Below are positions 1 to 64,000 of a DNA stretch of 64,000 nt, piece after piece. The notes beneath the pieces were generated by a model that ran no database searches, was not told the DNA's origin, and was given only the letters and a program-made list of their open reading frames with translations. The translations under genes were made by a program, and so were the position numbers. How positions within the stretch are numbered: position 1 is the first letter of the stretch; every line of letters starts with the position of its first letter. Location of the stretch: positions 62,001 through 126,000 of the forward strand of contig NZ_JAJGBN010000005.1 of the NCBI RefSeq assembly GCF_020782875.1, written 5' to 3'. This DNA is from Allomuricauda sp. M10. GTDB lineage: Bacteria; Bacteroidota; Bacteroidia; Flavobacteriales; Flavobacteriaceae.

Positions 1-708
1 CACCCCAATATGTCGGAATCAGAAATACAAGGCGTTCACGAATATGTCTATAAAAAATATGGTGCCGAATATGAAGGGTATCCTTCTATAGTTGGTGGTG
101 GTAATAATGGCTGTATCCTTCACTACATCGAGAACAGCAAAACTACCGTTGGCAATGATTTGGTATTGATGGACCTCGGGGCAGAGTATCACGGTTATAC
201 TGCCGATGTGACCCGAACCATCCCAGCCAATGGAAAATTTACCCCAGAGCAAAAAGCCATTTATGACATCGTATATAATGCCCAGGAAGCAGGAATAAAA
301 GCCAGTACCGTGGGAGCACCCTTTCAGTCGCCCGGCAAGGCAGCGTATCAGGTTGTTGCCGATGGTCTGTTGAAATTGGGCATCATTAAGGAAGAAAAGG
401 AAACCCGCATTTATTTTCCGCACGGCACTTCCCATTATTTAGGATTGGATGTGCATGATGATGGTACTTACGGACCTTTCAAGCCCAATACCGTTATTAC
501 CGTGGAACCGGGTATCTATATCCCGGAAGGGAGTGACTGCGATAAAAAATGGTGGGGCATTGCAGTTCGTATCGAGGATGACGTGCTAATCACCAATGAT
601 GGTCCGGTTGTACTATCCGCCATGGCGCCAAGAACTACCGAGGCCATTGAGGCCATGATGAAACAACCTAGCCCGCTGGATAATTTCAAATTGCCCAAAT
701 TGGATTAA
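1..708 (+). CDS. pepP: Aminopeptidase P family protein (M24), 3' part only
   Basis: The reading frame is open from base 1, so the N-terminal half lies outside the window. The visible 235 codons cover the pita-bread catalytic domain of M24 metallopeptidases that remove an N-terminal residue preceding proline. The five dinuclear metal ligands are recognisable: D in MDLGAEYHGY, D in TADVTRT, H in FPHGTSHYLG, E in VEPGIYIP and E in RIEDDVLIT. Its TAA overlaps the stop of thrC, which is read from the other strand, so the two genes converge with almost no spacer. Family assignment is firm; the exact substrate preference cannot be read from this fragment. Confidence 0.9.
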   Translation, partial: HPNMSESEIQGVHEYVYKKYGAEYEGYPSIVGGGNNGCILHYIENSKTTVGNDLVLMDLGAEYHGYTADVTRTIPANGKFTPEQKAIYDIVYNAQEAGIKASTVGAPFQSPGKAAYQVVADGLLKLGIIKEEKETRIYFPHGTSHYLGLDVHDDGTYGPFKPNTVITVEPGIYIPEGSDCDKKWWGIAVRIEDDVLITNDGPVVLSAMAPRTTEAIEAMMKQPSPLDNFKLPKLD

Positions 709-2003
709 GCAGTCTTCAATAAAAAGGCTTTCAGGTCTTCGTATGATTTGATCAGATGTGATTTCTTTTCCCTGCCCATTACTTTTTGGATTTGGGGTGG
801 AATTTCAGGACTCAATCCCAAGGTGTCTTCCACAACATCCAAAAACTTTACGGGATGGGCCGTTTCCAAGAAAATACCATAGGTATTGGGATGGGTTTTT
901 TGATATTCCTTCAAACCAAGATAGCCCACAGCTCCATGGGGGTCCATCACATATCCGGATTCTGAATGCACATGCTTCATGGCTTTCCTTGTTTCTGCAT
1001 CCGAAATGGAATAGGAAGAAAGGTTGGCGCGAAGGCTTTCCAAATTTCCTTGGTACAAATGCTGAATACGTACAAAGTTGCTCGGGTCGCCCACATCCAT
1101 GGCGTTGGAAATGGTCGCTTTGGATGGAACTGGTTCGTAAATCCCATTTTCCATGAACTTGGGTACCACATCATTTACATTGGTGGCGGCCACAAAATGT
1201 TTTACGGGCATGCCCAATTTTTGTGCGACCATGCCTGCACAGATGTTTCCAAAATTACCCGATGGTACTGAAAAAACGATTTCCTTTCCTTTGGATTTAG
1301 CCTGTTTGTAGGCAAACAAAAAGTAGAACAATTGGGGTAACCATCTAGCTACATTGATGCTGTTTGCTGAGGTGAGCTTTTTGTGGTCCGTGATCTCCGT
1401 ATCCAAAAAGGCTGTCTTCACCATGCGTTGGCAGTCGTCAAAAGTGCCGTCTACTTCCATGGCCTCAATGTTCTGGCCCAAAGTGGTCAATTGTTTTTCT
1501 TGGATATCACTGACCTTTCCGCTGGGGTAAAGGATAACCACTTTTACCCCATCCACACCCAAAAATCCATTTGCAACGGCTCCACCGGTATCTCCAGATG
1601 TGGCAACCAGAACGGTAACGTCTTGTTTTTCGCCTTGTGAAAAGAAACCCAAGCAATTGGCCATAAATCGAGCGCCTACATCTTTAAAAGCCATGGTTGG
1701 TCCGTGAAAAAGTTCCAAAGTGGCCACATTTTCTTCAACAGGGACGACTGGAAAATCAAAATCCAAGGTATTGGCGATGATTTCTTTCAAAACAGAATCG
1801 GGAATATCCGCGTTCACAAATTGATGTATGGCCTTAAAAGCGATCTCATGATTGGATAACTGTTCTATAATTTGAAAAAAATCCTTTGACAATGGAGTAA
1901 TGCTCTCAGGGAAATACAACCCTTTGTCAGGAGCGATTCCTGCAATTACGGCCTCCTTGAAAGAAGCTTGCAAATCGGGATTGTTCAGACTGTAAAATTT
2001 CAT
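705..2003 (-). CDS. thrC: Threonine synthase
   Basis: A 432-residue PLP enzyme that converts O-phosphohomoserine to threonine, the last step of the pathway. The PLP lysine is K107 in the motif GPTMAFKDVG, and the phosphate-binding SGNFGN segment lies further along. The open frame extends upstream to 2072, but the start at 2003 (MKFYSLNN) is chosen because it matches the family N-terminus and lies 4 nt after the thrB stop; the longer start would run into thrB. It is the last gene of the thrA-thrB-thrC operon. Confidence 0.95.
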   Translation of the reverse strand: MKFYSLNNPDLQASFKEAVIAGIAPDKGLYFPESITPLSKDFFQIIEQLSNHEIAFKAIHQFVNADIPDSVLKEIIANTLDFDFPVVPVEENVATLELFHGPTMAFKDVGARFMANCLGFFSQGEKQDVTVLVATSGDTGGAVANGFLGVDGVKVVILYPSGKVSDIQEKQLTTLGQNIEAMEVDGTFDDCQRMVKTAFLDTEITDHKKLTSANSINVARWLPQLFYFLFAYKQAKSKGKEIVFSVPSGNFGNICAGMVAQKLGMPVKHFVAATNVNDVVPKFMENGIYEPVPSKATISNAMDVGDPSNFVRIQHLYQGNLESLRANLSSYSISDAETRKAMKHVHSESGYVMDPHGAVGYLGLKEYQKTHPNTYGIFLETAHPVKFLDVVEDTLGLSPEIPPQIQKVMGREKKSHLIKSYEDLKAFLLKTA

Positions 2004-2007
2004 GGGA

Positions 2008-2937
2008 CTAGGCAATTTTTTTAACCCCTTGGGTATTGATTTTGGAAATATGGATGTCAAAAGGAATCCCAAATTTCGAATAGGTTTCTTTCATGGATTC
2101 GGCTACCGATTTAGCAGTTTCCAAACCTTTACTTAAGGCAAAAATGGAAGGTCCGGAACCTGAAATTCCGCATCCCAATGCACCGGAAGCCAATGCGTTG
2201 GCCTTGATTTCGTCAAATCCGGGAATCAATATGGAACGAATGGGCTCCACGATATGGTCTTGTAATGATCGTCCGATCAGGTCGTAATCCTTTTGGAAAA
2301 GTCCAGCGATAAGTCCGCCCACATTGCCCCATTGTTTGATGCCTTTTTCCAAGGATATGGTGGTCTTCAAAATTTTTCTGGAATCGGATGTCTTAACCTC
2401 GATTTGTGGATGAATCACCGTGGCCACCAATTCCGAAGGTGTTGGAATAGGAATGATGTCCAATGGATCATAACTTCTCACCAAAGTGAAACCCCCGTAA
2501 ATGGCAGGGGCCACGTTATCGGCATGGGCTACGTCACTGGCTAATTTTTCTCCCTGCATTGCAAATTTCACCAATTGCAAAGGGGAGAAGGGTCTACCCA
2601 GCAATTCGTTCATGGCCCAAACGGCACCAGCAGAACTTGCCGCACTGCTACCGATACCACTTCCGGGTTTAATACGTTTATCGATTTCGATTTCAAAACC
2701 GCCATCATAATCACTTTCCTTTAAAAGAGCCAAACCGGCCACTCCGGACACATTTTTCTCGGTTTCCAAAGGAAGATCCTGACCTAAAATCTTTACGATT
2801 CGGATGCCTTTTTCAGCGGTCTTTCTAACGATCATTTCATCCCCAACGGAATCCAAGGCAAGTCCGAGCACGTCGAACCCACAGGAGACGTTGGCAATGG
2901 TGGCGGGGCAGAATACTTTGATTTCTTCCATGGTCAA
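2008..2937 (-). CDS. thrB: Homoserine kinase
   Basis: A GHMP-family kinase of 309 residues that phosphorylates homoserine. The GHMP ATP-binding loop is visible as PGSGIGSSAASSAGA near residue 92, and the C-terminal glycine-rich GCGISGSGPS segment is present. The start codon overlaps the thrA stop by 4 nt, which indicates translational coupling in the thr operon. Confidence 0.95.
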   Translation of the reverse strand: MTMEEIKVFCPATIANVSCGFDVLGLALDSVGDEMIVRKTAEKGIRIVKILGQDLPLETEKNVSGVAGLALLKESDYDGGFEIEIDKRIKPGSGIGSSAASSAGAVWAMNELLGRPFSPLQLVKFAMQGEKLASDVAHADNVAPAIYGGFTLVRSYDPLDIIPIPTPSELVATVIHPQIEVKTSDSRKILKTTISLEKGIKQWGNVGGLIAGLFQKDYDLIGRSLQDHIVEPIRSILIPGFDEIKANALASGALGCGISGSGPSIFALSKGLETAKSVAESMKETYSKFGIPFDIHISKINTQGVKKIA

Positions 2938-5378
2938 AAGTTTCCGATTCGGATAATATCGGCAAAGATACCTGATGCGGTCACATCAGCACCGGCTCCT
3001 GCTCCTTTTATGATCAATGGCTGGTTAGGATAGCGTTCAGTAAAGAACAGCACAATGTTGTCACTACCTTCCAGATTGTAAAAATCGTGACCTTTTGGAA
3101 TTTTTTGCAATCCTACCTTGGCCTTGCCGTCTTCAAATTGCGCCACATATTTCAATTTACTGTCCACATCGGCAGCATCTTTGTACAGCTTCTGAAAATC
3201 ACTTTCATATTTTTTCAGGGATTCAAAAAAGGCATCGTTCGAATTGGTTTCCAAGCTTTCCTTTGGCAAAAATGATACGTTTTCAATGTCGTCGATGTTC
3301 AATTGGTGTCCGCTTTCACGGGCCAAGATCAGTATCTTCCGCATTACATCCACGCCACTTAAGTCGATGGTCGGGTCCGGTTCGGTGTACCCTTGTTCCT
3401 GAGCCTGTTTTACCACATCGTGAAAAGTGACACTTTCGTTAAAAGTGTTGAACACAAAATTTAGACTTCCGGACAATACGGCCTGGATTTTCCTGATCTT
3501 ATCTCCCGATGCAATAAGGTGTTTCAAGGTGTCGATGATGGGCAGACCGGCTCCCACGTTGGTTTCAAAAAGGAACGGGGCATTGTACTGCTTCGCCAAT
3601 TGTTTCAATTCCTTGTAAAAATCATAATCAGAAGAACAGGCAATTTTATTGCAGGTCACCACGGAAATGCTGTTTCGCAAGTAATCCGCATACGTTTTGG
3701 CAACTTCGGCACTGGCGGTATTGTCCACAAAAACACTGTTTCTATAGTTGAGGGACTTTACCTGATCAAAAAATGCATTTCTGTCCGCAGGTTGACCTTC
3801 GGCCAAAACACTTTCCCAATCTTTTAGGGCAATCCCGTTCTCGTCAAAAGCCATGGTCCTGGAATTGCTGATGCCAACAACCCTTACATTGAGTTTCAAC
3901 TCCTCCTTCAGGAATTTTTTCTGCTGACGGATTTGATCTAAAAACTTAGCTCCTACATTACCAACTCCCATTACGAAGAGGTTCAATTGCTTGATGTTTT
4001 CTTCGAAGAAGGTTTCATGTAAGGAATTGAGGGCCTTTTTAACGTCGTCTTTTTTGATAACGGCGGAAATGTTCCGTTCCGAAGCGCCTTGGGCAATGGC
4101 CCTGATGTTCACGTTGTTTTTACCCAAAGTGCTGAACATTTTACCACTCAACCCTTGGTGGCTCTTCATGTTATCACCCACAAGAGCTATGATGGTGAGG
4201 TCTTTTTCTACCAAAACCGGCTTGATCTTTCTGCTCGAAATCTCGTAGGCAAAAGTTTCGTTTACCGCTTCTGCAGCAGGATCGGCGTCGTCATCTGCTA
4301 TTCCCACACAAATGGAATGTTCCGATGAGGCTTGAGTGATGAGCACAATGCTGATATTTTTTAGAGAAAGGGTTTCAAAAAAGCGTTTTGAGATTCCTGG
4401 AATACCGACCATACCAGGTCCTTCCAAAGAAAGCAAACTGATGTTCCCCACATGACTGATACCTCGCACCGTTTTACCATTGCCATTGTGACTTTTGGTA
4501 ATCAGGGTACCTGGATTTTCAGGATCGAACGTATTTTTGATGGCAATCGGGATCTCTTTGCTCAACACCGGTTGAATGGTTGGTGGATATAAAACCTTTG
4601 CGCCAAAGTGTGATAGTTCCATGGCCTCTTCGTAGCTGATGTGGGAAACACATATGGCCTGTTTCACCAATCGTGGGTTGGCGGTATACATTCCACTAAC
4701 GTCGGTCCAAATTTCCAATATTTCGGCTTGTTGGGCTGCAGCAATAATGGCGGCGGTATAATCCGATCCACCTCTACCCAAGGTTGTAGAATTACCCATC
4801 CTACTGGAGGAAACAAAACCTGGTAACACGGTAATCTGATGATCGATTGAGGAAAAATAGGCCTGACATTTGGCATTGGTCTTTTCAAAATCAACGTTTG
4901 CCTTGCCGTATTGCTCATCAGTGATGATCAGTTCCCTACTATCCTTGAACTGGGCATCCAAACCTTGTGATTTAAAGAACTCACTAATGATGAACGAGGA
5001 AAGCAATTCCCCATAGCTGACAATTTTGTCGGATAGTTTTGGGGTCAATTCCCCGATCAGGTAACTACCTTCCAAAAGGGTTTCCAAAACATTCAGGTCG
5101 CTCTTTACCTGGCTCAATACACCACTTTGGGATTGAACCGGAAGCAATTCCTTGATGGCGGCTAAATGCCTTGCTTCGATCTCCTCCAATCCTTTTTTAT
5201 AGGACTGATCTTGTTTGGAAGCCAATTGTGAAGTTTGCAAAAGTAGGTCAGTTACCCCACCGAATGCAGATACCACAACGGCCACTTTTGGGTCATTGAG
5301 ATTGGCAACAATGGACTTGACCTTGTTTATGTTTTCTGGATTGGCAACAGAAGTGCCGCCAAATTTTAAGACTTTCAT
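2934..5378 (-). CDS. thrA: Bifunctional aspartokinase / homoserine dehydrogenase I
   Basis: An 814-residue fusion protein. The N-terminal aspartokinase begins MKVLKFGGTSVAN, followed by central ACT regulatory repeats (about residues 310-460) and a C-terminal homoserine dehydrogenase with the Rossmann motif GVGNVGAKF near 470 and NKIACSSDY and GSLNFVF motifs beyond. It catalyses the first and third steps of threonine synthesis; the ACT domains normally give feedback control. It is the first structural gene of the operon and is preceded by a leader peptide (5446-5535). Confidence 0.95.
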   Translation of the reverse strand: MKVLKFGGTSVANPENINKVKSIVANLNDPKVAVVVSAFGGVTDLLLQTSQLASKQDQSYKKGLEEIEARHLAAIKELLPVQSQSGVLSQVKSDLNVLETLLEGSYLIGELTPKLSDKIVSYGELLSSFIISEFFKSQGLDAQFKDSRELIITDEQYGKANVDFEKTNAKCQAYFSSIDHQITVLPGFVSSSRMGNSTTLGRGGSDYTAAIIAAAQQAEILEIWTDVSGMYTANPRLVKQAICVSHISYEEAMELSHFGAKVLYPPTIQPVLSKEIPIAIKNTFDPENPGTLITKSHNGNGKTVRGISHVGNISLLSLEGPGMVGIPGISKRFFETLSLKNISIVLITQASSEHSICVGIADDDADPAAEAVNETFAYEISSRKIKPVLVEKDLTIIALVGDNMKSHQGLSGKMFSTLGKNNVNIRAIAQGASERNISAVIKKDDVKKALNSLHETFFEENIKQLNLFVMGVGNVGAKFLDQIRQQKKFLKEELKLNVRVVGISNSRTMAFDENGIALKDWESVLAEGQPADRNAFFDQVKSLNYRNSVFVDNTASAEVAKTYADYLRNSISVVTCNKIACSSDYDFYKELKQLAKQYNAPFLFETNVGAGLPIIDTLKHLIASGDKIRKIQAVLSGSLNFVFNTFNESVTFHDVVKQAQEQGYTEPDPTIDLSGVDVMRKILILARESGHQLNIDDIENVSFLPKESLETNSNDAFFESLKKYESDFQKLYKDAADVDSKLKYVAQFEDGKAKVGLQKIPKGHDFYNLEGSDNIVLFFTERYPNQPLIIKGAGAGADVTASGIFADIIRIGNF

Positions 5379-5415
5379 GATGAAATATTATTGAAAATAA
5401 AATTGTAAAAGGAAC

Positions 5416-5460
5416 AAAAAAACGGACGGATGATATATAGCAGACTTACCCCAAAGGGGT
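5416..5460 (-). terminator. Candidate thr attenuator
   Basis: On the minus strand the leader stop region forms a short ACCCC-TTT-GGGGT hairpin. About 25 nt later an ATCATCCGTCCG segment runs directly into a seven-T tract (5416-5422), and it can pair in part with GGATGA or ACGGAT segments inside the leader gene. Mutually exclusive pairings are therefore possible, but a clean terminator stem could not be drawn by eye. The tract placement between the leader peptide and thrA is the main support. Confidence 0.4.
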
Positions 5461-5535
5461 TGTGGTGGTAATAGTGAAGATAGATGAAGAAGAATTCATC
5501 CAGCTTAGTTCGATATCCGTTTGTTTTACTTGCAT
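5446..5535 (-). CDS. thrL: thr operon leader peptide (attenuation)
   Basis: A 29-codon open frame on the minus strand 68 nt before thrA. Its end reads SSSSIFTITTTTPLG, with five threonine and two isoleucine codons inside eight positions just before the stop. Threonine/isoleucine-rich leaders before thrA are the classic mark of ribosome-mediated attenuation in other bacteria. The start lies about 20 nt downstream of a good promoter (5554-5584). The residues and location are seen directly; attenuation is inferred. Confidence 0.75.
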   Translation of the reverse strand: MQVKQTDIELSWMNSSSSIFTITTTTPLG

Positions 5536-5553
5536 TATTCAATAAAGAGGTGA

Positions 5554-5584
5554 TAAAAGTAGTACATTTGAATACTTCATCAAA
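5554..5584 (-). promoter_or_regulatory. Promoter of the thr operon
   Basis: Read on the minus strand, TTTG (5584-5581) is followed after exactly 19 nt by TACTTTTA (5561-5554). This matches the Bacteroidota consensus TTTG-N19-TAnnTTTG at all but two of the twelve specified positions' worth of sequence (the final TG-side bases differ). Predicted transcription would start about 10 nt before the leader-peptide ATG. Confidence 0.6.
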
Positions 5585-5638
5585 CGAATGATGAGATTTT
5601 TTGCGAAATCTTTACGAATCTTGCATATTTTTTAGTGA

Positions 5639-7174
5639 ATGAAAATATTTTCTCCCCAACAAATCCATGAAGCTGATAAATCAACAATACAAAAACAACA
5701 AATCTCGAGTGGCGAGCTCATGGAAAGGGCGGCAACCAAGCTCTTTGATTGGATTCATGCGCGCCTGAGAGGCACCCAAGTAACCCTTAAACTATTTTGT
5801 GGCATTGGAAACAATGGCGGTGATGGTTTGGTTTTGGCCAGATTGTTACACGAACATGGGTACGCCATTCAAGTCTATGTGGTCAATTTTAGTGATAAGC
5901 GATCTAAGGATTTTTTGTTGAACTTGGAAAGATTGAAGAGTGCAAAACTTTGGCCCGACTTTCTGAACAGTGAAAGTGAACTCCCACCCATCTCACCGGA
6001 TGATATCATTGTGGATGCAATATTCGGTATAGGATTGAACCGCGAGCCAAATACCTGGGTGGGTAATTTGATCATGCACATCAACAACTCCAGGGCTTTT
6101 GTGCTTTCTGTGGATATCCCATCCGGTTTGCCTACGGATAAGTGCCCATGGAATCCAGATTATGCCATTAAGGCTAGTTACGTGCTTACTTTTCAAGCAC
6201 CCAAATTGGTCTTCTTTTTACCGGAAACTGGGGTGTTTGTGAATCAATGGGAATTATTGGATATTGGTCTGGACCCAGCATATCTTCAAACAACCGAAAC
6301 CGAATTTGAACTGATCGGAAGACCTGAAGTGCTGCCTTTGTATCGTCCACGACTTAAATTCTCGCACAAGGGAAATTATGGTCATGCCATAGTGGTTGGT
6401 GGCAGTTACGGGAAAATTGGTGCCGTTCACTTGGCGAGTGACGCTTGTTTGAGTGCGGGGAGTGGATTGGTCACTGCATTTGTACCACGTTGCGGATATC
6501 AATCCATACAAACTGCGTTGCCAGAAGTCATGGTCTTGACCGATGGTGGGGAAAAAATCATTTCTGAGATTACTTTTCCTTTTGAGCCCACTGTGGTCGG
6601 AATAGGAATGGGAATCGGTTTGGATAAAATTACGGCCAACGCTTTTGGAGCTTTGCTTAAAGCAATGGAAAAGCCTATGGTCATTGATGCGGATGGATTG
6701 AACATTTTGGCTCAAAATCCAAAATTGTTGAGGGATGTTCCCGCATTTTCTGTATTAACGCCCCATCCGAAGGAATTGGAACGATTGGTTGGAAAATGGA
6801 ACGACGATTTTGAAAAACTAGCTAAGGTGAAAGCTTATTCAACCCATTATAATGTGGTCATTGTAATCAAAGGGGCGCATACCATAACCGTTTATAAGGA
6901 TAAAGGCTTTGTGAACACCACGGGCAATCCGGGAATGGCCACGGCAGGGAGTGGGGATGTGCTCACGGGCATGATCACTGGTTTAATGGCTCAAGGATAT
7001 CCAAGCTTGCATGCCGCCATTTTTGGGGTATACCTTCATGGATTGGCAGGAGATCTTGGCGTTTCTGAAAATGGATATGAGGCCTTGAAGGCCTCAACAA
7101 TCATTTCAAATATTGGGAATGCTTTTATGGAGTTGCTAAGACAGCCCGAAGCGGAACCGCAGGAAGAAAACTAA
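5639..7174 (+). CDS. nnr: Bifunctional NAD(P)H-hydrate epimerase / ADP-dependent dehydratase
   Basis: A 511-residue repair enzyme that epimerises and dehydrates damaged NAD(P)HX. The N-terminal YjeF epimerase domain (about 1-215) carries the GNNGGDGLVLARLL motif; the C-terminal ribokinase-like domain (about 225-500) carries GNPGMATAGSGDVLTGM with the catalytic aspartate. It is divergent from the thr operon. The stop overlaps the end of the converging 7171-7596 gene. Confidence 0.93.
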   Translation: MKIFSPQQIHEADKSTIQKQQISSGELMERAATKLFDWIHARLRGTQVTLKLFCGIGNNGGDGLVLARLLHEHGYAIQVYVVNFSDKRSKDFLLNLERLKSAKLWPDFLNSESELPPISPDDIIVDAIFGIGLNREPNTWVGNLIMHINNSRAFVLSVDIPSGLPTDKCPWNPDYAIKASYVLTFQAPKLVFFLPETGVFVNQWELLDIGLDPAYLQTTETEFELIGRPEVLPLYRPRLKFSHKGNYGHAIVVGGSYGKIGAVHLASDACLSAGSGLVTAFVPRCGYQSIQTALPEVMVLTDGGEKIISEITFPFEPTVVGIGMGIGLDKITANAFGALLKAMEKPMVIDADGLNILAQNPKLLRDVPAFSVLTPHPKELERLVGKWNDDFEKLAKVKAYSTHYNVVIVIKGAHTITVYKDKGFVNTTGNPGMATAGSGDVLTGMITGLMAQGYPSLHAAIFGVYLHGLAGDLGVSENGYEALKASTIISNIGNAFMELLRQPEAEPQEEN

Positions 7175-7596
7175 TCCTTGGATTTCCCTTTGCTGCTCTT
7201 AACTCTTTTTTTCACCCAGGCCAAAGCATTGTCGAACTCAATGAAAAATTCCATATTCTTTTTATAGAACAGTTTCTCTATCTTGAAGTTGTGCATATCA
7301 ATTTCCTTCTTGGAAACGATGGCAAAGGCCTTAAGGTTGTCCAACCCCCTTACATAATTGTAAATGGTGGGATCTACGGCATAGGAATTTTTGCGCAGGC
7401 TGATGTAGCCAAAGTCCTTGTCCCGAAAGTGTATTTCCGATATACCGATGATTTGATAGGCTCTTTCCAGAGTTATGGTAGTACCTTCATCAAAAGAGGA
7501 GACCATGTAGTCATCATAAACTTGTACGGTGCCAATATCCAAGCGGTACTCGCGTACAACAACGGTCTTCTTTGTAGAAGTAAATTTCATTCCCAA
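7171..7596 (-). CDS. Conserved hypothetical protein, STAS/SpoIIAA-like pattern
   Basis: A 141-residue soluble protein with no signal peptide or membrane segment. The alternation TITLERAYQII-GYISLRKNSYAVD-KAFAIVSKK-FFIEFDNALAWVKK resembles small STAS/SEC14-type proteins of flavobacteria (compare 57108-57482), with an acidic-aromatic helix and a lysine-rich tail. I do not recognise a specific function. An internal ATG two codons in is an equally plausible start. It ends by overlapping the nnr stop. Confidence 0.7.
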   Translation of the reverse strand: MGMKFTSTKKTVVVREYRLDIGTVQVYDDYMVSSFDEGTTITLERAYQIIGISEIHFRDKDFGYISLRKNSYAVDPTIYNYVRGLDNLKAFAIVSKKEIDMHNFKIEKLFYKKNMEFFIEFDNALAWVKKRVKSSKGKSKD

Positions 7597-7698
7597 GTGT
7601 CATTATAGTGTCTCGCTAACGAAAGTAGATGTAAAGCGGAGTGAAGGGAAAAAATCTAGATTAAAAGCGTAAATATCGTTTAAATGGTAAATTGGGTC

Positions 7699-7726
7699 AA
7701 AAAAAAAGCTGGCCCATGGGCCAGCT
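7699..7726 (-). terminator. Rho-independent terminator of clpC
   Basis: A perfect 20-nt palindrome (7707-7726, centre GGCCCATGGGCC) lies 20 nt past the clpC stop. On the minus strand it is followed directly by nine T residues. Confidence 0.85.
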
Positions 7727-7745
7727 CTGTTATGTTGAGGTCATT

Positions 7746-10301
7746 TTAATTTTCCGTTTCGGTAGACTTTTCAGCTTTTTTGATTTTGATGGTAAGCTCT
7801 TCTTTTTGCTCGTCAAGATCCATGAAAATGCTGTCACCTTCTTCCAGTTTGGAGTTTACGATTTCCTCTGCCAAAGTATCCTCAATATACTTTTGGATGG
7901 CTCTTTTTAGAGGACGTGCACCATACTGTTTGTCGAATCCTTTTTCAGCGATATAGTCTTTGGCCTTATCAGAAAGTTTAAGGTCATAGCCAATTTCCTT
8001 GATCCTTCCATAGAGTTTGTTCAACTCAATATCAATGATCTTATGGATGTCCTCCCTTTCAAGGGAATTGAACATTACCACATCATCTATCCTATTCAGG
8101 AATTCAGGTGCGAAGGCCTTTTTCAGGGCGTTTTCAATCACACTTTTTTGATGGGTATCAACTTGTGCCTGTTTGGCAGAAGTGCCAAAACCAACACCTT
8201 GTCCAAAGTCCTTTATTTGGCGTGCCCCAATGTTGGAGGTCATGATGATAATGGTGTTCCTAAAATCGATCTTGCGACCAAGACTGTCGGTCAAGAAACC
8301 ATCGTCAAGCACTTGCAACAACATGTTGAACACATCTGGGTGCGCTTTTTCAACCTCGTCCAACAACACTACGGAATAAGGCTTGCGTCGCACTTTTTCG
8401 GTCAATTGTCCGCCTTCTTCATACCCAACGTATCCTGGAGGTGCTCCTACCAATCTTGAAATGGCGAATTTTTCCATGTATTCGCTCATATCGATACGGA
8501 TAAGGGCATCTTCTGAATCAAAAAGTTCCTTGGCCAGAATTTTGGCCAACTGGGTTTTTCCAACCCCGGTCTGACCCAAAAAGATGAATGATCCAATGGG
8601 TTTGTTGGGGTCCTTTAAACCGGCCCTGTTTCTTTGGATGGCTTTGGCCACTTTGGCCACTGCTTCATCCTGACCGATTACGAAACCTTTGATCAAATCG
8701 GGTAACTTGGCCAATTTGTTGCTTTCAGTCTGGGCTATTCTGTTCACGGGGATGCCGCTCATCATGGAAACCACATCGGCCACATTGTCCTCTGTTACGG
8801 TTTCCCTATGCAATTTGCTTTCTTCTTCCCAACGCTCCTGGGCCGTAGCCAAATCTTTTTCAAGGCGTTTTTCATCGTCACGCAACTTGGCGGCTTCTTC
8901 GTATTTCTGTTTTTTAACAACGCTGTTTTTTAGTTCACGAACATCTTCCAACTGACTTTCCAGCTCCAAGATCTGTTTGGGAACGTCCATATTCACGATG
9001 TGTACACGGGAACCTGCTTCATCCAGGGCATCAATGGCCTTGTCCGGCAAGAATCTGTCCGTCATGTACCTGTTCGTCAATTTCACGCATGCCATTATGG
9101 CTTCATCCGTGTAATAAACGTTGTGGTGATCTTCGTACTTGGCTTTGATGTTCATCAAAATTTCAATGGTTTCCTCAACAGAAGTTGGCTCTACCATGAC
9201 CTTTTGGAAACGACGTTCCAAAGCACCGTCTTTTTCAATGTATTGTCTGTATTCGTCAAGGGTAGTGGCACCAATACATTGGATTTCTCCCCTTGCCAAA
9301 GCGGGTTTGAACATGTTCGATGCATCCAAACTTCCCGTGGCGCCACCGGCACCAACAATGGTGTGGATCTCATCAATGAAAAGAATGATGTCATCGTTCT
9401 TCTCCAACTCGTTCATCACGGCCTTCATACGCTCTTCAAACTGACCACGATATTTGGTTCCTGCCACCAAAGAGGCAAGATCCAAGGTCACCACCCGTTT
9501 GTTATACAGGATTCGGGATACTTTTTTGTTGATGATGCGCAACGCCAAACCTTCGGCAATGGCACTTTTGCCAACACCTGGTTCCCCGATCAACAATGGG
9601 TTGTTCTTTTTCCTTCGACTTAAGATCTGGGAAACACGTTCAATTTCCTTCTCACGACCCACAACAGGGTCCAATTTGTTTTCCTCGGCCAATTTGGTCA
9701 AATCTCTTCCGAAGTTGTCCAAAACCGGGGTCTTGGATTTTTTGTTTCCTTTTTGGGCGGAACCTGAGCCAAAAGCGCTGTCCTTGCCCTCACCCAAGTC
9801 GTCTGAATCCCCGGAAAAGGATTCAGCTTGTGGGGAATCTACATAATCGTCGTCGCTAGTGATCATCGATTTGAATTGTTCTTTTACATTATCATAGTCC
9901 ACTTTCAACTTGTGCAGAAGTTTGGTAGTGGGATCGTTCTCGTTTCTGAGGATGCAGAGTAAAAGGTGCGCGGTATTGATGGAAGAGCTTTGGAAAAGCT
10001 TCGCCTCAAGGAAGGTTGTTTTTAGGGCGCGTTCTGCTTGTCGGGTAAGGTGCAGGTTCTTTTTGTCTTTCTGCATCGTGCCCGAATTTGGATTGGCGGG
10101 ACTCAGGATCTCCACCTTACGGCGAAGGTGTTCCAGGTCCACATCCAGTGCGTCCAATATGCTAATGGCCTTGCCATTTCCATCTCTTAAAAGACCCAGC
10201 ATCAGGTGTTCCGTTCCAATAAAATCGTGCCCCAATCTTAGGGCCTCCTCCTTGCTGTATGCTATAACGTCTTTTACTCTGGGGGAAAAATTGTCGTCCA
10301 T
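7746..10301 (-). CDS. clpC: ATP-dependent Clp protease ATP-binding subunit ClpC
   Basis: An 851-residue class I Clp/Hsp100 unfoldase. It has an N-terminal double Clp-N repeat (about 1-140), a first AAA+ domain with GEPGVGKSAIAEG, a central UVR/coiled-coil segment (LRDDEKRLEKDL) diagnostic of ClpC, and a second AAA+ domain with GQTGVGKTQLAK. It feeds unfolded proteins to ClpP. The frame is open six codons further upstream, but MDDNFSPRVKDVI at 10301 matches the family start. It is divergently arranged with gyrA across about 260 nt. Confidence 0.96.
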   Translation of the reverse strand: MDDNFSPRVKDVIAYSKEEALRLGHDFIGTEHLMLGLLRDGNGKAISILDALDVDLEHLRRKVEILSPANPNSGTMQKDKKNLHLTRQAERALKTTFLEAKLFQSSSINTAHLLLCILRNENDPTTKLLHKLKVDYDNVKEQFKSMITSDDDYVDSPQAESFSGDSDDLGEGKDSAFGSGSAQKGNKKSKTPVLDNFGRDLTKLAEENKLDPVVGREKEIERVSQILSRRKKNNPLLIGEPGVGKSAIAEGLALRIINKKVSRILYNKRVVTLDLASLVAGTKYRGQFEERMKAVMNELEKNDDIILFIDEIHTIVGAGGATGSLDASNMFKPALARGEIQCIGATTLDEYRQYIEKDGALERRFQKVMVEPTSVEETIEILMNIKAKYEDHHNVYYTDEAIMACVKLTNRYMTDRFLPDKAIDALDEAGSRVHIVNMDVPKQILELESQLEDVRELKNSVVKKQKYEEAAKLRDDEKRLEKDLATAQERWEEESKLHRETVTEDNVADVVSMMSGIPVNRIAQTESNKLAKLPDLIKGFVIGQDEAVAKVAKAIQRNRAGLKDPNKPIGSFIFLGQTGVGKTQLAKILAKELFDSEDALIRIDMSEYMEKFAISRLVGAPPGYVGYEEGGQLTEKVRRKPYSVVLLDEVEKAHPDVFNMLLQVLDDGFLTDSLGRKIDFRNTIIIMTSNIGARQIKDFGQGVGFGTSAKQAQVDTHQKSVIENALKKAFAPEFLNRIDDVVMFNSLEREDIHKIIDIELNKLYGRIKEIGYDLKLSDKAKDYIAEKGFDKQYGARPLKRAIQKYIEDTLAEEIVNSKLEEGDSIFMDLDEQKEELTIKIKKAEKSTETEN

Positions 10302-10562
10302 ACGTTTCTTTTTCAGCAATTAAAATTAATAAAAGTATTGTTACCGTGGTCAAATACCGTACCCATATTCGATAAACTAGTGGTAAATGTCGGAATAAAG
10401 GTGATTTTTTTACTTGTTTAACAAAGCTTTACCATACAATTGGGAACTAGGGTCAAATGTTGATAATTTTTTTAATAAAGTAAGCGCAAAGCGGTATGAA
10501 AGCTGCTATTTTCTGTATATTGCCATGATATTTTAACCACAAAAAAACAATAAGATTTTAGC

Positions 10563-13091
10563 ATGGCGGAAGGAGAAAAGTTAATTCCTATCAACATTGA
10601 GGATGAGATGAAATCTGCCTACATCGATTACTCGATGTCGGTCATTGTGTCACGTGCCCTGCCAGATGTTCGTGATGGCTTGAAACCGGTTCACCGTAGA
10701 GTGCTCTTCGGAATGCACGAACTGGGAGTAAGGTCTACAAGTGCCCATAAAAAATCTGCCCGTATCGTTGGGGAGGTTTTGGGTAAATACCACCCACACG
10801 GTGATACCTCTGTTTATGATACCATGGTTCGTATGGCCCAAGAATGGAGCCTAAGGTACATGTTGGTGGATGGACAGGGTAACTTTGGTTCCGTGGATGG
10901 GGACAGTCCCGCGGCCATGCGTTATACCGAGGCCAGAATGCGGAAGATCGCCGACGAGATGTTGGCAGATATTGACAAAGAAACCGTAGATCATCAGTTT
11001 AATTTTGATGATACACTTCAGGAACCTACCGTGTTGCCTACCCGTATCCCAAACCTTTTGGTGAACGGTGCTTCCGGAATTGCTGTGGGTATGGCTACCA
11101 ATATGCCGCCCCACAACCTTTCTGAAGTGGTGGACGGTACCATTGCCTATATTGATAATCCCGAAGTGGAAATTGATGAACTGATCAAACACATCAAAGC
11201 TCCCGATTTCCCAACAGGTGGAATCATTTATGGCTATGATGGTGTGAAGGAAGCGTTCCATACCGGTAGAGGTAGAGTGGTCATGCGTGCTAAAGCTACT
11301 TTTGAAGAGGTTCAAGGTAGGGAGTGCATCATTGTGACCGAAATTCCTTATCAGGTGAACAAGGCCGATATGATCAAAAAGACGGCCGATCTTGTCAACG
11401 AAAAGAAAATTGAAGGTATTGCGTCCATCCGTGACGAATCGGATAGGAAAGGTATGCGGATCGTGTACATCCTAAAGCGTGATGCCATTCCAAATATCGT
11501 ACTGAATACCCTTTACAAATACACGGCGCTTCAATCTTCGTTCAGTGTTAATAACATTGCATTGGTCAATGGTAGACCACAATTGCTGAACCTGAAGGAG
11601 ATCATCCACCATTTTGTGGAGCACAGACATGAAGTTGTGGTTCGTAGGACAACTTACGAATTGAGGAAAGCCGAAGAAAGGGAACACATCCTTCAAGGTT
11701 TGATCATCGCCTCCGATAACATCGATGAGGTGATCGCTATCATCAGGGCTTCCTCCAATGTGGACGAAGCACGTAACAATTTGATGGAACGATTCAAACT
11801 TTCCGAAATCCAGGCAAAGGCCATTGTGGAGATGCGTTTGCGTCAACTTACTGGATTGGAGCAGGATAAGCTGCGTGAGGAATATGAAGAATTGTTGAAA
11901 ACCATTGAAGACTTGAAGGACATCCTCGACAAAAAAGAGCGTAGGATGCAGATCATTAAGGATGAGTTGGCCGAGGTAAAGGATAAATACGGTGATGAAA
12001 GAAGATCCGAAATCAATTATGCCGGGGGCGACCTTAGCATTGAGGACATGATCCCGGATGAACAAGTGGTCATCACTATATCCCATGCCGGATACATCAA
12101 AAGAACGCCATTGACCGAATACAAGACCCAGAATAGGGGAGGTGTTGGTCAAAAGGCATCCTCTACGCGTAATGAGGACTTCTTGGAGCATCTTTTTGTG
12201 GGGACCAATCACCAATACATGCTGTTCTTTACCCAAAACGGAAAATGTTTCTGGATGAGGGTCTATGAAATTCCTGAAGGAAGCCGTACTTCTAAAGGAA
12301 GGGCAATCCAAAACCTGATCAATATGGAAACGGACGATAAGGTGAAAGCCTTTATCTGTACCCAAGACCTTAAGGATGAGGATTATGTGAACAGTCATTA
12401 TGTGATCATGGCCACCAAAAAAGGAGTGGTGAAGAAAACTTCCTTGGAGCAATATTCCAGACCACGTCAAAATGGTATCAATGCCATTACAGTAAGGGAT
12501 GGAGATGAGCTGCTAGAGGCCAAATTGACCACTGGTGCCAGCCAAATATTCTTGGGATTGAAATCCGGGAAGGCCATCCGTTTTGAGGAAAGCAAGACCC
12601 GTCCAATGGGTAGAAGTGCTTCCGGAGTGCGTGGTATCACCTTGGCGGATGACAACGATGAGGTAATCGGTATGGTGTCCGTTCATAACTTGGAAGACGA
12701 TATTTTGGTCGTTTCCGAGAACGGTTATGGCAAACGTTCCAACATGGACGATTATAGGATCACGAATAGAGGTGGAAAAGGGGTGAAGACCATTTCCATC
12801 ACCGAAAAAACTGGAGGTCTTGTAGCCATCAAAAACGTAACCGATACCGATGATTTGATGATCATCAATAAATCCGGTATTGCCATCAGGATGAGCGTGG
12901 AAGACCTGAGGGTTATGGGGCGTGCCACACAGGGTGTGCGACTCATCAACCTCAAAGGGGGAGATTCCATTGCTGCTGTGGCCAAAGTGATGAAAGAAGA
13001 CGAGGCCATGGACGACGCCAGCATCTTGGATATTGAGGTGAAGGGAGAAGATGGCACGGCTATTGAAGGAGAAACCGAAAACAATGAATAA
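10563..13091 (+). CDS. gyrA: DNA gyrase subunit A
   Basis: An 842-residue type II topoisomerase subunit that breaks and rejoins DNA. The catalytic tyrosine is Y121 ([10 protein letters not shown]). The quinolone-determining region reads [11 protein letters not shown], so threonine occupies the position of E. coli Ser83; the residue is seen, but no resistance claim can be made because several species carry Thr naturally. The C-terminal pinwheel repeats ([28 protein letters not shown]) are visible. The acidic tail is typical of Bacteroidota. Confidence 0.97.
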
Positions 13092-13122
13092 TCGATAAAC
13101 ACTAAATAATTATTTTTTTGAC

Positions 13123-14385
13123 ATGAAGACTAAAGTTTTGATATTACTTGCCATAGGGATTTCAACGATGGGATTTGCCCAGAAGGATGAGATCAAGGCA
13201 GCGGAAAAGGCCATGAAAAGTGGAGACGCTGCAGGTGCGTTGGCTGCACTTCAAGGCGCTTCCTCAACCATTGGTTCCGCCGATGACAAAACCCAGGCAC
13301 AGTATTATGCCGATTTGGGTAATGCGAATTACGATTTGGCCCAAAAAGGAGATGCTTCCAAATTTAAAGATGCATTGGATGCATACAACAAAGTAATTTC
13401 CATTGAAGAAGCTAGTGGAAAACCTAAATACACTTCGGTGGCCAAGGAAAAAATGGCTCAAATGACCGCCGATTTGGTCAATGCAGCTGTGGATGATAAC
13501 AACAATCAGAGATATGCCGAAGCTGCAAGTAAGTTGTACATGAGCTACAAACTTAGCCCACAAGACACTGTCTACTTGTACTATGCTGCAAGCAGTGCAG
13601 TAAATGGAAGAGAGTATGAGAAAGCCTTGGAATACTACAATGAGCTAAAGGATGTGAACTACGATGGTAGCGATGTTACCTATACCGCAGTGAACATTGA
13701 GTCTGGTGAAACTGAAACCATGGATAAAGGTACCCGTGACCTTTATGTTAAGGCAGGAACCCACAAAGATCCAAAGGATGAGAAAAGTCCTTCCAAAAAA
13801 CCTGAGATTGTTAAGAACATCGCGTTGATCTACCAACAGTTGGGTGAAAATGAAAAAGCTTTGGAAGCTTATACGGATGCAAGGGCCGAAAGTCCGGACG
13901 ATGTAAACTTGGTTTTAGGAGAAGCCAACCTTTACTATACTTTGGGTGATAAGGAAAAGTTTAAAGCATTGATGGCCGAAGCTTCTAACATGGCCCCTGA
14001 CAATCCAGATTTGTTGTACAACATCGGGGTAATCAATATGGAGCAAGGGAACTTGGAAGATGCAAGGGCGGCATACAAGAAAACGCTAACCATAGATCCT
14101 GGTTACATCAATGCCCTTTTGAACCTATCCACTACCTACATCAATGAAGGTAACGGGTTGATCGATGAGATGAACTCTTTGGGATCTTCTAAGGCAGATA
14201 TCGCCAAATACGATCAACTTAAAGAGAAAAAGGACAGCTTGTTCAGGGAAGGAGCCACAGTGTTGGAAGATGCCCTAAAATCCAATCCAGATAACCAAAG
14301 TGTTCTTACCCAGCTGAAGAACATCTATGGTGCTTTGGGAGATACCGAAAACTTTATGAGAATTAAAAAGTTATTGGGAGAATAA
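13123..14385 (+). CDS. Exported tetratricopeptide-repeat protein
   Basis: A 420-residue protein with a signal peptide (MKTKVLILLAIGISTMGFAQ, cleavage after about 19) followed by TPR-like helices. Clear repeats are EKALEAYTDARAESPDD, DLLYNIGVINMEQGNLEDARAAYKKTLTIDP and YINALLNLSTTY. It lies 31 nt after gyrA and ends before a strong terminator, so co-transcription with gyrA is plausible. Probably periplasmic; no partner or specific role can be assigned. Confidence 0.85.
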   Translation: MKTKVLILLAIGISTMGFAQKDEIKAAEKAMKSGDAAGALAALQGASSTIGSADDKTQAQYYADLGNANYDLAQKGDASKFKDALDAYNKVISIEEASGKPKYTSVAKEKMAQMTADLVNAAVDDNNNQRYAEAASKLYMSYKLSPQDTVYLYYAASSAVNGREYEKALEYYNELKDVNYDGSDVTYTAVNIESGETETMDKGTRDLYVKAGTHKDPKDEKSPSKKPEIVKNIALIYQQLGENEKALEAYTDARAESPDDVNLVLGEANLYYTLGDKEKFKALMAEASNMAPDNPDLLYNIGVINMEQGNLEDARAAYKKTLTIDPGYINALLNLSTTYINEGNGLIDEMNSLGSSKADIAKYDQLKEKKDSLFREGATVLEDALKSNPDNQSVLTQLKNIYGALGDTENFMRIKKLLGE

Positions 14386-14401
14386 TCCAATTCAAACCAA
14401 T

Positions 14402-14433
14402 AAAAAAGGGGCCGAAAGTCGGCCCCTTTTTTT
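14402..14433. terminator. Bidirectional terminator
   Basis: An 8-bp stem GGGGCCGA/TCGGCCCC (14408-14415 with 14419-14426) with a 3-nt loop is flanked by A6 on the left and T7 on the right. It serves the TPR gene from the left and the converging NlpC/P60-like gene from the right. Confidence 0.9.
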
Positions 14434-15184
14434 ATAGGATTTTTTTAATGACCCTTAATTTGTGGGTGTACAGTTTTTCTTCCGTATTGAAGATTCCTGT
14501 ATGGTCTATCCGATCGATCCTAACATGACCGTTCACATGGATGATGTAGTTATCCTTCAAAATAATCCCTACATGATCGATAACGCCATCATTGTTATCA
14601 AAAAAAGCAAGATCACCGGGTTCGCTTTCTTCAATAAAGCTAAGTGGTTCCCCTTGTTTGGATTGCGATGCAGCGGTTCGCTCCAAAACATATCCATTGA
14701 TTTTGTAGACCATTTGTGTCAATCCGGAGGCATCTATGCCGAAAGGAGTCTTTCCGCCGGGAAGAAATGGTGCTTTCAAATACAAAAAGGCAGTATCAAC
14801 CAAGCAATCTTTACTTTTCTGTCCTTCAAAAATATGTCCCTCGAAGGTATGATTCAAAAGGGAAGATGTTTCAGCCATGGAACCTAACAAAATAGGCAAC
14901 AACATGCCATCAGGAGTGCAGATATGGGAAATGACATCCGAAGAAATCTTTAAGGAAGGATTTTGATGAATCTCTTCGTAAACTTCTTCAGAAACCAAAA
15001 CAATTTGGTTGTTGGCGACCCAACCTTCAAAATTATCAAACCCCCCACGAATCCTGCTCCATTTTTTCCGACTCTCCAGCACTTTAAAATGCTCTCCATA
15101 AAGCAACTGGGAGGTCATTTCGGTACCATCATCCGGATTTGTTCTAATGGGAACAATGCTCAGTGGGCAAATTCCATACTGCAT
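14432..15184 (-). CDS. NlpC/P60 (C40) family protein lacking the catalytic cysteine
   Basis: A 250-residue protein with an N-terminal bacterial SH3 domain (about 1-66) and a C-terminal NlpC/P60 fold (about 130-245). Active family members cut cell-wall peptides using Cys-His-His, with Cys in a DCSG motif. Here the motif reads GIDASGLTQ: codon 152 is GCC (Ala), two substitutions from a cysteine codon, so one base error does not explain it. The histidine at 204 (IDHVGI) and residues around 216-220 are kept. There is no obvious signal peptide. Either a non-catalytic wall-binding protein or an enzyme with altered chemistry. Confidence 0.88.
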   Translation of the reverse strand: MQYGICPLSIVPIRTNPDDGTEMTSQLLYGEHFKVLESRKKWSRIRGGFDNFEGWVANNQIVLVSEEVYEEIHQNPSLKISSDVISHICTPDGMLLPILLGSMAETSSLLNHTFEGHIFEGQKSKDCLVDTAFLYLKAPFLPGGKTPFGIDASGLTQMVYKINGYVLERTAASQSKQGEPLSFIEESEPGDLAFFDNNDGVIDHVGIILKDNYIIHVNGHVRIDRIDHTGIFNTEEKLYTHKLRVIKKIL

Positions 15185-15206
15185 GTACTTACTACTAATT
15201 GAATCT

Positions 15207-16382
15207 CTAATTCCTTTTCAGGACAATTGCCGAAGCTCCACCGCCACCATTACAAATGGCCGCCGCTCCCAAAGTTGCATTGTTCTGTTCCAAAATGTTC
15301 AATAATGTAATGGTAATTCGGGCACCAGAACACCCGAGGGGATGCCCCAAGGACACGGCCCCACCGTTCACATTAACTTTGGAATCGTCCAATCCAAGAA
15401 TTTTCATGTTGGCCAAACCAACTACTGAAAACGCCTCGTTGAACTCAAAATAATCAATATCGTTTATGGAAACGCCTGCGCGGTCTAAGGCTTTTGGCAA
15501 CGCTTTCGCAGGAGCTGTAGTAAACCATTCCGGTTCGTGAGCGGCATCTGCATATCCGATGATCGTTGCCAAAGGTTTCAACCCTAGTTCAGCTGCTTTT
15601 TCCTCACTCATCAAAACTACCGCTGCTGCACCATCGTTTATGGTGGATGCATTGGCCGCCGTTACGGTTCCATCTTTAGTAAAGGCAGGTCGTAACGTTG
15701 GTATTTTGTCCAAATTTACGTTGGTGTATTCTTCGTCTTGGGTGACCAAAATCGGCTCGCCCCTGCGTTGTGGTACTTCAACAGGAACCACTTCATTATC
15801 AAATTTTCCGTTTTTCCAAGCTTCTGCTGATCTGGTATAGGATTGAACGGCAAATGCATCCTGATCTTCCCTGCTAAAATCGTATTTCACGGCACAGGCA
15901 TCTGCACAAACCCCCATGGCATTTTCATCATAGGCATCCACAAGCCCATCTTTCTGCATACCGTCCAATAAGGTTGATGGACCAAATTTGGTACTGTTTC
16001 GCAAATAAGCATAATGTGGTATCAAGCTCATATTTTCCATTCCCCCGGCCACCACGATGGAATTTTCACCCAAAGCGATGGATTGTGCCCCCTGCATAAT
16101 GGCCTTCATACCTGAAGAGCAGACTTTGTTTACAGTTGTACATGGAACGGTATTCGGTAATCCGGCAAAAATGGCGGCCTGTCTGGCTGGAGCTTGTCCG
16201 GTGCCGGCCTGGACCACATTTCCCATCAGGACTTCCTCCACCAATTCAGGTTTCAGGTTGATTTTATCCAATGCCCCTTTAATGGCCACTGCGCCAAGTT
16301 TTGGTGCTGGAATAGTGGATAGGGCACCCATAAAACTCCCAATTGGGGTTCTGGCCGTCGCTACGATCACAACTTTTTTCAT
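15207..16382 (-). CDS. Acetyl-CoA C-acetyltransferase (thiolase)
   Basis: A 391-residue thiolase that condenses two acetyl-CoA or cleaves 3-ketoacyl-CoA. The nucleophilic cysteine is C88 in NKVCSSGMKA; the histidine-bearing motif NEAFSVV and the C-terminal active-site motif CNGGGGASA are intact. Length and motifs match the biosynthetic-type (AtoB/PhaA/ThlA) branch. It lies 22 nt upstream of the C40-like gene on the same strand, so the two may share a transcript. Confidence 0.93.
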   Translation of the reverse strand: MKKVVIVATARTPIGSFMGALSTIPAPKLGAVAIKGALDKINLKPELVEEVLMGNVVQAGTGQAPARQAAIFAGLPNTVPCTTVNKVCSSGMKAIMQGAQSIALGENSIVVAGGMENMSLIPHYAYLRNSTKFGPSTLLDGMQKDGLVDAYDENAMGVCADACAVKYDFSREDQDAFAVQSYTRSAEAWKNGKFDNEVVPVEVPQRRGEPILVTQDEEYTNVNLDKIPTLRPAFTKDGTVTAANASTINDGAAAVVLMSEEKAAELGLKPLATIIGYADAAHEPEWFTTAPAKALPKALDRAGVSINDIDYFEFNEAFSVVGLANMKILGLDDSKVNVNGGAVSLGHPLGCSGARITITLLNILEQNNATLGAAAICNGGGGASAIVLKRN

Positions 16383-16494
16383 ATGTGCATTTTTACTCCT
16401 GCGAAAATACTAAATTTAAATGCAAAGCTCGAAAATAGCCGTTGTACCACTTCTTATTTATATTTTCTATTTTTGAGGTCAACAGTAATGCGTA

Positions 16495-18531
16495 ATGGGA
16501 AAAACTTTGGATAACGTGTACAGGCATCAATCTTTGGTGTACAAGTATTTTCTCTATGTGGTTTCTGTTGCCCTGATCGTTTTCTTTTTTCCAAAAGGAG
16601 GGAAGTTCAAGTACGAGTTCCAAAAGGGTAAACCTTGGCAGTATGAGAATCTGTATGCCCCCATTGATTTTTCCATCAAAAAGACACAGGAAGAAATAGC
16701 GGAGGAACAGCAATCCATCCGCAATGGCAAAACGGATTATTACACCTATGATAACGGATTGGTCGCTGAAGTAGGCCAAACCATTGAAAATGAATTGACC
16801 ACTTTCTTTCAATCAGGATCCTATACTTCTCAACAAAAGCGCATTTTATCTCAAACGGCACAAGATCTTTTGACAGAAATTTATGAATCGGGAATTTTTC
16901 AAGAAAAGCCCGAATCCAAATCTGTCATTGTAGTTAAGAACAATGAAGCCCTTCCTGTTTCACCGAATAAGTTTTTGGTCGTAGAATCGGCCAAACAATT
17001 GGTTGCTGAGCAATTTTCTGCCTTGAAGATGGTCGGTATTGCACCGGTGGTTGGAATCGTTCAGAATAATCTTAAATCCAATCTGTTGTATGAAGAGGAT
17101 TTGACCCAAAGTGCCTTGAACGATGAACTTTCAAAAATTTCATACACCCGTGGCGAAGTGGCGCAGGGTAAATTGATCATTGCCAAAGGGGAAATTGTTG
17201 AAGCAGAGGATTTTAAGATATTGAATTCATTGAAGGATGAATATGAATCGGAACTTTGGTTAGGCAATAATTATTACTTTATCCTGCTGGGTTATACCAT
17301 TTTGGTAGCTCTTGTGTTGATTATGCTATTCCTCTTTTTGAAGCGGTATCGGTACGATATTTACAGGAACAACAACAAGGTCACCTTTATCTTTTTCAAT
17401 ATCCTATTGATGGTGTTGGCCACCACGCTGATGGTGAAACATTACGAGGATTATATTTATGTGGTGCCGCTCTGTATCCTGCCCCTAATTTTAAAGAATT
17501 TCTTCGATGCCAGATTGGGCCTCTTTGCCCATGTGCTTACCGTATTGATCTTGGGATTTGTGGTGCCCAATAGTTTTGAATACATCTTTTTACAGATCAT
17601 TGCGGGTATCGTGACCATTTTAACGGCATCGGAGCTGTATAAGAGAGCCAATCTCTTCATTTCCGTGGGTCAGATTACCTTGATCTATATTATTGGATAT
17701 TTTGCCTTCCATGCGATTCATGAGGGGAATCTGGAGAATATTGAATGGGTCTTGTTTGGGGTTTTTGTACTGAATGGTCTGTTGACCCTTTTTGCACAAC
17801 CTTTGATTTATATTTTTGAAAAGATGTTCGGTCTTGTTTCCGATGTTTCCTTGTTGGAACTTTCGGATACCAACTCCAAGTTGTTGAAAGAGTTATCTGA
17901 CAAGGCTCCAGGAACCTTTCACCATTCGTTGCAAGTGGCCAATTTGGCCGAAGCGGCGGCCAATGAAATTGGGGCCAATGCCATGTTGGTTAGGGTAGGA
18001 GCACTTTATCATGATGTGGGGAAGATGGAACATCCTACCTTTTTTACCGAAAACCAGATAACGAGCGTTAATCCGCATGATGATTTGCCGCCCAAGGAAA
18101 GTGCCAAGATTATAATTGAGCATGTCATCAACGGGATTGAAATTGCAAGAAAAAATAATATTCCCGATCGTATCATCGATTTCATCCGGACGCATCACGG
18201 TACCACCTTGGTGTATTATTTTTTCAAAAAGCAACAGGAAATGGATTCCGAAGCAGATGAAGAAGATTTTAGGTATCCGGGACCTATACCTTTTTCCAGG
18301 GAAACGGCCATTTTGATGATGTCGGATGCTGTGGAGGCAGCATCCAAGAGTTTGAAGAATCCTACCTTTCCCATCATTGATGAATTTGTGGAGAAGATCG
18401 TGAAGGGTCAAATGCAGGCCAATCAGTTTTTAAATGCAAATATTACCCTGAAAGAAATAGAATTGGTGAAGAAAGTATTGAAGCAAAAGCTAACCAATAT
18501 CTATCATTTACGGGTGGAATATCCTGAATAA
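16495..18531 (+). CDS. 7TM-HD family phosphohydrolase (PgpH-like)
   Basis: A 678-residue membrane protein. One N-terminal transmembrane helix is followed by a long extracytoplasmic 7TMR-HDED region (about 50-250), then a block of seven predicted membrane helices (about 265-445) and a cytoplasmic HD domain with H-HSLQVANLAE near 473 and HDVGKM near 506. In Firmicutes this family (PgpH) degrades cyclic di-AMP; the same role here is inferred by family. It is the last protein gene before the tRNA pair. Confidence 0.88.
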   Translation: MGKTLDNVYRHQSLVYKYFLYVVSVALIVFFFPKGGKFKYEFQKGKPWQYENLYAPIDFSIKKTQEEIAEEQQSIRNGKTDYYTYDNGLVAEVGQTIENELTTFFQSGSYTSQQKRILSQTAQDLLTEIYESGIFQEKPESKSVIVVKNNEALPVSPNKFLVVESAKQLVAEQFSALKMVGIAPVVGIVQNNLKSNLLYEEDLTQSALNDELSKISYTRGEVAQGKLIIAKGEIVEAEDFKILNSLKDEYESELWLGNNYYFILLGYTILVALVLIMLFLFLKRYRYDIYRNNNKVTFIFFNILLMVLATTLMVKHYEDYIYVVPLCILPLILKNFFDARLGLFAHVLTVLILGFVVPNSFEYIFLQIIAGIVTILTASELYKRANLFISVGQITLIYIIGYFAFHAIHEGNLENIEWVLFGVFVLNGLLTLFAQPLIYIFEKMFGLVSDVSLLELSDTNSKLLKELSDKAPGTFHHSLQVANLAEAAANEIGANAMLVRVGALYHDVGKMEHPTFFTENQITSVNPHDDLPPKESAKIIIEHVINGIEIARKNNIPDRIIDFIRTHHGTTLVYYFFKKQQEMDSEADEEDFRYPGPIPFSRETAILMMSDAVEAASKSLKNPTFPIIDEFVEKIVKGQMQANQFLNANITLKEIELVKKVLKQKLTNIYHLRVEYPE

Positions 18532-18572
18532 CGGATACTTAAAAACTATTGCTCTAAAAAAATGGAAAAATA

Positions 18573-18604
18573 GTTGCGATCTTTCTTTTGAAAAGGTACA
18601 TTTG
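18573..18604 (+). promoter_or_regulatory. Promoter of the tRNA-Ser/tRNA-Pro operon
   Basis: GTTG (18573-18576) is followed after 20 nt by TACATTTG (18597-18604), an exact match to the Bacteroidota -7 element TAnnTTTG. It lies 40 nt before the mature 5' end of tRNA-Ser, with no other promoter needed for either tRNA. Confidence 0.65.
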
Positions 18605-18643
18605 CATCCGCATTTTCAGAATGCACGTTCATAAAAAGAAATA

Positions 18644-18727
18644 GGAGAGGTGCCGGAGTGGTAACGGAGCAGATTGCTAATCTGTCATCGGGTAACCGAT
18701 GCCTGGGTTCGAGTCCCAGTCTCTCCG
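18644..18727 (+). tRNA. tRNA-Ser (anticodon GCU)
   Basis: A type II tRNA with a long variable arm. The acceptor stem GGAGAGG pairs with TCTCTCC, the anticodon loop is TTGCTAA with GCT at 18676-18678, and the T arm contains GGTTCGAGTCCC. The CCA end is not encoded. Confidence 0.97.
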
Positions 18728-18746
18728 CTTTTCCTTTTAAACAGTT

Positions 18747-18821
18747 CGGGGTGTAGCGTAGCCCGGTTATCGCGCCTGCTTTGGGAGCAGGAGGTCGCAG
18801 GTTCGAATCCTGCCACCCCGA
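18747..18821 (+). tRNA. tRNA-Pro (anticodon UGG)
   Basis: The acceptor stem CGGGGTG pairs with CACCCCG; the anticodon stem CCTGC/GCAGG closes the loop TTTGGGA with TGG at 18782-18784; the T arm contains GGTTCGAATCC. It begins 19 nt after tRNA-Ser. Its 3' end is the apparent integration site of the mobile element to the right. Confidence 0.97.
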
Positions 18822-18823
18822 CA
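18798..18823 (+). other. Probable attL: left junction of the integrated element
   Basis: The 3' half of tRNA-Pro directly precedes a tyrosine recombinase gene and about 45 kb of mobile-element content. tRNA 3' ends are the usual target of such integrases, and the target segment is normally repeated at the far end. No second copy was seen in this window, so the other end should lie to the right. Exact core boundaries are inferred. Confidence 0.55.
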
Positions 18824-18844
18824 AATCTAGCAATAGATAAAAAT

Positions 18845-18882
18845 AAAAGCACTGTTAATCAATTGATTTTCAGTGCTTTTTT
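18845..18882 (+). terminator. Terminator after the tRNA pair
   Basis: A 10-bp stem AAAAGCACTG/CAGTGCTTTT (18845-18854 with 18871-18880) with a 16-nt loop continues into TT. It lies 24 nt past tRNA-Pro. Confidence 0.75.
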
Positions 18883-18923
18883 CGTTTTGTGCATTTATTT
18901 GATATCATTTGAAACCAAATAGT

Positions 18924-18956
18924 AGGTGTGCAATTAGGTGTGCAATTCGGTGTACA
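18924..18956 (+). repeat. Tandem 12-nt iterons before the integrase
   Basis: Two exact head-to-tail copies of AGGTGTGCAATT (18924-18935, 18936-18947) are followed by a diverged partial copy CGGTGTACA (18948-18956). They lie 93 nt before the integrase start and about 100 nt from the tRNA end, the place expected for recombinase arm-type or excisionase sites. That function is inferred. Confidence 0.6.
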
Positions 18957-19048
18957 GCCTTTTATTTAAATTGTCCTATCTTTAAAGAGCTTTTGGGCAC
19001 GATTTGACTTTCGATGAACAATTATTGTTTAACCAAAGTCATTTTAAC

Positions 19049-20290
19049 ATGAAAGCAAAAAACACTTTCGCGGTAGTCTTCTTTACCAGAAAATCAAGGA
19101 GCGTTCCAAATCAATTATCCATTTATGTCCGTATTACCGTGGACGGAAAACGCTCAGAGATCAGTCTCAAACGCAACGTGGCCTCAAAGAATTGGGACAA
19201 TGCCAGAAACCGGGTCAAGGGAAGTTCCCAACCGATCAGGGAACTGAATTCTTACATGGACAGCGTGTACGGAGCATTGTTGGTGTGCCATAAAGAACTT
19301 TTGCAAGAGAACCGGGTAATTACCGCAGAGGCTATCAAGTCACATTATCTTGGTGAGGACGATAAGAACAAGACGCTTAGAGATCTTGTCTCCTATCACA
19401 ATGAAAGGATGTCCGTTGTCTTAAAATATGGTACCATGAAAAACTACTATACCACTGCTCGGTACCTTGACAGGTTTTTATCAAAGGAAAGGAAGGTTGG
19501 CGATGTTTATCTCAAGCAATTGAACTATGCCTTTGTCACGGAATTCGAGCACTATCTTAGAAATTACAAAGGCTCGGATAAGAAACTCTCCTTGGGGAAC
19601 AACGGTGTCATGAAACATCTGGAAAGATTCAAGAAGATTTTGAACCTTGCCGTAAAATTGGAATGGATGGAAAGGAATCCCCTCAATCAGTTCCAGTTGA
19701 AGTATAACAGATATGATAGAGCATTTTTGGATGAAGAGGAACTGCAACACTTGGAATGCTGCGAGCTTAAGAATGAACGTTTGGAGAAGATACGGGACTG
19801 TTTTGTCTTTGCATGTTATACCGGGCTCTCCTATGTGGATGTAAAGGAACTCACCAAGGATAATATTGTTAAGGGAATCGATGGAAACCAATGGATAAGT
19901 ACCAAACGTGAGAAGACCGACAAACCCGTCAAGGTTCCATTGATACCTCAGGCGCGGGCGATTTTGGAAAAATATGATCTGGGTAGGCCGAATGAAGGAC
20001 TTTTGCCCATCAGTTCGAACCAAAAGACAAATGCCTATCTAAAGGAAATTGCCAATGAATGTGGTATTGATAAGAACCTGACCTTTCATGTGGCCAGACA
20101 TACTTTTGCAACTACGGTAATGCTCTCCAATAATGTCCCCATTGAAACGGTATCCAAACTCCTGGGGCACACCAAACTTTCCACGACACAAATTTACGCC
20201 AGGGTAGTGGAGTCCAAGATAAGTGAGGATATCGATAATCTTTTGATTCGCTTTCAGAGTAAAGAGGTCGAGAGAAATGCTGGGGAGTAA
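19049..20290 (+). CDS. int: Tyrosine recombinase / integrase of the element
   Basis: A 413-residue site-specific recombinase with an arm-binding N-terminal domain, a SAM-like core-binding domain (about 105-210) and a C-terminal catalytic domain. H347 and R350 (HVARHTF), H374 (LLGHTKLSTT) and the nucleophile Y383 (QIYARV) are present. The first catalytic arginine position is serine (CYTGLSYVDV, S261), as known for IntDOT of the Bacteroides element CTnDOT. The frame is open to an ATG at 19004, but MKAKNTFAVVFF at 19049 fits the family start. Confidence 0.92.
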   Translation: MKAKNTFAVVFFTRKSRSVPNQLSIYVRITVDGKRSEISLKRNVASKNWDNARNRVKGSSQPIRELNSYMDSVYGALLVCHKELLQENRVITAEAIKSHYLGEDDKNKTLRDLVSYHNERMSVVLKYGTMKNYYTTARYLDRFLSKERKVGDVYLKQLNYAFVTEFEHYLRNYKGSDKKLSLGNNGVMKHLERFKKILNLAVKLEWMERNPLNQFQLKYNRYDRAFLDEEELQHLECCELKNERLEKIRDCFVFACYTGLSYVDVKELTKDNIVKGIDGNQWISTKREKTDKPVKVPLIPQARAILEKYDLGRPNEGLLPISSNQKTNAYLKEIANECGIDKNLTFHVARHTFATTVMLSNNVPIETVSKLLGHTKLSTTQIYARVVESKISEDIDNLLIRFQSKEVERNAGE

Positions 20291-20383
20291 GTTTGCAGTT
20301 AGATAATGGGAAAACTTATTTATGAAATCAAAGTGTCAAATTTAGATAAGGTTTTTTGGAAATAACGGGTTCAACTTTAAAGA

Positions 20384-20418
20384 TTGGAAATTTATGGTTC
20401 TATTGAGGAAATTTCCAA
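20384..20418. repeat. 10-bp perfect inverted repeat
   Basis: TTGGAAATTT (20384-20393) and AAATTTCCAA (20409-20418) are separated by 15 nt in the 640-nt gap between the integrase and abiEi. No T tract follows, so a protein-binding site is as likely as an RNA hairpin. The rest of this gap (20291-20930) shows no supportable gene. Confidence 0.5.
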
Positions 20419-20562
20419 CGAATAGCAATGCTTAATACCATTTCAATGTAATTAATATAGTATGTGGTTTTTAATAACTTAAAATACATTTTACATGTTT
20501 ATATGTAATAGTAAATAGTATTTTACACTATGTCAAGAAATTGCATTTTGTTACTTCCTAGA

Positions 20563-20601
20563 AAATGTCGCAAATGTTGTCAATATTTGCGACATTTTTT
20601 T
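20563..20601 (+). terminator. Terminator-like hairpin in the int-abiE gap
   Basis: A 13-bp perfect stem AAATGTCGCAAAT/ATTTGCGACATTT (20563-20575 with 20585-20597) with a 9-nt loop ends in a T run (20595-20601). It probably insulates the integrase transcript from abiE. Confidence 0.75.
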
Positions 20602-20878
20602 ATAGGGTTTCGATCCAATCCATGGGATAGTGGATGAGCCGGTTGGTTGATACCACCAAATACGGAAAATTTGAGCCAGCCAATAAATGGCCTTGGTGAT
20701 CTAAAAATCAGAGTTTTGTTTTCATCTAAAGGTACTCAATTTTATCCGGCGAGTGTGGTATACTTTGTCTGGCGTTTCCACTATGGTTCTAGGTTTAACT
20801 TTTGAGCTATGTTTCTTTGATATCAAACTTTTTAGACATTTAGTCTTATTTTTTCAAATGAATCCCCTAACTTTACTA

Positions 20879-20910
20879 ATCGTGTAACGATAGACCCTAT
20901 TTTTTAGGGT
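20879..20910. promoter_or_regulatory. Candidate AbiEi autoregulatory operator
   Basis: Two inverted repeats lie just upstream of abiEi: ATCGT-GTA-ACGAT (20879-20891) and ACCCTA-5 nt-TAGGGT (20894-20910). AbiEi antitoxins are known to bind inverted repeats in their own promoter; the link here is by position only. The second could also act as a 5' UTR hairpin. Confidence 0.4.
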
Positions 20911-20930
20911 TCTTTGTGTCATAAAAGGTA

Positions 20931-21734
20931 ATGGCAAAAAGTACATACATCTCAGAAAATCTCAATGAAAGCCATATTGCTTTAGTAAAGTATTTGGAGG
21001 ATCATGAAATCCTTTATTTCAAATTGAAGGAACTGGCCATCCAATTGCCCAAAAGCCTGGGGGATAATGTGAATGAATTGGTGGAGAACCTCCATCAAAA
21101 GGGGTTGTTGAACCGAATAGAAAGAGGGGTATATGCTAAACCCAATTATTCCAATGTCAATGTACTGGCTACATTCATTAGTCCTGGTAGTACCTTGGCC
21201 TATTGGTCAGCTTTGCACCATCATAACCTTACAGAACGATTTCCGTATACCCTTTTTGTCAAGACCATCTACAGGAAAAGGGATACAAACATCCTGGGCT
21301 CCAAGGTAAAGTTTGTTACCGTAAAGGAAAGCAAACATATCGGTACCATGTTGGAGGGCTTTGGAGCAAATGGTTTTTTGGTGACCGATAGGGAAATGAC
21401 CATAGTGGATTGTTTTGACCAACCCCGCTATGGGGGTAATCTGGACGATTTGATCAAAGCGTTCGCCAATGAAAAATGGGACAATGAAAGGTTGATTACC
21501 TATACGAAGGCCTATGGCAATATTGCCCTGACAAAAAGACTGGGCTTTTTGGCAACCCTTTTCCATGCGGATAGCTTACAGGGTTTTATCCAATATGCCA
21601 GAAAGCAGGTGAACAAAAAGTATAGTTTGATCGATGCCGGTGGACTGGATCAAGGGGAATTTGTAAGTGAATGGAAGTTGCGATTGAACATCAAAAGGGA
21701 TAACCTGTTGCAAATGGCCCAAAGTGGATATTAG
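20931..21734 (+). CDS. abiEi: Type IV toxin-antitoxin AbiEi-family antitoxin
   Basis: A 267-residue protein with an N-terminal winged-helix segment (about 15-75, ending RIERGVYAKPNY) and the AbiEi C-terminal fold (AYWSALHHHNLTERFP, FLVTDREMTIVDCFDQPRYGG). It represses the operon and counters AbiEii without contacting it, as known for abortive-infection AbiE systems. The stop TAG is immediately followed by the abiEii ATG. Confidence 0.85.
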   Translation: MAKSTYISENLNESHIALVKYLEDHEILYFKLKELAIQLPKSLGDNVNELVENLHQKGLLNRIERGVYAKPNYSNVNVLATFISPGSTLAYWSALHHHNLTERFPYTLFVKTIYRKRDTNILGSKVKFVTVKESKHIGTMLEGFGANGFLVTDREMTIVDCFDQPRYGGNLDDLIKAFANEKWDNERLITYTKAYGNIALTKRLGFLATLFHADSLQGFIQYARKQVNKKYSLIDAGGLDQGEFVSEWKLRLNIKRDNLLQMAQSGY

Positions 21735-22601
21735 ATGATTCTTCAAAAGGAAATCATAGAGCGATCAAAAGAATGGAAGGTGCCTCCCGATACCGTGGAC
21801 AAGGACTATGTCCTGGGGCATTTTCTATCGGTCTTTTTTGAAACCTATAAGGATGACCTCATTTTCAAGGGAGGGACATGCCTGCGTAAATGCTATATCA
21901 AGAATTATCGTTTTTCAGAAGATCTGGATTTCACGGCAAGGGAGAAGGACTTCGTACTGGAAAAGGAAAAACTGGAAGGTATTGCCAAGACCACTACAGA
22001 TCGGACCGGAATCCTGTTCAGTGTAGGTGAAATTTCCCGATTGGTCTTTAATGACGAGCCCAAAGGATTTCAGGTATCCATAAAATATTGGGGGGCCAAT
22101 CACTCCAAAAACCAACAGCCCCCGCTACCAGATCGTTGGATGACCAAAATTAAATTGGAAGTGAGTACGGACGAGGTCATCATTTTGGAACCCGAAATTT
22201 TGCCCATTATGCATCCTTATTCCGATGGGTTGCAAGGTGAAAAACAATGCCCATGTTATGTCATTGACGAGGTGGTCGCTGAAAAGCTAAGGGCCCTGAA
22301 GCAGCGTTCATACACGGCACCACGGGATTTTTATGATCTGTACCATCTGACCCAAAAATTTTCCAAAAAGGACTGGGAAAGGATTATTCCTCTTTTCCTT
22401 AAAAAAATGGAGCATAAAAATCTAACTTATACCAATCCTTCGGATTTGGTGGATGACACCAAGATTGCAAATGTGAAAAGAGCTTGGAGGACCAGTGTAG
22501 CGCATCAAATTACCGAGGATCATATCCCAGGAGCCGATGAAATCATTTCGGAGGTAATAAAGAATATTGAAATTTTCTTCCCAAGCGAATCTTCCAAGTA
22601 A
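21735..22601 (+). CDS. abiEii: AbiEii-family nucleotidyltransferase toxin
   Basis: A 288-residue DNA polymerase beta-like nucleotidyltransferase. The GGTCLRK motif at 46-52 and metal-binding SEDLDF (D63, D65) match the AbiEii active site, and the conserved EKLRALKQR segment lies near residue 182. Such toxins modify tRNA or otherwise stop growth upon phage infection; the precise target here is unknown. It starts at the base following the abiEi stop. Confidence 0.87.
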   Translation: MILQKEIIERSKEWKVPPDTVDKDYVLGHFLSVFFETYKDDLIFKGGTCLRKCYIKNYRFSEDLDFTAREKDFVLEKEKLEGIAKTTTDRTGILFSVGEISRLVFNDEPKGFQVSIKYWGANHSKNQQPPLPDRWMTKIKLEVSTDEVIILEPEILPIMHPYSDGLQGEKQCPCYVIDEVVAEKLRALKQRSYTAPRDFYDLYHLTQKFSKKDWERIIPLFLKKMEHKNLTYTNPSDLVDDTKIANVKRAWRTSVAHQITEDHIPGADEIISEVIKNIEIFFPSESSK

Positions 22602-22622
22602 CAGTTTGAATTCCAAAAAGGC

Positions 22623-22649
22623 TGTCCCTATTTTTTAGAAATAGGGACA
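22623..22649 (+). terminator. Hairpin after abiEii
   Basis: An 11-bp stem TGTCCCTATTT/AAATAGGGACA with a 5-nt loop lies 21 nt after the abiEii stop. The T tract is weak (CCAATTTT), so termination strength is uncertain. Confidence 0.6.
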
Positions 22650-22679
22650 CCAATTTTGATTATGGGGCATTTTTTTATT

Positions 22680-22750
22680 CCAATATTCCCGAAAGTTAAG
22701 CCAGCAAACTTTTTGTTAAACAAGGGACGGCTAATTACCGTCCCATAAGT
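22680..22750 (+). repeat. Element leader repeat, copy R
   Basis: One of three related copies (see 25495-25601 and 35071-35166). It shares with the parB copy an identical 22-nt segment ending CGAAAGTTAAGC and then CAAGGGACGG. Its hairpin is GGGACGG/CCGTCCC (22724-22730 with 22738-22744). It precedes only a 30-codon open frame, suggesting a leftover leader. Confidence 0.65.
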
Positions 22751-22763
22751 CAATTTTGGTTTG

Positions 22764-22856
22764 ATGATGAAAAAAACATCAATAGCCTATTATATTTTCC
22801 TTTTTCGGTTCATTGTTTGGCCAGGGTTACCTTTTAAAATCACAAACGGATTTTAA
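22764..22856 (+). pseudogene. Short hydrophobic open frame after leader copy R, probably a remnant
   Basis: Thirty codons beginning MMKKTSIAYYIFLF follow leader copy R at the usual distance for a start codon and end inside the 3' end of the TonB receptor on the other strand. It could be the truncated start of a gene cut off when the receptor module was inserted. Nothing independent shows that it is expressed. Confidence 0.25.
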
Positions 22857-25017
22857 ACCCACCGTTTACCACGAATCCATCCACCGGAGCATAAATATCC
22901 AAAAATTGTGGATCACTCAGATTTCCGGAATAGATTGAACCGAACTTGGTTTGTCGGGTATCCAAAAAATTCTCAAAGTTGAGAAAGACCGAAACATGTT
23001 CCCCCAACCTTTTCTCGCTCATCAGGCCTACGATCCAATAGGACTGCCCGGTATCCCCGTTGCCCAGTTTCTGTGGACTATAGTAATAGGCCTCAAGGCC
23101 CACCCAAAGATTGTCTTCCTTTTCAAACATCAAAACATTGTTCAAACGGTGCTTGGCCACCAATGGAAAATCCGATACCATCCCATTTTCATGCTGTTTG
23201 ACATTGGCATGTGTATACCCTGTAAAGAGATTGAAATCCCCATATTTTATTTTTAGGTTGACCTCGGCTCCACGAGTATCCACATATCCTCCATATTGTT
23301 GGAATTCATACAACCCATTGTCATTCGCCACCAAAGTCATGGGGTCATTGATTTTGGTATAAAACAAGAGCGTATTGATGGACATCGTCATCCCTGGCAA
23401 GGGAACCCACTTATAATTGACATCGAAATTCCCTCCCAATGAGCGTTCAAGTTCCGCTTGATCCACATTGATGGGCAGAACGTCCCTGAATTGCACCCGC
23501 TCTGCATCCTCAGTGAACACAGTAGGAGTCTTATATCCCATACCACCGCCCAACCGAAAAGTTAAAGCTCGGTTGGGTTCGTACAGCACCGAAAGCCTAG
23601 GAAGAGCCATGGCTCCGTAATCAGAATGGAAATCTGCCCGAAGACCAGTCTCCAATGACAGCGTTTCATCAATGGGCCAAACATTTTGGGCAAACAAGCC
23701 AAAAATCTGGTAGGATTGGTCCAAGGCCCCGGTCTGATCTTCCCTTGTATCGTTGAAATATTCCGTCCAAAGGTTGGCTCCAAATACCCATTCAACATCA
23801 TTTGGGGTGTTTGTGGAAAAATTCAGTTCACTGAAGGACGAACGTTGGTATCCCGAAAAAGTAAAATCCGGTATCTCGATGGTACGGTCATAAAAACTAA
23901 AACTATTCTTGACTTCCAATCGATTTCGGGCATTAAAGGAATGTTTGAATCCCAGTTGTGTAGAAAGCCGTTCTGTTTCATTGGATTCAAAGTAAGGATC
24001 TGTCACAGCCTCCCCTTTGACATAGTCCATGTTTCCCCCAAGGCGGTCCTCCCAAATAGCATTTATTCCCAGCAGGAGTTCGGTATCCTCCCCGAGATAG
24101 AGGTACAATTTGGGGTTAAGGGTTAAGCGATCAAACTCTGGAATGGCAGTCAAACTGATATTCGCAGGATCATAAGGTGTCCCCAGATTGTAGGAGGCGA
24201 ATACCGTGGTGCCAACTTTGTCGGACTTTTGTGAATAAAAGCCACTGAGGTCCAGACCAAGGGCCGAGGTTCCGTTTGCCATAAAACTGAGCTCGGGTTC
24301 CTCTTCCGGTTTTTTTGAAATCAAATTGACCAAACCGGCAATGGCCCCTCCTCCATAGAGGGTGGAACTTGACCCTTTGATGACCTCCACTTGTTTCAGG
24401 TCCAAAGGTGCAATTTGCATAAGACTGAGGCCACTGGCAAATCCTGAATACAGGGGAAATCCATCCCGAAGGAGCTGGGTGTACTTCCCATCCAGCCCTT
24501 GGATGCGGATACTGCTATTGTAACTGGTGGCAGAAGTCTGTTGGGTACGGATCCCAGTACTCTCATTGAGCAGCATCCGGATATCCCCAGGTTTCATATT
24601 ACCCTTTTCGGAGAGTTCTTCCCCTGCAATGACCTCGACCCGGGTAGGGATGTCCTCAATGGTCCGGCTGCTCCTGGTGGAGATAAGTGTCACCTCTTCC
24701 ATTTCTTCCGTCTGAGGTATCAGTGAAAAGACCTGTCCTTGAGCTTTTTCATCCAAGGGAAAGGTAAGGTTGCGTTCCACAGTGGCATACCCGATATAGC
24801 TCAGCTTAAGCTGGAAGGTCCCATTTGGGATATCCTCCATATGTATTCTTCCCATCTCATCGGATATGGCCCCTTTGTTCAGGGAGACCAACATTGCGGT
24901 GACCCCAATGAGAGGCTCATCATTAAGGGAATCCTTGACCACAAGATCAAGACTGTTCTGTGCATGCATGGATACCATCCCCAAAAGGGATAGTATAAGG
25001 ATTACTTTTACTTTCAT
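22840..25017 (-). CDS. TonB-dependent outer-membrane receptor
   Basis: A 725-residue protein: signal peptide (MKVKVILILSLLGMVSMHAQ), a carboxypeptidase-D regulatory-like domain (about 20-110), a plug (about 115-235, containing VEVIKGSSSTLYGGGAIAG) and a 22-strand barrel ending in a hydrophobic-aromatic C-terminus. The plug motif and overall look match siderophore, metal or vitamin receptors rather than SusC. The DUF6660-type gene immediately upstream on the same strand is often seen with metal-related receptors; the substrate is unknown. Confidence 0.88.
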   Translation of the reverse strand: MKVKVILILSLLGMVSMHAQNSLDLVVKDSLNDEPLIGVTAMLVSLNKGAISDEMGRIHMEDIPNGTFQLKLSYIGYATVERNLTFPLDEKAQGQVFSLIPQTEEMEEVTLISTRSSRTIEDIPTRVEVIAGEELSEKGNMKPGDIRMLLNESTGIRTQQTSATSYNSSIRIQGLDGKYTQLLRDGFPLYSGFASGLSLMQIAPLDLKQVEVIKGSSSTLYGGGAIAGLVNLISKKPEEEPELSFMANGTSALGLDLSGFYSQKSDKVGTTVFASYNLGTPYDPANISLTAIPEFDRLTLNPKLYLYLGEDTELLLGINAIWEDRLGGNMDYVKGEAVTDPYFESNETERLSTQLGFKHSFNARNRLEVKNSFSFYDRTIEIPDFTFSGYQRSSFSELNFSTNTPNDVEWVFGANLWTEYFNDTREDQTGALDQSYQIFGLFAQNVWPIDETLSLETGLRADFHSDYGAMALPRLSVLYEPNRALTFRLGGGMGYKTPTVFTEDAERVQFRDVLPINVDQAELERSLGGNFDVNYKWVPLPGMTMSINTLLFYTKINDPMTLVANDNGLYEFQQYGGYVDTRGAEVNLKIKYGDFNLFTGYTHANVKQHENGMVSDFPLVAKHRLNNVLMFEKEDNLWVGLEAYYYSPQKLGNGDTGQSYWIVGLMSEKRLGEHVSVFLNFENFLDTRQTKFGSIYSGNLSDPQFLDIYAPVDGFVVNGGFKIRL

Positions 25018-25088
25018 TTTATGATTTTTGAATATGTTGAATCCAGGCCAAAAGGAATTGACCTAGAACATTTAAAAATTAGGATTGA

Positions 25089-25418
25089 CTAAACTTCAAA
25101 TGTGCGTGGGGGCTTCAGTGAATGAAAATATACTTCCTTGGGCAGTTGTTCAATATAGGGAATGGGAGCTGTCAGCAGCTCGCAATCCATGGAAATTAAT
25201 TCCAAGGTCTCATATGTAATCGTGAAACCAGGACACCTACCACAAGTGTAAAATGGAGAACAGGGAGTGTCCTTGTCGTGAGGGGCTTCTGGCCGGTCAT
25301 CATCCGAGCAATTGTCCAAAACATCAGAAATACTGGAGCAGGTACTTGTCTCCTGACAACATGGATATGATGAAAGCGTCAAAGTGACCAATGACAGTAT
25401 TACTGCAATGAATTTCAT
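25089..25418 (-). CDS. DUF6660-type small cysteine-rich exported protein
   Basis: A 109-residue protein with a signal peptide (MKFIAVILSLVTLTLSSYPC) and a cysteine/acid-rich mature part (CCQETSTCSS, CSDDDRPEAPHDKDTPC, CGRCPGF). The pattern resembles the DUF6660 family of Bacteroidota, which is poorly understood. It lies 71 nt upstream of the TonB receptor in the same direction, so both are probably one transcript. Cysteines with an acidic-histidine stretch would suit metal binding, which is inference. Confidence 0.7.
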   Translation of the reverse strand: MKFIAVILSLVTLTLSSYPCCQETSTCSSISDVLDNCSDDDRPEAPHDKDTPCSPFYTCGRCPGFTITYETLELISMDCELLTAPIPYIEQLPKEVYFHSLKPPRTFEV

Positions 25419-25494
25419 GCTACTAAGTTAATGAAATAAACGCTCCTAAAAATGGGAGAAATGGTAATCTCCATAGAGATTAAAGCTATTTAAT

Positions 25495-25601
25495 CCAATA
25501 TTCCCGAAAGTTAAGCTCGCATAATTTTCTCGGACAAGGGACGGCATAAAACCGTTCCGTAAGTCTCTTTTTATTCCGTTTCCTTGCCACTCCAAAATTT
25601 T
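25495..25601 (+). repeat. Element leader repeat, copy P (before the ParB-like gene)
   Basis: A conserved leader shared with copy Q at 35071: a 31-nt identical block (25526-25556, containing CTCGGACAAGGGACGG) and a second block (from 25570) with 31 of 32 positions identical. A hairpin GGGACGG/CCGTTCC (25538-25544 with 25552-25558) lies inside. In copy R the matching arm is CCGTCCC, so pairing is kept although the sequence changed. Confidence 0.7.
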
Positions 25602-25652
25602 GTCTTCCGCTTGGTCTATGCTCAAATATTGTTTAACCAAAATCCAAAAATC

Positions 25653-27449
25653 ATGGAAGCACAAACAAAACAAAGAGCGACACGCAAGGGAAACGCCAAG
25701 CAATCATCAAAAGTAAAGCGACCCACACCGCAGAAGGAACGGAATTCTGTTCCCCAAATCCAGATGTTGGAAATCGATTCGATTTTTCCAGATCCGACAC
25801 AACCCCGAAAAACCTTTGATGAGCAAAGTCTCCATCATTTGGCACAGAGCATTGCCGAACATGGGGTGTTACAGCCGATCACGGTACGAAAATCAGATGA
25901 TGGCTTTATCATCGTCATGGGTGAACGTCGGTTCCGTGCCAGTAGATTGGCAGGATTGACCACTATCCCTGCAATGGTAAGGAACTATGTCGATACCAAA
26001 GTCCTGGAAGTGCAGATCATTGAGAACCTGCAACGGAAGGATGTGGAACCCACAGAGGAGGCAGAGGCCATCCAGTTTCTGTTGGGCCGTTACGAATCGA
26101 ACGAGATTGCCAAACGATTGGGCCGTTCCGAGAACTATATCCGCCAGCGCATCAAATTGGCCGGCTTGATCGAAGGGTTCAGGGTCTTTGTCCGAAATGG
26201 GGAAATGACCATCTCCCTTGGGGTGGCAGTGGCTCTTTTTGAACCTGGGGAACAACAGATGATGCTGGAAAGCATTGAAGGAGAATACCAAGTGCATCGG
26301 ATCAAACGGATGATCGAAAGCCGGACCTTTGACCTGACCAAAGCTTGCTTTGATGTAAGGGACAAAACTTTGGTGCCCAAAGCAGGGGCATGTGTTGTCT
26401 GTCCCTTCAATGCCGCGAACCAAGGTAACTTGTTCGGGGAAGGGAAGATGGTCTGTACCCGGACATCCTGTTTTGAGAACAAAAAGACCAAGACATTTAT
26501 GAAACTCTTGAAAAGGGTGAAAAAGGAGGGACTGAAACTGGTACCCAACATCAGCAAATACTGGATGGAGGAGGAACACAACCAATGGGTCATGGCCCAA
26601 ATGGAAAAAGTTGGTCTTGAGGTACACTTGACCAATGGACTGGATATATTAAAGCAGCCAATTGAGCCTACCTTGGAAAGTATTAAAGAGGAGCACCGGC
26701 ATTATGAATATACAGAGGAAGAGTTGACTGAATTCTTGGACGAGGCTCTAGAATCCTTTGCAGAGGAAAAGAACGTATGGGACAATGCCTTGGACCATGG
26801 ATTTGAAAAGGGAATTCTGCTGGAAACGGATACCTATTTGACACAGCCTGTTTTTGTGAAGGTCAGGGAAGAAACAGATGGTGGAAGCTCAGGTGCCAAA
26901 TCCTTGGAGAAACGTAAGATGTCAGAATGTACCCCAGAGGAACAGATCATCAAGATCAATGCTCGGGAAATGCGGAAAAAACAGATCGAGAACAATAACC
27001 AGTTCAAGGAGGTGGTGGACATGATCAGGGAGACGGATTATATTGATCGAAAGAAACCATTGACCACGGATGAAATGGTGGCCATTTCCATCTCATTGTT
27101 CGAGAACAACATCGGGTTTTATAGCCAAAGGGAACATTTTAAGGACTTCTTTGGGGATGATTCAAGGTTATCCCACGAAGAGCTGGTGGCCCGGTTCAAA
27201 GAAAACTTCAAGAAAGAGACTTTCCATAGACTGCTAAGGTTTCTATTGACTCGGCAGGTGCACCTTGGGGAAAGTAATCACACGAATGACCTGACCAACC
27301 GATCCTTTTATATCGCAATGCAATCCTTCTACAAGGATAAGATTTCAGGTATTGAGGATGCATATGCTGAAAGTCGGCAAAAGCGAGAAGCACGGATCAA
27401 GGAAAGGATAGTTGTCCTGGAACAGCAGGCCAAAGCATTCAAGGATTGA
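25653..27449 (+). CDS. ParB/RepB/Spo0J-family protein of the element
   Basis: A 598-residue DNA-binding protein. The ParB N-terminal nucleotide-binding domain includes PDPTQPRKTFDE and GERRFRASR (about 90-98), followed by a helix-turn-helix (SNEIAKRLGRSENYIRQR, about 149-167) and a four-cysteine cluster (C247, C250, C268, C273) that may bind zinc. The long C-terminal half is family-specific. There is no ParA gene nearby. The start at 25653 is preferred over the upstream in-frame ATG because the leader repeat occupies that stretch. Likely roles are element maintenance or regulation. Confidence 0.85.
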   Translation: MEAQTKQRATRKGNAKQSSKVKRPTPQKERNSVPQIQMLEIDSIFPDPTQPRKTFDEQSLHHLAQSIAEHGVLQPITVRKSDDGFIIVMGERRFRASRLAGLTTIPAMVRNYVDTKVLEVQIIENLQRKDVEPTEEAEAIQFLLGRYESNEIAKRLGRSENYIRQRIKLAGLIEGFRVFVRNGEMTISLGVAVALFEPGEQQMMLESIEGEYQVHRIKRMIESRTFDLTKACFDVRDKTLVPKAGACVVCPFNAANQGNLFGEGKMVCTRTSCFENKKTKTFMKLLKRVKKEGLKLVPNISKYWMEEEHNQWVMAQMEKVGLEVHLTNGLDILKQPIEPTLESIKEEHRHYEYTEEELTEFLDEALESFAEEKNVWDNALDHGFEKGILLETDTYLTQPVFVKVREETDGGSSGAKSLEKRKMSECTPEEQIIKINAREMRKKQIENNNQFKEVVDMIRETDYIDRKKPLTTDEMVAISISLFENNIGFYSQREHFKDFFGDDSRLSHEELVARFKENFKKETFHRLLRFLLTRQVHLGESNHTNDLTNRSFYIAMQSFYKDKISGIEDAYAESRQKREARIKERIVVLEQQAKAFKD

Positions 27450-27461
27450 TTTTTATCACTG

Positions 27462-27490
27462 GGGGTCTGAAAACAGGCCCCTATTTTTTT
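27462..27490 (+). terminator. Terminator of the ParB-like gene
   Basis: An 8-bp stem GGGGTCTG/CAGGCCCC (one G-U pair) with an AAAA loop is followed by a T7 tract. It lies 13 nt past the stop, between this gene and the converging SRAP gene. Confidence 0.8.
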
Positions 27491-27492
27491 GG

Positions 27493-28251
27493 TCAATCAT
27501 AGGAAATCGACACTTCCTCGTATTCCACTTTGTCAATGATGCCCGGATAGTTGGAATCCACAGTTCTGCTATATAGATCCTTGGTGACGGGATAGGCTTC
27601 CAGATCACCTTCCCATAAATCGTCATCGATAAGATCTTGAACGTCGGATTCATTGTTGCCGTTATGCAACCAAGCATCCAAGTTTTCGTCATCAATGATG
27701 ACAGGCCGCCTTTTCTTTTCATTGTGGATATCGGCAAACATGGGGGTGGCGTCCTTTGTCAATACCGCAAAGGTCCTTCTACCATCAACCGTGTTGGTAT
27801 AGATGCCTGCTAGGTATATGGGGTCGCCGTTCTTTCTATGGAAGTAAAAGGGAACCTTAAAGTCTTTGCCCTTGACTTTCACTTTCGTATTGTGTGGTTC
27901 GAAGAAACCATCCACTGGAATGATGCACCGCTGGTTCTCCCAACAGTACCGGTACACGAAATGGTCAAACAGCTTTTCGGATTTGGCATTGAGTCCTCCA
28001 AAGGTCTTTGGGTTCTTAAAGTACTCCGTATAGTTTTCCTGTTTTTCCTTTGGGGGCATGATACCCCACATGGCAGGGAGCATATTGTTGGGCTCTTCCT
28101 GGCCCAAGGTCCACATCACGGGATGGCTCCAGCCGTTGGCATGGAAATAAATGAGTTCCAAGTCGGTATCCAAATCACCGTACATGGCCTTGACGGAGAG
28201 CAATTTCTCCAGTTCCTTCCGTTCCCGGGTCTGTCTGGTCGAGTAGCACAT
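27493..28251 (-). CDS. SOS response-associated peptidase (SRAP / YedK / HMCES family)
   Basis: A 252-residue protein that, in this family, forms a covalent shield over abasic sites in single-stranded DNA. The catalytic Cys2 directly follows the start Met. Other conserved residues are N88 (GLNAKSE), E118 (GFFEP) and H176 (ADIHNEKKRRPVI). It is divergent from dinB with a shared 118-nt promoter region, making a DNA-damage tolerance cluster with the two polymerases. Confidence 0.92.
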   Translation of the reverse strand: MCYSTRQTRERKELEKLLSVKAMYGDLDTDLELIYFHANGWSHPVMWTLGQEEPNNMLPAMWGIMPPKEKQENYTEYFKNPKTFGGLNAKSEKLFDHFVYRYCWENQRCIIPVDGFFEPHNTKVKVKGKDFKVPFYFHRKNGDPIYLAGIYTNTVDGRRTFAVLTKDATPMFADIHNEKKRRPVIIDDENLDAWLHNGNNESDVQDLIDDDLWEGDLEAYPVTKDLYSRTVDSNYPGIIDKVEYEEVSISYD

Positions 28252-28298
28252 CTTGAGGTTGAATTATGCTGTATTAAGATAGTCAAAATTGTTAAAGT

Positions 28299-28330
28299 TT
28301 TGAAATGGGTCAACCCTTTCCGTACATTTG
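28299..28330 (+). promoter_or_regulatory. Promoter of dinB-dnaE2
   Basis: TTTG (28299-28302) and TACATTTG (28323-28330) are separated by 20 nt, matching the Bacteroidota promoter consensus with an exact -7 element. It lies 40 nt before the dinB ATG. No LexA box could be recognised with confidence. Confidence 0.65.
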
Positions 28331-28369
28331 GATATTTTCCAAATTATAGGAATAAATCCAATAAGTTTT

Positions 28370-29584
28370 ATGAAGCCCACCATTCTCCATCTCGATCTGG
28401 ATACCTTCTTCGTCTCCTGTGAGCGGCTGTTGGACAGCCGTCTGATGAAGCGGCCACTCTTGGTCGGTGGGTTGGGGGACAGAGGGGTGGTCGCGGCCTG
28501 TAGCTATGAGACCCGTCGCTTCGGGGTGCATTCTGGGATGTCCATGAAAGTGGCCCGTAGGTTGTGCCCAGAGGCCACGGTCATCAAGGGTAATGCGGGG
28601 ACCTATATGAAGTTTTCGGACAATGTGACCGAGATCATCAAGGAAAGCGTGCCGGTCTTTGAAAAGGCCAGTGTGGACGAGTTCTATGCCGACCTTTCCG
28701 GGATGGACCGTTTCTTTGGTTGTTACAAATACGCCTCTGAAATGCGGCAGAGGATTCTGAAAGAGACGGGATTGCCCATTTCCTTTGGACTCTCCCAGAA
28801 CAAGGTGGTCTCCAAAGTGGCCACCGGGGAGGCCAAGCCCAACAACCAGATGAAGATCGACCTTGGACTTGAAAAGGAGTTCTTGGCTCCCCTGCACATC
28901 CGTAAACTGCCCTCGGTGGGGGAAAAGACCTATGGGCTTCTCTCCAATATGGGGGTGACCACCATACAGACCGTACAGGAATTGCCCTTGGAAATGTTGG
29001 AAAGTGCCTTTGGCCTGCACGGACGGACCATTTGGATGCGGGCCCAGGGGCTGGACAATTCCCCCTTGGTCCCGTTTCATGAACGGAAGTCCATTTCCAC
29101 GGAACGCACCTATGGAAAGGATACCACCGATATGGTCAAACTGGAGACCACCTTGTTCGCCATGGCTGAGAACCTGGCCTACCAACTCCGAAGGGCCAAC
29201 AAGATGACGGGCTGTGTAAGTGTGAAGATCCGGTATAGTGATTTCAAGACCTACACCAAGCAGAAACGGGTTCCCTATACTTCTGCGGACCATGTGTTGG
29301 TACCCATGGTGAAGGAACTCTTTACCTCCCTTTATGACCGAAGGATGCTCATCCGACTTGTTGGGGTCAACTACAGCCATATTGTAGGGGGGCACTATCA
29401 GATCGACCTGTTCGCGGATGACGAAAAACTGCTCAACCTCTATCAGGCCATGGATCGTGTACGGAATCGATTTGGGGAATCCAGTTTGATGCGTGCCTCG
29501 GCCATGGGGGCCCATAGTATAGGAAGGGGAGGTAATCCCTTTGACGGACAACCGCCCATCTTATTGGCCCATAGACAACAATAA
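28370..29584 (+). CDS. dinB: Y-family DNA polymerase (DinB / Pol IV-like)
   Basis: A 404-residue translesion polymerase. The catalytic acidic residues are in HLDLDTFFVSCERL near the start and in SVDEFYADLSG near residue 101. A helix-hairpin-helix segment (IRKLPSVGEKTYGLLSNMG) and a little-finger domain follow. The upstream in-frame Met at 28328 is rejected because it overlaps the promoter and because MKPTILHLDLDTFF is the family start. Its TAA shares its last base with the ATG of the polymerase III gene, so they are translationally coupled. Confidence 0.93.
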   Translation: MKPTILHLDLDTFFVSCERLLDSRLMKRPLLVGGLGDRGVVAACSYETRRFGVHSGMSMKVARRLCPEATVIKGNAGTYMKFSDNVTEIIKESVPVFEKASVDEFYADLSGMDRFFGCYKYASEMRQRILKETGLPISFGLSQNKVVSKVATGEAKPNNQMKIDLGLEKEFLAPLHIRKLPSVGEKTYGLLSNMGVTTIQTVQELPLEMLESAFGLHGRTIWMRAQGLDNSPLVPFHERKSISTERTYGKDTTDMVKLETTLFAMAENLAYQLRRANKMTGCVSVKIRYSDFKTYTKQKRVPYTSADHVLVPMVKELFTSLYDRRMLIRLVGVNYSHIVGGHYQIDLFADDEKLLNLYQAMDRVRNRFGESSLMRASAMGAHSIGRGGNPFDGQPPILLAHRQQ

Positions 29585-32562
29585 TGTACCTGAACTGCCA
29601 TACATATTACTCTTTGAACTACGGGGTGCTCTCCGAAACAGAGCTTTTGGAGTTGGCCCGTTCCCATGGGGTGGAAACCTTGGCCCTGACCGACATCAAC
29701 AACAGTTCGGCGGGCATGAACTTTGTACGCTTGGCCAATGAGCAAGGGATACGTCCCATTCTGGGAATTGATTTTCGGAACGGGAACATACAGGAGTTTG
29801 TGGGCCTGGCCCAAAACAATGAGGGGTTTCGGGAAATCAATGCCTTTCTTTCCCAACACCTGCACAAGGGAACGCCCATTCCCTTCGTGGCTCCAATATT
29901 TGAACATGTCCATGTCATCTATCCCTTCGAGAAGATACAGGAAGAGGAACGAACGGATTTCAGGGCTTATGAATACATAGGGGTATCAGTAGAAGAGCTC
30001 CGGAAGTTACGGTTCTCCAGGTATCGGGATTTTAAAGACAGATTGGTGTTGTTGCAGCCCGTGAGTTTTCGCAACAAAAAGGATTTCAATACCCATCGGT
30101 TGCTTCGGGCCATAGGCTTGAACACACTGTTGAGCAAATTGCCCCAGTCCGAGGAGGCCAGACCTACCGATACCCTTCGGCCAATGGAAGAACTAAAAAA
30201 AGCCTTGGCCGATGTTCCACATATTTGGAAGAATACCCAGCGGCTAATGGACTCCTGTTCCATTGCCTTTGGGTTTGGAAGTGAACGGGTTTCCCAGAAC
30301 CAGTCCCGTTTTTTAGCGTCCAAGGCCATGGATGTGGAACGGTTGCGGGAACTGGCCTTGGATGGGTTGCCCCGACGCTATGCCCATCCTACCGAAAAGG
30401 TCAGGGAGCGAATGTTCAGGGAACTGCGTACCATCCAAGAGCTGGATTTTGTGTCCTATTTTTTGATCAACCATGATATCGTCTCCTATGCCAAGTCCAA
30501 GGGTTATCCCTATGTGGGTAGGGGAAGTGGGGCCAACAGTCTGGTGGCCTACCTTATCGGGATCACCGATGTGGATCCCATTGAACTGGACCTGTATTTC
30601 GAACGGTTCATCAATCCCTTTCGGGCCTCGCCCCCGGATTTTGACATTGATTTCTCCACTTGGGACCGAGATGATGTCACGGCCTATATCTTCAAGCGTT
30701 TCGGACATGTGGCCCTCTTGGGCACCTATAACACCTTTAAGTACCGGGCCGCCGTGCGGGAACTGGGCAAGGTGTTCGGCTTGCCCACGGAGGAAATCGA
30801 TAAGCTCAGTGCGGGTCGCTATGAGCAGGGAAGCTTGGACGAATTGGCCCGATTGGTGCTGAAATATGCCACCTATATCCATGGGATGCCGAATTATATC
30901 AGTGTACATTCCTCGGGAATCCTGATCTTGGACCGTTCCGAGCACTATTACTCGGCCACGACCCTGCCACCGAAGGGGTTCCCGACGGTGCAGTTCGATA
31001 TGATCATTGCCGAGGATGTGGGCCTGTTCAAGTTTGATATTTTGGGGCAACGGGGATTGGCCAAGATCAAGGAAGCGGTGGAGGTCATTAAGGGTAACCA
31101 GCCTGATGCCGTGCTTTGGGACATCAAGAGTGTGGAGGCCATGAAGAAGGATGCCAATATCAACCGGCTGTTGAGCGAAGGGAGGGCCATAGGGGCCTAC
31201 TATGTGGAATCCCCTGCCATGCGGGGGCTGATGAAAAAGCTACGGACCCATGACTATCTGGGATTGGTAGCTGCCAGTTCCGTAATCCGTCCTGGAGTAT
31301 CTTCCTCGGGAATGAAGGATGAGTACATCCGTAGGGAACGGGAACCGGAACGCCGTAAGGAGGCCAATCCCATTTTGTTGGAGATTATGCCAGAGACCCA
31401 CGGGATAATGGTCTATCAAGAGGATGTGCTCAAGGTGGCCCATCTCTTTGCAGGATTGGACCTTGGGGAGGCCGATGTGCTGAGGCGGGGGATGAGCGGA
31501 AAGTTCCGCTCCCGGGAGGAGTTCCAAGCGGTGAAACTCAAGTTTTTTGAAAACTGTAAGCATAAGGGGCACGATGCCGCCCTGACCCAAATGGTCTGGG
31601 AACAGATCGAGAGCTTTGCAGGCTATGCCTTTGCCAAGGGACATTCCGCTTCCTATGCCGTGGAAAGCTACCAGAGCCTGTATCTGAAATGTTACTTTCC
31701 TCTGGAGTTTATGGTGGCCGTGCTCAACAATGGGGGAGGGTTCTATGATACGGAGCTTTATGTGCACGAGACCAAAATGTGGGGCGGGGTCATCCATCCG
31801 CCATGCATTAACCGAAGTGACCACGTCAATGCCATCTATGGCAAGCACATTTATTTGGGACTGGGACAGCTTCGGAGTTTGGAACGCTTGGTCATCCAAC
31901 GCATTTTGAACGAAAGGCAGCTCCATGGCAAATTCCGGGATTTTGATGATTTTATCGACCGCGTCCCGATTGCCATCGAACAGTTGACCATCTTGGTGCG
32001 TATCGATGCCTTTCGTGTCTTTGGGATACCCAAAAAGCAAGTGCTTTGGCAGGCCGTGTTCAAGACCAAGGCCCATCGAAAGGATACGGTCCAGAAACTA
32101 CTGTTCAAACCCAACCACAGGCATTTTACACTACCAAATTTACCTTCCCATCCTATTGAGGATGCCTATGACCAAATGGAACTCTTGGGATTTCCACTTT
32201 GCGGGTATTATGAACTCATGGACGGCAAGGTAAGGAGCCGGTTGACTGCGGGTGATTTTGAAACCCATGTCAACCAAAAGATATGGATCTATGGCTCCCT
32301 GGTGCATACCCGGTTGAACACCACATCCAAAGGGGACACCATGCGCTTTACCACCATGCTTGATCTGGCAGGTCACTTTTTTGACTGTGTCCACTTTCCC
32401 CAAACAATGGCATCCACACCCATTCATGGAAAGGGCATCTATCTGTGCCATGGAACGGTGACCGAGGAGTTCGGACACTATAGTCTGGAGGTGGTGTTGA
32501 CGATCAAGCAGCCCTTGAAACCCGACCCGAGGCAGGTGAAATCTGTTTCTATTGGTATTTAA
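29584..32562 (+). CDS. dnaE2: DNA polymerase III alpha subunit, DnaE2-like
   Basis: A 992-residue C-family polymerase, shorter than the replicative DnaE. The N-terminal PHP domain (CHTYYSLNYG, ALTDINN) has lost metal-binding histidines, as expected for error-prone DnaE2. The polymerase core is intact: GRGSGANSLVAY at 312-323 and the palm motif PDFDIDF at 351-357 with D354 and D356. An OB-fold lies near the C-terminus (IWIYGSLVHTRL). Coupling to dinB resembles the imuB-dnaE2 mutasome of other bacteria. Confidence 0.9.
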   Translation: MYLNCHTYYSLNYGVLSETELLELARSHGVETLALTDINNSSAGMNFVRLANEQGIRPILGIDFRNGNIQEFVGLAQNNEGFREINAFLSQHLHKGTPIPFVAPIFEHVHVIYPFEKIQEEERTDFRAYEYIGVSVEELRKLRFSRYRDFKDRLVLLQPVSFRNKKDFNTHRLLRAIGLNTLLSKLPQSEEARPTDTLRPMEELKKALADVPHIWKNTQRLMDSCSIAFGFGSERVSQNQSRFLASKAMDVERLRELALDGLPRRYAHPTEKVRERMFRELRTIQELDFVSYFLINHDIVSYAKSKGYPYVGRGSGANSLVAYLIGITDVDPIELDLYFERFINPFRASPPDFDIDFSTWDRDDVTAYIFKRFGHVALLGTYNTFKYRAAVRELGKVFGLPTEEIDKLSAGRYEQGSLDELARLVLKYATYIHGMPNYISVHSSGILILDRSEHYYSATTLPPKGFPTVQFDMIIAEDVGLFKFDILGQRGLAKIKEAVEVIKGNQPDAVLWDIKSVEAMKKDANINRLLSEGRAIGAYYVESPAMRGLMKKLRTHDYLGLVAASSVIRPGVSSSGMKDEYIRREREPERRKEANPILLEIMPETHGIMVYQEDVLKVAHLFAGLDLGEADVLRRGMSGKFRSREEFQAVKLKFFENCKHKGHDAALTQMVWEQIESFAGYAFAKGHSASYAVESYQSLYLKCYFPLEFMVAVLNNGGGFYDTELYVHETKMWGGVIHPPCINRSDHVNAIYGKHIYLGLGQLRSLERLVIQRILNERQLHGKFRDFDDFIDRVPIAIEQLTILVRIDAFRVFGIPKKQVLWQAVFKTKAHRKDTVQKLLFKPNHRHFTLPNLPSHPIEDAYDQMELLGFPLCGYYELMDGKVRSRLTAGDFETHVNQKIWIYGSLVHTRLNTTSKGDTMRFTTMLDLAGHFFDCVHFPQTMASTPIHGKGIYLCHGTVTEEFGHYSLEVVLTIKQPLKPDPRQVKSVSIGI

Positions 32563-32992
32563 ACGATTCGGGTATTGAGATGTGCTGTGAATCATGCAAT
32601 GATCTAATGGGAAGTACAACGGGCCTATTAAATAGATCTTGGTTGATATATCATGAGCAAAAGTGATACAACCGATCAAAATCCGACAACAATCTAGCTC
32701 CAATAGGGTTTGGAAATAACACCTGTTCGAACGGTCGTCAAAAAACACTTCCACCGACAATCATCCAATTTTTGATTTGTAAAGGTTTCCCTATTGAACA
32801 ATATAAATATCATATGTCATTGGCGAACCCTTGCTTATGGTTCGATGATAACAATTTGGTCATATTCCGAAGGGCAACCCAGATAAAAAATGGGCATCTC
32901 CTAGTCATAACACAAAACCTTTGTTGTAAGATTAATCTTTATAGTAATAAACCCTTAACGATTGATAACAAGTAATCTAATAATTTGACATT
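32563..32992. other. Intergenic region without a supportable gene
   Basis: A 430-nt AT-rich gap between dnaE2 and the lipoprotein gene. A 67-codon open frame (32772-32975) has no recognisable features or start context and is not called. No strong hairpin, repeat or exact promoter was found. Confidence 0.5.
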
Positions 32993-33415
32993 ATGAAAAA
33001 CAATAAAACAGTAATGAGCTTGGGACAGAATATTTTTTATGCATTGGTCATGATATTTGGCCTCCAATCATGTAATAATGATGATGACGGGGAAGGGAAA
33101 TTTCAGGGATGTGGACTTGAAAGAACGACCTATCAAGAGGTGGTCGATCTTGAAGGTACCATCAGCTATTTTGATGGACCTGACGTTTACGCGGTAAGAT
33201 ATGCTCCGGAACCGGAAGAAGGTACCAATATTGATACCGTAATCTATGGTATTCTGTGTGACCTTGAAGAGGATTTGAAAACCACCGGCGCAGTGGTTGT
33301 TTTTTCCGGAACACTTAAAAACCTTACGGAAGAAGAGACCAATCTCTTTGAACCCATTCCATCCGGAACGGAACTATTTGTACTGGACCATACAAAGCTG
33401 GAATTAAAACCATAA
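32993..33415 (+). CDS. Small predicted lipoprotein
   Basis: A 140-residue protein with a lipoprotein signal (hydrophobic stretch ending GLQSC, Cys about residue 26) followed by an acidic NNDDDGEGKF linker. Acidic residues after the lipid-bearing Cys are typical of surface export in Bacteroidota. The mature part is a small beta-rich domain of unknown function. It precedes the metalloprotease gene by 17 nt and is probably co-transcribed, so a role as its inhibitor or partner is possible but not shown. Confidence 0.75.
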   Translation: MKNNKTVMSLGQNIFYALVMIFGLQSCNNDDDGEGKFQGCGLERTTYQEVVDLEGTISYFDGPDVYAVRYAPEPEEGTNIDTVIYGILCDLEEDLKTTGAVVVFSGTLKNLTEEETNLFEPIPSGTELFVLDHTKLELKP

Positions 33416-33432
33416 CCCATAAAAATCTTATC

Positions 33433-34823
33433 ATGAAACAGAAACTACTTTTAACATCATTGGGATTACTGGCTGTATTAGCTGTTAATGCCCAGATTTA
33501 TGACAACGATGCCCTTGACGCGGAGGATAATTTTGTAGTAGGGGGTATGTCTTGGGCCTCTAATACCATTACCTACTATTTTTTGAACGGCACACCGGAC
33601 ATTTCGGGAACTACAGCAGAGCGGAACGCAATTAGGGACGCTTTTGGAATATGGGAGGATTTCACCAACCTGAATTTTGTCGAAGGGACTTCCGCGTCCA
33701 ATTCAGATATTGTTATATCATGGGGGGCCGGAGATCATGGTGATGATTTTCCATTTGATGGTGTGGGCACGGTCCTTGCACATGCTTTTCAACCACCGGC
33801 AAATGGAACGACCCATGACCTTACCGGTGATATACATTTTGATGAAGACGAAACATGGACCACGGCCACGCGTACAGCAAGGGGCAATCCAAGGGATCTG
33901 GTTACGGTTGCCGCACACGAGATCGGTCATGCCCTTGCACTTCGACATACAACGGTTGCAGGCTCATTGATGGTAGGTGGCTATACAGGGTCGCACAGAT
34001 TTCTATGTTTGGATGATATTCAGGGAATCCAGGACATTTACGGAGGTGTAACCAATTACACTGCCATCCAAGGGGATGATACCATATGTGGCACTGGTAA
34101 TGTGACCTACACCATTGACGGGGTCTGTGATTTCACGGGTATAAGCTGGACATCATCAAGCAATATCCAAATTGTCAGCCATACAGGTGGTTCCGTAACA
34201 GTAAAGAAAATCGGAGGTGGCAGTACCGGATGGTTTCAAGCGAACATCCTGGCGTATTGCTCAGAAAGAACGTAACGTTGACAACCACGGTGGACATTAT
34301 CCTTGATACGGCCGAATTTGAGGGAAGTGCGTTTTATGTAGCTGCCCATGCCACTGGCGGATCCGCTCCCTACAATTGGTACATAAACGGCCAATTGATC
34401 TCTACCACTTCCTCTTCTTCGTTCAGCTATCGCTATCCTTGTTCAACAGGAAGCTCCTATGTTGGTGTAGTTGCCAATACGGCCTGTGGCTCCCGTTCCG
34501 ATCAAGCGTATTATTATGAGGATTGTGGCAGTGGTCATCGAATGGTGGTATATCCAAACCCAGCATCCTCGGAAATTACGATTTCCCAGATACAAGAGAA
34601 AAAGGAAGTCTATTATCCTTCGCTCAGTTCCGAATCCATTTCCCAAGCTCGGGATATCGTATTGACCTTGTTGGACTTTACGGGAAAACCTGTAAAGGAA
34701 ATGGCTTTCAATGAACCAACACAAGATGTGAAGATGGATATCTCTACCTTAACAAAAGGAATCTATTTCCTAAGGATTGTTGGAAATGATGTGGATGAGA
34801 CCCACACTGTCGTCATCGAATGA
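33433..34823 (+). pseudogene. Frameshifted secreted matrixin-like metalloprotease with T9SS sorting domain
   Basis: Two overlapping frames form one gene. The first (33433-34275) has a signal peptide, a metzincin zinc site HEIGHALALRH near residue 160 and then PKD-like sequence. The second (in frame to 34823) continues it with NVTLTTTVDI and ends in a type IX secretion type A sorting domain (VVYPNPASSEITI ... LTKGIYFLRIVG). The frame moves by one base in AGAAAGAACGTAA around 34264-34275. No standard slippery heptamer is present, so a one-base deletion is more likely than programmed slippage. Without the shift the protein would be about 463 residues. Confidence 0.75.
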
Positions 34824-34849
34824 CACTATGATAAAACAATCGGAAAGTA

Positions 34850-34871
34850 GGGGGCTCAAGGCCCCCTTTTT
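34850..34871 (+). terminator. Terminator of the metalloprotease locus
   Basis: A 6-bp stem GGGGGC/GCCCCC with a 5-nt loop is followed by TTTTT. It lies 27 nt past the stop at 34823. Confidence 0.8.
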
Positions 34872-35070
34872 CATTTTATCCTATACTTCAAAAAAATTAT
34901 TGGGGTCTTTATTATTCGCTATCAGCAAAGACGGTTAGCCGATTATATTGACCGTTTTATTTTCGATGGATTGAATCATTGAGTTGACTCTTTTGATATA
35001 CAAGTCCAATTGAAGAAGGAGGCTGGTGTTTGTTCCGATCAATACTGTCCAAAGATAAACCCGGAAAATA

Positions 35071-35166
35071 TTTCTCGGACAAGGGACGGCATAAAACCGT
35101 TGCCGATGTCACTTCCTGCCTGCCGGCAGGCAGGTTTATTCCGTTTCCTTCCCACTCCAAAATTTT
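35071..35166 (+). repeat. Element leader repeat, copy Q, carrying an inserted palindrome
   Basis: The same leader as copy P at 25495: identical over 35071-35101 and nearly identical over 35135-35166. Between these blocks copy Q holds a perfect 20-nt palindrome (35115-35134, CCTGCCTGCC and its reverse complement) that is absent from copy P. The palindrome therefore looks like an inserted REP-type element. The leader again lies just upstream of an element gene. Confidence 0.7.
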
Positions 35167-35215
35167 CCCTTGCGTTTGGCGGTCTGCCACTATTGTTCAA
35201 TTTAAAACGCAGATC

Positions 35216-35764
35216 ATGGAAAAACAAAACGTAGTGCAACTGGATTTTGGCTTTGAACTGGAGCCAGCGACAACATCAATTCCAAACTTAGGACCCAAGT
35301 CCTTGAAAAAGGTTAAATCCGACTTTATGGACCTATTGCAAAGTCCCATCATTGTGTATCCATCACAATGGCAGGATGCCGTTCCCAAAGACCTTTTAAA
35401 CAATATTACCATGGCCCGGATGTTGACCCAGATGCGTGGGGAACCCATGGCCTCCTTGACCGAGGTTGTGGCCTATATGATGCCCAGGACCTTCGAATCT
35501 CCCATGCCCAGTGAATGGGTGAACATCTATACCTGGTGTGGGCTCCAGTATGCCAAGACCTTTAAGAAGGATGGACAAATCGAGGCCATGGAGGAAGTGG
35601 CACCAAAACAACTGTCCGAATATGAGATGGGTCTTTTGAAAAGGTTAAGGGTCTGGATCTATGAGAAACGAAGAAAGGCCTTAAAGGATAGCTTAAAAAC
35701 TTCAATGCCCAAGTTGAGCGGAACTTCCCCCAACAATCAGGGAGAGCTGTTCCAGAAAGACTAA
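35216..35764 (+). CDS. Conserved hypothetical protein of the element
   Basis: A 182-residue soluble protein starting MEKQNVVQLDFGFELE. It has a charged middle (SLKKVKSDFMDLLQSP), a tryptophan-containing segment (PSEWVNIYTWCGLQYAK) and a basic C-terminus (KRLRVWIYEKRRKALKD). I do not recognise the family. The frame is open to 35030, but the ATG at 35216 follows leader copy Q at the same relative place as the ParB-like start. Shared leader control with the ParB-like gene suggests a related maintenance or regulatory role. Confidence 0.65.
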   Translation: MEKQNVVQLDFGFELEPATTSIPNLGPKSLKKVKSDFMDLLQSPIIVYPSQWQDAVPKDLLNNITMARMLTQMRGEPMASLTEVVAYMMPRTFESPMPSEWVNIYTWCGLQYAKTFKKDGQIEAMEEVAPKQLSEYEMGLLKRLRVWIYEKRRKALKDSLKTSMPKLSGTSPNNQGELFQKD

Positions 35765-36378
35765 AAGGAAACCAAGTTCTAGGATTACCCAAGTACTTTT
35801 GACCCATTACCATCGCAATAGTTGAGGTATAGGCATTTAGCCTAAACGGAAGTCGTCCAAACGGATTTTTGGTGCGTCCTTCCTTTGCAAACCCTTCTTG
35901 GGGTTTTGCCGTGCAAGGCCGCAAATCCGTCAGTCCGCCCATCAAATTTTAAGGGGTCCTTAATAAAAGAAGCCCTGGTTGTTTTTCGGGGCATCGAAAA
36001 ACAGGGCAGTGCCCAAGGACTTCCAATCAGGACACCATCGACTGCACTTGCTTAACTTCCCATACACTCCCTTGCCGATGGGTCTGAAGGAATTCCTAGG
36101 GCCCTCATCGAACCTGTCAAGGCCAAGGCAGGTTTTGTCCATAAATAGGGTTTCCACTTCCTTGAAAACCTTAAGGTTTTGCTACGTCGCGGAGCCTCCC
36201 GATTTCTGTCCAAAAGCCTTGACAGAACCCCCTTCTTTTATTGTGCTACGCACGTAAGAAGCAAACAAACGCCCCTTAAAATTTGGGAAACAAAAACCAA
36301 AAAATAGAGGGGAAATTTTTAACCCTGTTTGCTGATTTATCCATACTGGAAGACGGCAGGCCTTTAAAACTTTTTATC
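35765..36378. other. Large non-coding region with extensive secondary structure
   Basis: No plausible gene in 614 nt. A perfect 14-bp inverted repeat, CAAATTTTAAGGGG (35943-35956) and CCCCTTAAAATTTG (36272-36285), brackets 315 nt packed with smaller inverted repeats: GGGCA-G-TGCCC (36004-36014), AGGAATTCCT, AGGGCCCT, the 16-nt palindrome AAAACCTTAAGGTTTT and TTCTGTC/GACAGAA. To the left, TAGGC-ATTTA-GCCTA is also seen. This could be a structured RNA, or a replication or transfer origin in DNA. It directly precedes ssb. Confidence 0.55.
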
Positions 36379-36732
36379 ATGAGTACATTGAGAAACAAAG
36401 TGCAACTTATCGGAAACGTGGGGCAGGATCCCACCATCACAGACCTTGACAAAGGCAAACGTGTGGCACGGTTCACCATGGCCACCAATGAACATTACAA
36501 GAACTCCGAAGGGGAACGGGTGACCAATACCGAATGGCATACCGTCATTGGATGGGGTAAGCTTGCCGACATCATCGAAGGCTTTGTGACCAAGGGCAAG
36601 GAAGTTGCCATCGAAGGGAAATTGACCTCCCGTTCCTATGAGGACAAAGAGGGTACTAAAAAGTATGTGACCGAAGTGGTGGCCAGTGAGATCCTGCTCC
36701 TGGGTGGTGGCGAGAACAATACCACCGAGTAA
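36379..36732 (+). CDS. ssb: Single-stranded DNA-binding protein
   Basis: A 117-residue OB-fold protein: MSTLRNKVQLIGNVGQDPTI, FTMATNEHYKNSEGERVTNTEWHTV and KGKEVAIEGKL are hallmark segments. It lacks the long acidic tail of chromosomal SSB, as is common for element-borne copies. The longer frame from 36283 is rejected because 36379 gives the exact family start. It probably protects transferred single strands. Confidence 0.92.
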   Translation: MSTLRNKVQLIGNVGQDPTITDLDKGKRVARFTMATNEHYKNSEGERVTNTEWHTVIGWGKLADIIEGFVTKGKEVAIEGKLTSRSYEDKEGTKKYVTEVVASEILLLGGGENNTTE

Positions 36733-36793
36733 AATGGATAGGGGTGTCCAACTTTTGGGCATCCCTTTCTTTTTCATCCTTAATACTATTGAA

Positions 36794-37243
36794 ATGGAAC
36801 ACCGTGTCAATGAAATACAGATCAGTTATAGGGAAAAGCTCAGCACCCTGAAATCCCTTTCCGTGACCAATTCCAACGAGGTGGCGAATCTATTGTTCCA
36901 AAACTGGGACAACAAGACCATAGGCCTGCACGAGACCTTTAAGATCGTGCTGCTGAACCAGTCCAACAAGGTCAAGGGTATCTATCCATTATCCCATGGG
37001 GGCATCACGGGTACCATGGTGGATCTGCGCATCCTTTTTGCCATTACCCTAAAGACCCTTTCGGTTGGGATCATCTTGACCCATAACCATCCCTCTGGGC
37101 AATTGAAGGCCAGTTATCAGGACAAACAATTGACCCAAAAGATCAAAGAGGCCGCCCAGCTTTTTGATGTCAAGGTTTTGGACCATATCATCCTTGCCCC
37201 TGATGGACGGTATTACAGTTTTGCGGATAATGGAATCTTATAA
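36794..37243 (+). CDS. radC: RadC-type JAB domain protein
   Basis: A 149-residue JAB/MPN-like protein with the metal-site motif THNHPSGQLKASYQD. Short RadC proteins starting near MEHRVNEIQISYREK are typical of Bacteroidota mobile elements; their biochemical role is unsettled despite the old DNA-repair name. The start at 36794 is preferred to the open frame from 36686, which overlaps ssb. Confidence 0.88.
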   Translation: MEHRVNEIQISYREKLSTLKSLSVTNSNEVANLLFQNWDNKTIGLHETFKIVLLNQSNKVKGIYPLSHGGITGTMVDLRILFAITLKTLSVGIILTHNHPSGQLKASYQDKQLTQKIKEAAQLFDVKVLDHIILAPDGRYYSFADNGIL

Positions 37244-37247
37244 TCCA

Positions 37248-37358
37248 ATGTTCATGGAAGCGGATATGGAAATGACCGATCTTGGAATAGGGTCGGAACT
37301 GCAACATGACCTTGGGGATTATCCCGATGGTTTTGACCCTAGCCTTTATGATTTATAA
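37248..37358 (+). CDS. Small acidic hypothetical protein
   Basis: A 36-residue frame (MFMEADMEMTDLGIG, ending GFDPSLYDL) that starts 4 nt after radC. It is strongly acidic. Its position in the radC-37384 gene string suggests translation, but there is no family recognition. A start at 37254 is also possible. Confidence 0.4.
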   Translation: MFMEADMEMTDLGIGSELQHDLGDYPDGFDPSLYDL

Positions 37359-37383
37359 CAATGAAATTTTTAAGCATTGAATT

Positions 37384-37581
37384 ATGGTCTATTTGAATTT
37401 TACCAACCTTGATAGCGAAACCCAGGAACGTTTGCTTTCCGTATCCAAAGAAGATGTGGAAAACCGTTCCGGGACCGAATTGCGCCAATTTGCAGAAACC
37501 CACGATAAGGACTATAATGCCCTCTTGGAAGATGAAGCCATGCGAAATCTATACAATTATGATTTTGTATTCAATATGTAA
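37384..37581 (+). CDS. Small conserved hypothetical protein of mobile elements
   Basis: A 65-residue acidic protein beginning MVYLNFTNLDSETQERLL and ending RNLYNYDFVFNM. Similar short proteins accompany radC in Bacteroidota elements from my recollection; function unknown. It is followed by a clear terminator, so it ends the ssb-radC transcript. Confidence 0.6.
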   Translation: MVYLNFTNLDSETQERLLSVSKEDVENRSGTELRQFAETHDKDYNALLEDEAMRNLYNYDFVFNM

Positions 37582-37601
37582 AACCTAAAACACACCATCG
37601 A

Positions 37602-37629
37602 AGCCCATCCATTATGATGGGCTTTTTTT
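37602..37629 (+). terminator. Terminator after the ssb-radC operon
   Basis: An 8-bp perfect stem AGCCCATC/GATGGGCT with a 6-nt loop is followed by a T7 tract (37623-37629). Confidence 0.9.
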
Positions 37630-37810
37630 ATGTCCCGAACCTTGGTTTTTATATCTTTAAAGGGTTGGTTTTCAACAGCAATTAAAGTGCGGAATTCTTT
37701 TGATATGCCTAGCATATCGGTTTGACTTTCCTTGTTCCGTACCCATCGATTTGACTTTTACAGATTAGGCAACTGGGTTCAATTCCTATTGGTTTTGACC
37801 CATGTTGTGC

Positions 37811-37905
37811 GATACGATTTGGTCCCTTCGGGACAAATCGGAGAAGCAAGAGGATAGCGTGCTGGCGCAGCGCTACCAATCATGATTGCTCCGCAAGGCC
37901 CTGTT
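37811..37905. other. Candidate origin of transfer (oriT)
   Basis: The 420-nt gap upstream of the mobilization operon contains a cluster of inverted repeats. The first is GATTTG-GTCCC-TTC-GGGAC-AAATC (about 37816-37839). The second is TAGCG-TGC ... GCA-GCGCTA (about 37854-37876). The third is an AATCATGATT palindrome (about 37879-37888). oriT sites of mobilizable Bacteroides elements usually lie just before the mobilization genes. No nic sequence could be matched by eye. Confidence 0.4.
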
Positions 37906-38002
37906 TATGGGGGCTAAGATGGATGCAAGGAAAATGGGCAAAGGTGGTTTTCACGGAAAACAGCCTTGAGGCCAATAAAATCAAGGGATTTTTCACGGAA
38001 TT

Positions 38003-38590
38003 ATGGAAAATGAAAGCAAAAATGAACGGTTCAAGAGCTTGAGTATCAAGGAACCGGTATTGTTGAAATTTAGACGGTTTTCCAAGCAATTTGGCAAATC
38101 CCAATCCATGACCCTGTTGGCCATGATGGAGTTTTTTGAGCGACATGGGATCTCCCCGGACCAACATTTTGGGGAGACCATCGCAAGTATGAAATTGTTC
38201 ATAAAGCGACGCTTCAATGCCATGGTGGCCATCATGCGAAGCATCGAAAAGGAACAGACCCTGCCCACCGTCAGTATGATGCAGGCTCTCTTTCAACAGG
38301 AACTGGAACCCGAGGAGGGGGAGGAATGGGAAGGGGACTTTGAATTTTTTGAAAAGCAGTTGACCGAGATCAACACGCCCACCAATCCTGAACTCTTGGA
38401 CAAGGAGACCACGGTCCCCAAAATCGTACATGAGCGCTTGAAGGAACAATTGGAAGATCTGAAGGAGGATTTTGGGCATGTGCTGAAGCATGTTTCCGTG
38501 ACCAAGAACCGCTTTGGAAAGGACCACCTCAAACTGGACCTCAAACCAGGGGCCATTGAACAATACCGCACCAAACTCAAAAATCTATAA
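38003..38590 (+). CDS. BfmA/BtgA-family mobilization protein
   Basis: A 195-residue protein. The N-terminal part (FKSLSIKEPVLLKFRRFSKQFGKSQSMTLLAMMEFFERHG) looks like a ribbon-helix-helix-type accessory protein that binds oriT in Bacteroidota elements. The middle is very acidic (ELEPEEGEEWEGDFEF) and the C-terminus is helical. It is followed after 2 nt by the relaxase gene, and acts with it in the relaxosome by family precedent. Confidence 0.82.
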   Translation: MENESKNERFKSLSIKEPVLLKFRRFSKQFGKSQSMTLLAMMEFFERHGISPDQHFGETIASMKLFIKRRFNAMVAIMRSIEKEQTLPTVSMMQALFQQELEPEEGEEWEGDFEFFEKQLTEINTPTNPELLDKETTVPKIVHERLKEQLEDLKEDFGHVLKHVSVTKNRFGKDHLKLDLKPGAIEQYRTKLKNL

Positions 38591-38592
38591 GC

Positions 38593-39612
38593 ATGTACAT
38601 CGCCATCACAAGACAACACTTGGGAGATAACTATCACGGCAGTGCTAGTGATTTTGTCAAATATTTGGAAAAGGAGAACGAAGGTAAGGCCCCCGAAGAA
38701 CAAGAGCTTTTTTTCAACCAAACGGAAAATGACATCGATGCCCAGAGGGTCATTGCCGAGATCGATGCCAATACGGCCAAACTTTCGAAACGGGATCCCA
38801 AGTTCTATTCCATCATGGTCAGCCCCTCCCAAGCCGAGCTCAAGCATATCGGGAATGAGCCTGAAAAACTGAAACAGTACACCCGGGAACTAATGAAGAC
38901 CTATGCGGCCTCCTTTTATCGGGACAAGGAAGTTTCAGTAAAGGATGTGTTGTATTTCGCGAAACTGGAAAGGGAGCGGACCTATTCCGAAAATGACAAA
39001 AAGATCAAGGAGAACCAGCCCTATGCCAGCAAGATTTTGGAACTGCAACACCAGCTCAGGGCCATCAAAGAGGGACGGGAGCAAGGGGATGTGCCCAAAA
39101 TTCAGGAAAAAATACAGGCCTTGGAAAGGGAGGCACCCCATAAACAGAATGGGAAACGTATCGTTCCAGGCATGGCCAAGGAAGGCCATCAGAGCCATAT
39201 CCATATCATCGTGAGCCGAAAGGATGTGACCAATGCCCATAGCCTCTCCCCAGGATCTAAGTTCCGTACATCGGAGACCATCCTTAATGGGGAGAAGGTC
39301 AAACAGGGGTTTGATCGGGACAAGTTCTATAGGGCGGCTGAGAAGAGCTTTGACAAACAATTCGGCTACCGCAGGAACTTTGTGGAGACCTACCAGGCCC
39401 GAAACTTGTTGGATAAGGATCCCAAGAAATTCTTTGCGGCCCTTTTGGGATTGCCCTCGACTGAGAAACAAGCCGCCAGGCAATTGTTGTTCAAGGCAGG
39501 TATCAAAGTGCCGAGCATACCTACAAACCAAGCACAGTTGGCCTATAAAGCGATGATGCAACTTAAAAAAGGAATCGGAAAAGCTCTGGAATCAGGATCC
39601 ATTGGAATTTAA
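38593..39612 (+). CDS. MobB-like / DUF5712-type relaxase
   Basis: A 339-residue putative relaxase that would nick oriT and lead the strand into a recipient. The HUH-type metal motif is H199-x-x-HIH (GHQSHIHIIVSRKD), and an N-terminal MYIAITRQ strand with tyrosines follows the family pattern. A coiled-coil insert (about 140-185) separates the two. It lies between the BfmA-type and coupling-protein genes. Catalytic tyrosine not assigned. Confidence 0.78.
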   Translation: MYIAITRQHLGDNYHGSASDFVKYLEKENEGKAPEEQELFFNQTENDIDAQRVIAEIDANTAKLSKRDPKFYSIMVSPSQAELKHIGNEPEKLKQYTRELMKTYAASFYRDKEVSVKDVLYFAKLERERTYSENDKKIKENQPYASKILELQHQLRAIKEGREQGDVPKIQEKIQALEREAPHKQNGKRIVPGMAKEGHQSHIHIIVSRKDVTNAHSLSPGSKFRTSETILNGEKVKQGFDRDKFYRAAEKSFDKQFGYRRNFVETYQARNLLDKDPKKFFAALLGLPSTEKQAARQLLFKAGIKVPSIPTNQAQLAYKAMMQLKKGIGKALESGSIGI

Positions 39613-39623
39613 ACAAAGCAAAT

Positions 39624-41210
39624 ATGGAAGAATTAAGATGGATTTGGATAGTATCTAGTTTGGTAATTGGTGCAGGAATCTCCTATTTGGCCAATCGGTA
39701 TCTCATATATGGGTTTGTGATATGGTTTTGGGGCATTGTTCTTTTGGCCGTGGCCAATGGTTTACTTTGGGGATGGGATGTTTTTATTAAGGGGTCATTG
39801 GCCCTTTGGTTGCCGCTGTTTTTTATCCATGTGGTGATCTATGGCCTTATAGATCACTATAAAGACGATAAGAAACCCTCCAAAGTTTTTGAAGTGAAAA
39901 TGAGGGTAAAGGGTAGGCCCTTGGTGTTGGGTAACATTCGGCGTGGAGTGTCGGTGATGGCCTCTGCAGGGAGCGGAAAGACAGAGAGCGTCATCTATAA
40001 TTTTTTGAAGCATTTTCAAAAGGAGCATTTCTCCGGGGTCATCCATGATTACAAGGATTTTGAGATCACCGAAATGGCTTTTCCGCTATGGGAGGGGGAA
40101 CAGATCCCCTTTAAGATTGTTTCCTTTGGCCCCATCTATAATCGGGTCAATCCAATAGCTCCCCGATACCTGCCCGATGAGGAAAGTGTGCATGAGGTGT
40201 CCCGGGTGCTGTTGGAGAACTTGATGGAACACCGGGACTCCGATGAGAACAGTACTTCCCGTTTTTTTAAGGACGCAGCGGAAGGTTTGATTAGCGGGTT
40301 GATATGGCGTTTGAAGATTGACTATCCGCACTATTGTACCTTGCCTCACCTCATGGCCGTTTTTCAACAATTGGCCACCAAAAGTTTGATTAAGTTTTTA
40401 AAAGGAAACATCACTTCGCGGGCCATGGCGGATGCCTTTATCAGTGGTATTGGGTCGGAACGACAGACAGCAGGGGTGCTCAGTACCCTGGCCAATGGTT
40501 TTAAAAAGATCAGTACCCGAAAGATTTTTATGGTGCTATCAAAGGATGAGATTTCCTTGGATATCAATAATGAAGACCACCCATCCGTCATTGCCTTGGT
40601 GAACAATCCCCAAAAGGATGCTTCCCTTTCCCCAGTGATCGCTACCATCATCCATACGATATCCAAACAGATGAGCCAACGCCATCGGAAACCTTCCTTT
40701 ATGTTGTTGGAAGAGGCCTCGACATTACGGCTATTGAACATGCACCGGATACCGGCCACACTAAGGAGTTATGATATTGTGAGTGTGTATGTGCTGCAGG
40801 ACAAGATCCAAAATGATATGATGTACGGAGAGAAGGCCAGTAAAGCGATACTCTCAAATCTGTCTTATCAGTTCTTTGGAAAGGTGAACGATCCGGACAC
40901 GGCGAGATATTATGAAAGGTTCTTTGAGTTGGTCAAGATTCCCACTCGTAGTGTGAGCAAGAGTTCGGGGTTGAACCTGGAACGACGGATAACGGAAGGT
41001 GAGAAGGAAGTATCCAAAAGGAGGGCCGAGGTGTTCTTTCGGTTGAAACAAGGGGAGTTTGTGGTGTTCGCCGATGGGAAGGATAGGAAGGTTCAGTTTC
41101 CAAAGCCTGATATCCTAAAGGGATTGCCCGAGCCGTTGGGGATTTCAGAATTGGAACTCGAACAGCATTACCTAAAAGTGCATCATGATATTGGGATGAT
41201 TTTTCAATGA
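39624..41210 (+). CDS. Type IV coupling protein (TraG/TraD-like ATPase)
   Basis: A 528-residue inner-membrane ATPase that delivers the relaxase-DNA complex to a conjugation pore. Two membrane helices (about 5-48 and 57-75) precede Walker A ASAGSGKTE (113-121) and Walker B FMLLEEAS (359-366). The end of the protein (about 455-528) is basic and family-specific. It is the last gene of the mobilization operon; no pore genes are visible, so transfer may need a helper or genes beyond the window. Confidence 0.87.
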   Translation: MEELRWIWIVSSLVIGAGISYLANRYLIYGFVIWFWGIVLLAVANGLLWGWDVFIKGSLALWLPLFFIHVVIYGLIDHYKDDKKPSKVFEVKMRVKGRPLVLGNIRRGVSVMASAGSGKTESVIYNFLKHFQKEHFSGVIHDYKDFEITEMAFPLWEGEQIPFKIVSFGPIYNRVNPIAPRYLPDEESVHEVSRVLLENLMEHRDSDENSTSRFFKDAAEGLISGLIWRLKIDYPHYCTLPHLMAVFQQLATKSLIKFLKGNITSRAMADAFISGIGSERQTAGVLSTLANGFKKISTRKIFMVLSKDEISLDINNEDHPSVIALVNNPQKDASLSPVIATIIHTISKQMSQRHRKPSFMLLEEASTLRLLNMHRIPATLRSYDIVSVYVLQDKIQNDMMYGEKASKAILSNLSYQFFGKVNDPDTARYYERFFELVKIPTRSVSKSSGLNLERRITEGEKEVSKRRAEVFFRLKQGEFVVFADGKDRKVQFPKPDILKGLPEPLGISELELEQHYLKVHHDIGMIFQ

Positions 41211-41314
41211 TCAAAATTGTTATAATTTCTCTTGATGAAATCCAAGGTAAAGCCCGGGCTGATTTCTATTGAAAAAATTGCAATGTTTTGGTAAGTCAGG
41301 TATTGATTCAGCTG

Positions 41315-41338
41315 GAGCAATAAATCGTTTTATTGCTC
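41315..41338. terminator. Hairpin between the coupling-protein and endonuclease genes
   Basis: A 10-bp stem GAGCAATAAA/TTTATTGCTC with a TCGT loop lies in the convergent gap. The T tract follows only after about 12 nt, so termination is uncertain. Confidence 0.5.
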
Positions 41339-41369
41339 TAAGGGTTTGATTTTTTTTATCATTTAATCC

Positions 41370-42218
41370 TCAAGGCGAGGATAGGTTCCATATCAACCCA
41401 CTCTTCGAAAGAGTTAGTTTCCTTGTACTGAACAACTCTTTCATAATTAACCAAACCTGATCGGTCAATGAAAATGATCTTTTGGATTGACTATCAATTT
41501 TCATCAAAAATCCGGTGATTGCTATTTTTTCAACAGAAACCTCCTTGTCGGCCAATTTCAAGAAGAGTGGGGAGCTAATGGGATAAACTATAGTATCGGT
41601 TCTCAATAATTTACCTCTGCGTTGCATTTCTTCCGAGAATTCCTTCAGATAATTGACAAAGGGTATTTTTCTTCCTTCCAAATCGTACAATTCGGCATAG
41701 TACATTGCCCTTATTTCCCTTTCACTAGCAATGATGGAGCTGCCCAGATCAATGCTCGTAACATTCCCGCGTATGACCTCAATATTGAAATGAATGTCCA
41801 AAGTGCCAATTTCTATTGTTTTTTGGAATTCGCCATCATTTTCCTCGGCTTCTCTTAGTTCAACAAGTTTTATGCCTTCATGCTCAGCAAAGGTTTGTGA
41901 ATCTGGGGTAAACCCTGCCTTACAAACAATTATTCCGCTAGTTATATCTGAATCCTCCATTATCTTGGAAAGCTTCATGACAACATCTTTATTGACCTTC
42001 CTATTCCAATATTTACATTCAATCGCGGTAAGTAATTGGCCCTTGCCATTGGATTGTTCAGTTAGAACGTCTACTTGATGTTTCACACCCGATTTCCCTT
42101 TTACTTTAAATTTCCGTCCATAACCTTTTACTTTAATCCCATACTGTGCACCAAGGGACGCATAGATGTATTTTGTGATGGCTTCATATTGTTCCCAGTC
42201 TAGCTCGTTTTTGGCCAT
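41370..42218 (-). CDS. Mrr-like restriction endonuclease, C-terminus frameshifted
   Basis: A 282-residue protein with a PD-(D/E)xK nuclease domain: HQVDVLTEQ supplies the aspartate and LTAIECKYWNRKVNKD the E-x-K pair, as in Mrr-type enzymes. About 46 C-terminal residues look unnatural. In another frame, codons from 41490 down to a TGA at 41359-41361 read IIFIDRSGLVNYERVV and end DMEPILALRIK, which is far more protein-like. A one-base deletion near 41490 is the simplest reading. The nuclease core is unaffected, so it may still be active. Confidence 0.72.
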   Translation of the reverse strand: MAKNELDWEQYEAITKYIYASLGAQYGIKVKGYGRKFKVKGKSGVKHQVDVLTEQSNGKGQLLTAIECKYWNRKVNKDVVMKLSKIMEDSDITSGIIVCKAGFTPDSQTFAEHEGIKLVELREAEENDGEFQKTIEIGTLDIHFNIEVIRGNVTSIDLGSSIIASEREIRAMYYAELYDLEGRKIPFVNYLKEFSEEMQRRGKLLRTDTIVYPISSPLFLKLADKEVSVEKIAITGFLMKIDSQSKRSFSLTDQVWLIMKELFSTRKLTLSKSGLIWNLSSP

Positions 42219-42335
42219 AGTTTTCGGTTTGATGACAATATTGCTTAAAACACTTGCTGGTTAATTACTGGTGTAACCTATCTTCCTATACTTTGGTCCT
42301 GCAAGTCTCATCAATCAATTACGGTCATTTTTTTA

Positions 42336-42480
42336 AGCTTGCGGGTAACGGTCTTAGCTATGCTTAGTGCGGGATTTCAAGGCACTTCACTTTCCGCTTA
42401 GCAGTTAGTTTATTTAATGTAATTGATTTCATATTAGCACTCTAGCCCGCATTACGTATAGCCAATGTGGTATGCTGGCT
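42336..42480. repeat. Long imperfect inverted repeat (cassette-site-like) between endonuclease and RloC-like genes
   Basis: Arm TTAGCTATGCTTAGTGCGGG (from about 42354) pairs with AGCCCGCATTACGTATAGCC (from about 42444) at roughly 16 of 20 positions. Flanking outer arms are weaker. The arrangement matches the better-paired copy at 44810-44955, each lying just before a minus-strand defence gene. The rest of the 42219-42484 gap holds no gene. Confidence 0.5.
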
Positions 42481-42484
42481 TTTT

Positions 42485-44797
42485 TCATATTGATTTTTTT
42501 AGCGATTCATAATGTTTTTGGTCAAGTTTCAAAAGGTTAATCAGTTCATTACAAGCAGTGGGAAGAACCATAATAAGTTCATCGTGTCTCGTTGCCTTTT
42601 CAAATGTTGTAAAGTGTGAGAAGTGGTTAAGAGTTTTGAAATTATTTACATCATCCACTAATTGAACAATTCTGTTTTCTACACTATCGGGTTCATTAGG
42701 TATTTTCATTAAGGTATATATTTCTAAAAACCTTCTTAAGGCATTTGGAATAAGTATATCGTAAACATCTCCACCGTTGTCAATAGCTTGTTTGTATTTA
42801 TAAATAAGGCTAAAAAGGTAAATATATTCTGATTTGTATCTTTTTAATGTTTTATCCAAACCTTTAAGAACAGAATTGTCAGCGTCTATTTTTTGAACTT
42901 GATAAAATCCGAAATTTGGTATTTCTTGTTTTTCTCCTGTCGTTGGATTCGTTATTTTTTTCTTTTTGTTAAGCTGTGTTGAATCTCTTAAAAATGAAAA
43001 GAATTCAAAATTGTGCGTTGAAATAAATAATTGCTTAAAGCAATTCACAACCTTGTCTGGATTATCTACATCTATATTAATTCTAAAAAAATAAGAGTTT
43101 ATAAGAGAATATACTTGTGAAATGTGATTTGTGTCTAAACTTGAAATCGGGTCATCAATAAAGACGATTGTTTTCCGCATTTCTAGTAACCCAAGACTTT
43201 CTAATTCTACTAAAAAATAAGAGAAAGCAATTGCTGTTTTTTCTCCTTCACTTAAATTTCTTGCTGGCCTTGTTTTACGCAAGAGAATAAATTTATCTTC
43301 TCCAGTAACATCAATTTCTATATCATTTCGATTAAGAAACCTTTGTATGAATTTATTTAATTCGTCTTTACCTTTTGTAATTGTTTTTAATGAATCAAGC
43401 TTCTCTTGTTTTAGGCCTTCCTTTGTAGTAATATAGTGAGCATATAGTTTTTGCCAATTTTGTGCATTTTGGCACTTTTCTTTTTTGTCAAAATAATTTT
43501 CGCTTTTTAAATAGTCGGCAATAAGGTGCTTTTTTAATTTCTCTCGTGCTATATCTCGCTCTGTTTCAAAATTGGATATTAGAGAATTATGACTTTTAAT
43601 AACTTCATTAACTTCCAAAAACCAATCTTCAATTTCCTTTAAATCGTATTCGGTTTCTACTATTGAAATTTTATTAAAGATATTTCCGTCTTCTTTTCTG
43701 TTAAGTTCGCTTAATAAGTGATTTAGTTCGGTTAAATATTTTGATTTGATGGAGTTATAGGATTTAATGTTTGAATCAATTGTCTCCCTAACTTTTTCAG
43801 TGAAGTCATTTTTACTTTTGGGTATTTCTATTGAATTAATTGCAGTAATTTCTTGATTAATCAAATCCCTTTGTGCAGTTATTCTATCTCTTAAATCTTT
43901 AGAAGCATTTGAAAAATAATTATTTAGAGAAGTTATTCTGTCATTAGTTACGTCATTGCCACAAAAAGAACAAGTATTTGAATTTTCTTCAAATTTTAAA
44001 CCGTCCTTTACCCAACTGTATAAATCCTTGTTTTTTTCTAGAATTTCTATGACAACATCTTTAGCAGGTTCTTCTAAAAGAAGGTCATTAACCGTAGTTT
44101 TGAAATCTTGCAGTTTAAATTCAATTTCAAATTCATTAAAAGGTTGATAGTCATTAGTGGAATTTGATAAAATTTTTAATTCTTCAATTTCCTTGTTTTC
44201 TGCTATAACTAGCGACTCAAGATTGTCCTTTGTAATTGAATTTAAAGTCACTTTAAAATGACCTTTGTCAAGTGGAATGGTATTATTTGAAATAATTAAT
44301 CTAATCGATTTACTTTCTTCTCTAAATCTCCAATTTTCATATTCATTATAAGAATCAATAGGTGGTTGAGTTGAAATTTTTCTAGTTTTTGCATATTCAA
44401 TTATTTCTTCCAACTTCTCAATTTCACTACGGATTGTTGTGTTTTCTCCTACGTCAAAAGCAATAGGTTCTCCTAATTCAGTTCTTGAATCCCAGGTTAG
44501 CTTTGAGTCAACATACTCCTTATTGAAAATAAAAACTCTTTGGTCATAAGTCTCTAAATTGGCACTATCAAATTCTTGATTGTTTTCTAGTCGAAGTTTG
44601 AATTTTGCATCTGGATAATCTATATGAATTGCTTTATCTCGCAGTGAACAAAAAATTCTCGATAAGGTGGTTTTTCCTGAATAATTCCAACCGTATATAA
44701 CATTTTTCTCCTTGAAATCTTGAAGAGTAGAATCTCTATTCCAATTAAAGTCATTGAAAACTCCAAATTTTTCTATGGTAAGTATTCTTTCTATCAT
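42485..44797 (-). CDS. rloC: RloC/PrrC-like AAA ATPase, probable tRNA anticodon nuclease
   Basis: A 770-residue ABC/AAA_13-type ATPase. Walker A is GWNYSGKTT (36-44), the signature is NLSEGEK (514-520) and Walker B is IVFIDDP (544-550). The coiled-coil middle carries a zinc-hook CSFC (C276, C279), as in RloC. The C-terminal domain has R688, E692 and H725; this spacing (4, then 33) is close to the R-E-H triad of the PrrC anticodon nuclease (4, then 32). Such proteins cut tRNA when restriction is disturbed by phage. Visibly AT-rich compared with the neighbouring element genes. Confidence 0.83.
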   Translation of the reverse strand: MIERILTIEKFGVFNDFNWNRDSTLQDFKEKNVIYGWNYSGKTTLSRIFCSLRDKAIHIDYPDAKFKLRLENNQEFDSANLETYDQRVFIFNKEYVDSKLTWDSRTELGEPIAFDVGENTTIRSEIEKLEEIIEYAKTRKISTQPPIDSYNEYENWRFREESKSIRLIISNNTIPLDKGHFKVTLNSITKDNLESLVIAENKEIEELKILSNSTNDYQPFNEFEIEFKLQDFKTTVNDLLLEEPAKDVVIEILEKNKDLYSWVKDGLKFEENSNTCSFCGNDVTNDRITSLNNYFSNASKDLRDRITAQRDLINQEITAINSIEIPKSKNDFTEKVRETIDSNIKSYNSIKSKYLTELNHLLSELNRKEDGNIFNKISIVETEYDLKEIEDWFLEVNEVIKSHNSLISNFETERDIAREKLKKHLIADYLKSENYFDKKEKCQNAQNWQKLYAHYITTKEGLKQEKLDSLKTITKGKDELNKFIQRFLNRNDIEIDVTGEDKFILLRKTRPARNLSEGEKTAIAFSYFLVELESLGLLEMRKTIVFIDDPISSLDTNHISQVYSLINSYFFRINIDVDNPDKVVNCFKQLFISTHNFEFFSFLRDSTQLNKKKKITNPTTGEKQEIPNFGFYQVQKIDADNSVLKGLDKTLKRYKSEYIYLFSLIYKYKQAIDNGGDVYDILIPNALRRFLEIYTLMKIPNEPDSVENRIVQLVDDVNNFKTLNHFSHFTTFEKATRHDELIMVLPTACNELINLLKLDQKHYESLKKSI

Positions 44798-44809
44798 TTG
44801 GTTTTTTCA

Positions 44810-44955
44810 GCTTGCATACAACGGTCTCGTATAACCGTCAGTTACGGGATTGTGGGATGTATTGTTGGTTGGTTTACAATGTTCCGTTATTCCGGAAGGA
44901 TTCGGACGTAGTCGAATCCGCCGTAATTGCGGTTATACATTGTTGTGCATAGTGC
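44810..44955. repeat. Long nested inverted repeat resembling a cassette recombination site
   Basis: The whole 146-nt gap folds on itself. The outer arms are GCTTGCATACAACG and TGTTGTGCATAGTGC; the next pair is CGTATAACCG with CGGTTATAC. Further in are CAGTTACGG with CCGTAATTG (one mismatch) and the hairpin GGATTCG-8 nt-CGAATCC. Size and nesting resemble long integron attC sites, though canonical RYYYAAC/GTTRRRY boxes are only approximated. It exactly fills the gap between two minus-strand genes. Confidence 0.6.
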
Positions 44956-44958
44956 TTT

Positions 44959-45948
44959 TTACCCATACAGATTAAGTTCCAAATTTTCAATTTCATAACC
45001 TAGCTTATAGTGTGTTATGTGATTAAGTTTTGTCCAAAAAGGTGTAAATTCCTGGTTTGAAATGCCACAATTTTTTCCAAAATAGATATTGGTTATTTTA
45101 ATTTGTGGGTTTTCCGTAAAATAGGAAGTCCCAACATCTAATCTTCTGTCAAATTCTGGCTTATCACTTTTTACAAAGGGGGATTCATTGTCAACCCAGA
45201 CCTTAAGTCCAAAATAATCCGTTTCTCTCGGTCTTCCTTTCTCTAGTCTAAATTCTGTATTGCAAAATTTCTCATATGCTTCTGTAGTGTTAAAGGGGAA
45301 ATAGGTTGACAATCTGATTTCTACTTCTCTTGAATAATCGGGTTTTTTATGAAATGCGATTAATTTTCCCAAATCGATATAAGTACTTGCATTGGGATAT
45401 TTTTCGTGAAATGTTTTTAATTCCTTTTTCATTTCTAAAAGGTTTTTCGGAATTTCATAAAACACCTCTGAAAGCATAAAATTATTCCATTCGTTAGGAT
45501 CATTTACAATTTCAAATTCAATTGCTACACCTTGATAGTTTTTTCCATATTCTTTCCAAAGGTTCTCATTTGCTAATTCTGATGCTTTGCAAAACGACAA
45601 TGTGTATAAGTATTTTTTTGAATAATCGATTTGATTTTTGTCTATATTCAATTTTTCTGCTGCATACGCAAATTCATCTGAATCTGATGAGTTATGCAAA
45701 TTATAAAGTCTTATTTCTCGATAGTTTATTATGGACATTAAGTTTTGAACAGAAGTCCAATGAATAAATTTTTTGTTTCCGCTGAAGTAATACTGACTTT
45801 CAGAAAATCTATCGTTTTTATTCGACAAACGAGCATTAAATGACATTTCACTATACCCATTACCGACTATCATTCTGTTGGGGATATATTTATGAAGAAT
45901 TGACATAAATTCATCACTTATTTTGTCCAAATACTCTTCTTTATTCAT
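44959..45948 (-). CDS. DUF2971-domain protein
   Basis: A 329-residue soluble protein. The conserved DUF2971 pattern is visible: FIHWTSVQNLMSI, SFCKASELANENLWKEYGKNYQGVAIEFEI, then YSREVEIRLS. Members are found in defence islands, but no activity is established. Both gene ends are marked by inverted copies of TTGTGCATA(G/A)TGC (44943-44955 and 45968-45980), so the gene looks like a single-gene cassette. AT-rich like its neighbours. Confidence 0.75.
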   Translation of the reverse strand: MNKEEYLDKISDEFMSILHKYIPNRMIVGNGYSEMSFNARLSNKNDRFSESQYYFSGNKKFIHWTSVQNLMSIINYREIRLYNLHNSSDSDEFAYAAEKLNIDKNQIDYSKKYLYTLSFCKASELANENLWKEYGKNYQGVAIEFEIVNDPNEWNNFMLSEVFYEIPKNLLEMKKELKTFHEKYPNASTYIDLGKLIAFHKKPDYSREVEIRLSTYFPFNTTEAYEKFCNTEFRLEKGRPRETDYFGLKVWVDNESPFVKSDKPEFDRRLDVGTSYFTENPQIKITNIYFGKNCGISNQEFTPFWTKLNHITHYKLGYEIENLELNLYG

Positions 45949-45967
45949 TTATTTCTGCGGTTTGTAG

Positions 45968-46014
45968 GCATTATGCACAACTAGCTTATATACTCAACTT
46001 TCTTGTGTATATGC
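45968..46014. repeat. Short inverted repeat upstream of the DUF2971 gene
   Basis: GCATTATGCACAA (45968-45980) pairs with TTGTGTATATGC (46003-46014) over most positions. The left arm is the inverse of the arm closing the 44810-44955 repeat, giving matching ends on both sides of the DUF2971 gene. Confidence 0.5.
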
Positions 46015-46158
46015 CACCAATTTGGTCATGTTATTCACAAGTTCTGCAATTGAGTGCAAAGCATAGCTTTGTTAATATTCAAAAAATCTTTAGGGGGAGT
46101 ATGAGTACTAAATGTAAGAATTTTCTAAAAAATCGGGGAGTACAAAAAGATTTAACCG

Positions 46159-46638
46159 TTATTTTTTATAATACTGGTTGCGATTGTGGCTCTTAATAAC
46201 TTCTAATCTACCTTCGTCAACCAGCCGCCGGAGAATGGCTGAAACATTTGATGAAGATGATACTACACCAAAATCTTCTTTTAATTTAATGACGACTTCA
46301 CTGTTATATCTTGGTTTCTTAAAAAAACCTTGATTTATGGATTCAATTAATCTTGATGTTAATCTTGTTTTTTCCTTTCTTGTTGAAGAAAGGATGAATC
46401 TGGGTTTAAATCCAACATTAAAATCAAGAACATCTTTAGGTTGAATGTTGATTGCAAGACATATTTCAATAAAATAAGACAAAGAAGTTTCTTCCCCAGA
46501 TTCTACATCTGAAATTTTCTTATAAGTAAACCCGGTCATTTCAACAACATCCTCAATTTGGAGTTTTTCTTTCTCCCTTTGCTTTTTTAACCGTTTACCT
46601 ATTGCTTTAAGGGCACTTGTCTTCTTATATCTAGACAT
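46159..46638 (-). CDS. XRE-family transcriptional regulator
   Basis: A 159-residue DNA-binding protein. An N-terminal XRE helix-turn-helix (about 10-65: LKKQREKEKLQIEDVVEMTGFTYKKISDVESGEE) is followed by a winged-helix-like C-terminal part (VVSSSSNVSAILRRLVDEGRLEVI). It heads the minus-strand defence block and is divergent from the RNA gene at 46745, so it may regulate either; no operator was identified. Confidence 0.82.
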   Translation of the reverse strand: MSRYKKTSALKAIGKRLKKQREKEKLQIEDVVEMTGFTYKKISDVESGEETSLSYFIEICLAINIQPKDVLDFNVGFKPRFILSSTRKEKTRLTSRLIESINQGFFKKPRYNSEVVIKLKEDFGVVSSSSNVSAILRRLVDEGRLEVIKSHNRNQYYKK

Positions 46639-46706
46639 AAGCCAAAGTGAGCAATAGAATCAGAGACAAAAAATTACATATAATATAATTTTGTCTTTTA
46701 ATTCCA

Positions 46707-46738
46707 ATTGTTTATGTTTGGAGTTAGAAATATATTTG
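46707..46738 (+). promoter_or_regulatory. Promoter of the nested-hairpin RNA
   Basis: ATTG (46707-46710) is followed after 20 nt by TATATTTG (46731-46738), an exact TAnnTTTG -7 element. Transcription would begin near 46745. The next protein gene on this strand starts 620 nt away. Confidence 0.6.
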
Positions 46739-46744
46739 CGATAC

Positions 46745-46918
46745 TTCGTGTAAAAACATTTGAAGCAATCGCTTTGAATCTCTCGCTAGAAAACTGGTAA
46801 TTTTTGCACTAGAGACGATAAGCAGATTGGCTCACGACCCGGGCGTGAGCTCTTCTTATCAGTGCAAGGTATACCAGTACCGCTAGCGGGTAAGTTGAGT
46901 TTCACGCCCAACTTTTTT
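46745..46918 (+). ncRNA. Candidate structured small RNA with promoter and terminator
   Basis: Five helices nest in order. They are CGCTAG/CTAGCG (46784, 46883), CTGGTA/TACCAG (46794, 46872), TGCACT/AGTGCA (46805, 46861), GATAAG/CTTATC (46817, 46855) and GCTCACG/CGTGAGC (46830, 46844) closing an ACCCGGG loop. A terminator AAGTTG/CAACTT with a T6 tract (46892-46918) follows, and a promoter precedes. No open frame of note lies inside. The long rod with internal bulges superficially resembles 6S-type RNA, but I cannot assign a family. Ends are estimated. Confidence 0.65.
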
Positions 46919-47363
46919 CATAGCGTTTGATTTCTTTTGCTTTTCGGGATGTCGCCCAACCAGCGGGTTATGGGAAACATTTGGCAACTTTTTCATGTAG
47001 GGTTCACTTTGTGTGATTGTCCTGTTTTTGGGACTTCACATTCAGTGTTCGATATCCTATTTAAAAAGAAACCAAAGAACCCCGTATAATCCCAAGACTA
47101 GGGTTGTGGGATACCCGTTACACTGATTTTTCGGTTCGCAATATCCTTTAGTCCCACAACTAACGACTACACTTTTTGGGTAACCGACCCAGCACGAAAT
47201 CATGGTCTTTTTTGGTTAAGGAATCCATTTCCATGGGCTTTTTTCCCTTGGACAGGATGGCCTTTGTCCGAACCTTGATGCCCTTCTGGAAGTTACGACT
47301 TTCCCGTGGCTTTTTTGGGTAGTGTGATGAACAACTAACAAAGAAATCAAACGAACTCAATTT
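46919..47363. other. Intergenic region before susC with an inverted repeat and possible gene remnant
   Basis: GTTGTGGGA (47103-47111) and TCCCACAAC (47152-47160) form a perfect 9-bp inverted repeat 40 nt apart. To its right, a minus-strand open frame ending at 47160 gives a basic peptide (PMEMDSLTKKDHDFVLG near its end) that may be the tail of a displaced gene, but it has no credible start. No clear promoter for susC was recognised. Confidence 0.4.
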
Positions 47364-50300
47364 ATGAAAAAATCAAAATCACGCATGTACAGGGTTTTCC
47401 TGTTCATGTCACTATATGTCTTTTTAATGCCTTTTTTCGCGAACACAATGCAGGCGGGCACAGTCTTGGAACCACCACAAGTCACTGTTTCCGGCACCGT
47501 GACCGATACTTCGGGGAATCCCCTGGCCGGGGTGAACCTTGTGGTGGAATCCAAGAATATTGGAACTATTTCAGAATTAGATGGTTCCTTTTCTATCAAT
47601 GCGGGTCCTACAGATGTGCTTATCTTTTCCATGGTTGGTTTTAAATCCCTTACTGTCCCGATTGAGGGTAGGGAACAAGTGATTGTCCAAATGGAAGAGG
47701 ATGTCACTGTGTTGGGGGAAGTGGTCCTCAATGCGGGTTACTATACCGTCTCGGAGCGGGAGAGGACCGGTTCCATTGAAAGGGTTGAATCCATTGATAT
47801 TGAAAAACAGCCGATTTCCAATCCCTTGGCGGCTCTTCAAGGGCGTGTGGCCGGAGTTGAAATTGAACAGGTTTCCGGATTGCCGGGTTCCAATTTCAAG
47901 ATACAGATCAGGGGTCGGAACAGTATCCGTTCAGGGGCCAATGAACCCCTCTACATCATTGATGGTGTTCCCTATGCCTCCAACACCTTGGGGGAGTCAC
48001 AGGCATCATTGCCCTTACCCGGTGGGGGGATAAGCCCTTTGAACAACATCAATCCTTCCGATATTGAAAGCATCGAAATCCTCAAGGATGCGGATGCCAC
48101 GGCCATCTATGGGTCCCGAGGGGCCAATGGGGTGGTGCTGATCACAACAAAAAAAGGGAATTCTGGAGCCACCAAAATTGAGGTGGGCCTGCAAACAGGC
48201 TTGGGAAGAATTGCCAACAAGGTCGATCTTTTGGATACACCGGGGTATCTGGCAATGAGGAGGGAGGCCTTTGCCAATGATGGCATTGATCCCATCCCTT
48301 TCTACGCCTTTGATGTGAACGGGACCTGGGACATGGACAGGCATACGGATTGGCAAAGGAAATTGTTCGGCAATACCTCCTATCTTACCGATGTCCAAGG
48401 CTCCATTTCGGGGGGAAATGAAACCACGCAGTTCTTGGTCAGTGGCAACTTTCACAGGCAGACCAGTGTCTTTCCCGGGGATTTCAACAATGATAAGATC
48501 GGGGTATTGAGCAATCTGGGCCACAGGTCCGCGAACGATCGATTCTCCATACAGTTGTCCACCACCTTCAGTGCCAACAAGAACCGACTTCCAGGGGACG
48601 GATTGTTGGTATTGGATGCCCTTAACTTGGCTCCCAATGCCCCGGAGCTATATACGGAAGATGGCGTGTTGAACTGGGAGAATTCGACTTGGAGCAATCC
48701 CTTGGCCAAGCTTCATGGCAACTACACCTCGGATGGGAAGACATTGATTTCGAATGCGCGCTTGGAATATCGCTTGGTCGATGGTCTAAGGGCCAGTGCA
48801 TCCCTGGGCTATACGGAAAACCATCTTCGTGAGTTGACAACCGTTCCTTCCACGATCTATGACCCTGCCTATGGGATAGGGCCGGAGGCTTCCTATGCCG
48901 TGCACAATACAGGGGAAAGGACTTCCTATATCATGGAGCCACAACTTCACTATGACCGTGATTTTGGTGTGCTACGATTGACCACATTGGTCGGACTAAC
49001 CTTTCAGGGGCAAACAACGCAAAGACGTTCCCAATTTGCCTTTGGGTTCACCAACAATGGCTTGATGGACAATCTATCGGCGGCCTCCAGTCAATTCCCC
49101 ATAGCGGATGTGACCGAGGAATATCGGTATCAGGCTCTTTATGGACGGGTGAACCTGGCGGTGAAGGATCGCTACTTTTTGAATTTCACCGGGCGGCGTG
49201 ATGGTTCCAGTCGGTTTGGGACCGATAAGCGCTTTGCCAATTTTGGTGCCATCGGGGCAGCCTATGTTTTTTCAAGGGAAGCGTTAATCCGACAAGGGTT
49301 TCCAATGCTGAGCTTTGGAAAGCTTAGGGGGAGTTATGGTACCTCCGGCAGTGATCAAATAGGGGACTACCAATACCTGGATACCTACTCCTTTGGTACA
49401 CAACAATACCAAAATACCATTGGGCTGTACCCCACACGATTGTTCAACCCGAACTTCAGTTGGGAGGAAAACAAGAAATTGGAAGTTGCCCTGGAACTCG
49501 GATTTTTTGATGACCGGATATTTTTGAGCGGTACTTATTATAGGAACCGCTCCACCAACCAATTGGTGGGGATACCCCTTCCGGCGACCACGGGATTTTC
49601 CTCGGTGAATGCCAATCTGAACGCGACGGTGGAGAATACGGGATGGGAGTTCGAACTGAAGACGGTCAACATCAACGGAAAGAATTTTTCTTGGTCCACC
49701 GGGCTGAACCTTACCGTTCCCCGGAACCGATTGGTTTCATTTCCCGATCTGGAAGGTTCCACCTATGCCAATCAATTGGTGATAGGCCAACCGTTGAACA
49801 TTTCCAAGGTATATCGGTCCAATGGTGTCAATCCGGGGACAGGGTTGTATGAATTCGAGGACTTCAATGGTGATGGGGTCATATCAAGCCCGGAGGACCG
49901 ACAAATGGTAATGGACCTGAACCCATCCTTCTATGGAGGCCTTACCAATACGGTCACTATCGGGAAATTCAAATGGGATATGCTCTTTCAATTCACGAAA
50001 CAACAGGGTAGTGGGTATTGGACCCCGGGCAATATCATTGTGGGTGGTTTGGCCAATCAGCCAACGTCTGTATTGCAACGTTGGCAGCAGGAAGGGGATT
50101 TGGTGCCTTTCCAACGTTTTTCCACAGGGGCATCCCAAGAGGCAGCCCAAGCTTTCCGGCAATATACACAGAGCGATGTCTCCATTACCGATGCTTCCTA
50201 TATCCGATTGAAGACACTCTCCCTGTCGTATCAGCTTAGGGAAAAAAAGCACCACGGATTTGGCTGCGAGCTATACCTCAGGGGACAGAACCTGTTGACC

Positions 50301-50396
50301 CTTACAGGATATGATGGTCTGGATCCGGAGACACTGAGCAATCAGGCCGTTCCACCATTGAGGGTGGTGACCTTGGGCACAAGACTAACTTTTTAA
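47364..50396 (+). CDS. SusC/RagA-family TonB-linked outer-membrane transporter
   Basis: A 1010-residue barrel transporter with a signal peptide (about 1-33), a carboxypeptidase-D-like domain (VTVSGTVTDTSGNPLAGVNLVV ... FSMVGFKSL, about 40-125) and the SusC plug signature (PLAALQGRVAGVEIEQVSG, IRGRNSIRSGANEPLYIIDGVPY, SIEILKDADATAIYGSRGANGVVLITTKKG). It works with the SusD lipoprotein encoded 10 nt downstream to import large oligomers. A metalloprotease third gene, and no glycan-degrading genes, suggests peptides as substrate (RagAB-like); that is inference. Confidence 0.92.
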   Translation: MKKSKSRMYRVFLFMSLYVFLMPFFANTMQAGTVLEPPQVTVSGTVTDTSGNPLAGVNLVVESKNIGTISELDGSFSINAGPTDVLIFSMVGFKSLTVPIEGREQVIVQMEEDVTVLGEVVLNAGYYTVSERERTGSIERVESIDIEKQPISNPLAALQGRVAGVEIEQVSGLPGSNFKIQIRGRNSIRSGANEPLYIIDGVPYASNTLGESQASLPLPGGGISPLNNINPSDIESIEILKDADATAIYGSRGANGVVLITTKKGNSGATKIEVGLQTGLGRIANKVDLLDTPGYLAMRREAFANDGIDPIPFYAFDVNGTWDMDRHTDWQRKLFGNTSYLTDVQGSISGGNETTQFLVSGNFHRQTSVFPGDFNNDKIGVLSNLGHRSANDRFSIQLSTTFSANKNRLPGDGLLVLDALNLAPNAPELYTEDGVLNWENSTWSNPLAKLHGNYTSDGKTLISNARLEYRLVDGLRASASLGYTENHLRELTTVPSTIYDPAYGIGPEASYAVHNTGERTSYIMEPQLHYDRDFGVLRLTTLVGLTFQGQTTQRRSQFAFGFTNNGLMDNLSAASSQFPIADVTEEYRYQALYGRVNLAVKDRYFLNFTGRRDGSSRFGTDKRFANFGAIGAAYVFSREALIRQGFPMLSFGKLRGSYGTSGSDQIGDYQYLDTYSFGTQQYQNTIGLYPTRLFNPNFSWEENKKLEVALELGFFDDRIFLSGTYYRNRSTNQLVGIPLPATTGFSSVNANLNATVENTGWEFELKTVNINGKNFSWSTGLNLTVPRNRLVSFPDLEGSTYANQLVIGQPLNISKVYRSNGVNPGTGLYEFEDFNGDGVISSPEDRQMVMDLNPSFYGGLTNTVTIGKFKWDMLFQFTKQQGSGYWTPGNIIVGGLANQPTSVLQRWQQEGDLVPFQRFSTGASQEAAQAFRQYTQSDVSITDASYIRLKTLSLSYQLREKKHHGFGCELYLRGQNLLTLTGYDGLDPETLSNQAVPPLRVVTLGTRLTF

Positions 50397-50406
50397 ACAA
50401 AACAAG

Positions 50407-51804
50407 ATGAATACAAGAAATATATTGACTTGGTTGCCAAAACATATCGTTGGCCTTATGGGTATGATCCTTCTGACCCTTTCCTGTGAGGACTATTTGG
50501 AAGTGGATCCCCCAAAGAACCAGTTGACCGGTGAGGTGGTCTTTGAGAATGCCGCAACTGTGGATGCCGCTTTTGCACACATTTATGCAGAACTCAGGGA
50601 AAATGGTTTTACAACCGGGGGTACACAAGGACTGTCCTACCTAATGGGGCATTATTCGGATGAATTGGAGCTTTACAGTTCCTCCCTTCCGGCTGTGCTC
50701 AATTATACCAATAATACCGTGCTGCCCTCGGACAACAGTGTCAAGAACCTTTGGGATACTGGTTATGGACTTGTCTATGCGGCCAATGCGCTACTGGAGG
50801 GCGTTTCAAGCTCCGGTTCCCTGACGGAAGGCGAGAAAGGGCGATTTCTCGGTGAAGCCTATTTTATAAGGGCCTTCATCCACTTCCATTTGGTGAACCT
50901 CTTTGGGGAGATTCCCTATATAATGACCACGGACTATGACGAAAACAAGGATGTTGGTAGACTGGAATTGGCAATGGTCTACCAAAACATTGAGGACGAT
51001 CTTCTGCTGGCAAAGGAGCTGCTTGCATTATCAGCAACCGATTTCGAAAGGTTTCGTCCGGATTATTGGACCGCATCCGCCTTGTTGGCCCGGGTATACC
51101 TGTACCAAGAAAATTGGCAATTGGCGATTGATGAGGCCTCGGCTATCCTAGGTGATAGCGCGTATGCACTCAATACTGATATGGATAGGGTGTTCCTAAA
51201 GGATAGCCCGGAGACCCTTTGGCAACTGGGACCCGGCCTTCCGGGGAACAACACCAAGGAAGCGTTCACCTTTGTGATCGTGAACGGACCGCCTCCCAAT
51301 TCGGCATTGACCCAGTCCCTGATAAACAGTTTTGAGGAAGGCGACGCGCGATTGGAGCAATGGGTGGGGTCGGTCACGGATGGATCGGAAACTTGGTATT
51401 TCCCGTACAAATACAGTGAATATGTGCCGACGGCATCCACCCAGGAATGTTCCATCATCTTTCGATTGGTGGAACAGTATCTGATTTTGGCGGAAGCCAA
51501 TGCCCAATTGGGAAATCTTGGTACTGCCCTGGAATTTTTGAACACGGTTCGCGGCAGGGCCACCTTGCCTTTTCTCGACAACTTGGACCAGGCTTCGCTA
51601 TTGCAAGCCGTTCAAGCGGAACGAAGGGTTGAGTTTTTTTCCGAACAGGGCCATCGGTTCTTTGATCTCAAACGCACCGGTAGGGCCGATGCTGTATTGG
51701 CGCCTATCAAACCGGGGTGGGAGAGTACGGACCGATTGCTGCCCATCCCGGAATCGGAACTGCTGTTGAACCCCAATCTATTGCCGCAGAATGAAGGGTA
51801 TTGA
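50407..51804 (+). CDS. SusD/RagB-family nutrient-binding lipoprotein
   Basis: A 465-residue surface lipoprotein with a lipobox ending LTLSC (Cys27) followed by EDYLEVDPPKN, typical of SusD starts. The helical TPR-like part (LGEAYFIRAFIHFHLVNLFGEIPYI) and the C-terminal motif ERRVEFFSEQGHRFFDLKRTG are intact. It caps the SusC barrel encoded just upstream. Confidence 0.93.
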   Translation: MNTRNILTWLPKHIVGLMGMILLTLSCEDYLEVDPPKNQLTGEVVFENAATVDAAFAHIYAELRENGFTTGGTQGLSYLMGHYSDELELYSSSLPAVLNYTNNTVLPSDNSVKNLWDTGYGLVYAANALLEGVSSSGSLTEGEKGRFLGEAYFIRAFIHFHLVNLFGEIPYIMTTDYDENKDVGRLELAMVYQNIEDDLLLAKELLALSATDFERFRPDYWTASALLARVYLYQENWQLAIDEASAILGDSAYALNTDMDRVFLKDSPETLWQLGPGLPGNNTKEAFTFVIVNGPPPNSALTQSLINSFEEGDARLEQWVGSVTDGSETWYFPYKYSEYVPTASTQECSIIFRLVEQYLILAEANAQLGNLGTALEFLNTVRGRATLPFLDNLDQASLLQAVQAERRVEFFSEQGHRFFDLKRTGRADAVLAPIKPGWESTDRLLPIPESELLLNPNLLPQNEGY

Positions 51805-51832
51805 GGTGCATATAGGTCTATTGAAAATATAC

Positions 51833-54094
51833 ATGAAGCATCGATTTTTGTTTTCATGCATTGTTTGGTTAGCGGTCTGTCCCCTCTGGGGGCAGGCCAA
51901 TTTTGGCATCAAGGGCCATTTGGAAAACGAACGCCTTCTGTTGGAACTGGATTCCATCATATGGGATGTCCCGGTACTGTTCGTACGCCATGGCAAAGGC
52001 CAACACCAGGTGGTCTGGTCCAGGGAAGGGAACCATGTCCTTTTGACACTGGACAGAGTACGTTCGGCATTGGGATTTTACCTTCCCATTTATGACAATT
52101 ATGTCATAGAATCCCATATCCTGGGGCGTTTTCCCATCCTAAAGGAACGAAGCCACGGGGGTTCTGTGTTTATCGATGCCACGGAACTGTTTTTACAGAC
52201 CCCGATAAAATGGGGGTTGGAGGGCCCTGAGACCGTGCATATCGACCAGTCGTACATAACGGATGTGTCCTATTTGGACAAGGAGACCATAATCCGGACC
52301 AAACGGACTACTGCGTATCGCAATTCCAGAAGGACCAAGGAGGTGTACTTCAGTTTCTTTGCGTTGCCAAATCCTATGGTGCCACGATTGTTTGACCATA
52401 GGATGGCCTTTACCTACGAAGACCAATACGATATCATCAATGAACAGGTTAAAACGGAGATCGGCAGCATTTCACGCTGGCGCTTGGAAAAAAAGGACAA
52501 AGGAGCGGTTATCAGCGACCCCATCAAGCCCATTGTCCTTTATCTCGATCCCAAGACCCCCGATAAATGGAAGCCCTATATCAAGGCCGGAGTACTGGAG
52601 TGGTTGCCCGCATTTGAGAAGGCAGGTTTTAGCAATGCCATTGAAGTCAGGGAATTACCGCGAGGCATTGGTGATCATATTGAAAACAGCGTCAATTATT
52701 CCATGATCCGATGGGCGAAGTATGTGGATGTAAGGGGAAGCCAAATACGGGGAGGGTCCTCGGTGAGGAAGATCGTTGATAAACGTACCGGGGAAATCTT
52801 AAAGGGGGATATCCTTTTGGCCAATCCTTTCCCAAGCCTTACCGATGATTATATCGTGCGCTGTGCCCCGTTGGACCCAAGAGCGCAGCAATATCCCCTG
52901 CCGGATGATCTTAAAGGCGAATTGTTGCAGTATGTAACGGCACATGAAATGGGCCATATCCTGGGCATCCGGGATGCGAATTTTGGGGAGTTTGCCTATC
53001 CGTTGGAGCGCATTCGGGATGCCGAGTGGTTGGAAACCATGGGACATACCCCGAGCGTGATGAGCTATTGCAGGCATAACCATGTGGCCCAACCGGAGGA
53101 TGGCATACCGGCCCATCTTTTGATCCAAAAGGTGGGACCCATGGATGCGTTCCAGATACAATGGGGGTACGGTCAGATTGCAGGGGTGGAAAGTCCGGAA
53201 GTCGAAAGGCCCTATTTGGACACCCTTGTGGGCCAACAGGACAGTCTGCCTTGGTTGCGTTATAACCTTGGAACCTTTGAAACCCTTGGTCCCGGTAGTG
53301 CGAATGAAGTAGTGGGAAGTGATGATCCCATAAAAAGTACGGTGCTGGGCCAAAAAAATCTTCAAAGGGTATTGGAGCTGTTGCCGACCCTGAACAATAA
53401 TCAAAGGGATGATGAACTTTTGGAACGGTTATATGACCGGAGCCTGGAATTATGGTACCATCAAATGCTTCATATCCTATCCATGATCGGGGGATACGAA
53501 ATCCAATACAAGACCGGGGCACAGAACGGTCTTGTTTACGAACCCATTCCAATGGAGGACCAGATACAGGCCATGGACTTTCTGTTGCAAAATGTCTTGG
53601 ACACCCCTGATTGGCTGTCCCATCCATCGTTCTTGTCCAGGATTCGTTACACTACAAATGCGGATAAATTGTTTGAATATCGGGTAAAACTGTTGACCGA
53701 TATGATAAATCCATTACGTATCAGACGATTGGAACAAACGGAACTTTCCGGCAGCCATTCGGGATTGATCCAACAATTGGTCCTGATCCTGGGGTCACGG
53801 CTTTTCGGTGACCTGGAAGAAATGGACGGAGGAAAACGAGATCTTCAAATGACCTATCTGTCCCTGTTGTCCAAGGTCTTTCCAACGGATAACTTGAATG
53901 CCAGTGGTAACCTTGGTATCGATGGCTATGGATACGGAAGTTATGTGAGGAGCATATTTTATGTGCAGGCCCAAGGCATTCAAAAACTGTTGAAAAAGGG
54001 TCTTGGAAAGAAAATCGATTCGGTGGACAAAGCGCATTTGGAACTGTGCCTTTTAAAGGTAAACGGTATGCTGAGGGTGAACCGTGGGAATTGA
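51833..54094 (+). CDS. Zinc-dependent metalloprotease (DUF5117/DUF4953-type)
   Basis: A 753-residue exported protein. The signal peptide begins at MKHRFLFSCIVWLAVCPLWGQ, which sets the start at 51833 rather than the in-frame ATG at 51791 inside susD. The zinc motif is AHEMGHILGIRDAN (HExxHxxGxxD-like, near residue 380), followed by a met-turn-like PSVMSY. DUF5117-like segments flank it. It is the third gene of the susC-susD operon and probably trims peptides or proteins for import. Confidence 0.87.
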   Translation: MKHRFLFSCIVWLAVCPLWGQANFGIKGHLENERLLLELDSIIWDVPVLFVRHGKGQHQVVWSREGNHVLLTLDRVRSALGFYLPIYDNYVIESHILGRFPILKERSHGGSVFIDATELFLQTPIKWGLEGPETVHIDQSYITDVSYLDKETIIRTKRTTAYRNSRRTKEVYFSFFALPNPMVPRLFDHRMAFTYEDQYDIINEQVKTEIGSISRWRLEKKDKGAVISDPIKPIVLYLDPKTPDKWKPYIKAGVLEWLPAFEKAGFSNAIEVRELPRGIGDHIENSVNYSMIRWAKYVDVRGSQIRGGSSVRKIVDKRTGEILKGDILLANPFPSLTDDYIVRCAPLDPRAQQYPLPDDLKGELLQYVTAHEMGHILGIRDANFGEFAYPLERIRDAEWLETMGHTPSVMSYCRHNHVAQPEDGIPAHLLIQKVGPMDAFQIQWGYGQIAGVESPEVERPYLDTLVGQQDSLPWLRYNLGTFETLGPGSANEVVGSDDPIKSTVLGQKNLQRVLELLPTLNNNQRDDELLERLYDRSLELWYHQMLHILSMIGGYEIQYKTGAQNGLVYEPIPMEDQIQAMDFLLQNVLDTPDWLSHPSFLSRIRYTTNADKLFEYRVKLLTDMINPLRIRRLEQTELSGSHSGLIQQLVLILGSRLFGDLEEMDGGKRDLQMTYLSLLSKVFPTDNLNASGNLGIDGYGYGSYVRSIFYVQAQGIQKLLKKGLGKKIDSVDKAHLELCLLKVNGMLRVNRGN

Positions 54095-54103
54095 AAAAAG
54101 AAA

Positions 54104-54127
54104 GGAGCCTTTCCAGGCTCCCTCTTT
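54104..54127. terminator. Bidirectional terminator between the SusCD operon and the DUF6520 operon
   Basis: A stem GGAGCC/GGCTCC (54104-54109 with 54116-54121) with a 6-nt loop has A6 before it and CTCTTTTTT after it, serving both converging operons. Confidence 0.8.
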
Positions 54128-54132
54128 TTTGA

Positions 54133-54411
54133 TTAATTGGGTGTGACCCTCTTCAAAGGAATGCTACAGACGGTTGCCCCCGGAATTCGGTATACCTGCT
54201 TTCCTGCATAGGTACACATATAATCCCCATCCAAGGAACAATCCAAGTTGTTCACCTCTTGACATTTGGGTGACTGGGTGGCATCGAACACATACCCTTG
54301 GGTAATGGCTGCGTCATCAGCTGCTGCGTCAACAGCAGTAAAGGCACTTGTGGCAATGGCAAATACAATGGCCATGACCGGAATAATGAATTTGATCATT
54401 TTTGTTTTCAT
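54133..54411 (-). CDS. DUF6520-type small exported four-cysteine protein
   Basis: A 92-residue protein with a signal peptide (about 1-29) and a short mature part holding four cysteines (C50, C58, C66, C82) and ending SIPLKRVTPN. The pattern fits DUF6520 proteins of flavobacteria, whose function is unknown. It is the last gene of an operon with a MauE/DoxX membrane protein, whose relatives help form disulfides, so two disulfide bonds in this peptide are plausible. A signal, toxin or structural peptide are all possible. Confidence 0.72.
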   Translation of the reverse strand: MKTKMIKFIIPVMAIVFAIATSAFTAVDAAADDAAITQGYVFDATQSPKCQEVNNLDCSLDGDYMCTYAGKQVYRIPGATVCSIPLKRVTPN

Positions 54412-54438
54412 AATGAAATAATTAATAAATGTTAGGAT

Positions 54439-55584
54439 CTACTCTGTTGTACGGGTTTTCGATCTTCTCCCGCTACTGGCCAGTAGGTAATCTTTGATGT
54501 TTAGGTTGTTTGTCAATATGGAGCCATCAAAATAGGGTTCACGGGTCTCATATACCGAGATCTGTGTGTCCAACAATGCCACCAGATAACCCTCGTGGAC
54601 GGCAAATTCCCTTACTTTGTGTTTTTTGATGTCGTAGATGTAAAAACTATATTCATAGGATCCCTTGAGATAGTCGTATGCATCGACGATCGTGGCCTCG
54701 TCCAACATTTCCTCACTTTCATTTTTGCCCAGTCGGTCCGAAACTATCAGCAGTAGATTCCGGGACATACAAGTTGCCTTATTGATGAACAATGGTAGTG
54801 ATTTCATGGAGACATCGCCCTTTAGGTTCGGTTCAGCAAGTGAAATTTGGGCGGTTTCCACCGTATCTATGGTTCGGTGCCGATGTAGGCCCTTCATTTC
54901 AAGGTTCATCGTCATGAATTGGTTCCGGTAATAATACACATAGCCCAGCTTTGAAGTTTCCTTGGACAGCACCATTGTCCCATCCACATCGAAAATGCCG
55001 TCAATCTGCGCTTCCAATAGGGTAGTGTCCAATGTTACCTGAAAGCCGGTTGTTTTTTTGATGATTCCCAAAGTTGATTTTTGCGTCTTTGAACTAATGG
55101 TCCGGATGAACATTAGATGGCTGTCGACAGGAACTGCCCTATCGAAAAAAGCTGCTCCTTCCATCCATGCATAGGCCTTCCATTCTCCTAATCTGCCACG
55201 AAGGATAAAGGGCATGGTCCCGTCCATGACAAAAAAATAGGGAGGGAGTACCGAAGTATGTATGGAACGGTAACGTAACCCGTTGCCCGATGGTGTTAGG
55301 CGGATGGGCAAGGTGTCCCTTGTCCTCATGTTGACCTGTAACAAATGCCATGGGGCCGAACGATTGCCCAAATAAAGAAGGTCCCGGTCAAACCCGGCAA
55401 TGTAATAGGAGTTATGGATCACATCCAAATCGTATAGTTTCGTGATGGGGTGTGGTGGATATCTGCGGATGAAGGCATTGTTGCGGTGCACCTCTTGTTC
55501 GGATGAAAGGAACAGGATGACCATTAGACCAATGCTTAGTCCCATGGTTCCGAAGATTTTGATGTAACTGTTGTTCGCTATCAT
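54439..55584 (-). CDS. Membrane-anchored protein of unknown function, probable beta-propeller
   Basis: A 381-residue protein with one N-terminal membrane helix (about 8-27) and an extracytoplasmic beta-rich part with repeated strand-turn patterns (YIAGFDRDLLYLGN, YFFVMDGTMPFIL, IDGIFDVDGTMVLS, FYIYDIKKHKVREFAVHEGYLVALLDTQISVYE). I do not recognise a named family. The start at 55584 overlaps the MauE stop, while the frame open to 55683 would run through the MauE gene. It sits between the MauE-like and peptide genes, so a scaffold or receptor role for the peptide is possible. Confidence 0.72.
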   Translation of the reverse strand: MIANNSYIKIFGTMGLSIGLMVILFLSSEQEVHRNNAFIRRYPPHPITKLYDLDVIHNSYYIAGFDRDLLYLGNRSAPWHLLQVNMRTRDTLPIRLTPSGNGLRYRSIHTSVLPPYFFVMDGTMPFILRGRLGEWKAYAWMEGAAFFDRAVPVDSHLMFIRTISSKTQKSTLGIIKKTTGFQVTLDTTLLEAQIDGIFDVDGTMVLSKETSKLGYVYYYRNQFMTMNLEMKGLHRHRTIDTVETAQISLAEPNLKGDVSMKSLPLFINKATCMSRNLLLIVSDRLGKNESEEMLDEATIVDAYDYLKGSYEYSFYIYDIKKHKVREFAVHEGYLVALLDTQISVYETREPYFDGSILTNNLNIKDYLLASSGRRSKTRTTE

Positions 55585-56027
55585 GTTGGTATTGCTTTTG
55601 GTGGGAGTTTGGGGGTGGAGAGAAGAATGGCCAAGGTCACAAGGACGATAAAGAAAGCGTTGAAGATGATATGTTCGGTCCACCCCATGGCTTCCAGTAC
55701 ACCTCCACAGGTACAGGGGATGTAATCACTGAAGTTGAGGACCAGTACAATATAGGTAGTGAACATGGTCATCAGTCCCAAAGTGCCATAAAGGGCGATC
55801 AGACGGAACCTATCCGCCAGTATCAGAAATGCGAGTATATATTCCGTCAAGGGAACCAACCAAACCACCCATTCCGCGTAAGCGGTCAAAATGGGGGATT
55901 GGCCCAGTTGTGTTTTAAAGTTTTGGAAATCCCATAGTTTGCTTGTGGCTGCATAAATGAACAATATGGAACAGAGTATACTGACCGCATAGGGAATCCA
56001 GACCTGTAAATGTTTTAAACCTTTCAT
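55581..56027 (-). CDS. MauE/DoxX-family redox-associated membrane protein
   Basis: A 148-residue protein with four membrane helices (about 10-28, 50-68, 78-97, 117-137). The CTC pair in YIPCTCGGVLEAMGW is characteristic of the MauE-like group, whose founding member is needed for disulfide formation in methylamine dehydrogenase. It is the first gene of a three-gene operon and lies about 45 nt downstream of a pair of 21-bp-spaced direct repeats. Confidence 0.82.
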   Translation of the reverse strand: MKGLKHLQVWIPYAVSILCSILFIYAATSKLWDFQNFKTQLGQSPILTAYAEWVVWLVPLTEYILAFLILADRFRLIALYGTLGLMTMFTTYIVLVLNFSDYIPCTCGGVLEAMGWTEHIIFNAFFIVLVTLAILLSTPKLPPKAIPT

Positions 56028-56068
56028 ATCCTTTGGATTGATATGACAAAGTTCGGGAGTCGGATTTA

Positions 56069-56105
56069 CTTGAAACGGAGCATTCCTTGACGCAAACGGA
56101 GTAAT
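56069..56105. promoter_or_regulatory. Direct-repeat operator A upstream of the MauE operon
   Basis: The core AAACGGAG occurs at 56073-56080 and 56094-56101, start to start 21 bp, i.e. two helical turns. CTTGA lies just before the second core. The same pair with the same spacing is at 57581/57602. Direct repeats at this spacing are the usual binding arrangement of AraC-family activators, and such a gene lies between the two sites. Binding is inferred. Confidence 0.6.
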
Positions 56106-56123
56106 TTGCCCATTTTGAGGGTG

Positions 56124-57050
56124 TTACCCCCTCAAATCACTGGGTGATTTACCATACTTGTCCCTAAATGCCCTGGAGAAATGGGCCGCACTCTTGAAGC
56201 CAGTCAAATGCGCGATTTCTTTCAAGGATAAGTTGCTATGCTGGATCAAGGTCTTCGTCTTTCTTAAACGTTCATGGGTTAGGAACCGAAATATGGTAGT
56301 GCCATAGAGTTGTTTGAACCCATACTTCAATTTGTATTCGTTGGTGCCCATTTGTAGGGCAAGATCTTTTAGCAAAGGTAGATTCTTGTCCAAGTTGTTG
56401 ATGATCATATCATGGACATCCCGGATCATTTCAATATCCTCAGGTGTCAGCGTGACTTTGGGCTCTTTTATGCCCTTGGTCACTTTGAGCGTCTTTTTGG
56501 GCAACTCCGTCCCAAAGGGCTCTCCCTTGGAGAAGAAAACCGTGTCCAATAGTATTTTCTGCCCACTCCCGTCCAAAGATCGGAATACTGATATATGGCA
56601 GTCCTTACCTAACAATAGCCCGTCTTTGGTTATAAACTCCAAAAACTGGACAGTTTCAGAACGTTCCCTTTTCAAATGTTTGACCATTTTCTTCGCCCAT
56701 ACTTTTTGGGAACCCTCGGTCATAAAATCGGTAATTGGTTTTCCAATGATTTCTTTTGGCAATGTGGACAATAGCGAGCAGGTACTGTTGGTGACCATTT
56801 CTATAGTACCATAGGTATCCATCAGAAAGGAAAGTTGGATGATGCATTGTGGGGTGTTGTGTGCGTTGGCAAACCCTTGATGGATAAAGGAGGCCCTGAT
56901 CTCCTCGTTGACCATATTGAGCATCACGACCAAGGATGCGACATTGTCATTTTTATGGGTGGGTTCCAAACTGTAGAAGAAATTGCCACGGGCCATTTCC
57001 AGTAACATCCGTTGGATGCGCTTTACCCTAAAATCGTCATTGTTCGGCAT
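56124..57050 (-). CDS. PAS-domain AraC-family transcriptional regulator
   Basis: A 308-residue regulator. A PAS-like sensor region (about 68-180: FLMDTYGTIEMVTNSTCSLL, PKEIIGKPITDFM) precedes a two-part AraC helix-turn-helix (about 205-308), with the second helix pair LSLKEIAHLTGFKSAAHFSRAFRDKYGKSPSDLR very clear. It probably binds the AAACGGAG direct repeats on either side. It follows the STAS-like gene by 57 nt on the same strand. Confidence 0.88.
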   Translation of the reverse strand: MPNNDDFRVKRIQRMLLEMARGNFFYSLEPTHKNDNVASLVVMLNMVNEEIRASFIHQGFANAHNTPQCIIQLSFLMDTYGTIEMVTNSTCSLLSTLPKEIIGKPITDFMTEGSQKVWAKKMVKHLKRERSETVQFLEFITKDGLLLGKDCHISVFRSLDGSGQKILLDTVFFSKGEPFGTELPKKTLKVTKGIKEPKVTLTPEDIEMIRDVHDMIINNLDKNLPLLKDLALQMGTNEYKLKYGFKQLYGTTIFRFLTHERLRKTKTLIQHSNLSLKEIAHLTGFKSAAHFSRAFRDKYGKSPSDLRG

Positions 57051-57107
57051 GGTTGTCAGGTTTAGTAGTTAATAACTGGAGTCTCTTTATTTGTATAGAA
57101 GCATAGG

Positions 57108-57482
57108 TTATTTTATGGATTTTAAAAAGGCCAAGGCCTCTGATTTTTTGACAAAGGATCGGGTGGGGACCGACTGAGCATGGGTCCATAGATAAATGGA
57201 GCTGATCACATCGGTTACTGGGGGATCGATCAAGAAGGCCAAGGCCTTAACCCATTGTGAACCCTCCAAGGCCAAATAGTCCCGGGCCGGTTTATTGACC
57301 CTTCTTACTTCACGAATATCACAGAGAACGGGCATTTCACGGCCATTTTGGAGCATCATTCGGTCCCTGACGATAAGTTGCGCTGCCTTTAGGTCGATAC
57401 AATGGTCTTTTTTGTATATGATGTGCAGCAACTCATCGGTCATCAAATAAATGGCGTATTTGTTTTCATGTGATTTTTTCAT
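57108..57482 (-). CDS. STAS/SEC14-like small protein
   Basis: A 124-residue soluble protein: KYAIYLMTDELLHIIYKK, then DLKAAQLIVRDRMML, MPVLCDIREVRRVNKPARDYLA, and the end FVKKSEALAFLKSIK. This strand-helix alternation is that of small STAS-like proteins of flavobacteria and resembles the gene at 7171-7596. It is co-directional with and just upstream of the AraC regulator gene, so it may act as its partner or modulator. No biochemical role known. Confidence 0.68.
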   Translation of the reverse strand: MKKSHENKYAIYLMTDELLHIIYKKDHCIDLKAAQLIVRDRMMLQNGREMPVLCDIREVRRVNKPARDYLALEGSQWVKALAFLIDPPVTDVISSIYLWTHAQSVPTRSFVKKSEALAFLKSIK

Positions 57483-57572
57483 GTGGTGAAAACTGGTAAA
57501 ACCTTGAATTTACAAAATTAATGGAACTCGATTCGGTCATTAGATTCATTACCCTTAAATAAAGGTATTTGA

Positions 57573-57610
57573 CTTGACTTAAACGGAATAATGCTTGATT
57601 GAAACGGAGT
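57573..57610. promoter_or_regulatory. Direct-repeat operator B between the regulator operon and the synthase gene
   Basis: CTTGACTTAAACGGAA and CTTGATTGAAACGGAG are repeated 21 bp apart (cores at 57581-57588 and 57602-57609). They lie 91-130 nt upstream of the STAS-araC genes on one side and 70-108 nt upstream of the synthase gene on the other. Identical spacing to operator A suggests one regulator. Relative to the minus-strand genes the motif points the same way at both loci. Confidence 0.6.
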
Positions 57611-57679
57611 ATATCATTATTGGATAGCATCTAATCTTACAATTGCCATTACTTTTTAGTACAATTTAAATCAAACAAA

Positions 57680-60085
57680 ATGGCAAAGATCAAGCACCAC
57701 AACTTTTTGAACACCGTACATGAGGTATTTACCGATGCCAAGAACGCAGGGGTACTGCACCTCTATGCAGGGGGAGCATTCTTTTCGGGCAGGACCATTG
57801 AGGTAGAGGGGAAGGAACTGTACCACTTTGGTACTACGGGTTACTTGGGATTGGAACAGGATCCCAGATTAAAAAAGGCCGCCAAAGAGGCCATTGATAG
57901 ATATGGGACACAATTTCCCTTATCCAAATCCTATATCTCCAATCCGTTGTATGAGGAACTGGAAAACTCGATTTCCGAAATGTACGGCTATCCCATTGTC
58001 ATTACAAAAAACAGTACCCTTGGGCATTTAGGGGTCATCCCCAGTGCAGTGGACGATGAAGACGTAATCATTTTGGACCACCAAGTCCATTGGAGTGTAC
58101 AGAATGCGGCCAAAATGCTAAAGACACGGAGTGTGCCCATCGAGATGATCCGACACAACCAATTGGAAATATTGGAGGACAAGATTAAAAAATACCAACA
58201 TTCCAAAGGTAGGATTTGGTACATGGCCGATGGCATTTATTCCATGTATGGGGACTATGCCCCAGTCAAAGAACTGATGGGGTTGGCAAAGAAATATCCA
58301 CAGTTACATTTTTATTTTGATGACGTACATGGTATGAGTTGGGTGGGAAGGAATGGTACCGGATATGTGTTGGACCAGTTGGGAGAATTGCCCGAGAATG
58401 TATTGCTGTTCGGGACATTGAGCAAGACCTTCGGGGCCAGTGGAGCTGTTCTGGCCTGTTCCAATGCTTCGATGTACGATAAGATCAAGACCTTTGGTGG
58501 ACCCTTGACCTTCTCCGCCCAATTGGAACCGGCTTCGGTTGCCGCAGCCATGGCCTCAGCACAAATCCATCTATCCCAGGAGATTTATGGGTTACAACAA
58601 GAATTGAGGGAACGCATAAATTATTTCAATGATTGCCTTTCGATAACGGATCTTCCCTTGATCGATAGAAATGAATCACCGGTGTTCTATATCGGGACCG
58701 GTATGCCCAAAACCGGATACAATTTTGTGAACCGTTTGATGGTGGAGGGCTTCTTTGTCAATCTCGGTATCTTTCCTGCGGTACCTGTAAAGAATACAGG
58801 GGTAAGGATTACGATTTCAAGGCATAACCAAAAAGAGGAAATCAAAGCATTGGTGGGAGCCATGGAATATCATTTTCCAAAGGCATTGGAAGATACCCAG
58901 ACCGATGCCCAAAGGGTATTCCACGCCTTTAAAATGGAACCAAAGACCCTAAGTGGACCGAAAGTATCCTCTGAGCTAAACATTGAAGTATTCGATACCA
59001 TTGACCAAGTTGAAAAGGAAGAATGGAACCAAAGTTTAGGTAGGCAAGGGGTCTATGATTGGGATGGCCTGAAGTTTTTGGAGGAAGTGTTTCATGGCAA
59101 TCCTAGGAAAGAACATAATTGGTTGTTTCGATATGTGGTCATAAAGGATACTGATGGGATACCCGTATTGATGACTTTTGTGACCCTTTCCCTTTGGAAG
59201 GATGATATGTTGGCACAAGCACAAATTTCTGCTGCCATTGAAGAGGAAAGGAAAACCGATCCCTACCATTTGTCATCCACAGTCCTGTCCCTAGGCTGTT
59301 TGTTCACGGAAGGAGATCACCTGTATTGGAATGCATCACATGCCTTGGGTATGGAGGCAAGGAACAAGCTATTGGAAACCTTGGAAAAACTGGAACTCCA
59401 GTCAGGGTCCAAGATGACCGTGTTACGGGATTTTAGTGAACAAACGTCATGGAATGAACCGCTTTACGGTCAGGGATTTTTAAGGGTACAGATGCCCAAT
59501 TCCTGTTCTGTTGACTTAAGCGAGGTGGATTCCATGGAAGATTATTTGCAAAGATTGTCCTCCAGAAACAGAAGACATTTCCGAAAGGATGTCCAGCCGT
59601 ATCTCGATAGGGCAAAGACCATAGTTCTTCCTAAGCTATCCAAATCTGAACTTGATCAGGTCAAATCCTTATTTGGGGAAGTACAGTCAAGAAATTTGGG
59701 ACTCAATACCTTTTCCTTTCCGGACTCCCTGTTTGAAAAGATGAACGAAAACCATTTGTGGGAGTTTATTGTCCTTTGTTCATTGGACGAACCTGAAAAA
59801 ATAGTGGGTGTAATGTTCTGCTATACCAACTTGAAGCAAGTATATGTCCCTGCTTTTGTAGGTATGGATTATGATGGTCTGAAAGAGTTTGCCATTTATC
59901 GCCAGTTGCTCTACCGGACCATTGACCGGGCTATTGGATTGGGCATTCCCAAAATCGATTTTGGGTTGACCGCAGCCTTTGAAAAACGGAAACTTGGTGC
60001 AACGGTAGAGAAAAAATATGCCTATCTCCAGACCAATGACAATTTCATTTTGGAATTGCTCGGAATCATGGAAGGCCAGCATTAA
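57680..60085 (+). CDS. Alpha-oxoamine synthase fused to a GNAT/FemAB-like acyltransferase
   Basis: An 801-residue fusion. The N-terminal part (about 1-400) is a fold-type I PLP enzyme of the BioF/KBL/CqsA group: FGTTGYLGLEQ, FYFDDVHGMSW with D214/D215/H217, and PLP lysine K249 in LFGTLSKTFGASGA. The C-terminal part (about 430-801) resembles the Acetyltransf_6/FemAB type (YLQRLSSRNRRHFRKD, KIDFGLTAAFEKRKLGA). Together they could condense an acyl-CoA with an amino acid and then N-acylate the product. CqsA enzymes make alpha-aminoketone signals; a signal product here is inference. Followed by rteC after 12 nt. Confidence 0.82.
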   Translation: MAKIKHHNFLNTVHEVFTDAKNAGVLHLYAGGAFFSGRTIEVEGKELYHFGTTGYLGLEQDPRLKKAAKEAIDRYGTQFPLSKSYISNPLYEELENSISEMYGYPIVITKNSTLGHLGVIPSAVDDEDVIILDHQVHWSVQNAAKMLKTRSVPIEMIRHNQLEILEDKIKKYQHSKGRIWYMADGIYSMYGDYAPVKELMGLAKKYPQLHFYFDDVHGMSWVGRNGTGYVLDQLGELPENVLLFGTLSKTFGASGAVLACSNASMYDKIKTFGGPLTFSAQLEPASVAAAMASAQIHLSQEIYGLQQELRERINYFNDCLSITDLPLIDRNESPVFYIGTGMPKTGYNFVNRLMVEGFFVNLGIFPAVPVKNTGVRITISRHNQKEEIKALVGAMEYHFPKALEDTQTDAQRVFHAFKMEPKTLSGPKVSSELNIEVFDTIDQVEKEEWNQSLGRQGVYDWDGLKFLEEVFHGNPRKEHNWLFRYVVIKDTDGIPVLMTFVTLSLWKDDMLAQAQISAAIEEERKTDPYHLSSTVLSLGCLFTEGDHLYWNASHALGMEARNKLLETLEKLELQSGSKMTVLRDFSEQTSWNEPLYGQGFLRVQMPNSCSVDLSEVDSMEDYLQRLSSRNRRHFRKDVQPYLDRAKTIVLPKLSKSELDQVKSLFGEVQSRNLGLNTFSFPDSLFEKMNENHLWEFIVLCSLDEPEKIVGVMFCYTNLKQVYVPAFVGMDYDGLKEFAIYRQLLYRTIDRAIGLGIPKIDFGLTAAFEKRKLGATVEKKYAYLQTNDNFILELLGIMEGQH

Positions 60086-60097
60086 TGGGAAATCGTC

Positions 60098-60937
60098 ATG
60101 AAATACCAAAAGCTGCTATCGGAATTTGAAGGCCAATTGGATGCCTTGGAAAGCGGGAACGGGGATATCCTTTTCAAAGCGGAAAAGGGTATCGTTCTTG
60201 TGGAGAAAAGTATCCGTAAACTCCAAAAACAGATTACCGGCAAGACCTTCGAGACCCAAGCGGACGAAATCTACTTCTTCAAGCACGTCAAGCCCCAAAT
60301 CTTTAGTAAGCTGATCTATTATGTCAAATTGTTCAATATCGAGAGCAAGCGGCCAAGGGGAATCAATGCAGCGCAGATCAAATACCTTCAGCACCAGATC
60401 GATAAGTTCCAGACCTTTTTCAATGACAATCTGGAATTCTATAACTATTACCGTCGTGGGGCAATGTCCCTGGATGAACAATATTTTGTCAGGGGGAACC
60501 GAGACCTTAGGCTACCCCTTGAATCCTTCCACTTTCTGATCGATGACCAGTTCTCCACCTGTCAGGATGGGACCGTGGCAACGATCATGGCCTATGACAT
60601 GCTCATCGTATACCTGAGAAAGGAGGTGGATGACCTACAAAACAATTTAGAACCCCAAAAGACCATGACTATGGAAAAACCTTCAAAACTGTTCTGGACC
60701 GGCAACAAGACCGATCTGATCGAACTTTTATATGCACTCCAATCCAGCAAATGCATCAATAGTGGTACCACGGACATCAAAGAGTTGGCCTCGCATTTTG
60801 AACATTTTTACAATGTGGACCTTGGTAACTACTACCATACCTTTATTGATATCAGGTCCCGAAAGGTAAGTAGGACCCGGTTCTTGGACAAACTTATTGA
60901 AATGCTCCAACAGCGCATGGAATCCCTGGATGAATGA
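60098..60937 (+). CDS. rteC: RteC-family regulatory protein
   Basis: A 279-residue helical protein. Segments KHVKPQIFSKLIYYVKLFNIESKRPRG, DNLEFYNYYRRGAMSLDEQYFVRG and WTGNKTDLIELLYALQSS are characteristic of RteC, the DNA-binding protein that activates excision genes of CTnDOT in Bacteroides. It is placed directly after the synthase gene and upstream of the palindromes and the Xis-like gene, matching a role in excision control. Confidence 0.85.
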   Translation: MKYQKLLSEFEGQLDALESGNGDILFKAEKGIVLVEKSIRKLQKQITGKTFETQADEIYFFKHVKPQIFSKLIYYVKLFNIESKRPRGINAAQIKYLQHQIDKFQTFFNDNLEFYNYYRRGAMSLDEQYFVRGNRDLRLPLESFHFLIDDQFSTCQDGTVATIMAYDMLIVYLRKEVDDLQNNLEPQKTMTMEKPSKLFWTGNKTDLIELLYALQSSKCINSGTTDIKELASHFEHFYNVDLGNYYHTFIDIRSRKVSRTRFLDKLIEMLQQRMESLDE

Positions 60938-60947
60938 TCCTTTGTTT

Positions 60948-60973
60948 TTCCCAAGTTGGTACCAACTTGGGAA
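60948..60973. repeat. 26-bp perfect palindrome, copy 1
   Basis: A perfectly self-complementary 26-mer centred on GGTACC, 10 nt after the rteC stop. An identical 26-mer recurs at 61086-61111. It could terminate rteC transcription or serve as a protein-binding site. Confidence 0.75.
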
Positions 60974-61085
60974 TTTTGGTATTCGGAGGTTCTGGCTTCC
61001 CATTTTTCCAATTTTTACGAAGTTTTTTGAGCTCCCAAAGTCCATTCGAAAACAAACGGCACCATATTTTATGAAATAAAAATCG

Positions 61086-61111
61086 TTCCCAAGTTGGTAC
61101 CAACTTGGGAA
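61086..61111. repeat. 26-bp perfect palindrome, copy 2
   Basis: Identical to the copy at 60948-60973, start-to-start distance 138 bp, and 107 nt before the Xis-like gene. Perfect conservation of two copies in a non-coding gap argues for a selected DNA site such as an operator for RteC or the HTH protein. That assignment is inference. Confidence 0.75.
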
Positions 61112-61218
61112 GTTTTTCCAAAAAGCTTTTTCAGTTTTGCCTTGAAAGTCAAATCAGTGGATGGGCCACCAAATGACCTTAAAATCATGCAGTGGCCCTT
61201 CCTTTTAAAACAAAACAC

Positions 61219-61497
61219 ATGGGAGCTACCATCATTACCACCGAAGATCTCATGGAGTTCAAAGTGGAACTCTTGGAGGACATCAAAGCACTATTGAAAG
61301 ATCAAAATGGACACCAGGGCAAAAAATGGCTCAAATCCAATGAAGTACGTGACCTTTTGGGTATATCTCCGGGTACACTCCAAAACCTCAGGATCAATGG
61401 GACCCTGCCCTATACAAAAATAGGAGGGGTGCTATACTACGAATACCACGAAATCATGGAAGTGCTGGAACAAAACAAGGTCCATAACCGAATTTAG
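61219..61497 (+). CDS. Helix-turn-helix (MerR/Xis-like) DNA-binding protein
   Basis: A 92-residue protein with an HTH_17-type winged helix (KKWLKSNEVRDLLGISPGTLQNLRINGTLPYTKIGGVLYYEY split over about 36-80). This is the fold of excisionases and of small regulators in Bacteroidota elements. The start at 61219 (MGATIITTEDL) is preferred over the in-frame ATG at 61192. It is followed after 1 nt by a GTG-started gene. Confidence 0.82.
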   Translation: MGATIITTEDLMEFKVELLEDIKALLKDQNGHQGKKWLKSNEVRDLLGISPGTLQNLRINGTLPYTKIGGVLYYEYHEIMEVLEQNKVHNRI

Positions 61498-61498
61498 G

Positions 61499-62062
61499 GT
61501 GGAGGACGTCAATTATATCAAACACCTGAACGGGGTGTTTGCACAATTTGCCAAGGACAACCGTTTGAACCCGACCCATATCAGTTTGTATATCGGGCTC
61601 TTCCAATTGTGGAATCAAAACTATTTTGTGGTCGAGTTCTACATCAGTAGGGAAGAGGCCATGGCCTATGCCAAAATCGGGTCCAAATCGACCTATCACC
61701 GGTGCGTCCGAGAGCTGAGCCATTGGAACTATATCCTGTATTCCCCATCTCACAATCCCTATAAGGGCAGCCGGATCAAGATGTTCGATTTTGGGACAAG
61801 TAATGGACAAGTGCTGTACCCCAACCATACCGAAATCGGGACAAGCACTGGACAAGCAGTGGTACCTATAAACAAACATATACAAACCATAGAAAACCCA
61901 AAAAACAATAACAAACAGGCAGATTTTAAAAATTCAGAAAATCAAGATTTGAAAAATGGGGTCAAACAAGATCAAACTGTCCATGCTGAGCGCAGTCGAA
62001 GCATCCCATACAAGGACAACCTAAAGACCACCAAGCACAAAGACTACAACCAACCCCTGTGA
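61499..62062 (+). CDS. Replication-initiator-like hypothetical protein
   Basis: A 187-residue protein with a GTG start one base past the previous stop. The N-terminal half (LNPTHISLYIGLFQLWNQ, ISREEAMAYAKIGSKSTYHRCVRELSHWNYILY) looks like a winged helix as in DnaD/replication-initiator-type proteins. The C-terminal third is low-complexity, Asn/Gln/Lys-rich, and includes a REP-like segment. It overlaps the ATPase gene by GTGA, a pair often seen in Bacteroidota elements. Confidence 0.68.
   Translation: MEDVNYIKHLNGVFAQFAKDNRLNPTHISLYIGLFQLWNQNYFVVEFYISREEAMAYAKIGSKSTYHRCVRELSHWNYILYSPSHNPYKGSRIKMFDFGTSNGQVLYPNHTEIGTSTGQAVVPINKHIQTIENPKNNNKQADFKNSENQDLKNGVKQDQTVHAERSRSIPYKDNLKTTKHKDYNQPL
61984..62003 (+). 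repeat. REP-like sequence inside a coding region
   Basis: The 20-mer starting TGCTGAGCGCAG and ending TCGAAGCA has TGCT/AGCA ends with an imperfect internal stem. From memory this kind of sequence is frequent between genes in Bacteroidota. Here it is read in frame as AERSRS within the low-complexity tail of the 61499 gene. Confidence 0.5.
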
Positions 62063-62721
62063 AGTACAACGCCCCACATATCATTACCGAAGGAGCGATC
62101 CAATATCCATTGGGCACCCTCAAGGGCAGGGAAATCTACTACGATTTTGAAAAGATCCTGATCTATCTCGACGCGAAGGGCAAGCTCCTATTCGGCAAAA
62201 AGTTCAAGATCCACCGAGAGGACCGGGAGATTCTCTATAAGCTCTGCCTCTACTTTATCCAGGATAAGGCTCGTTGCGCACAGTTGGGCCTCGACACCAA
62301 CAAAGGTCTTCTCCTCTCCGGGCCTGTGGGATGTGGCAAGACGAGTCTTATGAAATTGTTGAAGCATATCGTTCCCCACCAACGGCCCTATGAGGTCATC
62401 CCCTGTCGGAACATTGTCTTTGGCTTTAACCATATTGGCTATAAAACCATTGAGGACTATGGCAATTCCCAATTCTTCTGTTTCGATGATCTGGGCGTTG
62501 AACCCACAGGACGGCACTTTGGCCAGGACTGCAATGTCATGGGTGAGATATTGCTCTCCCGTCACGAGCTCTTTGTGAATGACAAGCGAAAGACCCACGC
62601 CACCACCAACCTCAATGCCCAAGAGTTGGAGGAACGTTACGGCACCCGCGTCCGATCTAGGATGCGGGAACTCTTTAATTTGGTGGGGTTTGATAGAAAA
62701 AGTAAGGATAAACGGACATAA
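62059..62721 (+). CDS. DnaC/DnaA-like P-loop ATPase
   Basis: A 220-residue AAA+ ATPase with a GTG start overlapping the previous stop by 4 nt. Walker A is SGPVGCGKTSLMKLL (about 78-92), Walker B is FFCFDDLG (about 140-147), and ATTNLNAQELEERYGTRVRSRMRELF contains sensor and arginine-finger-like residues as in helicase loaders. Together with the upstream gene it probably supports replication of the excised element. Confidence 0.8.
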   Translation: MKYNAPHIITEGAIQYPLGTLKGREIYYDFEKILIYLDAKGKLLFGKKFKIHREDREILYKLCLYFIQDKARCAQLGLDTNKGLLLSGPVGCGKTSLMKLLKHIVPHQRPYEVIPCRNIVFGFNHIGYKTIEDYGNSQFFCFDDLGVEPTGRHFGQDCNVMGEILLSRHELFVNDKRKTHATTNLNAQELEERYGTRVRSRMRELFNLVGFDRKSKDKRT

Positions 62722-62775
62722 GTTTTAATTTTGTACTTTAGTTGATTTTGAGTCTATATTTAAGTTGAAAATTTA

Positions 62776-63855
62776 ATGCTAAAAGCAGTTGATTTCTTTT
62801 GTGGTGCTGGTGGGGTCACTTGCGGATTCCAAAAAATTGGAATTAATGTTTTGGGAGGATTGGACATTGACCCTAAATTTAGAGAAACATACGAAGGCAA
62901 CAATGGTACAGTCTTCTTGAATGAAGATGTTTCCAAGTTATCCCTATTTCCACAAAAGCTTTCAGAGTTACTTCCAATTCAAAAGGACGACAATAATCTA
63001 ATATTTGTTGGATGTAGCCCTTGTCAGTACTATTCAAATCTCAAATCCGATAAAACAAAATCTAAAGATGGAAGGCTTTTGCTTGAGGATTTTAAAGAAT
63101 TCGTGCTTTACTTCAAGCCAGGTTTTGTATTTATAGAAAATGTACCTGGGCTAGAAACGAAAAAAGGTAGCCCCTTATCCAGATTTAAGAGAGAACTTAA
63201 GAAAGTAGGATATGCTTTCGATGAAAAAGTCCTTAATGCAAAATACTTTGGAGTTCCACAGAACCGTAGAAGATTTGTACTAATTGCTTCACGCTTAAAT
63301 CAAGAAATCAAGTTGCCTCTTCAAATTAGAAAAAAGGAAAATCTTGTAACAGTTCAAGATGCAATAGGTGACTATAACTTATTTCCACAAGTGGAAGCAG
63401 GTTATAAGGATGCATCATCTCGGCAACATTCGGTGGCTCGACTTTCAAAGATAAATCTGGAAAGAGTCCGAAACACTCCTAGAGATGGTGGTTCAAGATT
63501 ATCATGGGCAAACAATGATAAACTTCAATTAGAGTGTTATAAAAACCATGATGGCCATTATGATGTCTATGGAAGAATGTTCTGGAAGAAACCAGCACCT
63601 ACATTAACTACACGATTTATTTACACAAGTACTGGACGTTACACTCATCCTGAACAGGATAGAGGAATCTCGCTTCGAGAAGGAGCAACACTTCAATCAT
63701 TCCCCCTCAATTACAAATTTCATTCAACCACTCAAGGTACAATTGCTACAATGATAGGTAATGCCGTTCCTCCCAAACTAGCCGAAGCGATAGGCCAATC
63801 ACTAATTGAACAATGGAATAAATGGCAAAATTTAGAGCAAAGGCAAGAGCAGTAG
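62776..63855 (+). CDS. DNA (cytosine-5)-methyltransferase
   Basis: A 359-residue C5 methyltransferase. Motif I is VDFFCGAGG, motif IV GCSPCQ with nucleophile C83, motif VI FIENVPG (E121) and motif VIII QNRRRF; motif X GNAVPP is near the end. The variable region between about 185 and 285 sets the target, which cannot be read. It overlaps the next gene by 34 nt and is visibly AT-richer than the genes to its left, so it is likely separate cargo. Confidence 0.92.
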   Translation: MLKAVDFFCGAGGVTCGFQKIGINVLGGLDIDPKFRETYEGNNGTVFLNEDVSKLSLFPQKLSELLPIQKDDNNLIFVGCSPCQYYSNLKSDKTKSKDGRLLLEDFKEFVLYFKPGFVFIENVPGLETKKGSPLSRFKRELKKVGYAFDEKVLNAKYFGVPQNRRRFVLIASRLNQEIKLPLQIRKKENLVTVQDAIGDYNLFPQVEAGYKDASSRQHSVARLSKINLERVRNTPRDGGSRLSWANNDKLQLECYKNHDGHYDVYGRMFWKKPAPTLTTRFIYTSTGRYTHPEQDRGISLREGATLQSFPLNYKFHSTTQGTIATMIGNAVPPKLAEAIGQSLIEQWNKWQNLEQRQEQ

Positions 63856-64000
63856 AACTTCTAGGTAAGGGGCAAATTGCGGATCTTCCTACGGCGATTA
63901 CAGAGCTTTGGAAAAATGGGTACGATGCATATGCAAAAAACCTAGAATGTCGCTTATTTCTTGAAACCTACAAAGACAATAAGAGCCCCATATTCATTAT
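63822..64000 (+). CDS. GHKL (MORC/MutL-like) ATPase, 5' part only
   Basis: Fifty-nine codons to the window edge, starting MAKFRAKARAVELLGKG. The segment LPTAITELWKNGYDAYAKN is the first GHKL ATP-binding motif, with the usual N-x-x-D replaced in register by NGYDA. Such ATPases pair with C5 methyltransferases in a predicted class of restriction systems. It starts 34 nt before the methyltransferase stop in another frame, indicating coupled expression. Downstream partners are outside the window. Confidence 0.72.
   Translation, partial: MAKFRAKARAVELLGKGQIADLPTAITELWKNGYDAYAKNLECRLFLETYKDNKSPIFI

Follow-up and report, generated by a model that had tools for sequence, protein, structure and literature searches.

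The stretch of DNA analysed here (the window, 64,000 nucleotides) carries a PAS-AraC transcription regulator whose operon lies between two pairs of direct repeats, called here site A and site B. This regulator, borne on an integrating conjugative element (ICE) of marine bacteria, very probably binds both sites and would thereby control its own operon, the divergent rteC gene (here preceded by a synthase gene) and a cargo operon. We infer binding, the dimer, activation and the RteC step described below from conservation, spacing, co-variation and exchange points. The original prediction had united the AraC, MauE and synthase-rteC operons in one regulon, a reading supported by the putative sites, which border all three at near-constant distances; the synthase-rteC limb is the weakest, since a good −7 box was not recognised on that side. 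The locus comprises:

54133..54411, minus strand, DUF6520 small protein of the MauE operon (Pfam DUF6520, 8.7e-12)
54439..55587, minus strand, MauE-operon protein without a Pfam or NCBIfam match (start codon chosen by us)
55581..56027, minus strand, MauE-like membrane protein, the first cargo gene past site A (Pfam MauE, 5.7e-31)
56124..57050, minus strand, PAS-AraC transcription regulator of 308 aa (PAS about 70–174; HTH_18 230–307)
57108..57482, minus strand, DUF7793 protein, the first gene of the AraC operon (Pfam DUF7793, 1.2e-40)
57680..60085, plus strand, BioF/serine-palmitoyltransferase-like PLP synthase (about 1–395), divergent from site B
60098..60937, plus strand, RteC, 12 bp past the synthase (Pfam RteC, 9.8e-83)

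Four AAACGGAR cores mark the two sites, at 56073, 56094, 57581 and 57602, all on the plus strand. The sequence, orientation and 21-bp period that the cores of both loci had been said to share were confirmed at these positions, and CTTGA-N3 precedes three of the four, as claimed; the core at 56073 has TTTACTTG in its place. Read on the minus strand, which is that of MauE, AraC and DUF7793, core and CTTGA form a single 18-bp unit with the boxes TCCGTTT and TCAAG. The units stand in tandem with a period of 21, and their consensus is about TA(C/A)TCC(G/T/C)TTT..G(T/A)(C/T)AA(G/C). TCC and A16 are unchanged in 152/152 units of the 38 close loci described below, and T8 in 149.

The pattern AAACGGAR-N13-AAACGGAR matches the 3,930,527-bp genome exactly twice, at sites A and B; its backwards control has no match in the same genome, and no AAACGGAR pair occurs in 60 Markov-generated 64-kb windows. 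Allowing at most one mismatch, a looser 21-bp pattern finds five places genome-wide (two for its backwards control), namely sites A and B, one by the AraC-family gene L073 and two others. A weight-matrix scan of the window and 34 kb of downstream flank revealed no third pair, except one reusing B1 as its second unit. The place by L073 (C20:262859–262893 of the same genome) is a TCCCTTT pair with 21-bp spacing, located between the stop codon of a 284-aa AraC-family gene and the next operon. HTH1 of the encoded protein resembles that of the linked AraC, and this chromosomal regulator possibly shares a box-1 code with the linked PAS-AraC. The units and promoter boxes are:

56047..56054, minus strand, −7-like box of the MauE operon, GAACTTTG, the same or a one-base variant in 38/38 close loci
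56065..56082, minus strand, site A unit A2, TGCTCCGTTTCAAGTAAA, its TCC 25 bp upstream of the −7 box in 38/38 close loci
56086..56103, minus strand, site A unit A1, TACTCCGTTTGCGTCAAG, its TCC 46 bp upstream of the −7 box in 38/38 close loci
57513..57520, minus strand, −7 box of DUF7793-AraC, TAATTTTG, 88/67/46 bp downstream of B1/B2/B3
57552..57569, minus strand, site B unit B3, degenerate, AATACCTTTATTTAAGGG, in 21-bp register with B1 and B2
57573..57590, minus strand, site B unit B2, TATTCCGTTTAAGTCAAG
57594..57611, minus strand, site B unit B1, TACTCCGTTTCAATCAAG

TAnnTTTG and the −33 TTTG are described as Bacteroidota promoter motifs in PMC2483708. From the TCC of B1, B2 and B3 (or the B3 equivalent) to TAnnTTT(G/A), the distances are 88/67/46 bp in 26 loci, 89/68/47 in 9 and 86/65/44 in 1; the DUF7793-AraC promoter lacks a match to the box pattern in 2/38 close loci. 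The spacing between unit and −7 box is 25+21n, exact at site A and within two bases at site B, so that, seen from its promoter, each pair faces roughly the same side of the helix. The third site-B unit is near-perfect in the relative L042. On the synthase side of site B, no TAnnTTTG box was recognised, and B1 lies at a constant distance from the synthase ATG in 36/38 close loci and one base further away in 2.

We propose that one PAS-AraC dimer would occupy each operator, with one 18-bp unit per monomer and the units two helical turns apart, HTH1 reading the nearly constant TCCNTTT box and HTH2 the variable TCAAG or ATAAC box. The dimer at site A would lie just upstream of the MauE −7 box, A2 falling close to −33; from there it would most likely activate the cargo operon. 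The site B pair, placed 42 bp further upstream than at A and on the same helix face, would control the DUF7793-AraC operon and, on its other side, rteC, here together with the synthase. RteC in turn may be the controller of excision and transfer, by analogy with CTnDOT.

A somewhat unlikely alternative deserves weighing, in which AraC binds both sites and the chief role of B is repression, autorepression or A–B looping over 1.5 kb, A alone being activating; transfer would then be held off until a signal arrives. The strong B units at 67 and 88 bp, off −33, with a degenerate proximal B3, would suit such a role, and AraC at araBAD switches between two pairs, one looped and one activating (PMC4760080). 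However, the helical phase to the −7 box stays at 25+21n, which is what an upstream activator would show.

The regulator is a member of the AraC/XylS family by its HTH_18 match (1.1e-19; 70.9 bits against a cut-off of 33.6) and its HTH_AraC match (48.2 against 26.6), as well as by its tandem two-box units of about 15–18 bp, a geometry compared with that in PMC4514859. Its PAS_9 match (6.1e-5) is below the Pfam cut-off. The AlphaFold2 model has a mean pLDDT of 57.6, with PAS blocks at 65–94, and gives PAS matches by Foldseek. Residues 288–299 are predicted to form the HTH2 recognition helix, and the DNA-binding domain can be aligned with the solved structures of AraC, Rob and SoxS; since the model has low confidence everywhere except in the PAS domain and a part of HTH2, claims about contacts were not built on it. 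The sensor domain of AraC itself is a cupin, whereas the regulator described here combines a PAS sensor with a Bacteroidota −7 box.

According to PMC4514859, an AraC/XylS monomer possesses two HTH motifs, the recognition helices of which insert into two neighbouring major grooves. AraC at araI1-I2, XylS and MtlR occupy consecutive sites, one per monomer, with the promoter downstream (PMC4514859 and PMC4760080); the tandem two-box units upstream of a promoter at sites A and B resemble this direct-repeat arrangement. Unlike in those systems, here two operators flank the regulator operon, on an ICE, and they exist as natural types whose second box varies with HTH2. A likeness to Rob, SoxS and MarA lies in the box spacing, which here is TCCG-N7-CAA or TCCN-N7-TAA: the former equals that of the Rob site GCAC-N7-CAA, and the SoxS site is given as GCAC-N7-TAAA (PMC4514859). 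However, Rob, SoxS and MarA use single sites, in contrast to the tandem pairs at 21 bp. The site-A/site-B arrangement is a variant of the AraC/XylS direct-repeat kind; among the titles and abstract openings listed in searches of open-access literature, none seems to deal with this system.

Conservation was assessed in a close set of 38 loci, one of them the window, whose AraC proteins all differ from one another and have at least 60% identity. A scan of genome contigs gave 31 loci, namely 30 that pass this identity threshold, found in records of Muricauda, Allomuricauda and Flagellimonas plus one of Pareuzebyella (L048), and the weak match L063, which was dropped. Seven further loci completed the set, L004 being omitted as a duplicate protein. 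The best pair per site scores 19.0 to 52.0 bits in the window and the 30 scan loci, where the top-scoring pair per region was accepted at any score. Among the seven added loci and L004, site B is above threshold in all, and site A in all except L138, whose A pair is weaker. Repeats missing from homologous loci had been named as evidence that would speak against the original prediction; both pairs are present in 38/38 close loci, with weak A pairs in L055, L056, L060, L061 and L138. An AraC match at 1e-60 was found in 29/71 genomes of the genus, distant paralogues counted, and at 1e-30 in 39/397 genomes of the family. The AraC relative at L053:8001–8921 has an internal TAA, reflecting either recent decay or an assembly error, and retains both operators intact; that both sites are kept despite the stop was counted against AraC as their reader.

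The distant set consists of L005–L032, from other genera with an AraC 36–49% identical, and L139, with L020 too short for site-B scoring. Its site-B regions exceed 8 bits in 25/28 loci, and its site-A regions score above all 100 mononucleotide shuffles in 23/29. Mean pair scores peak at 21 bp alone: for site B (28 loci) the mean is 24.3 at 21 bp versus at most 1.6 at other spacings between 18 and 30, with shuffles at about −19, and for site A (29 loci) 12.7 versus at most −1.2. A convincing B pair is absent from the scored stretch of L022, L024 and L028, L022 having one further upstream, and a convincing A pair from L017, L020, L024, L028, L031 and L032.

A second AraC class (L140–L149, 10 loci, 33–36% identical) carries GNHFAREF or variants in helix 6 and GAGCC/GATCC as the second box of site A. 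These elements lack a synthase match, and several genomes carry both AraC classes. All shuffles are beaten by 9/10 A regions and 8/10 B regions, at lower scores; the site-B "units" are weak and mixed, and their spacing peak is weak as well (3.4 at 21 bp versus −1.5 at 22).

Naming AraC as the reader of both repeats is supported by co-variation, as the operators follow its DNA-binding domain more closely than neighbouring DNA. Site-B distances correlate with those of AraC HTH2, 1.3 kb away, at r = 0.83, above every other stretch compared: the DUF7793 gene between (0.67), HTH1 (0.58), the DUF7793-side leader (0.51), the AraC N-terminus (0.39) and the synthase-side flank (0.34). In partial Mantel tests, which run liberal on autocorrelated data so that p = 0.001 is not to be taken at face value, site B and HTH2 given DUF7793 gave r = 0.65 (p = 0.001) against 0.02 (p = 0.35) for the reverse; with 23 dereplicated loci the values were 0.47 (p = 0.001) and 0.19 (p = 0.012). 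We therefore place weight on the fact that HTH2 exceeds DUF7793 although the latter lies nearer. Shared ancestry of the groups prevents a mutual-information ranking from singling out helix 6, hence the use of the tree and Mantel tests.

At the level of residues, the 13 close-set proteins with A at 289 (11 AA and 2 PA at 288–289) go with C15 and G18 in B1 and B2 without exception, and the other 25 (18 KT, 4 IP, 2 IT and 1 VP) with T15 in both units. C15 in A1 likewise accompanies 13/13 A289 proteins and also the 4 IP proteins, which have T15 in B. AraC columns 273, 288 and 289 alone split C15 from T15 B1 operators perfectly across the 38 close loci; residues 288–289 are the start of the predicted HTH2 recognition helix. 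A simple residue code for the whole family was nevertheless rejected: alanine at 289 pairs with C15 in 13/13 against 0/25 within the close set, and the rule fails beyond it, where C15 also occurs with P or S at 289 (L010, L012, L015, L018, L019). Independent-pairs tests of A289 with C15 lean toward co-variation and are not significant, counting same, opposite and no difference as 3.8, 0 and 2.2 of 6 pairs for B1 (median p 0.125), 3.5, 0.6 and 2.0 for B2 (median p 0.375), and 2.9, 0.8 and 1.4 of 5 pairs for A1 (median p 0.625).

At site A, scored over 77 loci, E294 coincides with C16 in A1 and A2 in 13/13 cases, which amount to one event because E294 arose once on the tree, and A16 is found in 52/52 non-E loci; 12/77 loci without a scored A unit were omitted, and L139, whose site-A pair is shifted, is among the 52. 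At site B, the E294 loci have C16 in 4/10 (B1) and 6/10 (B2). A single case, L008, has W for R293 and a deviant second box in both B units. On a tree built without HTH2, operator types are interleaved, with several branches poorly supported, so the DNA-reading and sensor ends seem to have separate histories. This co-evolution suggests that PAS-AraC may switch both the transfer regulator and the exchangeable cargo. The loci also offer a natural data set on AraC-family specificity, with a near-constant HTH1 and first box and a second box varying with HTH2, in which natural operators are intact and accompanied by their natural proteins.

The original prediction described this AraC gene as the only one, which holds for the interval between the sites; the genome contains 41 HTH_18 matches. 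With these candidates, and with the L073 gene bearing a 21-bp-spaced TCCCTTT pair and a similar HTH1, another host AraC-family protein might read the sites, alone or in competition. We regard this as quite improbable, as it is the linked AraC whose HTH2 co-varies with the sites among recombining elements, and the locus recurs with its own AraC in other genera of the family. Two or three main-class AraC copies occur in 6/23 genomes, and G442 has two as well. The idea that co-resident copies always differ in operator type, as an incompatibility rule, was rejected, since copies of the same type do co-reside: L046/L051 and L132/L133, each pair within one genome, are all of KT type with near-identical operators, which predicts cross-talk.

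Comparison of relatives also reveals where the locus recombines. Compared in 60-bp steps, the window and L033, whose AraC proteins are 99% identical, match at 88–100% over a stretch that starts within the synthase and takes in site A, and identity drops to 43% directly past the MauE ATG; L034 behaves alike, and the same break is seen in L045/L132, L062/L134 and L035/L062. At the other end, L045, L047 and L132 have the synthase end in common with the window (80–98% per step, first step aside) and share neither its DUF7793-AraC nor its site B. Mapped on the AraC tree of 38 rows, the MauE-module type shows 9 changes, no fewer than expected from shuffled labels (mean 9.7, minimum 6), and the synthase label shows 4 (shuffled: mean 9.2, minimum 6). 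The cargo operon is swapped precisely at its start codon, and the segment from operator through AraC and DUF7793 to operator behaves as one cassette, with the genes on both sides exchanged near their start codons. Such free exchange of cargo behind a kept promoter and operator suggests how elements may gain genes that are already under control. That the repeats are iterons or another structural repeat (for replication, a transfer origin or a recombination hot spot behind the exchange points) is very improbable indeed, for although exchange breakpoints lie near both sites, the cargo-side one falls at a start codon outside the units, the units are near-fixed in phase to the −7 boxes and track HTH2, and two or three units per site are few for iterons.

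Further features of the element and its surroundings in the window are:

18747–18822, tRNA-Pro, next to the integrase
19004–20290, tyrosine integrase
38593–39612, DUF5712 protein, which we take to be the relaxase
39624–41210, coupling protein
47364..54094, plus strand, convergent genes beside the cargo operon, a neighbourhood conserved in relatives
47364–50396, plus strand, TonB-receptor-like gene, named by the look of its sequence
50407–51804, plus strand, SusD (Pfam)
51791–54094, plus strand, Met-zincin (Pfam)

An integrase by a tRNA gene, a putative relaxase, a coupling protein, tra genes (TraG P-loop, TraM and DUF4138 in the downstream flank L150) and RteC, with one match in the genome, make this an RteC-type Bacteroidota ICE. 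In CTnDOT, rteC is switched on by RteB, and its product controls the genes for excision and transfer (PMC1976400). The likeness consists in an RteC-family gene carried by an integrating conjugative element whose tra genes are those of Bacteroidota; the difference is that control there is by the two-component rteA-rteB, whereas here a PAS-AraC operator lies upstream of rteC, or of synthase-rteC. Neither an RteA sensor kinase nor an RteB response regulator was found beside rteC, the upstream genes being the synthase, DUF7793 and AraC. RteC-type ICEs of Flavobacteriaceae gain a candidate master regulator where CTnDOT has RteAB. A histidine-kinase-like protein (HEF_HK, HATPase_c) is encoded away from rteC, in the flank just past the window (L150:20–2698).

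In the second AraC class, rteC is the divergent neighbour of DUF7793 in 10/10 loci, with no synthase match between; at L060:6267–7397 the synthase is cut to a short remnant and rteC is retained beside site B. On both grounds, site B is more constantly partnered by rteC than by the synthase. The synthase scores 77.2 bits against the CqsA-type alpha-hydroxyketone autoinducer synthase model NF005526 (NCBIfam), below its cut-off of 428; its best NCBIfam match is PRK07505 (265.8, cut-off 342), and its second half is FemAB/GNAT-like by weak matches below cut-offs. Since it falls below the autoinducer-synthase cut-off, a signal role is confined to one rather doubtful extension, in which PAS-AraC and an acyl-amino-ketone-type synthase would form a self-sensing ICE switch, the PAS domain sensing the synthase product. 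The synthase would then share an operon with RteC under the control of site B, coupling excision to the density of carriers, and recombination would keep matched regulator-operator types while swapping the cargo behind site A, yielding a plug-in control cassette that exists in natural specificity types.

Two further features of the element were observed. Between the coupling protein and the TonB-receptor-like gene (41370–46638) lie an Mrr-like nuclease, an AAA_13 ATPase, DUF2971 and HTH genes, a probable defence island in the ICE. Between rteC and an HTH_17 gene, a 26-bp perfect palindrome, TTCCCAAGTTGGTACCAACTTGGGAA, occurs in two copies (60948–60973 and 61086–61111, 138 bp apart), a candidate site for RteC or another regulator.
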